This document shows positions 1 through 41,282 of a stretch of DNA of 41,282 bases, one piece after another. This DNA is from Sedimenticola sp. (lineage in GTDB: Bacteria; Pseudomonadota; Gammaproteobacteria; Chromatiales; Chromatiaceae). The position numbers and the translations under genes were made by a program. The notes under the pieces are model-generated. The model did not search any database. It saw only the letters and a program-made list of their open reading frames with translations, and was not told where the DNA came from. Numbering within the stretch: the first letter of the stretch is position 1; every line of letters begins with the position of its first letter. The stretch is from the NCBI GenBank assembly GCA_027008705.1, contig JALVEB010000039.1, positions 1 to 41,282 on the forward strand, in the 5' to 3' direction.

Positions 1-2
1 TG

Positions 3-545
3 CGTTCCGATGTCGAGCGCAAGCGCCTGTTCGGCGTGCCCGCCGAGGCTTCGGCGCGTGCCGCGCCCGGCCGGGGGATCTATACCGCCGATGCCAGCCG
101 GCGGGTCTATGCGCGTCTGCTCGATCTGACTGGCGAGTTGCTCGACGCCGGTTGGACGGTGATCGTCGATGCCGCCTTCCTGGAAGCCGCGCGGCGTGCG
201 CCGTTTCAGCGGCTGGCAGAGCGACGCGGCGTGCCTTGGACACTGTTGCCGTTGGAGGTGCCGACGGAGATCCTGCGCCAGCGTATCCGTCGGCGCCAGG
301 GGGATGTCTCCGATGCCGATCTCGAGGTGCTCGAACACCAGCTCGCTCACCACCAGCCTTTGAGCGCCGCGGAGCGGAGGCACGCGATTCCGGTCGATGC
401 CGGGCAGCCGCTGGATCTCGATGGGCTGATCGCCGCTCTGGGCGAGGTGGTTGCCGGCGGCCCAATGGGTAGGCAGGATGTGGATCATATCGAGGCCGGA
501 TTCGTCGTCGATGCGCGGATCGACGACGATGATGTAACTGAATAG
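3..545 (+). CDS. AAA/gluconokinase-like ATPase, C-terminal part (5' end outside window)
   Basis: The reading frame is open from the first bases of the window, so this is the tail of a longer gene. The visible part resembles the C-terminal kinase half of COG0645-type proteins, which are often fused behind an aminoglycoside-phosphotransferase-like domain. It opens with a RSDVERKRLFG segment, followed by YTADASRRVYARLLDL and GWTVIVDAAFL, which are typical of that family. The Walker A region would lie upstream and is not visible. The natural protein probably ends near IAALGEVV (about base 450). The last ~25 codons (from about 472) read through antisense remnants of a regA-like gene, and the TAG stop at 543-545 is supplied by a dispersed palindromic repeat, so the C-terminus looks secondarily altered. 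The exact substrate is unknown. Confidence 0.6.
   Translation, partial: RSDVERKRLFGVPAEASARAAPGRGIYTADASRRVYARLLDLTGELLDAGWTVIVDAAFLEAARRAPFQRLAERRGVPWTLLPLEVPTEILRQRIRRRQGDVSDADLEVLEHQLAHHQPLSAAERRHAIPVDAGQPLDLDGLIAALGEVVAGGPMGRQDVDHIEAGFVVDARIDDDDVTE
472..544 (-). pseudogene. decayed fragment of a RegA-like response regulator
   Basis: Read on the minus strand this stretch gives IIVVDPRIDDESGLDMIHIL, which matches the phosphoacceptor region of the intact RegA in this window (AIVDLRIGDESGLEMTRIL, bases about 11880-11950). The DNA match is about 80% by eye over ~70 bases, with a three-base length difference. No start, no other RegA domain and no usable frame are present, so it is a relic. It is used in the other direction as the 3' end of the upstream ATPase reading frame. 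It could derive from a RegA paralogue rather than from this copy. Confidence 0.6.
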
Positions 546-570
546 GATGGGTCGAGGAATGAAACCCATT
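543..570. repeat. short palindromic dispersed repeat, copy 1
   Basis: This reads TAGGATGGGTCGAGGAATGA followed by AACCCATT, an imperfect inverted repeat (ATGGGT/ACCCAT arms). A second copy lies at 3349-3377. Similar GGATGGGTT...AACCCATC palindromes are widespread in gammaproteobacterial genomes. Both copies here sit between the 3' ends of convergent genes, so they may act as bidirectional transcription stops. A direct 10-base duplication (CTTAAATGCC twice) lies just downstream at 601-620. Confidence 0.7.
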
Positions 571-620
571 GGAATAATCCGGGACGCCAGGGCAATCGCG
601 CTTAAATGCCCTTAAATGCC

Positions 621-845
621 GTTGACCTGACGAGGCGTAGGCCCGATCAAGCGTAGCGGATCGGGCAGCGGCGCCATTGCGCGGCCCCGTCGCAGCCGGT
701 TCCGCGGTACTTGAACCGGCCTACAGCGGTTTTTTTGCAATGTGGGCGCGGGTTCGATCAAGCGAGCGGATCGGGCGACAGCGCCAAGCCTTTGAAATCA
801 GGAAACGTCAAGCGAAATGAAGCGCGATTGCCCTGTCCGGGGCGC
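621..845. repeat. dispersed repeat A, copy 1 (long, ~220 bp)
   Basis: This element begins GTTGACCTGACGAGGCGTAG. It contains the palindrome GCCCGATCAAGCG/CGGATCGGGC, then a second palindrome GCCGGTTCCGCG/TTGAACCGGC, and ends with TTTGAAATCAGGAAACGTCA and GAAGCGCGATTGCCCTG. The whole is matched by 17508-17730, and the first ~105 bases are matched by 39498-39605. It fills most of the gap between the ATPase gene and the convergent CARF-HEPN gene. No protein is encoded. REP/BIME-like or a degenerate non-autonomous element are the likely classes. Confidence 0.8.
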
Positions 846-876
846 ACCGACTCCTTGCCTGGCAAGCTTGCGACGC

Positions 877-2145
877 TCAGATTTGTGGAAGCGCTGTCGG
901 CAATTGCTCCGGCAGACGTTTGATCCGATAGGGTTCCTTGGCTGTCAGCGTCAGCAGCGGGGGCAACAGCTTATTGCTCACCCACCGCGCGAAGGCCTGC
1001 CAGTGCTCGCTGGAAATCGGTTCGAATCCATGGGCGAGGATGGAGTGATTACGGCTTTTCAGCAGGTCGAGCATATTCTGTTCCTCGGCATGCCAGAACG
1101 CGGCCACGGCTTCGCCACCGTAATTTTCCGCCATCCTCCAGGCATTGAATAGTCCCGCCTGATATTGCCCCTGTCTGTTGCGTGTCAGTTCGATGCCTGG
1201 TGGGATCTTGTCCTCCGGCACGTTGTTTGTCGCGATGTCCGCCCGGATTTGAAGTATCCACTGCGCGCTCCATTCCAGCAGGCGATAGGTCCGTGCCACG
1301 GCGTCGTCATACCGCCCCTGCGCGGCGCGGCGCTCGGCATTGCGCCACAGGTCGAACAGGCGCATGGGTTCGCCACGCTCCGGATTCTCCATCAAATCCA
1401 GCGTACCGAGCAGCGGTCCCCAAAAGCGCCCCAGTATGGGGCGGTAGCGCAAAAGGATTTCCCGCGCGGACTGGTGATTGAAGCGGTCCCACGCGGCCAG
1501 TGCGCGGCTCACGTCGATTGCCCGCTCATATTCGCCGCGCAATTTGGGGTTCGAGGGCGGTTCGATTTTCTCCAGAATCAGGGCGCTTTCGTCATAGGCA
1601 TGGCGCTGCCAGGGTGCCAGGGCTTGCGCAAGCTGCCGCCGAAAGCGGCTTTCCGACACCGCAGCGGTGGTGACATATTCGGCGCCGGATTCCACCTTCA
1701 CCAGATTGGAACGGCTGCCGCTGACCAGTTGCAATTCGATGCCTTCATCCAGCGCCACCGCCACCAGCGCGGCGCTCATGGTTTTGGTGCCACCAGTGTA
1801 GTCCGCAACAATTCGCTCGGCTGCGCGGCCGCGTTCCCCAAGCCAGTCGGTCACGGTGCGATAAATGTCGTCGAGGTTGTCGGCCTGCACCCGCAACACG
1901 CTGACCTGATCGGGTTGCAAATCGGCCTGCGTCGGAATATTCGGCAGACTCGGCTTTTCATCCTGAAAACGCGCCTTTATCACACTGCCTTTTCCCTCGA
2001 CCTGCGTATACGACCCTTTATTGCCGGTGGCCGGGTCGTCGTCGGAACAGATGAAGCAGACGTGATCGGGCCGCAAATGCTCGATGGCCCTGACGATGGG
2101 CTGGTGGCTGCCGCCGACGGTGCAGAGAAGTGTGGTTGTAGTCAT
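877..2145 (-). CDS. CARF-HEPN CRISPR ancillary ribonuclease (TIGR02710 family)
   Basis: This 422-residue protein starts with a CARF-type Rossmann fold: LLCTVGGSHQPIVRAI at residues 5-20, PDHVCFICSDD at about 27-37, and DYTGGTKTMSAAL near residue 115, where CARF domains have their second ligand-binding loop. The C-terminal part is helical and carries RNHSILAHG near residue 365, a good HEPN RNase R-x(4-6)-H motif. In known type III systems such proteins bind cyclic oligoadenylate made by Cas10 and then cut RNA. GGAGG lies 8 bases before the ATG, fixing the start. It lies on the same strand as the cas operon but is cut off from it by an intact toxin-antitoxin pair and a PIN relic read the other way, so it probably has its own promoter. 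Family assignment is from motif recall; ligand ring size is unknown. Confidence 0.85.
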   Translation of the reverse strand: MTTTTLLCTVGGSHQPIVRAIEHLRPDHVCFICSDDDPATGNKGSYTQVEGKGSVIKARFQDEKPSLPNIPTQADLQPDQVSVLRVQADNLDDIYRTVTDWLGERGRAAERIVADYTGGTKTMSAALVAVALDEGIELQLVSGSRSNLVKVESGAEYVTTAAVSESRFRRQLAQALAPWQRHAYDESALILEKIEPPSNPKLRGEYERAIDVSRALAAWDRFNHQSAREILLRYRPILGRFWGPLLGTLDLMENPERGEPMRLFDLWRNAERRAAQGRYDDAVARTYRLLEWSAQWILQIRADIATNNVPEDKIPPGIELTRNRQGQYQAGLFNAWRMAENYGGEAVAAFWHAEEQNMLDLLKSRNHSILAHGFEPISSEHWQAFARWVSNKLLPPLLTLTAKEPYRIKRLPEQLPTALPQI

Positions 2146-2172
2146 CGTTCAGGCCTCCTGACGGGTAAGCGG

Positions 2173-3292
<1,120 letters not shown>

Positions 3293-3348
3293 TCGCCGCA
3301 TTATCATCTCCCACCGAAACCGCTCGAATCCTTTCGTGCATCGGCTCC

Positions 3349-3377
3349 GTAGGATGGGTTGAGGTACGAAACCCATC
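3349..3377. repeat. short palindromic dispersed repeat, copy 2
   Basis: GTAGGATGGGTTGAGGTACG then AAACCCATC form an inverted repeat with GATGGGTT/AACCCATC arms. It lies between the 3' end of vapC and the 3' end of the cas operon, matching the placement of copy 1 (543-570) between another convergent pair. No T-rich tail follows, so a terminator role is only an inference. Confidence 0.7.
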
Positions 3378-3415
3378 GCAAGACCGGGATTCTGGGTAAT
3401 CTGCCGATTTTCAGC

Positions 3416-5722
3416 TTATGAATCACAATTTCTCAGTCGATCGAGTTCCTTGATTTTCTTGGCTTTTTGTTTTTTCTTTTGATAGGACCTCAGGCCGGGT
3501 CTCCCCCAGCCGTATCGGTCATAGGTCTGCTCTATCTTCTCGGCCAGGATAATGCGGTATTTGCAGGGCCATGGGTCCGCTCGTTGGATATAGTCATTAA
3601 TCATTGTCACTAACTCTGTATAGCGTTCTTTGATCAAAGTATCAGGTAATCCACTGACAAACTCCTCCAGCTCGAGCATTGCCCTTTCATGATCCGGAAG
3701 TGCATTTAGCTCCGCCTGTTTTCGGGCTTTCTCCTCCTCCCTTTGTTGCTTTCGCAAAGCTTCTTCTTCCGCCTTTCTTCGCTGGGCAAGTTTTTCTTCC
3801 CGCTCTTTCAGAATTCTGGCGTACTGGGCAGCGAGCTCGTAGTCCAATAGGGCCAGTTTTTTCTGCTTGGCCCAGACGAATTCATTCTTCTTCTCTTTTG
3901 GATTGAGGCACATATGTCTGAGCGTCATTCCCGTCGGGAGATGTATTGCACATTCCGGATCGACCATCGCTTTCAGAGTAATGATTTGGGGGCTGGCGCG
4001 CCAACCACCCTTTGGCTTCAGCCGTCGCTCCATATATTTCTCGAAATCACGGCTGGCGTCTTGGAGTAGCAGTCGAAGGCTATCTGCCGGCTCATGATTG
4101 GGGTCGTTGGGGATAAGCACGGACCGGTCATAGTCCAATTCCACTCGGATTTGCCCAAAACCAAAGGATTTTCCCATGCCGAGCGAATGACGCAGTGTTT
4201 CGTCTCCTCCCCAGCTCAAGGCCCAGACGAGCAAACCGAGTTCTTCTCGCTTGAGATTGTGGAAAACCAGGCGGCCACGGAAACGGGCGCCTTGGCGTAA
4301 TGTTTCGAGCTTGACCTGCACCTTCTTGTTTTCGCGCTGGTCGGCATGAAGCGCTTGTACGCCAGTCTGGTCGAGAGGACGCACCGGATAGCGCTTGTAA
4401 CCACGTAAACTGGGTATTGGCATCGAGGGGGTTGACATATAAGTGGCGTATTGATTTCCCGTCAGTTGCCCCGAGCGCCTGTTCCGATCGATCTTTTGTG
4501 TGATGTAATTCGGAAAGTAGGAGGGCTTGGGACCATTGAGGATGGTGTCGGGTTGTGTTTCCGAATCGGCTTTGTCTTCAGCGATTGCCATGTCAACGCT
4601 GACCCGCGCCCTGAGTGCATCATCCTGTTCCTCGCCATTGACGGCGCCAAAGAGGAGATCGGCAAAATCGTAGCCGCTGTCCTTTCCGGGAGCGTCGAGA
4701 TGTTTCGTGGAAATGTGCCGGATGCAATCCAGGGTCGTGAAATCCCCGGCAAGACGGGGCATATAAGCCAGGCCGATGCGCAGGATGCCGTTGTCTTCCT
4801 TGTAGAAAACGGGCACTTTTCCGCCATTTTGGTATATCGACTTCCAATAGCCGTTCCACGGACGATCACTGTTGGGTTCCTCATCTTCGTGGATGAAGAG
4901 GAAATCGCGCCAATAGCGGGTATCGACCCTGATGGCGTTTTCTGGGGCTTCATCGTAGAAGATGAAGTCTTTTTTCTTGCCGGTATCCTGTCTGCTATCG
5001 GAGATCTGCCCGGTGAATACCGCAAAGCCCTGGTTGGAACCCTCACCGGGTTTGGCGAGATGCTCATCTATGGAAAGTGGGACGGCATGCTCATCCCAGT
5101 TCATTTTCTGGCAGAGACGCGCCCATTTCCGATATTTCTCGCGCACGGTCATTCCCTGCTTGAAAACAGGTGGGGGAGTGCCGGTTGCCTCTTCGATATC
5201 ACGATGGTGCAGACGTTTCATCTGGCAGGGAATGATTTCCTGGCCGCCATCTTCGGTCATGCGCAAAAAGCCGGTTTCGATGCTGTTGACTTTTTCCTTG
5301 TAGGAAGCGGAAACATATATGCCCGAGATGTCCCGCAGCCCGGGGCGCTGCTCATCCACCATGCGCATTCGCCCAAAACCCGCGACTTCGACGACAGAGC
5401 GGAGCATGCCCTTGAGGCTGGAGCCGGGTATTGCGTAGCGGCCATCGGGGAGTTGGAATGGGTGCACCTCGGTGTTGGGTCGGTCATTGGCAGTGTTTTT
5501 TTCTTGTTTGCCACCGACGAGCAAAGGCGTTTGCGCCGTCAGCGTGTAGTGAATTTCTCCGCTGTAGCCATCCTGAAACGGATGGTCGTGGGAGACTTGC
5601 TTGCCCCATTCCGGGGTGACGATGGCCTCGGGCAGGGGAACGAAGTTATAAGGGGCGGAGATGGCCTGCATGTTTTCTTTGTTGAGACCTTGAGGGCAAT
5701 TGGGACGAGCATTCATGGTCAT
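3416..5722 (-). CDS. large CRISPR RAMP protein, TIGR03986 family (Cas7-like with insertion)
   Basis: This 768-residue protein is the last gene of the type III-D cas operon. RAMP signatures are clear: TLTAQTPLLVGG near the N-terminus, HPFQLPDGRYAIPGSSLKGM followed by LRSVVEVAGF (the P-G-S-S-L-K-G-x-L-R backbone-binding loop), and LRHSLGMGKSFGFGQI in the second half (glycine-rich loop). Between them is a long insertion with no motif I recognise. From about residue 630 a charged coiled coil runs (EREEKLAQRRKAEEEALRK...), followed by a helical, basic C-terminus. The start at 5722 is chosen because its ATG overlaps the csx19 stop as ATGA; the frame is open far upstream but reads antisense or shadow codons. 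ATG 5716 is an alternative. It should be a backbone subunit holding the crRNA. GC is lower than in the upstream cas genes. Confidence 0.85.
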   Translation of the reverse strand: MTMNARPNCPQGLNKENMQAISAPYNFVPLPEAIVTPEWGKQVSHDHPFQDGYSGEIHYTLTAQTPLLVGGKQEKNTANDRPNTEVHPFQLPDGRYAIPGSSLKGMLRSVVEVAGFGRMRMVDEQRPGLRDISGIYVSASYKEKVNSIETGFLRMTEDGGQEIIPCQMKRLHHRDIEEATGTPPPVFKQGMTVREKYRKWARLCQKMNWDEHAVPLSIDEHLAKPGEGSNQGFAVFTGQISDSRQDTGKKKDFIFYDEAPENAIRVDTRYWRDFLFIHEDEEPNSDRPWNGYWKSIYQNGGKVPVFYKEDNGILRIGLAYMPRLAGDFTTLDCIRHISTKHLDAPGKDSGYDFADLLFGAVNGEEQDDALRARVSVDMAIAEDKADSETQPDTILNGPKPSYFPNYITQKIDRNRRSGQLTGNQYATYMSTPSMPIPSLRGYKRYPVRPLDQTGVQALHADQRENKKVQVKLETLRQGARFRGRLVFHNLKREELGLLVWALSWGGDETLRHSLGMGKSFGFGQIRVELDYDRSVLIPNDPNHEPADSLRLLLQDASRDFEKYMERRLKPKGGWRASPQIITLKAMVDPECAIHLPTGMTLRHMCLNPKEKKNEFVWAKQKKLALLDYELAAQYARILKEREEKLAQRRKAEEEALRKQQREEEKARKQAELNALPDHERAMLELEEFVSGLPDTLIKERYTELVTMINDYIQRADPWPCKYRIILAEKIEQTYDRYGWGRPGLRSYQKKKQKAKKIKELDRLRNCDS

Positions 5723-6198
5723 TCCTCGCTGTCGGCGTTGATTTCGATGGCGGTGAGCAGGGCCAGATGTTGGATGACGCCGCGTTCGGTAGTATCGCGC
5801 CAATAGCGGCGATAGACGAGAAAACCGTTGGCGCCGTGGAGCCGGTGGCGGACTTCGTCGTAAAGCTCGCTTCCCTGCTCGTCGTGGCTGTGGGTGGTGA
5901 GTATCCAGCCCTGGCCTGCGCCGTGGCGCAGGGTAAGGCTGTGCCCCTGGCCGGTGACGGCTTCCGCCGTGAGCAGGCAGCCCCAATCGGGCGCGGGCGT
6001 GGGCAGGCCATCCGTGAAGTATTGCTGGTGGGACTGAAACTGGAGCCAGCCTTGTCGGGGTTGGGCGTTTTCAAACTCGGCCCAGACTTCGTCGGGCTCG
6101 GTGAGCGTCAGCGTGCTTTCCAGTTTTGGCGCGCCTTGCCACATCTGCGGCAATTTCGCGCTTTCGCGGAACTGTTGGTAAGCGTCGAGCAGTTCCAT
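5719..6198 (-). CDS. csx19: Csx19 family CRISPR-associated protein
   Basis: This 159-residue protein starts MELLDAYQQF and contains GWLQFQSHQQYFTDGLPTPA and a YDEVRHRLHGANGFLVYRRY segment, which fit the small Csx19 (TIGR03984) family found only with type III-D systems. It begins with a one-base overlap with the upstream gene (TGATG) and ends in a four-base ATGA overlap with the downstream RAMP gene. In III-D complexes Csx19 is a structural subunit near the head of the particle. No catalytic motif is seen. Assignment rests on length, position and local sequence character rather than a strict motif. Confidence 0.75.
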   Translation of the reverse strand: MELLDAYQQFRESAKLPQMWQGAPKLESTLTLTEPDEVWAEFENAQPRQGWLQFQSHQQYFTDGLPTPAPDWGCLLTAEAVTGQGHSLTLRHGAGQGWILTTHSHDEQGSELYDEVRHRLHGANGFLVYRRYWRDTTERGVIQHLALLTAIEINADSEE

Positions 6199-7652
6199 CA
6201 GGCGGCCTCCTCGTTGGATTCAGAGTTGTCGGTCTTGATCAGCCAGTCGGCCAGTGGGCCGTTCAGTTGGCCTGTGAAAAAGCCGTTGCCGGTGCTGGTT
6301 TTGGAGCCGATGGCGAGACGGCCCTGGCAGAGGTCGTCGAGCGCGTCTTTCAGCGCCTGGCGGACTTCGGGGCCGGCGCTTTCGAGGACGCTTTTTTTCA
6401 GGACGATTGGGATCGTCAGTTGCCCGCCGAGCAGGCTTTCTTCGTCGAACAGCATGCGGTTGCGGATGCCGCCGGTGAAGCGGTCGATGGCGTTGTGCAT
6501 GAGGTGGATGACTTGCTCGGGCTCGACCGAAATGCTGATGTCATCGAGGATGAGCGCGCCGGCGCGTCCCGTTTTATTGCCTTCCTTGCTGTCCTTGATC
6601 CAGCCGAGCAGTGAGTGGAGAGCCTCGGGGCGTTCGTCGTCGAGCGTGGCGTCTTCGCTGTTCCACAGGCCGGCGTGACGACGGTAGTGGAAGGCGATGC
6701 GATGGGACAGCGCGCCCTTGATCGACGAGGCGGGGACGAGAGGCATTTTCAGTTGTCGCTGGCCCTTGCCATCTTCCCATATGATGCACTCTTCGGTTTT
6801 CGGCAACAGATCGGCGGGTTTGTCGCCGTTGTCGCCGCGCAGGCTTTCGGTTCCCTGCCCGATGCGCCAGGGGCCTTTGGCCTCGAGGACGAGTTCGCCG
6901 TTGATCCAGTCGCTGCCGCTGGGCGGTTCGATGTCCTTTTGTTGCAGCATTTTCGTATCGGAGAGCCCGCGCCCAAGCTGAACGTAGTGTCTGCGCTGCT
7001 CGGGGTTCTTGAGGTCGAAGCAGCCCTGATGCAGTTCGATGAGCCGCATTTTACCGAGGCCGGCGCGGGTATGGCCGCCAAGGCGGAAAGCGGGGTGCCG
7101 CAGCAGGCTGAGCAAGGCATCCCATTCGGCCTGGCCGGATTCGGGTGAGTCGGCCCAGAGTTTGAGTTCAGCGGCGAAGCGATGGCCGGCGGGGAGGATG
7201 GCGCGGTCGAATTTGGCCTTGTCGGCGGCCGCGCCGCGATGCGTCAGGCGGACGCGATCGCGGTACACGGGGGTGTCCTGCTGGTCCAGCACTGCCTTGT
7301 AGAGTTCGTCTTCGAGACGTTGCGGGTCGGTGATGAGTCCTTCGGCCGGTTGGCCCTGGCTGTCGAGCAGCGCGCCCCAGGAGACCAAAAGCCGGGAAGC
7401 TTCGCCGTCCTTGCTTTTTTGGTAACCGAAAAGGTCGTCGGCGGCGCTTTCGTCATCGCCATGGGTTTCGATCCAGAGGTGACGCAGGACGCCCGCGAGA
7501 CTGGAGCCGGGCAACGCGGGCAGGCCGTTGGCGTCCCGCACCAGGGCCGTGTCGAAGACGCCGTCGGGATTGCCCGTGCTGATGGAGAGTGTGGTGGCGG
7601 CCTCGAGCGTGAAACGGGCGATGAAGAGGGTGCTGCACTCTAGACGGTTCAT
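6198..7652 (-). CDS. double Cas7 (Csm3-like tandem RAMP) subunit of type III-D complex
   Basis: This 484-residue protein has two Csm3-like RAMP domains. Domain 1 (about 1-265) has GVFDTALVRDANGLPALPGS with the aspartate that in Csm3 cuts target RNA, then SLAGVLRHLW and the glycine loop LGGHTRAGLGKMRL. Domain 2 (about 270-470) has PLVPASSIKGALSHRI, the Csm3-typical HNAIDRFTGGIRNRMLFDEE, and GRLAIGSKTSTGNGFF. No aspartate is obvious at the matching position of domain 2, so perhaps only one of its two sites cuts. GGAGGA stands just upstream of ATG 7652. The gap to csx10 is two bases, and the downstream junction is TGATG. By analogy with the Cas7-2x subunit of type III-Dv complexes it should span two crRNA segments. 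Confidence 0.85.
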   Translation of the reverse strand: MNRLECSTLFIARFTLEAATTLSISTGNPDGVFDTALVRDANGLPALPGSSLAGVLRHLWIETHGDDESAADDLFGYQKSKDGEASRLLVSWGALLDSQGQPAEGLITDPQRLEDELYKAVLDQQDTPVYRDRVRLTHRGAAADKAKFDRAILPAGHRFAAELKLWADSPESGQAEWDALLSLLRHPAFRLGGHTRAGLGKMRLIELHQGCFDLKNPEQRRHYVQLGRGLSDTKMLQQKDIEPPSGSDWINGELVLEAKGPWRIGQGTESLRGDNGDKPADLLPKTEECIIWEDGKGQRQLKMPLVPASSIKGALSHRIAFHYRRHAGLWNSEDATLDDERPEALHSLLGWIKDSKEGNKTGRAGALILDDISISVEPEQVIHLMHNAIDRFTGGIRNRMLFDEESLLGGQLTIPIVLKKSVLESAGPEVRQALKDALDDLCQGRLAIGSKTSTGNGFFTGQLNGPLADWLIKTDNSESNEEAA

Positions 7653-7654
7653 GG

Positions 7655-9199
7655 TCAGACTCCTCCAGTTTGGATGGCGTCGGTGATCCGATCTGCGAAC
7701 ATGCGGATAAACAGGGCGTAGGCGCGGTTTTTGTGCGCGTCTGGAATGTCGTTCGTGATCGTGTCGAAGGTAAGTTTTGCCTTGAGCCATTCGGCCAGTT
7801 TTTGTGGTGGCTGGCCGGCTTTCTTCGCGGGAATTTCGATATTCCAGCCTTCGCCTTTCGGTTTGATGCGGGCCTTGGCGCCTTGAAAAAGATCTTCGAA
7901 GATTTTCCGGCCGGTCTGGTTGCGGGCGACGCTGCCGACCCCGGCCCATTGCGAGCGCGAGGGGCCGTAAGTGAGGTCGCCGGTGATGCCGTTGAAGCGG
8001 CGGGAGGCGCTGATGGCGTTTCGATACTTGTCGAGGTGTTCGCGCACCAATTTTTCGACGATTTCCCGCCAGCCGATATCGGCGCGACTTTCGAGCCACT
8101 GGATCAGCGGATCGTTGGCGGGCTTTTCCACTTCGCCATCCGCCCTGGAGAGTGGGGCCGGTTCGTCGAACCGGGGTCGGAGCGTCGCCAACAGCGCCGG
8201 GTTGACCCAGACCCGGCCCAACCCGGCTTCGCGATGCAGGCCGGCGCCGTTTTCGTGCAGACGTTGAGGGGCGTCGGTATCATCGGATTTTCCGCTGAGC
8301 GCGATGACGCTGCCCGCCTGCACGACCAGCCGTTCGCTGTCGTAGCCCTGGCGGGCGCTGTTCCACGGAGAGTAGCGGCGGGTGCGCAGAAACGTCCGCG
8401 ACCAGTCGATCTGGCAACCTCCGAGGCCGAAGTCTTCTGGTGCTGGCTCGGTCTTCGGGTTGCCGAATGCATCGGCCAGCGCAAGGTCGGAGAGCAGCCA
8501 AAGGATCAGCTCGTCCTTATTGGCGTCGCCAGCCTGCACCGGATCGAGTTCGACCGCCGTGATTGCGCAGCGACCATATTCGGCGGAGCGGGAGCGGCCC
8601 AGCAGTTGTTCCCCGGTCAGCGCGTCGATGATCTCGTCGAACCGCGCTTGGTCGATGTCGTCATCGGCTTCGACGAAAGCGATGAACCGTTGCCCACGCA
8701 GCAGGGCGTCGTAGCCGAACAGTTGGGCCTTTTCGGCGCGACCGGTTTCGGGGGCGATGGCGGTCTTCAGTCGCAGTTCCCGCGCCGGGGTGGAGTAGCG
8801 TCCGTCGGCGTGGACGTAGCCGCCGCGCAGTTGCTTGATCTGCCGTTGTTGTTCGGCGCTGTCACGGAGCCGGTTGATGATCTTGTCCGCTCTCAGTCGG
8901 GTAACGCCCTGCTCGGTTTCCTGGTAGCCGGCGAGCTTTCTGTAATGCCAGCAGAGTGGCGTCGGCCAGCCGATGGCATGGCCATCCCAGGGAGTGGCGT
9001 CGGAAAACCGCAGTTTGCCGCTGTGAAAAAGAAGGTAGGCATCGCGCCGGTCGAATGCATCGTAGCGGCGGCTCGCGGCGGCGCCGAGCAGGGCGGCGCC
9101 GGGAATGCGGTCGAGCGATTTGTGGCCGCCTTCGGTGGCGGCGCTGGCGCTGAAGACGCAATCCTCGATCAGGTCGATACGCAGGGCCTGGCGTTTCAT
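7655..9199 (-). CDS. csx10: Csx10, Cas5-like RAMP with helical C-terminal extension
   Basis: This 514-residue protein fits the type III-D Csx10 family, the Cas5-like subunit that caps the crRNA 5' handle. The N-terminus reads ALRIDLIEDCVFSASAATEG with GGHKSLDRIPGAALLGA, followed by GEQLLGRSRSAEYGRCAI (conserved G-x-S-R-S-x-x-Y-G) and GAGLHREAGLGRVWVNP (glycine-rich loop). The last ~150 residues (from DPLIQWLESRADIGW) are mainly helical and look like a fused small-subunit (Cas11-like) domain. This fits the absence of any separate csm2-like gene in the operon. It overlaps the Csm3-like gene by four bases (ATGA). The Cas11 assignment of the tail is inference. Confidence 0.85.
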   Translation of the reverse strand: MKRQALRIDLIEDCVFSASAATEGGHKSLDRIPGAALLGAAASRRYDAFDRRDAYLLFHSGKLRFSDATPWDGHAIGWPTPLCWHYRKLAGYQETEQGVTRLRADKIINRLRDSAEQQRQIKQLRGGYVHADGRYSTPARELRLKTAIAPETGRAEKAQLFGYDALLRGQRFIAFVEADDDIDQARFDEIIDALTGEQLLGRSRSAEYGRCAITAVELDPVQAGDANKDELILWLLSDLALADAFGNPKTEPAPEDFGLGGCQIDWSRTFLRTRRYSPWNSARQGYDSERLVVQAGSVIALSGKSDDTDAPQRLHENGAGLHREAGLGRVWVNPALLATLRPRFDEPAPLSRADGEVEKPANDPLIQWLESRADIGWREIVEKLVREHLDKYRNAISASRRFNGITGDLTYGPSRSQWAGVGSVARNQTGRKIFEDLFQGAKARIKPKGEGWNIEIPAKKAGQPPQKLAEWLKAKLTFDTITNDIPDAHKNRAYALFIRMFADRITDAIQTGGV

Positions 9200-9783
9200 G
9201 GCTGTACCTCCAGAGTGATTTCGGCGCGCCCGAGGCCGCGACTACGGTGGGCGCCAACGGCGTCGATCAGGGGCAGGATTTCGCGGATGCGCTCGTCCCA
9301 ATCGTCGGGCGGGGTTTGTCCGGGCACGGGGTCGATACCGGCTTGAAGCATCACGGGGATGGTGACTTCGATGCCGCGCAGGCTGTGGTCGAGAGCGCTG
9401 AGGCTGCGGTATTCGACGGCGGTGTGGTACAAACCGGCATAGAAGGCGGGCGTCAGTGTTCGTCCCTCTCCACTGGCCAGCCAGCGCCGCTGTGGCTCCG
9501 GCAGCTGGGCATCGGAGATACGCAGGCACCCGCGTTGGGAGAGATCACCACCTGCCGGATTACGGCTGCCGAACAGGGTTTTGGCCAAACCCGTGAAGCC
9601 CTCCCAGCCCCAGGCTTCGGCGCGGGCAGCGGCATCGCGCAGCAGCCCCTTGAGATGTCGCCCCGGCAGCAGCGGCAGGCCATCGGGGTCGCGTTGCACC
9701 ACGAAATCATAGACGCTGCCCCCATCGCGGCCGCCACCGGCGTGCCAGTATCCCCTGAGATCGATGGTCAGTTGCGCTTTCAT
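9196..9783 (-). CDS. Csm3-like Cas7 RAMP subunit
   Basis: This 195-residue single-RAMP protein belongs to the Csm3/Cmr4 group. GGSVYDFVVQRDPDGLPLLP carries the likely target-RNA-cleaving aspartate, followed by GRHLKGLLRDAAARAEAWGW. The C-terminus has DAVGAHRSRGLGRAEITLEV, the glycine-rich RNA-binding loop. It overlaps cas10 upstream and csx10 downstream by ATGA, so expression of the three is coupled. It should form one backbone unit next to the Csx10/Cas10 foot. The order Csm3-like then Csx10 with helical tail matches, in unfused form, the Cas7-5-11 fusion known in type III-Dv. Confidence 0.85.
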   Translation of the reverse strand: MKAQLTIDLRGYWHAGGGRDGGSVYDFVVQRDPDGLPLLPGRHLKGLLRDAAARAEAWGWEGFTGLAKTLFGSRNPAGGDLSQRGCLRISDAQLPEPQRRWLASGEGRTLTPAFYAGLYHTAVEYRSLSALDHSLRGIEVTIPVMLQAGIDPVPGQTPPDDWDERIREILPLIDAVGAHRSRGLGRAEITLEVQP

Positions 9784-11402
9784 GCGGCTTGTCCTCTTTG
9801 CATGTTGTCGCCGGATTGGGCGCGCGTCAGGCTGAGCAAGGCCAGCGCATCGCCCAGTGGGCTGCGGCAGATGCCGTTGCCGCTGTTGTCGTAGGGCAGC
9901 AGTGCGTTTTTGGAAATACTGGAGAGCGCGTTCATCAGTTCGTCATATTTTTTCAGGCGTGGTGTTTTGTCCTTGTCGTCCGCCATCAGTCGCCGCCAGC
10001 GGCGGTAGCGTCGTTCGGCCTGAGCCTTGTCGTGGCCCATCAGCGTCATCAACTGGCGTGTCGGGCCGCGCGCCATGTCGTCGGCGCCGAGCGTTCTGGC
10101 CAGTTCGAGCAGGTCGTCGAGGCAGGGCTGTTGCTCTTTGAAGTAGTATACGCCGAGGGTGTCGATGAAGGTTTCGTCGCCGAAGCGGTGCGAGAGAACG
10201 CGTGCGACAATCTGCTCGTAATCGTCCACCAGTGAGCCAGTGATACGGTGGAAGGCGATGGAGGATTCGGGATCGTCCTGGTTCAGCGCCTTGGCCACTT
10301 TTTTCGCTTCGCCGAGCAGATCCTCGGCCAGGTGTATGGCCATGTGGAAGGGCTGGGAGGCGCGCAGGAAAACGAGGCCGAAACCCAGAGTGAGACGCTT
10401 CGGCAGGCCCTCGACGCTATGATCTTCACCAAGTTTTTTGAGTTCCTCGCGACTGGCGCTTTCAAAGGCCTCGGCGAACACCTTGCAGTATTCCATGGCG
10501 AGATCGGCGCGTACGATGACGGTGATGTCGTCCCCACCGAGCAGGATGGGACGGGCTGCCAGGCATTGGCTTCGCTCTTTCTCGCGCACGGGCAGCAGAA
10601 CCTTTTCGGTGGCCTGTTGCGCGGCGCTTTGCGTGGTGGCGGCAACAGCATTGGAAAAAGCGCGGAAAAGTTCGACGAAGCGATTGTCGTCTTCTTTGGC
10701 GGCATCGCGAATGTGCATCAACAACTGCCCCAGGCCATTACCGTCGGCGTGGATCAGCGCCACTGTGCGGTCATCCCCGGCAAAGGGAAAAGCGCCGGTA
10801 TCGCTTTTGCCTTCGAGATCCGTCGGCCAGTCCCGCCACTTCAAATCGGCGTCGGGCGGGGCGAAGCGCTTGAGAAAACCGGCTTTCGACAAATCCGCCA
10901 TCTGCTTCTTGCGGGCGGTGGGGGCATCCATCGGCCCGTCCTTGGCCCGCCATTTCGCATCGATGGCGGCCAGGCCGGTGCGCCGGGATCGGCTGGTCAG
11001 CGGGCTGGCCGGCGGCAGGTTCGGGCGCTTGCGATTGGCGTCGGCGTTCATGGCCCGGCGCGCGGCATCGAAGGCTTCCGCATGGGTGCAGCCTTCGCCC
11101 ATGCCCAGGCTGAAATCCATGCCCGGCGCCCACTGCTGCACCGCCAGGGTCCACAGTCGCAGAAACCGCATCAACTCGTCGCGGTCGTCGCAGAAGGCAT
11201 AAATCGCGCCGCCCGCGCGACGGGAAAATCGAATGGTCTTTCCGTCGCCCATCCCCAGGGCGTTCAGAACATTGTCGAGTAAATTCCCGTCGCCATCGGT
11301 CATCTGATCGAGCAATTCGCTGGCGCCCGCCACGTCGCGCAGCCGTCCGGACGCAAAGAGGTAGGGCTGGATGGAATTGAGTTCAAAAACGAGTGAGTGC
11401 AT
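9780..11402 (-). CDS. cas10: Cas10 (type III-D large subunit, no HD domain, GGDD intact)
   Basis: This 540-residue protein begins directly with the first palm domain (FELNSIQPYLFASGRLRDVA followed by GASELLDQM). The N-terminal HD nuclease of many Cas10 proteins is therefore missing. HADGNGLGQLL lies near residues 215-225. The cyclase motif RPILLGGDDITVIVRADL lies near 283-300 with GGDD intact, so cyclic oligoadenylate synthesis is expected, feeding the CARF-HEPN nuclease gene in this window. A helical C-terminal domain follows. ATG 11402 is preferred over 11408 because GGAGA ends directly at 11409, giving normal spacing only to 11402. The start lies inside the 3' end of the preceding small ORF. 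DNase activity is unlikely without HD. Confidence 0.9.
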   Translation of the reverse strand: MHSLVFELNSIQPYLFASGRLRDVAGASELLDQMTDGDGNLLDNVLNALGMGDGKTIRFSRRAGGAIYAFCDDRDELMRFLRLWTLAVQQWAPGMDFSLGMGEGCTHAEAFDAARRAMNADANRKRPNLPPASPLTSRSRRTGLAAIDAKWRAKDGPMDAPTARKKQMADLSKAGFLKRFAPPDADLKWRDWPTDLEGKSDTGAFPFAGDDRTVALIHADGNGLGQLLMHIRDAAKEDDNRFVELFRAFSNAVAATTQSAAQQATEKVLLPVREKERSQCLAARPILLGGDDITVIVRADLAMEYCKVFAEAFESASREELKKLGEDHSVEGLPKRLTLGFGLVFLRASQPFHMAIHLAEDLLGEAKKVAKALNQDDPESSIAFHRITGSLVDDYEQIVARVLSHRFGDETFIDTLGVYYFKEQQPCLDDLLELARTLGADDMARGPTRQLMTLMGHDKAQAERRYRRWRRLMADDKDKTPRLKKYDELMNALSSISKNALLPYDNSGNGICRSPLGDALALLSLTRAQSGDNMQRGQAA

Positions 11403-11544
11403 TTCCATTCTCCGGTCGGTGGATGTATTGCGTGTAATACCCCGCGAGGGCGAGGTGGCAGCTCGCATCAGTGGGGCCGTCGTTGAGGCTGTGGCGTTCT
11501 TGATCTGATTGCGCTTGAGCGGCGTTTTCACTTTTTCTATTCAT
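11383..11544 (-). CDS. small ORF between regA and cas10, unknown
   Basis: This is a possible 53-residue protein (MNRKSENAAQAQSDQERHSL..., ending ENGNALTRF). An AAAGG ribosome-binding site lies about 8 bases before the ATG and overlaps the regA stop codon; the gap to regA is only 11 bases. The 3' end overlaps the cas10 start by 20 bases. No family is recognised. The N-terminal half is polar and probably disordered; a SCHLALAGYYTQYIH stretch might fold. It may be a real protein linking the two modules, or only a leader that couples cas10 translation to regA. Confidence 0.4.
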   Translation of the reverse strand: MNRKSENAAQAQSDQERHSLNDGPTDASCHLALAGYYTQYIHRPENGNALTRF

Positions 11545-11555
11545 GAGAGCTACCT

Positions 11556-12089
11556 TTATTTCCGTACCGGTTTCTTCGCCAGCTTGCGTTGCAGGGTGCG
11601 GCGGTGCATGCCGAGCTGGCGCGCGGTGGCGGAGATGTTGCCGTGGTTTTCCAGCAGCACGCGTTGCAGGTATTCCCATTCGAGCCGTTTCGGCGACGGC
11701 GAGGTGGCCGGCGGCGGCAGTCGGCTGTCGCCCTGTTCGCTGGCGAAGCCGGTGAGGATCTCATCGGCGCTGGCTGGCTTGGTCAGGTAGTGCATCGCGC
11801 CGAGCTTGATCGCTTCGACCGCGGTGGCGATGCTCGCATAGCCGGTCAGGATCAGGATGCGGGTGTCGGCCGAGCGGGCATGCAGGATGCGGGTCATCTC
11901 GAGGCCGGATTCGTCGCCGATGCGCAGGTCGACGATGGCGTGACTGAAGTCCTGTTCGTCGAGCAATGCAGTGGCGCCGGCGATGTCCAGCGCATGCCGG
12001 GTGGCGAAACCGCGACGCGTCATCGCGCGTGCCAGCACCTCGCAGTAGGCCGGGTCGTCGTCGACGATCAGCAGGCGTCGATCGCTCAT
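11556..12089 (-). CDS. regA: RegA/PrrA/RoxR-family redox response regulator
   Basis: This 177-residue protein has an N-terminal receiver domain: RRLLIVDDDPAYCEVLARAM gives the acidic pocket, AIVDLRIGDESGLEMTRIL the phosphoacceptor aspartate near residue 53, LILTGYASIATAVEAIKLGA the conserved threonine, and YLTKPA the lysine. A proline linker (LPPPATSPSP) follows. The C-terminal Fis-type helix-turn-helix (ENHGNISATARQLGMHRRTL) is the near-invariant DNA-binding helix of the RegA/PrrA/ActR/RoxR family. The start overlaps the regB stop as ATGA. In known bacteria RegA controls respiration, photosynthesis and carbon or nitrogen fixation genes. Here it is followed after 11 bases by a small ORF and then cas10, so it is probably on the same transcript as the CRISPR effector genes. 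Confidence 0.93.
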   Translation of the reverse strand: MSDRRLLIVDDDPAYCEVLARAMTRRGFATRHALDIAGATALLDEQDFSHAIVDLRIGDESGLEMTRILHARSADTRILILTGYASIATAVEAIKLGAMHYLTKPASADEILTGFASEQGDSRLPPPATSPSPKRLEWEYLQRVLLENHGNISATARQLGMHRRTLQRKLAKKPVRK

Positions 12090-13342
12090 TCGTCCTCCAC
12101 CAGTGGGATCTCGATCTCGGTGCGCGTGCCGCCGTGATCGCGCGTTATCAGGCGTGCCTCGCCGCCGATCCGGCGGAGGGTCGCGTGGGCGAGGAACAGG
12201 CCCAGCCCGAGCCCTTGCTTCGATGGGCCACCGCCCGCGAGGATACCCGGCCCACGGTCGCTCACGCAAAGCCACAGCCGCCCGCCCTTGCGCGCGGCGC
12301 GCAGCTCGATCGATTTCGGCGATGCCTCGGCGGCGTTGTCGAGGATGTTGCGCAGCGCCTGACGCAAGGTCTCGTCGCCGAGCAGGCGGGCCTGTTTTAG
12401 ATCCTCGATGCGCACGCGCGGATGCGTACCGGGATGTCGTCGTCGCCAGTCGGCGACCAGTTGTTCGACGAAATCCACGGCCGGCATCACCCGTCCGGCG
12501 CTGGCCTGTCCCTCGCCCTGGGAGGAAGCCGCGAGCACCGACAGCGAGTGTTTGCAACGTCGCACTTGCCGCCGGATCTGATCGAGCAGCGCGTGGATCC
12601 CGGAGGACGCACTGGCCGTCAGTTCCTCGCCGATCTCGTCGGCAAGCAGGCCGATCGTCGCCAGCGGGGTGCCGAGTTCATGCGCGGCGCCGGCCGCCAG
12701 GGCGCCGAGCGCGACGATGCGTTCGTCACGCAGGGCCTGTTCGCGCGCCCGGGCCAGCGCGCGGTCGCGCTCGCGCAGCTCGCTGGCGAGACGACCGATG
12801 AAATAGGCGATCAACACCGCGCTGAGCACGAAGCCGACCCACATGCCGTACACATGCAGGCTGAAGCCGCTCATCTGGTGGCCGACGGGACTGCCCGGCA
12901 AGGGCCGATAGAAGAACATCAGCAGCGAATAGCAGGTCACGGTCAGCGCGACCATGAACCAGGCATAGCGTTGCGGCAATGCGGTGGCGGTGATGACCAG
13001 CGGAAACAGGTAGATCCAGATGAACGGGTTGGTCGCGCCGCCGGTATAAAAGAACACCACCGTCAGCGCCAGAATGTCCGGCAGCATCCGGGCGAAGAAG
13101 CCGAGCGGGCGGATCGGCCGGCGGGCGCGCAGGCGTCGCCAGCTCCAGGCGTTATACAGCGCCAGCGCGAGCAGGGTCGCGGCCAGCGGCGCGAGCGGCA
13201 GCGGGTAGCCCAAGCCCCACACCAGCGTCGCGAGAGCGCCGGCCTGCAACAGGATCTCGATGTTGCGCAGCCGCGCCAGCTCGCGCAACCCGCCGTCCAG
13301 CGTGTGCGCCGCGAGTTCTTCGATCGGTTGCTTGTCGTTCAT
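12086..13342 (-). CDS. regB: RegB/PrrB/RoxS-family redox-sensing histidine kinase
   Basis: This 418-residue inner-membrane kinase has six likely transmembrane segments in the first ~190 residues. Between TM3 and TM4 lies GGATNPF (near residues 100-106), the GGxxNPF heptapeptide that binds ubiquinone in RegB. The H-box GAAHELGTPLATIGLLADEI places the phosphorylated histidine near 221. A cysteine in RRQVRRCKHSL (near 263) matches the redox-active cysteine of RegB. The ATPase domain has NILDNAAEASP (N box) and GPGILAGG and GLGLGLFLAH (G boxes). Thus both known redox inputs, quinone pool and thiol, look intact. The N-terminal extension beyond 13342 is non-coding. It is divergent from the TonB-dependent receptor gene, with 148 bases between. 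Confidence 0.93.
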   Translation of the reverse strand: MNDKQPIEELAAHTLDGGLRELARLRNIEILLQAGALATLVWGLGYPLPLAPLAATLLALALYNAWSWRRLRARRPIRPLGFFARMLPDILALTVVFFYTGGATNPFIWIYLFPLVITATALPQRYAWFMVALTVTCYSLLMFFYRPLPGSPVGHQMSGFSLHVYGMWVGFVLSAVLIAYFIGRLASELRERDRALARAREQALRDERIVALGALAAGAAHELGTPLATIGLLADEIGEELTASASSGIHALLDQIRRQVRRCKHSLSVLAASSQGEGQASAGRVMPAVDFVEQLVADWRRRHPGTHPRVRIEDLKQARLLGDETLRQALRNILDNAAEASPKSIELRAARKGGRLWLCVSDRGPGILAGGGPSKQGLGLGLFLAHATLRRIGGEARLITRDHGGTRTEIEIPLVEDE

Positions 13343-13490
13343 GGGTGACGAGTGTATCTCCGAATCGCGCTGGCATGGCCTGCGACAAAATGTCACATTC
13401 CCGCCAGCGTCCCCCGCCCATAGAATACCGGCAAATCTCGTGAATCGCCGACCCCGGGTTCGGTGTCGACAAATAAAGAGGCTGGTTGTC
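13343..13490. promoter_or_regulatory. divergent promoter region of regB and the TonB-dependent receptor
   Basis: This 148-base gap separates two divergent genes, so it must hold both promoters, including the one that would drive regB, regA and the downstream cas genes. An AAAGAGG ribosome-binding site for the receptor lies at about 13475-13481. I see no convincing -35/-10 pair and no clear RegA-type inverted site by eye. Autoregulation by RegA is likely from the family but unproven here. Confidence 0.5.
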
Positions 13491-15644
13491 ATGCAAAGCC
13501 GTTCGATCCCGCTGTTCACCCTCTGCGGCCTGGCCGCCATCGCCGGCGCGCGCGCGGGCGAGACCTTGCCGACCCTGGAAGTGGAAGGCCGGGCCGAGCC
13601 GGATTTCAGCGTGCATCGCGTGGTCGCCGGCGAGCGGGCGGCGGCCCCGGCCGACAGTGCCGAGCTGGTGCGCAAGGCGCCCGGCGCCAATGTCAACCGC
13701 AATGGCGCCTTGACCGGCATCGTGCAGTACCGTGGCATGTTCGGCGCGCGGGTCAATGTGCGCATCGACGGACTCAACATCGCTCCTGCCGGACCCAACT
13801 GGATGGATCCGCCGCTGAGCAACCTGCCGACCCAGTTTCTCGATACCCTCACCGTGGTGCGCGGGGTTTCGCCGGTCAGCGCCGGAGCCGAGACCATCGG
13901 CGGCACGGTGCGCGCGCGCAGCCGGCGCATCGACTTCGGCGACAACGACCAGACGCGCTTTCAGGGCGAGCTCCAGGGCGGCTACGCCTCGGCCAACGAC
14001 GCTGGCTCGGCCGGATTGTTGCTCGGTGCCGCCGACCGCCGTCAGCGCTTCCAGTTGGAAGGCAGTTGGGACGATGCCGACGATCTGCGCGCCGGCGGCG
14101 GCGACGAGCTGATCCCGTCCGGCTACCGGCGCAAGAGCTGGGCGCTGGACTACGGGCGGCGTCTGGCCGGTCAAACCCTCGATGTCCGCTATCAGCACAA
14201 CCGCGTCGACGATGCCGGCACGCCGGCCTTGCCGATGGATATCGTCTTCCTCGACGGCGATCTGTTCGGCCTCGAATACCAGGGGCGGCTCGGCGCGCTG
14301 GAACTCGAGGGTCGGCTGCATTACCAGTCCACCGATCACCGCATGGACAACTACAGCCAGCGCCGGGCCCCGCGCATGGCCAGCGGCATGGCGATGCGCC
14401 GTTTCGCGGTGACTGACTCCAACGATTGGGCCTGGGATCTGCGCGCCGCGATGGCCTTGGGTGGGGGGGAGTTCAGTTTCGGCGTGGATGGCTGGCTGGC
14501 CCGGCACAATGCCGATGTCTTCAGCCCCGACCGCGCGGCTTTTCATATCGAGAACTACCATGCCATCGAGCGCGATCGTATCGGTCTGTTCGGCGAATGG
14601 GAAGGGGATCTCGGCGCTGGTTGGGGTCTGCTCGCCGGGCTGCGCTACACCCATGTGCACAGCGATGCCGGCGAGGTTTCGGCGAACGGCCTGGGGATGA
14701 CTCAGGCGCTGGCCGAGCGTCTGGTGGAAACCTTCAATGGTCGGGATCGCGCGCGCAACGACGATTTCGTCGATCTCTCCGCGATCCTGAGCCGCGCCTT
14801 TTCCGATCAGCTGACGCTGGAGTTCGGTCTCGGCATCAAGCATCGCGCGCCGAGTTACCAGGAGCGCTACCTGTGGTTGCCGCTGGAATCGACCGCCGGC
14901 TTGGCCGACCGGCGCACCTATATCGGCGATCCGGAGCTCGATCCGGAAACCGCCTATCATCTCGACCTGGGCCTGGAATGGCGTAGCCATGCGGCCTATC
15001 TGACCCCGCGTATCTTCTATAAGCGCGTCGACGACTACATTCAAGGCACGCCGCTGAACAGCGGTGACGCACTTGCCTATCGTCGTCGTGTTGTCGGCAT
15101 GTTGAAGGGGCCGGGTTTCTGTACCGCCAATCCGGGCGCGCCGCTGTGCGTGCCACTGCGGTTCAGCAATGTCGACGCGGAATTCTATGGGTTCGACGCC
15201 GGCTTCGGCATGCGATTCGACCCGCATTGGTCCATCGATGGCAGCATCAGCTATGTGCGTGGCAAGCGCCGTGATATCAGCGACGATCTGTATCGCGTTG
15301 CCCCCCTCAACGGTACGCTCGCGCTGACCTATCGCCGCAACCGCTGGTCGTTGACCGGCGAAGGCGTGTTCTACGCGGCGCAGAACGATGTTTCCCGGAC
15401 CAATGCGGAGCAGGCGACGCCAGGGTATGGCATCGTGAATCTCCACGGCAGTTACCGGATGGGCCGGGATCTGTTGCTGTATGCCGGCGTCGACAATCTT
15501 TTCGACCGCTTCTACCATGACCATCTGGCCGGCTATAACCGGGTGGCGGCAAGCGCCGATGGGCGCGCCGCCGATCTGGCTGTCGGCGAGCGCCTGCCCG
15601 GCGCCGGGCGCAGCCTGTTCGTGCGCGCGGTATTGAGCTTCTGA
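13491..15644 (+). CDS. TonB-dependent outer-membrane receptor
   Basis: This 717-residue protein has a signal peptide (MQSRSIPLFTLCGLAAIAGA), a TonB-box-like segment (ETLPTLEVEG) and a plug domain (GIVQYRGMFGARVNVRIDGL, then APAGPNWMDPPLSNLPTQFL and VVRGVSPVSAGAETIGG). A beta-barrel of about 22 strands follows. A TonB-dependent C-terminal signature (NLFDRFYHDHL, then RSLFVRAVLSF with terminal Phe) is present. The plug motif resembles putative metal (copper-type) receptors, but no Met/His-rich ligand cluster is evident, so the substrate is left open. ATG 13491 is chosen for the signal peptide and the AAAGAGG upstream. exbB, exbD and tonB follow at once, so this is a self-contained uptake unit. 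Confidence 0.9.
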   Translation: MQSRSIPLFTLCGLAAIAGARAGETLPTLEVEGRAEPDFSVHRVVAGERAAAPADSAELVRKAPGANVNRNGALTGIVQYRGMFGARVNVRIDGLNIAPAGPNWMDPPLSNLPTQFLDTLTVVRGVSPVSAGAETIGGTVRARSRRIDFGDNDQTRFQGELQGGYASANDAGSAGLLLGAADRRQRFQLEGSWDDADDLRAGGGDELIPSGYRRKSWALDYGRRLAGQTLDVRYQHNRVDDAGTPALPMDIVFLDGDLFGLEYQGRLGALELEGRLHYQSTDHRMDNYSQRRAPRMASGMAMRRFAVTDSNDWAWDLRAAMALGGGEFSFGVDGWLARHNADVFSPDRAAFHIENYHAIERDRIGLFGEWEGDLGAGWGLLAGLRYTHVHSDAGEVSANGLGMTQALAERLVETFNGRDRARNDDFVDLSAILSRAFSDQLTLEFGLGIKHRAPSYQERYLWLPLESTAGLADRRTYIGDPELDPETAYHLDLGLEWRSHAAYLTPRIFYKRVDDYIQGTPLNSGDALAYRRRVVGMLKGPGFCTANPGAPLCVPLRFSNVDAEFYGFDAGFGMRFDPHWSIDGSISYVRGKRRDISDDLYRVAPLNGTLALTYRRNRWSLTGEGVFYAAQNDVSRTNAEQATPGYGIVNLHGSYRMGRDLLLYAGVDNLFDRFYHDHLAGYNRVAASADGRAADLAVGERLPGAGRSLFVRAVLSF

Positions 15645-15662
15645 CTCGCGCAGTGACACCCT

Positions 15663-15683
15663 CCCGCGTTATGCGGGCGGTTT
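15663..15683 (+). terminator. possible weak terminator after the receptor gene
   Basis: CCCGC-GTTAT-GCGGG forms a five-base-pair hairpin followed by CGGTTTCTT, 18 bases after the receptor stop. The T-rich tail is broken, so it may only attenuate transcription into exbB-exbD-tonB. Confidence 0.4.
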
Positions 15684-15753
15684 CTTGCCGCCGTCCGATG
15701 CTCCCGAGCCGGCAGACTGCTAGAATCCCACGCCTTGAGAAGTGGAACGAGCG

Positions 15754-16176
15754 ATGGAATTCCTGAAGCACAACCTCGACTACCTGGTGCTCGGCACGCT
15801 CGGCCTGATGAGCGTGGTGATGCTGACCTTCGTGTTCGAACGCTATCTCTATTTCTGGCGCGTGCGCCTGGAGGAGATTCCCAACCGCGATCGCCTGTTC
15901 ATTGTCCTGACCCGTCACCTGACGGTAATCTCGACGATCGGCGTCAATGCCCCCTACGTCGGCCTGCTCGGCACCGTGCTCGGCATCCTGATCACCTTCT
16001 ACGACCTGGGTCAGGGCGGCGCGATCGACACCAAGGCGATCATGCTCGGCCTGGCACTGGCGTTGAAGGCCACCGCCGCCGGCCTGGTCGTCGCGATCCC
16101 GTCGATCATGTTTTATAACGCCCTGATGCGTCGCGTCGATGTGCTCACCGCGCGCTGGAATGAGCTCCAGCGATGA
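15754..16176 (+). CDS. exbB: ExbB, short group-2 type
   Basis: This 140-residue membrane protein is much shorter than the usual ExbB (~230-240) but normal for the short group-2 ExbB. TM1 is in residues 8-28 (LVLGTLGLMSVVMLTFVFER). The conserved TM2-TM3 core reads TIGVNAPYVGLLGTVLGILI, then ALALKATAAGLVVAIPSIMF, with the T and A residues that face the ExbD helix. With ExbD it forms the proton channel that energises TonB. A GTG at 15742 could give four more residues; ATG 15754 is preferred. The stop overlaps the exbD start (ATGA). Confidence 0.9.
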   Translation: MEFLKHNLDYLVLGTLGLMSVVMLTFVFERYLYFWRVRLEEIPNRDRLFIVLTRHLTVISTIGVNAPYVGLLGTVLGILITFYDLGQGGAIDTKAIMLGLALALKATAAGLVVAIPSIMFYNALMRRVDVLTARWNELQR

Positions 16177-16550
16177 AACGTTTCGACCAGATCAACGTGA
16201 TCCCGTTCATCGACATCATGTTGGTGCTGCTGGCCATCGTCCTGACCACCGCGACCTTTATCGCCAACGGCACCATCCCATTGGCGCTGCCGAAGACCGG
16301 CGATCGCTTGGAGCATCCCGCGGGCGCGCCACGTGAGATTGTCGTGACCCGCGGCGGCGAACTCTTCCTGGATGGCCAGGCGACCACGCTGGACGAACTC
16401 ACCGCGGCGCTTTCCGATGTTCCACGCGACACTCCATTGACCTTGAAGGTCGACGCCAACGCGCCGTTCCAGGCCTTCATCACCGTGATCAACCGGCTGA
16501 AGGCGACGCACTTCGCGCGCGTTTCGATCGTTGCCGAAGAGTCCGGTTGA
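16173..16550 (+). CDS. exbD: ExbD
   Basis: This 125-residue protein has one TM helix near the N-terminus. INVIPFIDIMLVLLAIVLTT carries the essential proton-binding aspartate (D-I-M-L-V-L-L). The periplasmic domain ends with VINRLKATHFARVSIVAEES. Start and spacing are fixed by the ATGA overlap with exbB. It works with ExbB and TonB to drive the receptor encoded just upstream. Confidence 0.93.
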   Translation: MKRFDQINVIPFIDIMLVLLAIVLTTATFIANGTIPLALPKTGDRLEHPAGAPREIVVTRGGELFLDGQATTLDELTAALSDVPRDTPLTLKVDANAPFQAFITVINRLKATHFARVSIVAEESG

Positions 16551-16556
16551 GGGGGA

Positions 16557-17351
16557 ATGCGGCGCTACACCCTGATCGGATTGTCGCTGTCGCTGCTGGC
16601 GCACGCCGGTATCGCCTGGTGGGCTTGGCGTACCGCCTCCCAGACGCCGTCGCCCGCGCCGAAACATCGATGGGTGCTCGATCTCGCCTCGATACAGGTT
16701 GCGCGGGCGGCGCCGCCTGCCGCGGAGCCCGTGGACAAAGCCAAAACCAGGCCGAAGCCGGAACCGCCCGCGCCATTGCCTCCCGAGCCGCCGTCCGAAC
16801 CATTGGCGACGCCGCCGCCTCCAGTGCGATCCTTGGCCCGGGTCACGCCGCCGCGCAAGCGCCGCCCCCGTCACAAGCATCATCGGCCCCGCCACCCAGC
16901 GCGGCGACTGTCTCATCGGATCCATAAGCCGCAAGCCGCCAGTCCGTCGCCGGAGAAGCCGGTCTCGTCCTTGCCGGCGCGCGCGCGGCCCGTGGAAAGC
17001 GCCCCCGCTGCGACCACGACAGCCATGGCGGCGTCAGCGGTTTCGCCGGCGGAGGTCGCCTCCGCGCGCGCCAGCTACCGCGCCGCGTTGCTCGCCGCGT
17101 TGCGCAAGCACAAATTCTACCCGCGGCGCGCGCTGCGGCGCGGGCGCGAGGGCACCGTGAAAGTGGGGTTCGAGATCTGCGCGGATGGACGGATCGAGAA
17201 CGTCCGGCTGCTTGCCTCCTCCGGAGTGCATTCGCTGGACCAGGCCGCCCTACGCGTGCCCCGCGCGCTCGGGCGCTTCGAACCGTTGCCGAAGGCGCTG
17301 GGAAAGTCGCGCTGGAAGCTGGAAGTGCCGTTGAGCTATCGGATCCGGTAG
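16557..17351 (+). CDS. tonB: TonB energy-transducing protein
   Basis: This 264-residue protein has an N-terminal membrane anchor (LIGLSLSLLAHAGIAWWAW, with the S-x3-H type motif region). A long proline/lysine/arginine-rich periplasmic linker follows (about residues 50-165, with PKPEPPAPLPPEPPSEPL). The C-terminal TonB domain has YRAALLAALRKHKFYPRRAL, then VGFEICADGRIENVRLLASS and WKLEVPLSYRIR. Six bases separate it from exbD. It completes a receptor-exbB-exbD-tonB uptake operon. The linker is unusually rich in Arg and His (HKHHRPRHPARRLSHRIH). Confidence 0.92.
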   Translation: MRRYTLIGLSLSLLAHAGIAWWAWRTASQTPSPAPKHRWVLDLASIQVARAAPPAAEPVDKAKTRPKPEPPAPLPPEPPSEPLATPPPPVRSLARVTPPRKRRPRHKHHRPRHPARRLSHRIHKPQAASPSPEKPVSSLPARARPVESAPAATTTAMAASAVSPAEVASARASYRAALLAALRKHKFYPRRALRRGREGTVKVGFEICADGRIENVRLLASSGVHSLDQAALRVPRALGRFEPLPKALGKSRWKLEVPLSYRIR

Positions 17352-17467
17352 TTCAGGCGTGCTGGATGCTTTTGGAAGAGGGACGACATGGGGCAAGAAA
17401 AACCGGCGCGGCTGCGCGTCGCTGGTTGCCGGGATCGCTGCGCACGGCCCGTGAAGACGGGGCGGGC

Positions 17468-17500
17468 GCAGTGGCCGAAAATTCGTGGGCGACGAGTATA
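17468..17500. repeat. solo right end of the MITE-like element (partial copy)
   Basis: GCAGTGGCCGAAAATTCGTG followed by GGCGACGAGTATA matches the right terminal inverted repeat of the element whose fuller copies lie at 24548, 24893, 25884 and 40528. No matching left end is seen upstream after tonB. It abuts repeat A copy 2 almost directly, so one element may have landed beside or in the other. Confidence 0.7.
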
Positions 17501-17507
17501 CATACCA

Positions 17508-17730
17508 TTGATCTGACAAGGCGCAGACCCGATCGAGCGCAGCGGATCGGGCAGCGGCGCAGTTTCGCGGCACCGCCGCAGCCGGTTCCGCGGTACTTGA
17601 ACCGGCCTGCAGCGGTTTACCGCCATGTGGGCATGGGTCCGATCCAACGTGGCGGATTGGGCAACAGCGCCCAACCTTTGAAATCAGGAAACCTCAAATG
17701 AAATGAAGCGCGATTGCCCTGGGTGCGGGC
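17508..17730. repeat. dispersed repeat A, copy 2 (long)
   Basis: This matches 621-845 over its whole length: CGATCGAGCGCAGCGGATCG, GCCGGTTCCGCGGTACTTGA followed by ACCGGCCTGC, TTTGAAATCAGGAAACCTCA and GAAGCGCGATTGCCCTG. It fills the gap between tonB and the convergent PEP-CTERM gene. Together with the MITE end it accounts for most of the 416 bases between those genes; bases 17352-17467 hold nothing I recognise. Confidence 0.8.
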
Positions 17731-17767
17731 GTCCGCCGCTTGTCTTCACGCCACGCGGCATGGTCTT

Positions 17768-18565
17768 TCAGCCCCGCCGGGCGCGGCGCATGCCCACCAG
17801 GCCGATCGCCAGCAGCGACAGCGTGGCCGGCACCGGTACCGCTGAAGGCACGTCGCCCGCGGTGCCGAAGCCGCCCGGCGATTCGGTCTCCGCCCAGGTA
17901 TAACGCGGTGCTTGATCCGAGGTCAGGAAGACCACGCTCGATGCGTTACCCGGCTGGATGCGGTTGTTGGCGTTCCAGCTGAACAGCATGGCTTCGGCCG
18001 CGAGCGTTCCGTTCTGCACCGCCGGGCTGGAGATCACGTTTCTTTCCAGGCTGTCGGCGTTGACCAGGCCGCTGCCGGCGATCAGGTTACCGACGCTGGT
18101 CAGCAAGGAAGGGCTGTGATCGTTGGGTACATCCAATGGTGTTACCGCGCCACTCAGAGCGCTGAAGGTGGTGGTGTCAAGATAGCCTCCGCTGGTCGGG
18201 GGCGAGATCCAGGTGATGTTGAAGTTCTCCAACTCCTGCTCCGGCGGGGCCAGCGGATCGGTGTTGTTGACCTGATAGAGATAGACATAGCGGGCAGCGG
18301 TATCGACACCCGTCGAGAAAGGCGCGAGCGCCACGGCGGTGCCGGCATTGGCGAAGAAACTGTCATTCAGCCAGTTGCCGCTTTCGTTCTCCCATACCGC
18401 GAAACTGACGGTGGAATCGCACAGCGGACAGGTCGCGCCGCCTGGGGTGCCGTCGGTATCGCCGAATACGCTCATGCCGACAAAGCTGGTGAGCAGGGCG
18501 GCATGCGCTGGCGCGGAAAGCGCGGCGGCGAGGCTGGCGGCGAGCAGGGACTGCTTGAATTTCAT
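17768..18565 (-). CDS. PEP-CTERM sorted exported protein
   Basis: This 265-residue protein has a Sec signal peptide (FKQSLLAASLAAALSAPAHA) and a C-terminal PEP-CTERM-like sorting signal: VPVPATLSLLAIGLVGMRRA then RRG, i.e. a V-P-x-P-A-T box, a hydrophobic helix and a basic end. Such proteins are cut and transferred by an exosortase and are linked to exopolysaccharide or floc formation. The body (TCPLCDSTVSFAVWENESGN, YVYLYQVNN, FNITWISPP) matches a recurring type of PEP-CTERM protein of unknown function. AAGGAG precedes the ATG. A sigma-54-type promoter lies ~110 bases upstream. The exosortase gene itself is not in the window. Confidence 0.88.
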   Translation of the reverse strand: MKFKQSLLAASLAAALSAPAHAALLTSFVGMSVFGDTDGTPGGATCPLCDSTVSFAVWENESGNWLNDSFFANAGTAVALAPFSTGVDTAARYVYLYQVNNTDPLAPPEQELENFNITWISPPTSGGYLDTTTFSALSGAVTPLDVPNDHSPSLLTSVGNLIAGSGLVNADSLERNVISSPAVQNGTLAAEAMLFSWNANNRIQPGNASSVVFLTSDQAPRYTWAETESPGGFGTAGDVPSAVPVPATLSLLAIGLVGMRRARRG

Positions 18566-18675
18566 GATTCGATACTCCTTCCAATCATTTTCTATGCGTA
18601 TTGGTTTGTAGGCATCCTCGCGCGTTTTTTGGCGGGAAAAGCCGTTCCGCGTGAGAGGCTTGCGTTGTCAGGAGA

Positions 18676-18691
18676 TGCAAGCGCCTTGCCG
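18676..18691 (-). promoter_or_regulatory. candidate sigma-54 (-24/-12) promoter for the PEP-CTERM gene
   Basis: On the minus strand the site reads CGGCAAGGCGCTTGCA. It has GGCA at -24 and TTGC at -12 with the exact 12-base GG-to-GC step of sigma-54 promoters; only one core base differs from GGCACG-N4-TTGC. It would start transcription near 18665, leaving a ~100-base leader before the ATG at 18565. PEP-CTERM genes in other bacteria are controlled by RpoN with the PrsK/PrsR system, so the placement makes sense. An imperfect inverted site (GCGAC...GTCGC, 18712-18733) just upstream could bind the activator. Confidence 0.6.
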
Positions 18692-18733
18692 TTTTTTCTG
18701 GCAGGAGGAGAGCGACGGAATATTGTCTGTCGC

Positions 18734-18996
18734 GGCGGATGCGAAATGCCGTGTGGACGTGATGGAATCAATGGGTCGGACGGTTTGCGCGGATCCCGGA
18801 GGGGCGGAATTTTGACGCGCCGGGAGAGATCGGGGATCGGGGCGGGCCGTTTAGAGGGATTTTGTAAAAAAACCGGACTGGTTTGCGCCGATGAGGAGGC
18901 TCCTTTGTTTGGTGTTTGTATGTAAGTTACTGGTTGTTATATTTTTTTAAAAAACGCCTTGTTCGGTCTTGGTGTAAAAAAAACTGACGGTTTTGT
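18734..18996. other. gene-free stretch between the PEP-CTERM and DAHP synthase genes
   Basis: No supportable gene is seen. The part near 18930-18990 is rich in A and T runs (T7 and A8 tracts) and lies just past the aroG-type stop, but I could not draw a convincing hairpin before a T tract on the minus strand, so no terminator is called. The rest would be the upstream regulatory region of the PEP-CTERM gene. Confidence 0.5.
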
Positions 18997-20067
<1,071 letters not shown>

Positions 20068-20137
20068 GGGCGGTCGCAACGTGGGTTTAAAAGGCGGCCA
20101 TTATACCGCAGCCGTTGCGGGGGCACAGACGAAATCT

Positions 20138-20704
20138 TCAATCGCGGCGAGAGCCGGAGGCTTTCGGGGCGATCAACCAGGCGATCGGTCCGTGATTGGG
20201 GGTTTCGATCCGTCGCAGCGGGCGGGCGCGGCCTTGCAGGGCCTGGTCGATGACGCGGCATTCCGCCTCGCCGCCGGTGTGGCCACGGTAGCCGGTGATC
20301 GCGATGACACCGCGCGGCGGCAGGATTGCGCGCGCGGCGGCGATCGCGGCGAGTGTGGTATGGGGCCGGGTGGTCAGCGCATGGTCGCCGCCCGGGAGAT
20401 AGCCCAGGTTGAACAGCACCGCGCCAAGACGGGAATGCAGTGGACCGGGCAGGTGGTCGGCGAGGCACGCGTGGTCGGCGAGGATCAGGCGCGCGCGTTC
20501 CTCCATCCCGCGGGTGGCCAGGCGCGCGCGGGTGGCGTTCAGCGCCGCGCGCTGGATGTCGAAGGCGAACACCAGTCCGTCGGGACCGACCCGCTCGGCC
20601 AGAAAACAGGTGTCATGGCCGTTGCCGGCGGTCGCGTCGATCGCGATGTCGCCGGCTTGCAGATGGGCGCGCACGAAAGCGTGGACCTGTTCAACCAGAC
20701 GCAT
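20138..20704 (-). CDS. mnmM: MnmM (YtqB-family) tRNA wobble-uridine methyltransferase
   Basis: This 188-residue class I SAM methyltransferase carries the YtqB signatures: DATAGNGHDTCFLAERVG (SAM motif I), AVLFNLGYLPGGDHALTT (N-L-G-Y-L-P-G-G-D catalytic loop) and ITGYRGHTGGEAECRVI. The B. subtilis member methylates 5-aminomethyl-2-thiouridine at tRNA position 34. It overlaps the upstream FAD oxidoreductase gene by 14 bases and is the last gene of a three-gene operon. In that context it would take the place of the methyltransferase half of bifunctional MnmC. Substrate is inferred from family and neighbour. Confidence 0.85.
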   Translation of the reverse strand: MRLVEQVHAFVRAHLQAGDIAIDATAGNGHDTCFLAERVGPDGLVFAFDIQRAALNATRARLATRGMEERARLILADHACLADHLPGPLHSRLGAVLFNLGYLPGGDHALTTRPHTTLAAIAAARAILPPRGVIAITGYRGHTGGEAECRVIDQALQGRARPLRRIETPNHGPIAWLIAPKASGSRRD

Positions 20705-21746
20705 CGAGACGCTTCCGGTAGCGGGAGATATCGATCGCCGCGGGCAGCGGCTGGCCGGCGCACAGCCGGCGGGTCAGCGCCTCGACATGCAGCGGTGCGA
20801 ACAACGCGCCACGCGCGCCGAAGCCATTGCATACCCACAGCCGCGGCTGATACGGGTGGCAACCGAGGAAGGGCTGGCGGTCCGGGGTGCCGGGGCGGAT
20901 GCCGGCTCGCTGCGCCAGCACCTTGGGCGGTTGGCGGCCACACAGCCGTCGGTATTCCGCGAGCAGCCAGGCGCGCGCCGCGGGTTCGGGCCGGTCGTCG
21001 TCGAAGCACCACCGGTTGCTGGCGCCGAAACGCAGGCGGCCGTCGCCCAGGGGGATCGCCCAGCAGCCGCCGTTGACGATCGCGCGCGGCGCCGCTTCCG
21101 GCAAGGCCAGATCCAGGATCTCGCCCTTCGCGGGCTGAAGCGGGAGCCAGTCGAACCAGGGGTTATCACGCATCCGCCAGCCTTCGCAGAAGATTACCCG
21201 CCGCGCGCGCAGATCGCGCCAGCGCACCATATCGGCGCGTGCCTGGAACTCCCGAGCGTGCGTGAGTTCGCGGCGCAGGGCGTCATGGCGCGCAAGCCAG
21301 GCGCCGAGGGCGTCGAGCAGCGCGCCGGTGTCGAGCCAGCCGGTATGGCGCTGCACGAAGCCGCCGTGGGGCTGTGGGAGCCGGCTCGTGTCGAGGCGCG
21401 GCCCGGCATAGCGGCGTAGCGCGGGGTCGGCGCGCAGCTCGGCATGGCGCATCGCCTGGGCCGGGTCGTTGAACAGCCGCAGCATCGGCAGCGGATGGAA
21501 GAAGGGCTGCCCAAAATGCTGTTCGAGGCGCCGCCAAACGCGTTGTCCGGCGGCCCGCGCGGCTTCCAGACCGGCGGGTGGGCGCAGACGCCGGCCGGCC
21601 AGCGGATTCACCAGGCCCGCGGCGACGCGGCTGGCGTTTTCCCGCTCGCCGTCGTCGATCACCAGCACACGGTGGCCGGCCTCGATCAGCCGCCAAGCGA
21701 GCAGGCTGCCGATCAGGCCCTGGCCGACGATGATCTCATCGAGCAT
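20691..21746 (-). CDS. FAD-dependent oxidoreductase, stand-alone MnmC(o)-like
   Basis: This 351-residue DAO-fold protein has the FAD-binding N-terminus IIVGQGLIGSLLAWRLIEAG followed by HRVLVID, then ASRVAAGLVNPLAGRRL, and near the end GFGARGALFAPLHVEALTRR, which resembles the oxidase half of MnmC. It has no fused methyltransferase domain. With the overlapping mnmM gene it could convert 5-carboxymethylaminomethyl-uridine-34 to the aminomethyl form, which MnmM then methylates. Other DAO-family amino-acid oxidases (glycine oxidase, ThiO) are the main alternatives, so the function rests on context. It overlaps the upstream SpoU gene by 11 bases. Confidence 0.75.
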   Translation of the reverse strand: MLDEIIVGQGLIGSLLAWRLIEAGHRVLVIDDGERENASRVAAGLVNPLAGRRLRPPAGLEAARAAGQRVWRRLEQHFGQPFFHPLPMLRLFNDPAQAMRHAELRADPALRRYAGPRLDTSRLPQPHGGFVQRHTGWLDTGALLDALGAWLARHDALRRELTHAREFQARADMVRWRDLRARRVIFCEGWRMRDNPWFDWLPLQPAKGEILDLALPEAAPRAIVNGGCWAIPLGDGRLRFGASNRWCFDDDRPEPAARAWLLAEYRRLCGRQPPKVLAQRAGIRPGTPDRQPFLGCHPYQPRLWVCNGFGARGALFAPLHVEALTRRLCAGQPLPAAIDISRYRKRLDASG

Positions 21747-22284
21747 GCTGGCGGACGTATTCGTACATCACGATCGACGCGGCGATACTGACATTGAGGC
21801 TTTCGATGCGACCGAACTGCGGGATCGAAAGCCGCCCCACGTCGGGAAACGCGCGCGGATCGAAACTCAACCCCATCTCCTCGTGGCCGACGACGAAGGC
21901 GCTGCGCACCGGCAGCCGGGACCCGGGCAGCGGGGTGTCGGCGCCGGCGGCGAGCGCGAACAGGCTGTAGCCGCGCGAGATGAGTTCGTCGTGGCATGGG
22001 CTGAAGTCCTCGTGGAAGCGCGCGGGCACGCTTTTGAACGCGCCCTTGGCCGGATTGACGTCGAACGGGCCGATGCCGATCAGGTGGACCTCGGCCGCGC
22101 CGAAGACCTCGGCGCTGCGGAAGATCTTCGGTACGTTGAAGCCGGCTTTCAGGTGGTCCAGCACGACGATGAATTCATGCGCCCCCGGTTTCGCCAGAAG
22201 ATTGCGCTGGCGGTGTTTCTCGTAACGGCGCAGGGCCTGTTGGCGCTTGTCGCGGCGCGCCTTGCGCGTGGCTCGGTCGATCAT
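21736..22284 (-). CDS. SpoU/TrmH-family RNA 2'-O-methyltransferase
   Basis: This 182-residue SPOUT protein has a ~25-residue basic N-terminus (RATRKARRDKRQQALRRYEK). The SpoU motifs follow: motif 1 NVPKIFRSAEVFGAAEVHLI, motif 2 AFVVGHEEMGLSFD, and motif 3 LSIPQFGRIESLNVSIAASI (knot and SAM pocket), ending IVMYEYVRQ. The family methylates ribose 2'-OH in tRNA or rRNA. The exact target is not readable, though its operon with two likely wobble-uridine genes points to tRNA. Start 22284 is chosen from the conserved length; the frame upstream is not coding. It is divergent from dxs with 112 bases between. Confidence 0.85.
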   Translation of the reverse strand: MIDRATRKARRDKRQQALRRYEKHRQRNLLAKPGAHEFIVVLDHLKAGFNVPKIFRSAEVFGAAEVHLIGIGPFDVNPAKGAFKSVPARFHEDFSPCHDELISRGYSLFALAAGADTPLPGSRLPVRSAFVVGHEEMGLSFDPRAFPDVGRLSIPQFGRIESLNVSIAASIVMYEYVRQHAR

Positions 22285-22396
22285 GGGAACAGCGTAGCAG
22301 CCCGGCGGGAAGGGGATATTTGCGGTATACTCGATCAATCGTCCCGGGCACAAGCAGCCTGGAAGTGGATTCCTGACGAGCGGGTTTCATCGCGTC

Positions 22397-24325
22397 ATGA
22401 CTCAGCCTTTGCCCTCCGCCGCATTGTCGCCAGAGATCGAGCGGATCTCCGCGCGTTATGAACTGCTGCGGCGCATTGATCTGCCCGCCGATCTGCGCCG
22501 ACTGCCAGCGCAGCAGTTGCCGCGCCTGGCCGATGAGTTGCGTGGTTTCCTGATCGAGACGGTCTCGCGCACCGGAGGTCACCTCGCCGCCGGCCTGGGC
22601 GTGGTCGAGTTGACCATCGCGCTGCATTACGTCTTCGACACCCCGCATGACCGCCTGCTGTGGGATGTCGGCCACCAGGCCTATCCGCACAAGATCCTTA
22701 CCGGGCGGCGTGACCGCATGCTTACTTTGCGACAGAAGGATGGTTTATCGGGCTTTCTGCGGCGTGGCGAGAGCGAGTACGATGCCTTCGGCGCCGGTCA
22801 TTCCAGCACCTCCGTCGGCGCCGGCCTCGGGATGGCGATCGCCGCGCGCCAACAGGGCATTGCGCGCCAGGTGGTGCCGATCATCGGCGACGGCGCGCTC
22901 TCCGCCGGGATGGCTTTCGAGGCCCTGAACCATGCCGGCTCGCTGGACGAAAACCTGCTGGTGGTGCTGAACGACAACGACATGTCGATCTCGAAGCCGG
23001 TCGGCGCGGTCAGCAACTATCTCGCCCGGGTGCTCACCAGCCGCTTCTACAACAGCGTGCGCGATGGCAGCCGCAGCGTGCTGAAATCGATGCCGCTGAT
23101 CCGCGATCTCGTGAAGCGCTGGGAAGAGCATATGAAAGGGATGGTGATCCCCGGCACCCTGTTCGAGGAGATGGGTTTCACCTATATCGGCCCGATCGAC
23201 GGTCACGATCTGCCGATGCTGGTGCATACCCTGGGCAATATGAAGGACATGCATGGTCCGCGCTTGCTCCATGTGGTCACTCAGAAGGGGCGTGGTTATG
23301 AGCCGGCCGAAGGCGATCCCTGCGGCTATCACGGGGTGACTCCGTTCGATCCCGAAACCGGCGAGCTCTCCGGTGGCAACGGGCGCCCGACCTATACCCG
23401 CATCTTCAGCGACTGGCTGTGCGATGCCGCCGCGCGCGACGACCGCGTCGTCGCGATCACTCCGGCGATGTGCGAGGGCTCCGGCCTGAACGCCTTCGCC
23501 GAGCGGTTCCCGAAGCGCTATTTCGATGTCGGCATCGCCGAGCAGCACGCGGTGACCCTGGCCGCCGGCATGGCTTGCGAGGGGCTCAAGCCGGTCGTCG
23601 CGATCTATTCCACCTTTCTGCAACGCGCCTATGACCAGCTGGTTCACGATGTCGCGTTGCAGGACCTGGATGTGTTGTTCGCGGTCGACCGCGCCGGCCA
23701 GGTCGGCGCCGACGGCGCCACCCACGCCGGCAGCTTCGACCTCAGCTTCACGCGGCCCATCCCCAACATGTTGGTGATGGCGCCGGCCGACGAGAACGAG
23801 TGTCGGCGCATGTTGCAGACCGGGCTGGAATGGCGCGGCCCGGCCTTGGTGCGCTATCCGCGCGGCGGCGGTCCGGGTGTGGCGGTCGACGACGATCTCG
23901 AAACCCTGCCGCTCGGTAAGGGCGTGCTCGCACGGCGTGGTGGCGAGGTCGCGATCCTGGCCTTCGGCTCATTGCTCGCGACCGCGCTGGAGGTTGGCGA
24001 TGAACTCGGCGCCAGCGTCGCCAACATGCGTTTCGTCAAGCCGCTGGACGAAGCGTTGGTGCTCGAGCTGGCAGCGAGCCACGATCTGCTGGTGACGCTC
24101 GAAGAGAACGTCGTCGCCGGAGGCGCCGGCGCGGCCGTTGCCGAGTTGCTGCATCACGCCGGCATGGTCGCCGACGTGCTCCATCTCGGCCTGCCGGACG
24201 CCTTTGTCGAACAGGCCACACAGGCCCAACAGCTCGCCGATTGCGGCCTCGACGCCGCCGGCGTGCTGGCAAGCGTGCGTGAACGGCTCGCCGCGCATCG
24301 CAAGGGCGCGATCCAGTCGGCCTGA
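22397..24325 (+). CDS. dxs: 1-deoxy-D-xylulose-5-phosphate synthase
   Basis: This 642-residue thiamine-diphosphate enzyme condenses pyruvate and glyceraldehyde 3-phosphate, the first step of the MEP isoprenoid pathway. Diagnostic segments are [57 protein letters not shown] with the ThDP motif end [30 protein letters not shown] with the catalytic glutamate, and [20 protein letters not shown]. Length is normal. A TATACT box at 22326-22331 may be its -10, but no -35 is obvious. A GC-rich hairpin follows the stop. Confidence 0.95.
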
Positions 24326-24326
24326 A

Positions 24327-24347
24327 GCGCGGGCAGCCTGCCCGCGC
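24327..24347 (+). terminator. GC-rich hairpin after dxs
   Basis: GCGCGGGCA-GCC-TGCCCGCGC is a perfect nine-base-pair stem with a three-base loop, starting one base after the dxs stop. No T tract follows, so it may stop transcription weakly, with Rho, or only protect the 3' end. Confidence 0.55.
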
Positions 24348-24547
24348 GATCTGGAATCCACATTCTCCTCCATGGCGGCCGCCTTTTGGCATTCTCCCAG
24401 TGCCTGCCTCCCGTGGGACGATTTTTCCGTCAGGACGGGATGGGTCTCTATAAACCACATAAACCACTGATTTCCGTTCGCTGACTAGGGTAAGCAGGTA
24501 AGCCGTTTCGACTCCCCTCCGTTGCCTTTTGGGGGCAATTTGGCAGG

Positions 24548-24711
24548 TATACTCGTCGCCCATGAATTTTCGGCCACTGCGACCGCCCCTTGCGCTCGTG
24601 GGCGTCGTTGCGGGAACTCGCCATTCCCGGCCATGACCCGTTTCCGCGTCTGGCCAATGGGTGCACGGAACGACCTCGAAAAACCGAAAGTCCATGGGCA
24701 AAGGGTCTATC
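24548..24711. mobile_element. MITE-like element, copy 1
   Basis: The left end is TATACTCGTCGCCCATGAAT followed by TTTCGG; the right end CCGAAAGTCCATGGGCAAAG (then GGTCTAT) is its imperfect reverse complement. About 165 bases long, no open frame. The interior (TGACCCGTTTCCGCGTCTGG) matches copy 2 directly and copies 3 and 4 in reverse. Size, terminal inverted repeats and copy number fit a non-autonomous (MITE) element or a large palindromic repeat. Confidence 0.75.
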
Positions 24712-24892
24712 CGATAAATTCTGGCTTGGTGTCATGATTTTTTACAAGTTCACAAGCGGGGGGGGAGGGTTGAATCAGTAAGCTACGTATAACATGTTGA
24801 TATAACTCATGTTATTTTATTTGGAATGGAAATTGCTAGAATTTTTCGACGTATTTGCATGGGAAGTGCAAGTTTGTCATGTCGCTGTTTTT

Positions 24893-25048
24893 TATACTCT
24901 TCGCCCATGAATTTTCGACCGCTTCTCGCACTCGTGGGTGTCGTTGTGTAAACCCGCCGTGGAGATAGGATCATGAGTCGTTTCCGCGCCTGGCCCATGG
25001 GCGCGAGGAACGGCCTCGAAAATCCGAAAATTCACGGGTGACGAATAT
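24893..25048. mobile_element. MITE-like element, copy 2
   Basis: It runs from TATACTCTTCGCCCATGAAT to CCGAAAATTCACGGGTGACG (then AATAT) with the same orientation as copy 1. The inner segment CATGAGTCGTTTCCGCGCCT is found reverse-complemented in copy 3, so the family is clearly one element in two orientations. Confidence 0.78.
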
Positions 25049-25234
25049 TGATTTGGGTGGAATTGCGATATGTGATGTCGTGCATGGGTTTTTCTGCTGT
25101 TTATTTAATAGGTCAGTTAGTGTCATATTGAATTTATGACTACACAATTGAATTGGGTGTTTGATTTAACTGTATCAAGTTTTCGTGGGGCATGGAAGCG
25201 TCAATCGCTCTGCTAAGCATTAATTGGGGGGGGT

Positions 25235-25858
25235 ATGAGCTTTTATTGCTTTCCGGTTCGTGTGTTCGTTATTGTTATAATTTTGTTGCCTTTTCCAGTC
25301 TCGGCGGTAATGATCGATTTGAATGATTTTTTCAATGATCCCACCGTTACTGTTTCGGCAGATGGTTCATCTGCTGTATTTCGGGAAGATCCTGGATTTA
25401 GTGAGGTGGTGTTATTGAATGACCCCGGTTTCGGGGACCCGGAAGTAATCATTGCCGGACAGAACCTCGGGCTTTTTTTTGATTATGAGTTTCTGGAAGC
25501 TCCGGGAGAAGATGATAGCGTATTCCAGTTTATATTGGATGGTGCGACTGGAAACAGCGTTGGCCCGGCATTTGAATTTTTTTCAGAAGACAGTGTTGTC
25601 GGGACGATTGTGTACGATTTGACACCTTTGGTTGGCACGCAACTTGGTTTGTCTTTCTCTTTGCAATCTGGTCAAGCCGATAATGGCTTTGGTTCGACGT
25701 TGACGATATCCAATGTTCGGATTGAGCCGCTTCCTGTGGTGTCTGTATCCGCTCCCGCAACGTTTCTTTATTTGTTATTTGGGGTCGCTGCTATGTTCAT
25801 GCGTATCAGGCGATTCGGCTTCGGGAGCAGTGATCGAGTTCTAAGTTTGCTACAATAG
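25235..25858 (+). CDS. small PEP-CTERM-like exported protein
   Basis: This 207-residue protein has a signal peptide (VFVIVIILLPFPVSA), a body of beta character with repeated Asp/Pro/Gly segments (NDPGFGDPEV), and near the end VSVSAPATFLYLLFGVAAMF followed by MRIRR, a PEP-CTERM-type signal in its S-A-P-A-T form. Unusually, ~15 residues follow the basic end instead of the usual few. A run of eight G (25226-25233) sits one base before the ATG and is the only ribosome-binding-like sequence. GC is much lower than in dxs. Function is unknown; exosortase sorting is likely but weaker than for the 17.8-kb gene. Confidence 0.7.
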   Translation: MSFYCFPVRVFVIVIILLPFPVSAVMIDLNDFFNDPTVTVSADGSSAVFREDPGFSEVVLLNDPGFGDPEVIIAGQNLGLFFDYEFLEAPGEDDSVFQFILDGATGNSVGPAFEFFSEDSVVGTIVYDLTPLVGTQLGLSFSLQSGQADNGFGSTLTISNVRIEPLPVVSVSAPATFLYLLFGVAAMFMRIRRFGFGSSDRVLSLLQ

Positions 25859-25883
25859 AAAATACTGTTTCGAATCGTTGGTT

Positions 25884-26057
25884 TATGCTCGTCGTCTATG
25901 GTGTTTCGGCTTTTCTAGATCATTCCTCGCGCCCGTGGGCCACGCGCGGAAACGACTCATGATCCTATCTCCATGGGGGGTTCCGCAACGACGCCCATGG
26001 GTGCGAGGAGCAGCCGCAGTGGCCAAAAACTCACGGGCGAAAAGTAGACGAGTATTG
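25884..26057. mobile_element. MITE-like element, copy 3 (opposite orientation)
   Basis: It runs from TATGCTCGTCGTCTATGGTG to ACTCACGGGCGAAAAGTAGA, then CGAGTATT. The interior GGAAACGACTCATGATCCTA is the reverse complement of copy 2, and GCAGCCGCAGTGGCCAAAAA matches the end of copy 4. An eight-base insertion seems to split the right terminal repeat. The next gene begins only ten bases after it. Confidence 0.72.
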
Positions 26058-26067
26058 GGAACGCGGC

Positions 26068-29000
26068 ATGCTAAATAATGTGTTAGGGGTATTCGGGGTG
26101 AATCACGCAGTCGTCGGGAAGTCGAATCTATCCGTGCGCCAAGTGGTGGGGCTTGTTTTTCTAGTGCTGCTGTTGGCTGGTTCGTGGACGTCTTCATTGT
26201 TTGCCGCAGTGGACAGCAGTGGTTTGTTGGATCTTGGTCAGAACGTTGCTGTCGAATACACTCGCTTCCGCACTAATCGTCGTACCGGTAAAACGGTTGC
26301 TACCGCGACGGTCACCAATCTTTCTGATCAGAGTTATTCCGGTCCAATCTATCTCGTCATTAATGGGATTACTCCCAATACGGTAACAATTGAGGGAGAA
26401 GATGACCGGACGATTTTGGGAGAACCTGTCTTTATCAAAGATGTTGCCGAGTTGGCGCCGGGAGCCTCCGTTGAGTATTCCATAACGTTTGTCGCTGGTG
26501 CTCGCTTGCCCCGTTTGTCGATAAACGAGGCGGTATTCGCCACAGATGCCGCTGGTGGAGGAGGAAACGGAGGAGGCTCTGTTCCCTTGGCGGTAAGTTT
26601 TTCTTCTCCGCCTGATGGGCTGCTGACCCAAGCCGATCACATTTTGGTGGAAGGCCAAGTGGAATTGTCTTCGGCAACGGTTGTCGTCAACGGCCGTATC
26701 GCCAGTGTCGACAGCAATGGCGTTTTCCAGGTCGAGGTACCCTTGCGCGAAGGTGTCAATACATTGATCGCAACGGCCGAGGCAGGTGGAAGAATCGGTA
26801 CCGGTAGCGTTCAGGTGATTCGTGATACCGATCCACCGATGGTCGTCGTCGAAACGCCCCGTGAAGGGGCTGTATTGACCGGATTGCAGGTCGATGTGGC
26901 AGGCCTCGTAAATGATATTGTCACGGGCACCACGATCAACGCTGATGATTGCGAGGTAACGGTCAATGGCGTGGCCGCTCAAGTGTCCAATCGAAGCTGG
27001 GTGGTCCCCGATCTTCTGCTGCAACGTGGACTGAATACGCTCACCATTGTCGCAACGGATCGCGCGGGCAACAGCCGCGTGGTTTCCCGCCAGGTTCGGG
27101 TTGCGGATCAGGTTGGCCAGCGGATCGTTTTGTTGGCGGGTAATAATCAGGTTGCCGCCATGGGTTCTTCTCTCCCCGAGCCTCTGGCTGTGGGTCTGTT
27201 GGATGCGGATGGAAACCCCGTACCAGACAAGGCGGTGACATTCCGTGTCAGCAGGGGCGACGGCATCTTGGGTGTCCCGCCAGAACAGGATACGAAGCTC
27301 GTTGTCCGGACGGATGACAATGGCATTGCCAGTACGTTTTTTACTATTGGAGAGCGTATCGGATCGGGCAATCATCGTGTGATTGCTTCCGCGCCGGGCT
27401 TCGTAGGCGAGGTCGAGTTCTGCGCGCTTGCGATTGCGGGTGTTCCACGGCGCATCACCACGGTATCCGGGGACGGCCAGACAGGCATCGCCGAAGAGAC
27501 CTTGCCTAAACCCTTTGTGGTGCTGGTAACCGATGCGGGAGGCAACCCCGTTGGCGGTGTCGATGTGACTTTCGAGGTGAAGAACGGCCTTGGAAGCTTT
27601 GGTGGCGCGCCCTCGGTGGTATCCACGACCGACAGTGATGGGTTGGCCAGCGCGACCATGACCCTTGGTCCTCAATCGGGCATCAACAACAATATTGCGG
27701 AGGCGAGTTTCGCCGGCCTTATGGAATCTCCGGCTTCCTTCAGAGCTTCTGGCCGCGCAGTGGGCAGGCCTGCCGATACCACGATCAGTGGGATCGTGCT
27801 GGATAATCAGGACAACCCGATTCCAGGTGCGACTGTCCATGTAGAATCCCTCTCCGGCAGCCCGGGCGCGCCGGCGGGTACGGCGGTTACTGATGATCAG
27901 GGGCGTTTTTCGATATCCAACGCGCCGGTTGGCACCGTTCATTTGGTCGTCGATGCATCCACCACGACACGAACGGGTCATTGGCTGGCTGTCGGGTTTG
28001 AAATGACAACGATTGCCGGTCAGGATAATACGCTGGGACACCCGATCTGGCTGCTTCCCGTGGCCGAGAATGAGGTCGTTGTCCAAAGTGGCGGGCCGGA
28101 ACAAGAAATTACGCTGTCGATTCCTAATGTGCCCGGCTCGAAGATAGTCATTGCGCCGCACTCGGTCACCTGTCCGAACGGACAGAGTCAATGTACGATA
28201 AGCTGGACCCAGGTACGCGGAGAACGCGTACCCATGCCGCCGCCTCAGGGGTCGTCGTTCATGCTTGCCGCGACCTTGCAACCCACTAATACGCGTTTCG
28301 ACCCGCCCGTAGCATTGTGTATTCCCAACAGCTCCATGCTGCCGGGTTCCCAGGCCGATATGTATTCTTTCGACCATGATTTGGGTGAGTTCGTTGCGAT
28401 TGGGACAGCCACTGTGACGGATGATGGATCTCAGCTCTGTTCCGATCCGGGATTCGGGATCGTCAAGGCGGGTTGGCATGGATGCGCGCCGCCACCGCCG
28501 CCAAACAAGTGCAAGCGCAATTGTCCGACACTGAATCCGGATGAGTGTCAGGAAGTTCAAAGCGCTGAATGTCCTGCGTGCCCAACTCTAGTATCGAAGC
28601 CGCCGGATACGGTGAAGTCCGAGCAGTCATCGCCTTCTGACTGCGTAACAGATACTTGCGGCGGAACAATTCCAAAGGATGAAACAGTAGAGTTACAAAA
28701 GGAAAATCCGTGCAAATTATGTGATGGCGGCAGCATTGCCGATGTTCCAAATGATCTAGAGAAACACTGTGGTGATGGTTCATCCAAACAGGCATGCCTG
28801 ATCTGCAAGGATGGGCTTTGCACCCGTCCTGATTGCCCGGTAGATGCGAGCGATGATGTTTCAGTTCGTTTGTCCGAGGGGGTGGCTGGCGAGTGGGCAA
28901 GCAAAGCAAGATCGCTGTTGAATCGTATACCTGGCGTTAATATAAAAAAAGTTAGTCTCGAGGTTAGAGCCGACTTGATTCATGGGCAAAGATGTTGTAA

Positions 29001-29586
29001 GGATTGCGAATTGGCTGATCCGGTATCTGATTACATTCGCGGGCGTGGCAGTATAAATTCTGAACTGACAGTGCATATCGCGGGTCCTAGGCCAAAAAAT
29101 TTCGAAAAAACACTTGCCTATAAAGGATATGGAATTCGATTGCGAGGGCGAATTGATACTGTCGGTTGGAGTTTAGATTTTTCTCTCGTGGGTAACGGCG
29201 GATTGCAAGGTCAGGTCATGATTAAGTGTCCTGAGGAACAATGCGTGGCATTAGCGGTTACAGGAGGGGCGTCGTTGCGACCGAAATTTGGATTGGACGT
29301 GAAGGATTTCGGTGCTGATGTTGTTTGGCGAGGAGAAAACAAGCAGATATTCAGTCTCGATATTACCGCTACAGCCGGAGCCCGAGTAGCTAATACCAGT
29401 GTAAGGCTGCTTAAGGGTTTGCACGGAGATAACTGTCCGGAGGAATGTAGATATACGCTTGGTGCTATGACTGTAGATGCGAAGTTGAACGCAAAGCTAT
29501 CGATATTTGGGCACAAGTTAATTAATCCTCCGGCGTTTACTATTGTATTTGTGGTATGGAATGGGTTTTCCGGAACATGCTTATGA
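26068..29586 (+). CDS. large secreted Ig-repeat and Cys-rich protein
   Basis: This 1172-residue protein has a long signal peptide (VVGLVFLVLLLAGSWTSSLF then AAVDSS). Modules in order: an N-terminal beta domain (~55-165); a glucodextranase/Ig-like domain (~185-350, ending VATDRAGNSRVVSRQVRV); two Big_1 (invasin-type) domains (~355-570, ADGNPVPDKAVTFRVSRGDG and AGGNPVGGVDVTFEVKNGLG); and one carboxypeptidase-regulatory-like domain (~572-670, SGIVLDNQDNPIPGATVHVE). From about residue 800 comes a proline stretch and a zone with about 18 cysteines within ~185 residues (CKRNCPTL, ECPACPTL, PCKLCDGG), then a C-terminal beta domain with more cysteines. It is probably a surface or periplasmic adhesive protein; the disulfides would need the Dsb system. 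No sorting or membrane anchor is seen at the C-terminus. Its stop overlaps the next gene (ATGA). Confidence 0.85.
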   Translation: MLNNVLGVFGVNHAVVGKSNLSVRQVVGLVFLVLLLAGSWTSSLFAAVDSSGLLDLGQNVAVEYTRFRTNRRTGKTVATATVTNLSDQSYSGPIYLVINGITPNTVTIEGEDDRTILGEPVFIKDVAELAPGASVEYSITFVAGARLPRLSINEAVFATDAAGGGGNGGGSVPLAVSFSSPPDGLLTQADHILVEGQVELSSATVVVNGRIASVDSNGVFQVEVPLREGVNTLIATAEAGGRIGTGSVQVIRDTDPPMVVVETPREGAVLTGLQVDVAGLVNDIVTGTTINADDCEVTVNGVAAQVSNRSWVVPDLLLQRGLNTLTIVATDRAGNSRVVSRQVRVADQVGQRIVLLAGNNQVAAMGSSLPEPLAVGLLDADGNPVPDKAVTFRVSRGDGILGVPPEQDTKLVVRTDDNGIASTFFTIGERIGSGNHRVIASAPGFVGEVEFCALAIAGVPRRITTVSGDGQTGIAEETLPKPFVVLVTDAGGNPVGGVDVTFEVKNGLGSFGGAPSVVSTTDSDGLASATMTLGPQSGINNNIAEASFAGLMESPASFRASGRAVGRPADTTISGIVLDNQDNPIPGATVHVESLSGSPGAPAGTAVTDDQGRFSISNAPVGTVHLVVDASTTTRTGHWLAVGFEMTTIAGQDNTLGHPIWLLPVAENEVVVQSGGPEQEITLSIPNVPGSKIVIAPHSVTCPNGQSQCTISWTQVRGERVPMPPPQGSSFMLAATLQPTNTRFDPPVALCIPNSSMLPGSQADMYSFDHDLGEFVAIGTATVTDDGSQLCSDPGFGIVKAGWHGCAPPPPPNKCKRNCPTLNPDECQEVQSAECPACPTLVSKPPDTVKSEQSSPSDCVTDTCGGTIPKDETVELQKENPCKLCDGGSIADVPNDLEKHCGDGSSKQACLICKDGLCTRPDCPVDASDDVSVRLSEGVAGEWASKARSLLNRIPGVNIKKVSLEVRADLIHGQRCCKDCELADPVSDYIRGRGSINSELTVHIAGPRPKNFEKTLAYKGYGIRLRGRIDTVGWSLDFSLVGNGGLQGQVMIKCPEEQCVALAVTGGASLRPKFGLDVKDFGADVVWRGENKQIFSLDITATAGARVANTSVRLLKGLHGDNCPEECRYTLGAMTVDAKLNAKLSIFGHKLINPPAFTIVFVVWNGFSGTCL

Positions 29587-30761
29587 GATTCCTTCTAAGG
29601 TTTGATGGCCTAGAGTGGAGCTTGACGTTAATACTGTTGTTTTCGATGCTGGATGCTCAGGCCCAAAAAAAAGTCGATGTGCCCATCCTTATGGATAAGG
29701 ATACTGTCTATTTGAGTGCGTCGCTATTTTGGAGATCGTTTGAGGCTGGCAAGAAAGTGCCGGTTAAGAGTAAGGAGCTCCAGATAGTATCTCGCTATAT
29801 CGATATAGCAAGAAACGATGGGGATCCGACAGGATTATTGTATAAACATGACGGCAGCATAGCGGATTTCCAGGGGTTCGATGAGTTTTATCGATCGATT
29901 ACCGGGGTTAGGTATCAGTTTGAGGTTTTCTGGGGTGGGTACGTCTATGTTGCATTGGAATACATGCTTGGGAGCAAAGGTGAGTCGTTTCCCTGGAGAG
30001 AAGATCTTTATTGTGGGAGCAGTTGTTATATCAGCCTAGACGCCGGTTTAAACGAGAGTAATCAGATATTTGAGTTGATATATGCATCGTTTTTGAATGA
30101 TTTTTCGAACGGCCAGGGTGTGGCTGTGGCTGACTCGTTCAAGTCGCAAGGCATGGCCACCATAGATAAGACGATACTTCCTTCTGTGTTGGTGGAGAAG
30201 AAGATTGCGGATGATCGCTATCCGATTGTTTTTCATCTGAGAATGAGGTGGCTAGACAAAGATATATGTTGGCAGGGTTGCAAGGGGAAGGCAAAACCAT
30301 CCGATCCGGTCACGATACCTATCGCGTCATTCTTGAGTTATATACATGAAGATCAAGGAGTCGAGAGAGTGCTCCAGGATGTGTTGTCGACTGAAAGAAA
30401 TTTGGATGTGAACTCGAGTGTGGCCATGTTAGCGGAACAGAATGATGCGGTGGTTAGGGCTTATATCGACCTGGAGCAATATATTGAATATATTAAGGAA
30501 TGGGAAGATCTTCGCCTTATTGGATATGTAGCTGATAAGGATAATTTCTATGTGTTTTTTCGATACAGGTTGGCTGGTTCGGATCGTGATGGTAAGTTTG
30601 GTTCTTTTTTAGTTGGAAGGGATAGTGGCAGGATTTTGTTTTCGCCTGTCTCAAGCTTTTCGTATGAGCTGTTGTATAGTCCCGAAGTGCTATCAATGGT
30701 TAAGGATCTTTGGGATCGGAAAAAGAAGAGAGAAACCAAGTCATCCCGTTCAAGAAAATAG
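29583..30761 (+). CDS. unknown exported protein
   Basis: This 392-residue protein starts MRFLLRF with a hydrophobic segment LTLILLFSMLDAQAQ that looks like a signal peptide. The start at 29583 is chosen because ATG overlaps the stop of the upstream gene (ATGA), which implies coupled translation; ATG 29577 or 29556 are alternatives. I recognise no family. Visible features are a CGSSCYISLDAG pair of cysteines, a second pair (DICWQGCKG), aromatic-rich beta-like segments and a basic C-terminus (WDRKKKRETKSSRSRK). GC content is among the lowest in the window. Tight linkage suggests that it serves the large upstream secreted protein, for instance as a partner or assembly factor. Confidence 0.75.
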   Translation: MRFLLRFDGLEWSLTLILLFSMLDAQAQKKVDVPILMDKDTVYLSASLFWRSFEAGKKVPVKSKELQIVSRYIDIARNDGDPTGLLYKHDGSIADFQGFDEFYRSITGVRYQFEVFWGGYVYVALEYMLGSKGESFPWREDLYCGSSCYISLDAGLNESNQIFELIYASFLNDFSNGQGVAVADSFKSQGMATIDKTILPSVLVEKKIADDRYPIVFHLRMRWLDKDICWQGCKGKAKPSDPVTIPIASFLSYIHEDQGVERVLQDVLSTERNLDVNSSVAMLAEQNDAVVRAYIDLEQYIEYIKEWEDLRLIGYVADKDNFYVFFRYRLAGSDRDGKFGSFLVGRDSGRILFSPVSSFSYELLYSPEVLSMVKDLWDRKKKRETKSSRSRK

Positions 30762-30890
30762 CAGGTAATAAATAGTTGATATTATCGGTGTCGGGTTACT
30801 GCATCTGATATGGATGGCGGTAGCGCATGTTGATTTGCGCGTCGGGCGATTTTAGATCGGTTTGCTGAGATGGGATTGAGGTGATGCTTT

Positions 30891-33800
30891 GTGGCTAGTT
30901 ATATGCGCATACACAAGATCGTTGCTGGGTTTGTTCTTTTTTTCTCACTGATGCCGTTGGCTAGGGCAGTTGCACTCGATGACAATTGTGTTGCAAGCAT
31001 TCTAAATCGTTCTGTTCAGGTCAATCCTGACGGGAGTTTCGGCATTTCGAATATTCCTGCTCAAGCCGGAAAATTTCGTGTGCGCATCACTTGCGAGCAG
31101 GATGGTTCGCTTGTAAGGGGGCAGTCCTCCTTGGTTGACCTGGACCAGGACTCGACCGTTGAACTCTCACAAGTATTATTAGGGGTGTTTAACCCTATAC
31201 CCGTGTCAATTGAGATTGAATCGCCTGTCAGTTCGTTAAATGGAAGCGATGCGTTTACCCTTCTTAGGGCATGGGCTACCTATCCTGATGGCAGCCGAGC
31301 GGATATTACTTTTTCCGAAGCTACAATCTGGTCTTCCAGTAACTCCAATATTGCGGAAGTCGTCGATGGGATGGTGACGGCGAAGGCACGTGGTCAAGCC
31401 ATCATACAGGCACGCAACGAAGGCGTCGTTGCTTCCATTGCCATTGACGTGTTGATTCCTGACGATGCCGATGGTGATGGTCTGAGCGACGATTACGAGC
31501 TGGCAAACGGCCTGGATCCGAATGACCCGACTGACGCAACCCTGGACAGCGATGGCGATGGCTTGAACAATCTCGATGAATCCCGAATCGGCACCAATCC
31601 GAACGAGGCCGATACCGATGGCGATGGTTTGAACGATGGTGAGGAGAGAACTCAGGGATCCGAACCTCTTAAGGCAGATAGTGACGGTGACGGCTTGGCG
31701 GATGGCGATGAGGTGCGTCTTGGTACGAACATCGCCAATCCGGATAGCGATGGTGATGGTATCGCCGATGGCATTGAGATTGTTTTCGGCCTTGATCCCA
31801 CCAGTCCGAACCCAACCACCGAGGTGGTTGGAAGTGTCGTTGATGCCCAGGGTGCCGTGGTAGCGGATGCGGCTATCACGGTGTTTAATCGGTTTACCGT
31901 GAATTCTGGTCCTGATGGTCGTTTTTCCATTTCGAATGTACCCGTCGACCAGGGCGGTATCAGTGTTTTTGCACGACACGTCGTAGGCGCGTTGGTCGAG
32001 GACGGGGTTTCAGTTCCCGTGGCAGGGGTGTCCGGTGGGATTACGGACGTGGGGCGAATAACGCTTACACCAGTGATCGGGCGGGTAACCGGTAGAGTAT
32101 TGAGTCCTCGCGGCTTGCCGGTCAGTGGCGCGCGCGTGACAGTGACCAGTGGTGCGGACAGCCGGGGTGTGAATACCGATGTAACCGGCGCCTATACCGT
32201 GGATAATCTGCCGCCTGGTCAGATAGTCGTGACCGCTGTCGATATTGGCAGCGGTTTACGAGGGCGCGCGGTTGGTAACCTGCCCGAACAGGGTTCCAGC
32301 GTAGTTGATGTGGCGCTGACGGCCTCCGGCGCCGTGGCGGGCACCGTCGTTGATACCGATGGGTCTGCTGTTGGCAGGGATATCCTGGTCGATCTCTCAG
32401 GCCCAGCGGCTCGCACGACGAGTACTGATTCGCTGAGCGATTATCTTTTTGATTATATCCCTTTGGGCGTTTACACCGTCGACGCGGCAGATGGTGCGGG
32501 TAATCGAGGCAGAACCACTGTTGCCTTGACCGGAACAAATCAGTCCATCGATGCTGATATCACCTTTCTTGGACGTGGCGCGGTGCGTGGAGTCGTCGAG
32601 GATCCGTCTGGAAATCTCGTTTCGAATTTGCAGGTGCGGATATCCAGCGATAGCTTGTTCGGTGGAGTGGAAGAGACGGTTACGGACTCCCAAGGTGAAT
32701 TTTTCGTGGATGGATTGTTCGTCGGGGATTTCCAGGTTTTTGTACATGATCCGGTTACCGGTTTGGCCGGTAGTGCTCGTGGGACTGTTCCTGCTCAAGG
32801 CACCACGACCGATGTGGTGATTACGTTGCAGCCGTCGGGCAGTCTCTCTGGGCGTGCTTTTGAGCATGATGGAGTCACTCCCGCTGCCGGCGTGGAAGTG
32901 AAGGTGCTTCCGTCGGGCAGGATGGTTGCCACCGATGCCAATGGGGAATTTCGCTTCGCGTTTCTTCCGATCGGTGACTACGTCCTAACGGCAAGGAAAG
33001 TGGCGCCCGGAACAAATGAGTCTATTGCCATTGATCAACAACGCGCCACTGTAACAGTGGAATCCGGGATGGAGGTGACGCGTGATCTGGTCTTGAATGG
33101 TATGGGAAGTGTCAGTGTAACCGTTTACGATGCCGGTGGTGATGTCGTACCCAATGCGCAGGTGGTATTGTCTGGTGAAACGCAGTTTGGTGGTTCCGCG
33201 CAACGTATGACCGGGGCCGATGGCACTGCCTTGTTTCCCATGGTGCTTGCGGGGGAATTCAATGTTTCAGCGATGGATCCGGTCGACGTGCTTGGGGGAG
33301 CGGTGCGTTCCAGCTTACTGGCGGACGAGGTTACTCATGTCGATGTTGTCTTGGAGGCCGCTGGCGCAATACACGGCAGGGCGCTGCGTGCGGATGGGCA
33401 TACTCCTGCGGCTGGAGTTCGTGTAAGGCTTTGGCCGTTGGGCCGCCAGGTTGTAACCGGTAGTGACGGTAGTTTCCGGTTCGATATGATTCCTGTAGGG
33501 CGGAGTCCGTACCGGGTTGAGATAACCGATGCGGTTGGCGCGCTGCGCGCGGTAGCGGATGGATTGGTGCTCAGTCGGCATCGTGAGGTTTTGGAACGGG
33601 ATGTCGTACTTTCGGGTTTGGGCAGCGTGACCGGTGTTGTGACGAGCCCTGATGGCACGATTGCTCCAGGGGTTGGCGTAACACTGGTCAGTTCGGTTCC
33701 CGGAATGCGAAACCTTTTTGTAACCAGTAATGTCGATGGACGCTATCGTTTCGATAATATCCCAGAAGGCGCTTTTTCACTCTCTGCAAGCGTGCCGGCA

Positions 33801-36800
33801 CTGCGCTACGGTGCAACTATCGGCGGTGCGATAACACAGGATGGTGAAACGGTTCCCCTGGATATTCAACTGCTCGAAGATCAAGTTCCGGTAAACACTT
33901 CAACATTGGCTCGGTATTATGATGCCAATGGAATGGATTACGGTGTGCAGCGTACCGGTGAATTGCGCGATGGAAATACCGCTGTATTCCGTGGTGACAA
34001 TGGCGTCCATCGTGGGGCGGCTCGCCTCGACGTGCTCTTGAACAACGTTGCCAGGCCCTTCGTCAATAGCGGTACACCGCTGTTCGGAGCAAGGGAAGTC
34101 GAAATACCTGGCAGTGTTGGATTGGCGGGCCTGACGGTCCGGCGTAAGGTTTATGCTCCGGAAGATGGATATTTCGTTCGTTATCTGGAGGTGTTTACGA
34201 ATAGCGGCGATACACCGATCACGGTTGATGTGCGACTCGACAGCCATTATCGCTACATCCAGCAGATTCGAAATGGTTTCCGCTTCAATGAGCCCCCTAG
34301 AATCGTCAGTACGTCGGACGGGGACGCAGTCCCGTTTCCGGGTGATCACTGGGTGGTGGTCGATGATAATACGGATATAGATCCCTTCCTCAGCACGAAC
34401 CTGCCTTCGATTGCGCATGTTCTCAGCGGGGAAGGCGATATCGACGATGTCGATGATTTGACCTTTGAAACCGATGGGAACAGCTACGGTCGTTTGCGCA
34501 CGATTTGGCGGAATCTGACTTTAGATCCCGGTGAAACCCGCATATTGATGCATTTCGTTGTGCAGCAGCTGACACGCGAAGCGGCGATCGCTTCTGCCTC
34601 TCGTTTGGAACAGCTGCCTCCCGAGGCGATTGCCAATTTGAGCGATGGCGAACGCGCGGAGATCGTGAACTTCGTCTTGCCTGCTGATGGTATCAGTAGT
34701 CTGCCCCGACTACCGGCCTTGAACGGGAAGCTTTCGGGGACGGTGTTCGAAAGTGACGGTCAGACTGTGGTGAGTGGCGCCAGCGTGCGTTTTCGCTCGG
34801 ATGAAGTGTTATACGGTCGCACCCATGTTGTGCGTGGAGATAGCCAGGGTGGCTATGAATTGTCGAGTCGTTTCGGCAACAATGGCGCAAACAGGGCAGT
34901 TCCCATCAGTGGTTTCAGCCTTCAGGCCACCCATCCCGTGAGCGGAATTGCTTCTACGCCGGTAAACGATGATTTCGGTGGTGCGTCGGATCTCAATGTC
35001 GATATCCTGTTTGGAGAGACCGGCATGATTGGTGGTACCGTCCGCCGTGCCGATGGAACCGTTGTAAGCCAGGGTTCCGTTACCATTCGCGGCGGAGGCC
35101 TGCTTGGGGATCGTAGTGTGGGTATTGGTATCGATGGCGCTTTCGTAATTGGGGGGCTTCCGGAGGGAACTTATTTCATTGAAGCCGTGCTGCCTATTGC
35201 CCAAGGAAGTAGCCTGAGCGGCAATGCGTCGGTGAGTGTCGTCGCTGGTCAACAGACCGACGTAAACATCACATTGGCGCCCACGGGTGGGGTGGAAGGC
35301 GTATTGCGCGATGGCGCCGGTTTTCCTGTTATCGGCCGGCGTGTACTGCTCACCGCCGAAAGGTTTCAACGCGCGGCGCAAACCGACACTGGTGGAACAT
35401 TTCGTTTTCTGGATGTGCCGGAAGGTGATTATCAACTCGTTGTCACGGAGCCGCGGACTGGTGTCGCTACGAATGTGGCGGTTACCGTTGTCGCCAATCA
35501 AATTCTGACGCAGGATATGGCTTACACCGCGTTGGGTTCGGTGGACGTGCAAGCCACCTTTGCGGATGGTTCGGTCGCGTCAAACGCGAGAGTGCTCGCG
35601 CGCAGACTTGTGGTTGGCGATTTTTTTGCATCGGTTGGCACCACCGATGAACAGGGGCGGTTGCTGATTTCCAACGTCCCCGCGGGTGCTTTTACTGTAA
35701 AGGTATTCAGTCCGGTTAACGGGGCTTTGTCGGGAGAATTCAGTGGATTGGTTACTCACCATGGTCAGGTGATCGTTGCGCCGATCGTTTTGCCGATCGA
35801 TCTTCCTCCTTCAGTGAATTTGCAGTCTCCCAGCCAGAATGATCGCTTCATAGAAGGGACTCAAATCCAGCTGTTGGCGGCTGCTGATGACGATATTGGC
35901 GTATCTGGCGTCGAGTTCTTCATTGATGGTCAACGGGTTGGGGTAGATTACAGCGCACCGTTCGCTATAAATGTAGTGCTCACTCGTCCTGATTCAGGCA
36001 ATGCGCGCGAACTGACTGCCGCTGCGATTGATAGCGCTGGTCAGCGAGTCTTTAGTGATCCGCTCGTCATTCAGGTTGTGGCAGATGAAGTCGCTCCCGA
36101 AATTGAATTGACCGAGCCCGTTGGTGGCGATTTTGTCGAAGGAACAGTGGTTACTTTACGGGCTTCGGCCAACGATAATATCGCTGTGGATCGCGTTGAG
36201 TTCAGCGCGGATGGCAACGTGTTTTCGGTAGATAACTCGAGCCCTTATGTTGCCTCTTTGTCTTTGCCCCGCGATTTTGCCAGTGCCGGGGAGACGCCGA
36301 TGAGAATCGTCGCTACAGCATTCGATCGTTCTGGTAACACCGCAAGTGATTTCCGGAATATCAACGTACTGCCGGATACCCCTCCTCGGTTGAGTCTGCT
36401 TCAGGCGCCAGTCAGCGGTTCCGATGTGTTGGAAGGCACTCGGCAGCAGTTCCGCGTTGAGGCTCTAGATGACGTAGGAGTCAACCGTGTAGAGTTGCTG
36501 CTCGGTGACAGTGTTCAGAGTACACGCTTCAGCCCGCCCTATAGCTTCCAATTGATCGTTCCGCGCCTTGCTGCGACGGTAAATCCGATTGAGGTGACGC
36601 TCAGGGCGTATGATACTCAGGGACAGTTTTCTCAACTGCCGCCTCTGGAGCTGAATGTTGTCGCGGATCTTCCTCCCAGCGTGGCCATTACAGGAGTTTC
36701 CGATGGGGCTGATGTCGTCGAGGGGATGCTATTGAATCTAACGGCGGATGCCACGGACGATATCGGTATTACCCAAGTCGAGTTCTTCGTCGACGGCGTA

Positions 36801-38825
36801 TCTGTAGGTGTCGATGACACTGCGCCATTCAGCTTTTCAACGCGCATGGGAAGTGGTAGTGATGGGACGGCGGTCAGGATATCAGCTGTCGCAAAGGATA
36901 CCATTGGTCAGACCGGACGCGCGGATGTGGATGTGGTACGGCGAGATGATTTGGTCCCACCTTCCACCGCGGCAATTACTGCACCGCGCAACAATGCAAT
37001 TTTGTCGACGGGCCCTTCTGATGTCGTATTCGTTATCGACTCTTCGGGTAGTACCAGCGACTCTTCTGGGGCTGACATCGATGATGATGGCGTGCCGGAC
37101 AGTATCCTCAAGGCCGAGATCCGTGCCGCAATTGAATTGCTGCATTTCTTCAATCCGGCCAGTACACAGGTGGCGGTCGTGGATTTCGCGTCCGATGCGA
37201 CACTCGTTCAGGGGTTGACCTCGGACTTTGATTTGGCGGAATCGGCGTTGAACAGCATTTTGCGCGCCGGGCCTGGTGGTGGAACGAACTTTGTGGCGGC
37301 AATGCAAGTGGCGACAGACGCCTTGAGTATCGGTTCGGCGGTAAGAAGTGCCGCAACGCCGATACAACTGTTTTTCTCGGATGGCTCGTCCGATTATCCT
37401 ACTGCGGAGGTGCAGCGCGCGGCCAGGGGTGGCGTGATTGTCAATACCTTTGCCGTTGGTGGTAGCGCTGCCACGGATACATTGCGGCAGATCGCCGATA
37501 ATTCCGGCGGCGTCATGACGCAAGTACGCAATGTGGGTGATTTGGTGGAGATCTTGCCGAATATTGTTCTGTTTGGCATCGATCGCGTTGCCGTGGTCGG
37601 CACGGCGTCGGACGATGTCGCCATTCGGCGGATGACTTTCCGGTTCGAATCCGCGGATGGTAGCGTGGATCGCACGGCGGTTGATCAGAGTGAACCTTTC
37701 AATACCTTGTTCGATTTGCCGGAACTCGATGGGCCGCTCGATTTCACCTTGACCGCAACGGCATCGGATTATGGTGGAAATCAGGTCGCTGCCGATCCAG
37801 TAAACATTACCGTGTTGCCCGCGGAGAATCGGCCCCATATCGCTCGTTTGTTGCCGACTCGGGGTCGGCCGGGTGACGAGCTTACCATTGAAGGAAAATT
37901 CTTTTCTGCTATCGCAGGGGAGAATCTTGTTGATTTCAATGGTGTGTCTGCCGAAGTAACGTTCAACAGCAAGACCTCAATCAAGGTAATCGTTCCGGAA
38001 ACTGCTGTGAGCGGCGTGGTTCGCTTGTCTGTCAATGGTATTGAAGCAAACAGCCAACAATTCACACTGGATAGTGACCGTGATGGACTGAGTGATGAAG
38101 AGGAAACTCGTATCGGCACGAATCCGCTGGTAGCCGATACCGATGGCGGTGGTCGTAACGATGGCGAGGAAATCAATATCGATCATACCGATCCGTTGGA
38201 TCCGAATGATGATATCACTGTGCATTATGAAACAGATATCGGAAATAATCTGTTTCAGAGTGATGATGATTTCGATTTTATTGCTTTTGACGGTTTTACA
38301 TTTCCCTATTTTGGAGTGCCGCGTTCCGGGGTATATGTGAATTCCAATGGCAATCTGACATTCGGCGGAGGGGATACGACCTATTCTCCATCCTTGCCTT
38401 CCGGCGTTGTGAATGGATTGGCACGTATCTCGCCGTTCTTTACCGATTTGAATCCAGGAAGTGGTGGCGGGGTGTATTTTAAGCAATTCCCGGATCGCGC
38501 GGTCATTACCTGGGATGCGGTACCAGAGTTTTCTTCCACTGGTCAGCATACCTTCCAGGTGGTGCTCTTTGCTGATGGTAGAATCCAATTTGGATTCAAG
38601 AATGTGAGTCCGTTGATTAACCACTCGGTAGCCGTTGCCATCAGCCCGGGCGGTTCTCCCCCACTGAGTACGGTCGATTTTACTGGAGGCGTACCTTTCA
38701 GTAGCGCTTCCGGGGAAGCGATATATGAGCAATTTGGTGGATTTGATCTGGCCAATGGCTTCCTGATTTTTCAGCCGAACGACAACAATGGTTATGATGT
38801 AGATTATTTTTCATCGTCGCCCTGA
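30891..38825 (+). CDS. giant multidomain surface protein (TSP3, CarboxypepD-reg repeats, Ig-like, vWA, IPT, NIDO-like)
   Basis: This is a 2644-residue protein. GTG 30891 is chosen since GAGGTGA ends six bases before it. Modules: signal peptide; Big_2-like domain (~105-187); calcium-binding thrombospondin type 3 repeats (~189-310, DSDGDGLNNLDES, DTDGDGLNDGEER); eight carboxypeptidase-regulatory-like repeats (~313-995, e.g. GRVTGRVLSPRGLPVSGARV); a unique block (~1000-1270); four more such repeats (~1280-1635); four Ig-like domains (~1640-2020, ADDDIGVSGVEFFIDG); a vWA domain (~2040-2230) with intact MIDAS DSSGST, set inside a fifth Ig-like domain; IPT/TIG (~2315-2395); TSP3 again; and a C-terminal NIDO-like domain (FPYFGVPRSGVYVNSNGNLT, then ARISPFFTDLNPG). 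It is likely a calcium-stabilised adhesin or matrix protein. No C-terminal anchor is seen. Confidence 0.9.
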   Translation: MASYMRIHKIVAGFVLFFSLMPLARAVALDDNCVASILNRSVQVNPDGSFGISNIPAQAGKFRVRITCEQDGSLVRGQSSLVDLDQDSTVELSQVLLGVFNPIPVSIEIESPVSSLNGSDAFTLLRAWATYPDGSRADITFSEATIWSSSNSNIAEVVDGMVTAKARGQAIIQARNEGVVASIAIDVLIPDDADGDGLSDDYELANGLDPNDPTDATLDSDGDGLNNLDESRIGTNPNEADTDGDGLNDGEERTQGSEPLKADSDGDGLADGDEVRLGTNIANPDSDGDGIADGIEIVFGLDPTSPNPTTEVVGSVVDAQGAVVADAAITVFNRFTVNSGPDGRFSISNVPVDQGGISVFARHVVGALVEDGVSVPVAGVSGGITDVGRITLTPVIGRVTGRVLSPRGLPVSGARVTVTSGADSRGVNTDVTGAYTVDNLPPGQIVVTAVDIGSGLRGRAVGNLPEQGSSVVDVALTASGAVAGTVVDTDGSAVGRDILVDLSGPAARTTSTDSLSDYLFDYIPLGVYTVDAADGAGNRGRTTVALTGTNQSIDADITFLGRGAVRGVVEDPSGNLVSNLQVRISSDSLFGGVEETVTDSQGEFFVDGLFVGDFQVFVHDPVTGLAGSARGTVPAQGTTTDVVITLQPSGSLSGRAFEHDGVTPAAGVEVKVLPSGRMVATDANGEFRFAFLPIGDYVLTARKVAPGTNESIAIDQQRATVTVESGMEVTRDLVLNGMGSVSVTVYDAGGDVVPNAQVVLSGETQFGGSAQRMTGADGTALFPMVLAGEFNVSAMDPVDVLGGAVRSSLLADEVTHVDVVLEAAGAIHGRALRADGHTPAAGVRVRLWPLGRQVVTGSDGSFRFDMIPVGRSPYRVEITDAVGALRAVADGLVLSRHREVLERDVVLSGLGSVTGVVTSPDGTIAPGVGVTLVSSVPGMRNLFVTSNVDGRYRFDNIPEGAFSLSASVPALRYGATIGGAITQDGETVPLDIQLLEDQVPVNTSTLARYYDANGMDYGVQRTGELRDGNTAVFRGDNGVHRGAARLDVLLNNVARPFVNSGTPLFGAREVEIPGSVGLAGLTVRRKVYAPEDGYFVRYLEVFTNSGDTPITVDVRLDSHYRYIQQIRNGFRFNEPPRIVSTSDGDAVPFPGDHWVVVDDNTDIDPFLSTNLPSIAHVLSGEGDIDDVDDLTFETDGNSYGRLRTIWRNLTLDPGETRILMHFVVQQLTREAAIASASRLEQLPPEAIANLSDGERAEIVNFVLPADGISSLPRLPALNGKLSGTVFESDGQTVVSGASVRFRSDEVLYGRTHVVRGDSQGGYELSSRFGNNGANRAVPISGFSLQATHPVSGIASTPVNDDFGGASDLNVDILFGETGMIGGTVRRADGTVVSQGSVTIRGGGLLGDRSVGIGIDGAFVIGGLPEGTYFIEAVLPIAQGSSLSGNASVSVVAGQQTDVNITLAPTGGVEGVLRDGAGFPVIGRRVLLTAERFQRAAQTDTGGTFRFLDVPEGDYQLVVTEPRTGVATNVAVTVVANQILTQDMAYTALGSVDVQATFADGSVASNARVLARRLVVGDFFASVGTTDEQGRLLISNVPAGAFTVKVFSPVNGALSGEFSGLVTHHGQVIVAPIVLPIDLPPSVNLQSPSQNDRFIEGTQIQLLAAADDDIGVSGVEFFIDGQRVGVDYSAPFAINVVLTRPDSGNARELTAAAIDSAGQRVFSDPLVIQVVADEVAPEIELTEPVGGDFVEGTVVTLRASANDNIAVDRVEFSADGNVFSVDNSSPYVASLSLPRDFASAGETPMRIVATAFDRSGNTASDFRNINVLPDTPPRLSLLQAPVSGSDVLEGTRQQFRVEALDDVGVNRVELLLGDSVQSTRFSPPYSFQLIVPRLAATVNPIEVTLRAYDTQGQFSQLPPLELNVVADLPPSVAITGVSDGADVVEGMLLNLTADATDDIGITQVEFFVDGVSVGVDDTAPFSFSTRMGSGSDGTAVRISAVAKDTIGQTGRADVDVVRRDDLVPPSTAAITAPRNNAILSTGPSDVVFVIDSSGSTSDSSGADIDDDGVPDSILKAEIRAAIELLHFFNPASTQVAVVDFASDATLVQGLTSDFDLAESALNSILRAGPGGGTNFVAAMQVATDALSIGSAVRSAATPIQLFFSDGSSDYPTAEVQRAARGGVIVNTFAVGGSAATDTLRQIADNSGGVMTQVRNVGDLVEILPNIVLFGIDRVAVVGTASDDVAIRRMTFRFESADGSVDRTAVDQSEPFNTLFDLPELDGPLDFTLTATASDYGGNQVAADPVNITVLPAENRPHIARLLPTRGRPGDELTIEGKFFSAIAGENLVDFNGVSAEVTFNSKTSIKVIVPETAVSGVVRLSVNGIEANSQQFTLDSDRDGLSDEEETRIGTNPLVADTDGGGRNDGEEINIDHTDPLDPNDDITVHYETDIGNNLFQSDDDFDFIAFDGFTFPYFGVPRSGVYVNSNGNLTFGGGDTTYSPSLPSGVVNGLARISPFFTDLNPGSGGGVYFKQFPDRAVITWDAVPEFSSTGQHTFQVVLFADGRIQFGFKNVSPLINHSVAVAISPGGSPPLSTVDFTGGVPFSSASGEAIYEQFGGFDLANGFLIFQPNDNNGYDVDYFSSSP

Positions 38826-38892
38826 GCTCCGCAACACTGTGGTGAGAGGGTAGACATGGATATGAAAGCTACTGATTGGGCGAGTGTGAACA

Positions 38893-39438
38893 ATGAATAG
38901 TATGCGGTGGATGTGTGGTATATTATCGCTGATATTGGTTGGACAATTGAGTGCCGCGGGTAAGGGGGGGGCTGATCCTTCTACCCTGAAAGACGAGTTG
39001 GGCGGTATGTTGTCTCAGCTGATTGCTAGCGTGCAAAACGGCGATGACGATATGATCGACAGGATCGCCTGTAGTGACATCGTATCGGGTGGGCGTGCAC
39101 TGAAGCAGCAACTCATGGGGCGTACCGCGGCGGATCGAGAAGATGGATCCCTCATTGCTCTGAAAAATACTTATCGTAACGAGGTTGTCGCCTTCTTTGA
39201 GCAATTGACAAGCCAGGGTAGAAGCATCCGTTCCCTTGATATCAGTGGAGTAAAGAATTCTCTTGCGGGCGCTTTGGAAAGGCGGAAGTGGTTTATGGAA
39301 AATGGAGATCTTGAGACGCAGGCGGTCACTGGGAAAGGTATTCTTCATTTGCGCTGTGACCCGGATGATCATGCGATTGATGTGCCGGTTGAACGAGTTG
39401 GAACTCGTTGGTGTCTGTATCCCGTTTCATTGCGTTGA
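38893..39438 (+). CDS. small secreted protein of unknown function with internal G8 tract
   Basis: This 181-residue protein has an N-terminal hydrophobic signal (MRWMCGILSLILVGQLSA). Immediately after it codons AAG-GGG-GGG-GCT make a run of eight G (38964-38971). The mature part is helical and charged and ends with VPVERVGTRWCLYPVSLR. ATG 38893 is used; ATG 38902 would also give a signal peptide. It follows the giant surface protein by 67 bases in the same direction and is probably in its operon. No family is recognised. One-base slippage in the G tract would frameshift the protein right after secretion targeting. Confidence 0.75.
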   Translation: MNSMRWMCGILSLILVGQLSAAGKGGADPSTLKDELGGMLSQLIASVQNGDDDMIDRIACSDIVSGGRALKQQLMGRTAADREDGSLIALKNTYRNEVVAFFEQLTSQGRSIRSLDISGVKNSLAGALERRKWFMENGDLETQAVTGKGILHLRCDPDDHAIDVPVERVGTRWCLYPVSLR

Positions 39439-39497
39439 GACCATCCCCTGTTTCCGTTCTTCTCATTTAGTAACTACTCGGCCAGCCTGAAATGATA

Positions 39498-39605
39498 TTG
39501 ACCTGACCAGGCGTAGGCTCGATCAAGCGCAGCGGATCGGGCCTCCGCGCAGTTTTGCGGCGCCGCCGCAGCCGGTTCCACTGCGCTTGAACCGGCCTAC
39601 GAGGG
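39498..39605. repeat. dispersed repeat A, copy 3 (short form)
   Basis: TTGACCTGACCAGGCGTAGG, then CGATCAAGCGCAGCGGATCG and GCCGCAGCCGGTTCCACTGC followed by GCTTGAACCGGCCTAC match the first ~105 bases of copies 1 and 2. The longer tail (TTTGAAATCAGG...) is absent. It sits between two genes read in the same direction within the low-GC island, showing that the repeat occurs both inside and outside the island. Confidence 0.78.
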
Positions 39606-39711
39606 TAGAGATGTGCGAGTATAGGTTTCCTTGACGAGGTTTCTGGAGACGGTCATGCCGTTTTGTTTTATGCTGGCGACATGTATTTCATGTTAAGAAG
39701 AAGGTAGTGAA

Positions 39712-40506
39712 GTGAGTTTTTCAAAGGTTTTTTCTTTTATTTCTGGCCTTTTATGCTTTTTCATGATTTTTGATCTGTCGGCTGGGGAGGTTGAGAATCG
39801 ATCGCTTGCCGCCGACTCTTCTTTGATCATTGATCTCTTAAAAAGAAATAGCGCCGATTTGAGCTCTTTGAAACGAGAGTTGGCTGAGGTGCGCAAGGAA
39901 ATTCAGGATCTCAGGAGAGCGCGCGCATCAGTTCTCAGGAAGAGGTTGGTTTCTGTCGATAATTTGAAGCTGAAAAAGAGCGATCATGTTATTGGAAGTT
40001 CTAAAGCGCCGGTAGCCATTGTCGAATTTTCCGATTATCAGTGCCCTTTTTGCGCGCGATTCTATTCTCAGACGTATCCTGTATTACGAAAAAAGTACAT
40101 CGATACGGGAAAGGTCAAGTTGATTTCCAAGGATTTTCCCCTCGGTTTTCATGCCAAGGCAGAATCAGCGGCAAGGGCGGCAAACTGCGCGGCTGAGCAG
40201 GATGCATACGAGGCTATGCGCCTAAGGCTTTTCAAGGAGAACAGGCGTCTTGGTAAGGGCCTTTATATGCGGCTCGCCCGTGATTTGGCGCTTGATATGG
40301 ATGCGTTCGAAGCCTGTATGCGAGACGAAAGCAAGATGGGAAAAATCTCCGATGACATAGCTGATGGGAAACGGCTCGGTGTAAAAGGCACTCCCAGTTT
40401 TTTTATCGGAAGAGCCGTTGGGGATGAAGTGACGAATGTAACGAACCTACGGGGTGCCCAGCCTTATAAGGCTTTTGTCAAGATGATCGACAAGCTGCTG
40501 AACTAG
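39712..40506 (+). CDS. DsbA-family thiol-disulfide oxidoreductase with coiled-coil stalk
   Basis: This 264-residue protein has a signal peptide (VFSFISGLLCFFMIFDLSAG). A coiled coil (~40-72, DLSSLKRELAEVRKEIQDLR) precedes a thioredoxin-fold domain with VAIVEFSDYQCPFCARFYSQ (active-site C-P-F-C) and GVKGTPSFFIG (cis-proline loop). The DsbA helical insert lies between. An N-terminal stalk before a DsbA-like domain resembles the trimeric ScsC/BdbD-like group, where oligomer state decides between oxidase and isomerase roles. GTG 39712 is the start used. Its position after the Cys-rich secreted protein genes suggests that it folds those substrates; this is inference. Confidence 0.88.
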   Translation: MSFSKVFSFISGLLCFFMIFDLSAGEVENRSLAADSSLIIDLLKRNSADLSSLKRELAEVRKEIQDLRRARASVLRKRLVSVDNLKLKKSDHVIGSSKAPVAIVEFSDYQCPFCARFYSQTYPVLRKKYIDTGKVKLISKDFPLGFHAKAESAARAANCAAEQDAYEAMRLRLFKENRRLGKGLYMRLARDLALDMDAFEACMRDESKMGKISDDIADGKRLGVKGTPSFFIGRAVGDEVTNVTNLRGAQPYKAFVKMIDKLLN

Positions 40507-40527
40507 TTGTCGAGGACCGTGTAATTA

Positions 40528-40690
40528 TATACTCGTCGCCCATGAACTTTCGGATTTTCGATACCGTTCCTCGCGTCCGTGGGCGAGGCGGGGAGACGAA
40601 TCATAGCCGGGACGATGGCGAGTTTCGGCCACACTCACGGGTGTGGTGAGCTGCCGCAGTGGCCAATAATTCATGGATGACGAATGCATA
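40528..40690. mobile_element. MITE-like element, copy 4
   Basis: It runs from TATACTCGTCGCCCATGAAC to TTCATGGATGACGAATGCAT (then A), same orientation as copy 3 and opposite to copies 1 and 2. CACACTCACGGGTGTGGTGA in the interior is itself a hairpin. It begins 22 bases after the DsbA-like gene and its right end contains the likely start codon of the next gene. Confidence 0.75.
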
Positions 40691-41282
40691 CGGTAAACAC
40701 CGCTTGGTTGTGGCCACGTTGTTGCTGGTGTCCGCGCTTGGGCTGGTCGCGCCGGCCCTCGTCGGTTTTCTGGTGGAAGCCCGGTACCGGGATTTAGCGG
40801 CGCAACGTGGGGTGGTGGATATGGATTTCCAGCGCGGCTGGTTCGGCTCGCGCGCGCGCTGGCGGCTGCGCTTGCCCGATCTTCCGCCGCTGTCGATCGT
40901 CGATCGCATCCGTCACGGCCCGTTGCTGTTCGATGGCCTCGCGCTGGCGCGCGTCACCAGCCGCGCGCAAGGCCCTGCTTCCGGTCGCGGCGCGCTCGAG
41001 GCGACCACCCGGGTGGCATGGAACGGAGAGGCCGATGCCCGGCTTTCGTGGCCGGGGCCGTTGCGGTTGCGTGGTTTCGGCACGCTTCGCGATGGCGTGC
41101 TCGATGTGCGTTTCGATGCCGCGCTCAGTTATTTGGTCGCGCACGCGCGCGCCGCTCGCCTGGATCTGGAAGATGGCGTGTCCGGACTGCGCGAGGCCGT
41201 CATCGGCTTGGCTTTGCGGCGTTCCGGCAAACTCTGGGGAGGGGAGCTTCAGGCGCGCGCCGCAGAGCTCGCCATCGAGTCG
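40677..41282 (+). CDS. YdgA/DUF945-like protein, N-terminal part (runs off the window)
   Basis: From ATG 40677 the frame reads MTNAYGKHRLVVATLLLVSA, a short basic head then a membrane anchor (LLLVSALGLVAPALVGFLV). It continues RYRDLAAQRGVVDMDFQRGW followed by FGSRARWRLRLP and DRIRHGPLLFDGLALARVTS. The R-G-W-F-x-S-R-A and H-G-P-L motifs are typical of the YdgA/DUF945 family of inner-membrane anchored periplasmic proteins. At least 202 residues are visible with no stop. High GC shows the return to core genome. The start codon lies within the terminal repeat of MITE copy 4 and has no clear ribosome-binding site; in-frame GTG 40710 is an alternative. Confidence 0.75.
   Translation, partial: MTNAYGKHRLVVATLLLVSALGLVAPALVGFLVEARYRDLAAQRGVVDMDFQRGWFGSRARWRLRLPDLPPLSIVDRIRHGPLLFDGLALARVTSRAQGPASGRGALEATTRVAWNGEADARLSWPGPLRLRGFGTLRDGVLDVRFDAALSYLVAHARAARLDLEDGVSGLREAVIGLALRRSGKLWGGELQARAAELAIES

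Follow-up and report, generated by a model that had tools for sequence, protein, structure and literature searches.

Does the FAD-dependent oxidase gene that overlaps mnmM in a Sedimenticola sp. genome form, together with mnmM, a replacement for the bifunctional MnmC in tRNA wobble-uridine modification? Cho et al. (2023) left the MnmC(o)-like partner in MnmM organisms open and found no operon containing both (PMC9976899). A sequence-only reading of the locus had proposed a split MnmC(o) acting with MnmM, joined by a SpoU enzyme in a complete wobble-uridine module. We analysed the whole stretch of 41,282 nucleotides, hereafter the window, which is contig C39 of a draft genome (2.9 Mb, 99% complete, 244 contigs).

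Gene content of the locus and the U34 enzymes of its genome

The locus is transcribed from the minus strand in the order SpoU, FAD oxidase, MnmM, with overlaps of 11 nt (SpoU/FAD) and 14 nt (FAD/MnmM). Each of the three Pfam matches exceeds its cut-off:

20138-20704, minus strand, mnmM, SAM-dependent methyltransferase, predicted to convert nm5(s2)U34 to mnm5(s2)U34 (Pfam rRNA_methylase/MnmM, 115.5 bits)
20691-21746, minus strand, FAD-dependent oxidase gene of an unnamed clade, predicted cmnm5(s2)U34 oxidase (Pfam DAO, 135.2 bits)
21736-22353, minus strand, SpoU/TrmH-class 2'-O-methyltransferase gene (Pfam SpoU_methylase, 76.5 bits)
58 nt downstream of mnmM, same (minus) strand, DAHP synthase gene (AroG family)
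22397, divergent from the SpoU gene, dxs

The SpoU gene may start at an ATG at 22284, where the sequence-only reading had placed the right-hand end of the locus, or at a TTG at 22353, giving a longer product. The oxidase has 351 amino acids and the MnmM 188. Coordinates, overlaps and Pfam families bear out the earlier description of three overlapping genes, including an FAD enzyme that has no methyltransferase domain. A promoter and terminator scan gave no signal above chance, and no RNA family or tRNA was found in the window. The gene dxs is found no more than a few kilobases from mnmM both here and in many Bacillota loci (L087, L106, L113, L120, L140, L145, L147, L150 and L158), a proximity that may be coincidence.

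Elsewhere, the window holds a probable type III CRISPR-Cas gene set with interspersed, unassigned open reading frames (877-11531, minus strand), which includes:

877-2145, minus strand, Csm6/Cas02710 HEPN protein
3416-5986, minus strand, RAMP-domain protein
9780-11531, minus strand, Cas10/Cmr2 palm-domain protein

A 265-aa secreted protein that matches no Pfam family (17768-18565, minus strand) ends in VPVPATLSLLAIGLVGMRRARRG, which resembles a PEP-CTERM sorting signal. On the plus strand, 30891-38825 encodes a protein of 2644 aa. It combines seven carboxypeptidase-regulatory-like domains with bacterial Ig domains, TSP3 repeats and a von Willebrand A domain; a further, weak match is nidogen-like, and the whole is suggestive of a large protein of the surface or matrix. 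Just upstream lies a gene for a 1172-aa Ig-like protein (26068-29586).

The identity of the methyltransferase was assessed against the curated model NF053511, which it matches at 167.9 bits (cut-off 135). By this model it is a true MnmM, as the sequence-only reading had it (a YtqB/MnmM-type enzyme), and methylation of nm5s2U is predicted. Its closest solved structures are those of YtqB/MnmM (4pon, 8h0s and 3eey). In crystal structures of the Bacillus subtilis enzyme, bsMnmM, residues D34, N101, Y104, Y141 and H144 hold U33/U34, and their mutation abolishes activity (PMC9976899). The counterparts in the window protein are D31, N99, Y102, Y139 and H142, which are 91-100% conserved among 93 relatives. 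The position of bsMnmM K110 is occupied by H, and the alignment at K11 is uncertain.

All absences given for this genome rest on HMM searches. These found no match to the MnmC methyltransferase domain (PF05430, Methyltransf_30) and no full-length MnmC elsewhere in the genome, so the fused enzyme that the sequence-only reading expected to be missing is indeed absent; nor did they find a match to the MnmL/YtqA model above its cut-off. MnmG is present (900 bits), and the PF06962 gene in the window is the only one in the genome. With MnmC(m) and MnmL absent and MnmM present, MnmM is therefore the sole known enzyme of the last two steps in this genome. As the MnmL model finds nothing above cut-off, MnmL is excluded as the partner of MnmM here.

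The FAD-dependent oxidase and its relatives

No other full-length DAO-family protein of this kind is encoded in the genome. The FAD protein scores below the curated cut-offs of both families that it resembles: 91.7 bits against ThiO (TIGR02352; cut-off 250.8) and 79.1 bits against MnmC(o) (TIGR03197; cut-off 174.2). For comparison, a true ThiO relative (L072) reaches 294 bits and a true MnmC(o) (L070, with MnmC_Cterm) 276 bits. Both models were matched by all 17 sequences tried. In phylogenetic trees, 40-41 relatives grouped into a single clade (support 100/98 to 100/99) distinct from ThiO and MnmC(o), with ThiO separated from it at bootstrap values of 95-99. The clade joined MnmC(o) at 96/93 in one tree and was not resolved with a wider, more distant outgroup; a grouping with ThiO was not rejected (AU p 0.27), and the placement between ThiO and MnmC(o) kinship in rooted trees varied with the outgroup. 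Within the clade, G254, a genome of the same family, and Chromatiaceae bacterium CTD079 have almost identical oxidases, about 0.1 apart in the tree, so the organism studied here is probably a gammaproteobacterium close to that group. On these comparisons, the oxidase is a clade of its own and not a demonstrated half of a split MnmC.

The FAD-domain residues S304, G518, R567, G578 and G619 of MnmC are kept in the clade (S304 as T in 2 of 41 sequences), and the equivalent of E. coli MnmC R567, R284 in the oxidase, is invariant. ThiO keeps the same five residues, and most residues common to the oxidase and MnmC(o) are common to ThiO too; among those that the oxidase retains from both families are the FAD and carboxylate-site residues. 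The MnmC C-terminal tail with Arg653 is missing from the oxidase. An AlphaFold2 model (pLDDT 91) has the fold of glycine oxidase, CmiS2 and MnmC; its structural matches are these three and iminodiacetate oxidase (IdaA), at Z 33-36, and the ranking (glycine oxidase Z 36 versus MnmC Z 34) does not separate the families. The best structural relatives act on glycine or on N-carboxymethyl amines and other N-substituted glycines. CmiS2 takes off an N-carboxymethyl group in the form of glyoxylate (PMC11284099), and this is the chemistry that cmnm5U requires. Protein charge was uninformative as a sign of tRNA binding (pI 10.8 for the window oxidase; clade median 7.0).

These likenesses raise an alternative reading, in which the FAD protein is, perhaps additionally, a divergent ThiO glycine oxidase that makes dehydroglycine for the thiamine thiazole, with its position next to mnmM either incidental or a sign of dual use. 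ThiO is its best-scoring NCBIfam model and glycine oxidases are its top structural matches, while dxs, which makes a thiazole precursor, divergently adjoins the operon. In addition, HMM searches of the genome found ThiG and ThiS, no separate ThiO and no ThiH above cut-off, so a thiamine role, dual or alternative, is conceivable in this organism. Nevertheless, we consider this reading unlikely. The oxidase resembles ThiO, CmiS2 and IdaA in fold, FAD site and probable chemistry on an N-substituted glycine, but it is far under the ThiO cut-off, lies outside the ThiO clade and carries NG[FL][GA][AS][RK]G in the active-site loop where ThiO has [HQ][FY]RNG. Its linkage is moreover to a tRNA methyltransferase, not to genes of thiamine synthesis or another pathway, and seven loci show its clade fused to MnmM. 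All six oxidase-bearing genomes tried, the two sampled from the same family included, have a separate ThiO with 47-55% identity to a typed ThiO, and in the present assembly of 244 contigs ThiO may simply be missing. The thiS-thiG genes lie on contig C193 (G000:C193, L173), away from the FAD gene between SpoU and mnmM.

Linkage and fusion of the oxidase with MnmM

We surveyed 274 genomes sampled across the class, counting oxidase relatives at E < 1e-40. The oxidase clade was found in 20 genomes and MnmM in 22, with both in 19 (Fisher p 3e-25, without correction for kinship), and 12 families are involved. In 18 of the 19 two-gene genomes, oxidase and mnmM are neighbours; in the other (G079), they lie on different contigs. 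None of the 22 genomes with MnmM has a strong MnmC(m) match, as against 62 of the remaining 252 (p 0.006). This agrees with the mutual exclusion of MnmM and MnmC(m) reported by Cho et al. (PMC9976899).

Among public genomes, the oxidase lies directly upstream of, or is fused to, mnmM in 12 of 13 planctomycetotal and 8 of 9 verrucomicrobiotal MnmM loci. It adjoins or is fused to none of the 47 Bacillota MnmM loci; in two of these, MnmL is the neighbour of mnmM. Seven planctomycete loci encode the fusion in one stop-free frame of 531-559 amino acids, oxidase first and MnmM second, and the second half exceeds the MnmM cut-off in the three fusions checked (3/3). Assembly errors are an unlikely cause, since the fused oxidases are spread over three distinct branches in the tree of the oxidases.

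An MnmL-family protein above cut-off is absent from most genomes that carry the pair. The few matches to the model in pair-bearing genomes (G001, G090, G186 and G236) are uninformative, because in Gammaproteobacteria the model presumably also catches YhcC of the E. coli type.

Exceptions run in both directions. MnmM occurs without the oxidase in G155, G266 and the fragmentary G270, and mnmM has no adjoining oxidase in five Ectothiorhodospira loci (L082, L083, L084, L086 and L097). Conversely, a complete genome of 3.4 Mb (G034) encodes the oxidase (G034:C1:275614-276654, L051) without MnmM or MnmC(m); there, either the methylation step has been lost or another enzyme performs it.

A further alternative is that MnmM alone acts on nm5U made by MnmEG with ammonium, and that the FAD enzyme uses some other N-substituted glycine or amine. 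Such synthesis of nm5U is known (PMC9976899), and in G155 and G266 MnmM occurs in the absence of both the oxidase and MnmL. Against this, the same oxidase is tightly linked to, co-occurs with and is fused to MnmM across three phyla, and we judge this alternative quite improbable.

The SpoU gene scores 20.5 bits against the TrmL model (cut-off 190.6) and is far under the curated cut-offs of TrmL, TrmH, RlmB and YfiF, while TrmL (200.7 bits, G000:C75), RlmB (251.6 bits) and TrmJ (232.4 bits) are encoded elsewhere in the genome; an assignment as TrmL was rejected on the low score and the presence of a proper TrmL on C75. Close relatives occur in 5 of the 274 genomes, three of which lack both the oxidase and MnmM. 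Its same-strand, 11-nt overlap with the FAD gene and a relative in matching order in Chromatiaceae bacterium CTD079 (L081; dxs-SpoU-(one gene)-FAD-MnmM) favour the proposal of a complete wobble-uridine module of all three genes, with SpoU as the 2'-O-methylase of position 34. The TrmL score, the proper TrmL elsewhere, the rarity of its close relatives, which do not track the pair, and the one genome among them with the oxidase (G034), where SpoU lies 150 kb from it, make this very unlikely. The SpoU gene is a lineage-level neighbour of the oxidase-mnmM pair, co-oriented but probably outside the module. In a verrucomicrobial metagenome-assembled genome (L127:1172-2366), an RlmB-like SpoU gene directly overlaps mnmM with no oxidase nearby.

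The predicted pathway and its place among known systems

Taken together, these observations make it likely that the FAD gene and mnmM constitute a two-enzyme replacement for bifunctional MnmC. In the proposed route, MnmEG would install cmnm5 on tRNA U34, and the FAD enzyme would attack cmnm5(s2)U34 in its glycine-like side chain, oxidising the C-alpha-N bond. Hydrolysis of the imine would yield nm5(s2)U34 and glyoxylate, and MnmM would then methylate the amine to give mnm5(s2)U34. The predicted final methylation rests on a well-characterised family, that of MnmM. The substrate and reaction of the oxidase are most likely those given, judging by its context, the fusions and the chemistry of its relatives, and the two enzymes most likely act sequentially on the same tRNAs. 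Counting against the proposal are the slightly higher score of the oxidase on ThiO (91.7) than on MnmC(o) (79.1), the genome with the oxidase and no MnmM, and the three with MnmM and no oxidase.

The sequence-only reading is thus retained in part. Replacement of MnmC by an oxidase and MnmM is favoured by the way in which the oxidase tracks MnmM through the 274 genomes and three phyla and by the seven fused loci, whereas the description of the oxidase as a split MnmC(o) gives way to a clade of its own, below the cut-offs of MnmC(o) and ThiO. Similarly, the wobble-uridine module is supported for the pair, by linkage and fusion, and not for SpoU as a member.

The pair would carry out the same two steps as MnmC (E. 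coli YfcK), FAD-dependent oxidation of cmnm5U34 followed by SAM-dependent methylation of nm5U34, and the oxidases share a fold (Z about 34) and, as with ThiO, conserved FAD and substrate residues. Unlike in MnmC, the genes here are separate, the methyltransferase belongs to PF06962, which is unrelated to the PF05430 domain of MnmC, and the oxidase comes from another clade (mean identity 19%) without the C-terminal Arg653 tail. The planctomycetotal fusions, with oxidase before methyltransferase, reverse the MnmC order. Stand-alone MnmC(o) with stand-alone MnmC(m) (for example in genome G258, L070) is likewise an unfused oxidase and methyltransferase, but there both are true MnmC domains and here neither is. 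In the MnmL-MnmM system of Bacillota (YtqA-YtqB), the last methylation is also made by MnmM; the preceding step is performed there by the radical-SAM enzyme MnmL and here, by prediction, by an FAD oxidase.

Arrangements already known include split MnmC domains and the MnmL-MnmM pair, MnmL having been named for Bacillota since the study of Cho et al. The abstract of the 2024 MnmL paper by Jaroch et al. (J Bacteriol) reportedly mentions fusion proteins as well as alternate arrangements, and our claim to novelty is lowered for this reason. The literature searched, a scope that excludes that paper, contained no description of an FAD-oxidase clade paired with or fused to MnmM.

The oxidase-MnmM pair is probably an independently assembled replacement for MnmC. 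With somewhat more reserve, we favour the broader view that Gammaproteobacteria, Planctomycetota and Verrucomicrobiota possess a third route to mnm5U34 that arose by independent assembly, made up of this FAD oxidase clade and MnmM, which in Planctomycetota would have become one bifunctional enzyme with the MnmC domain order reversed, a convergent MnmC. For several Gram-negative groups, the pair would answer the question left by Cho et al. in a concrete and testable way, and it gives a predicted function to proteins that reach the cut-off of no specific curated family model. The fusions, in turn, would provide an example of convergently fused genes among tRNA-modification systems.
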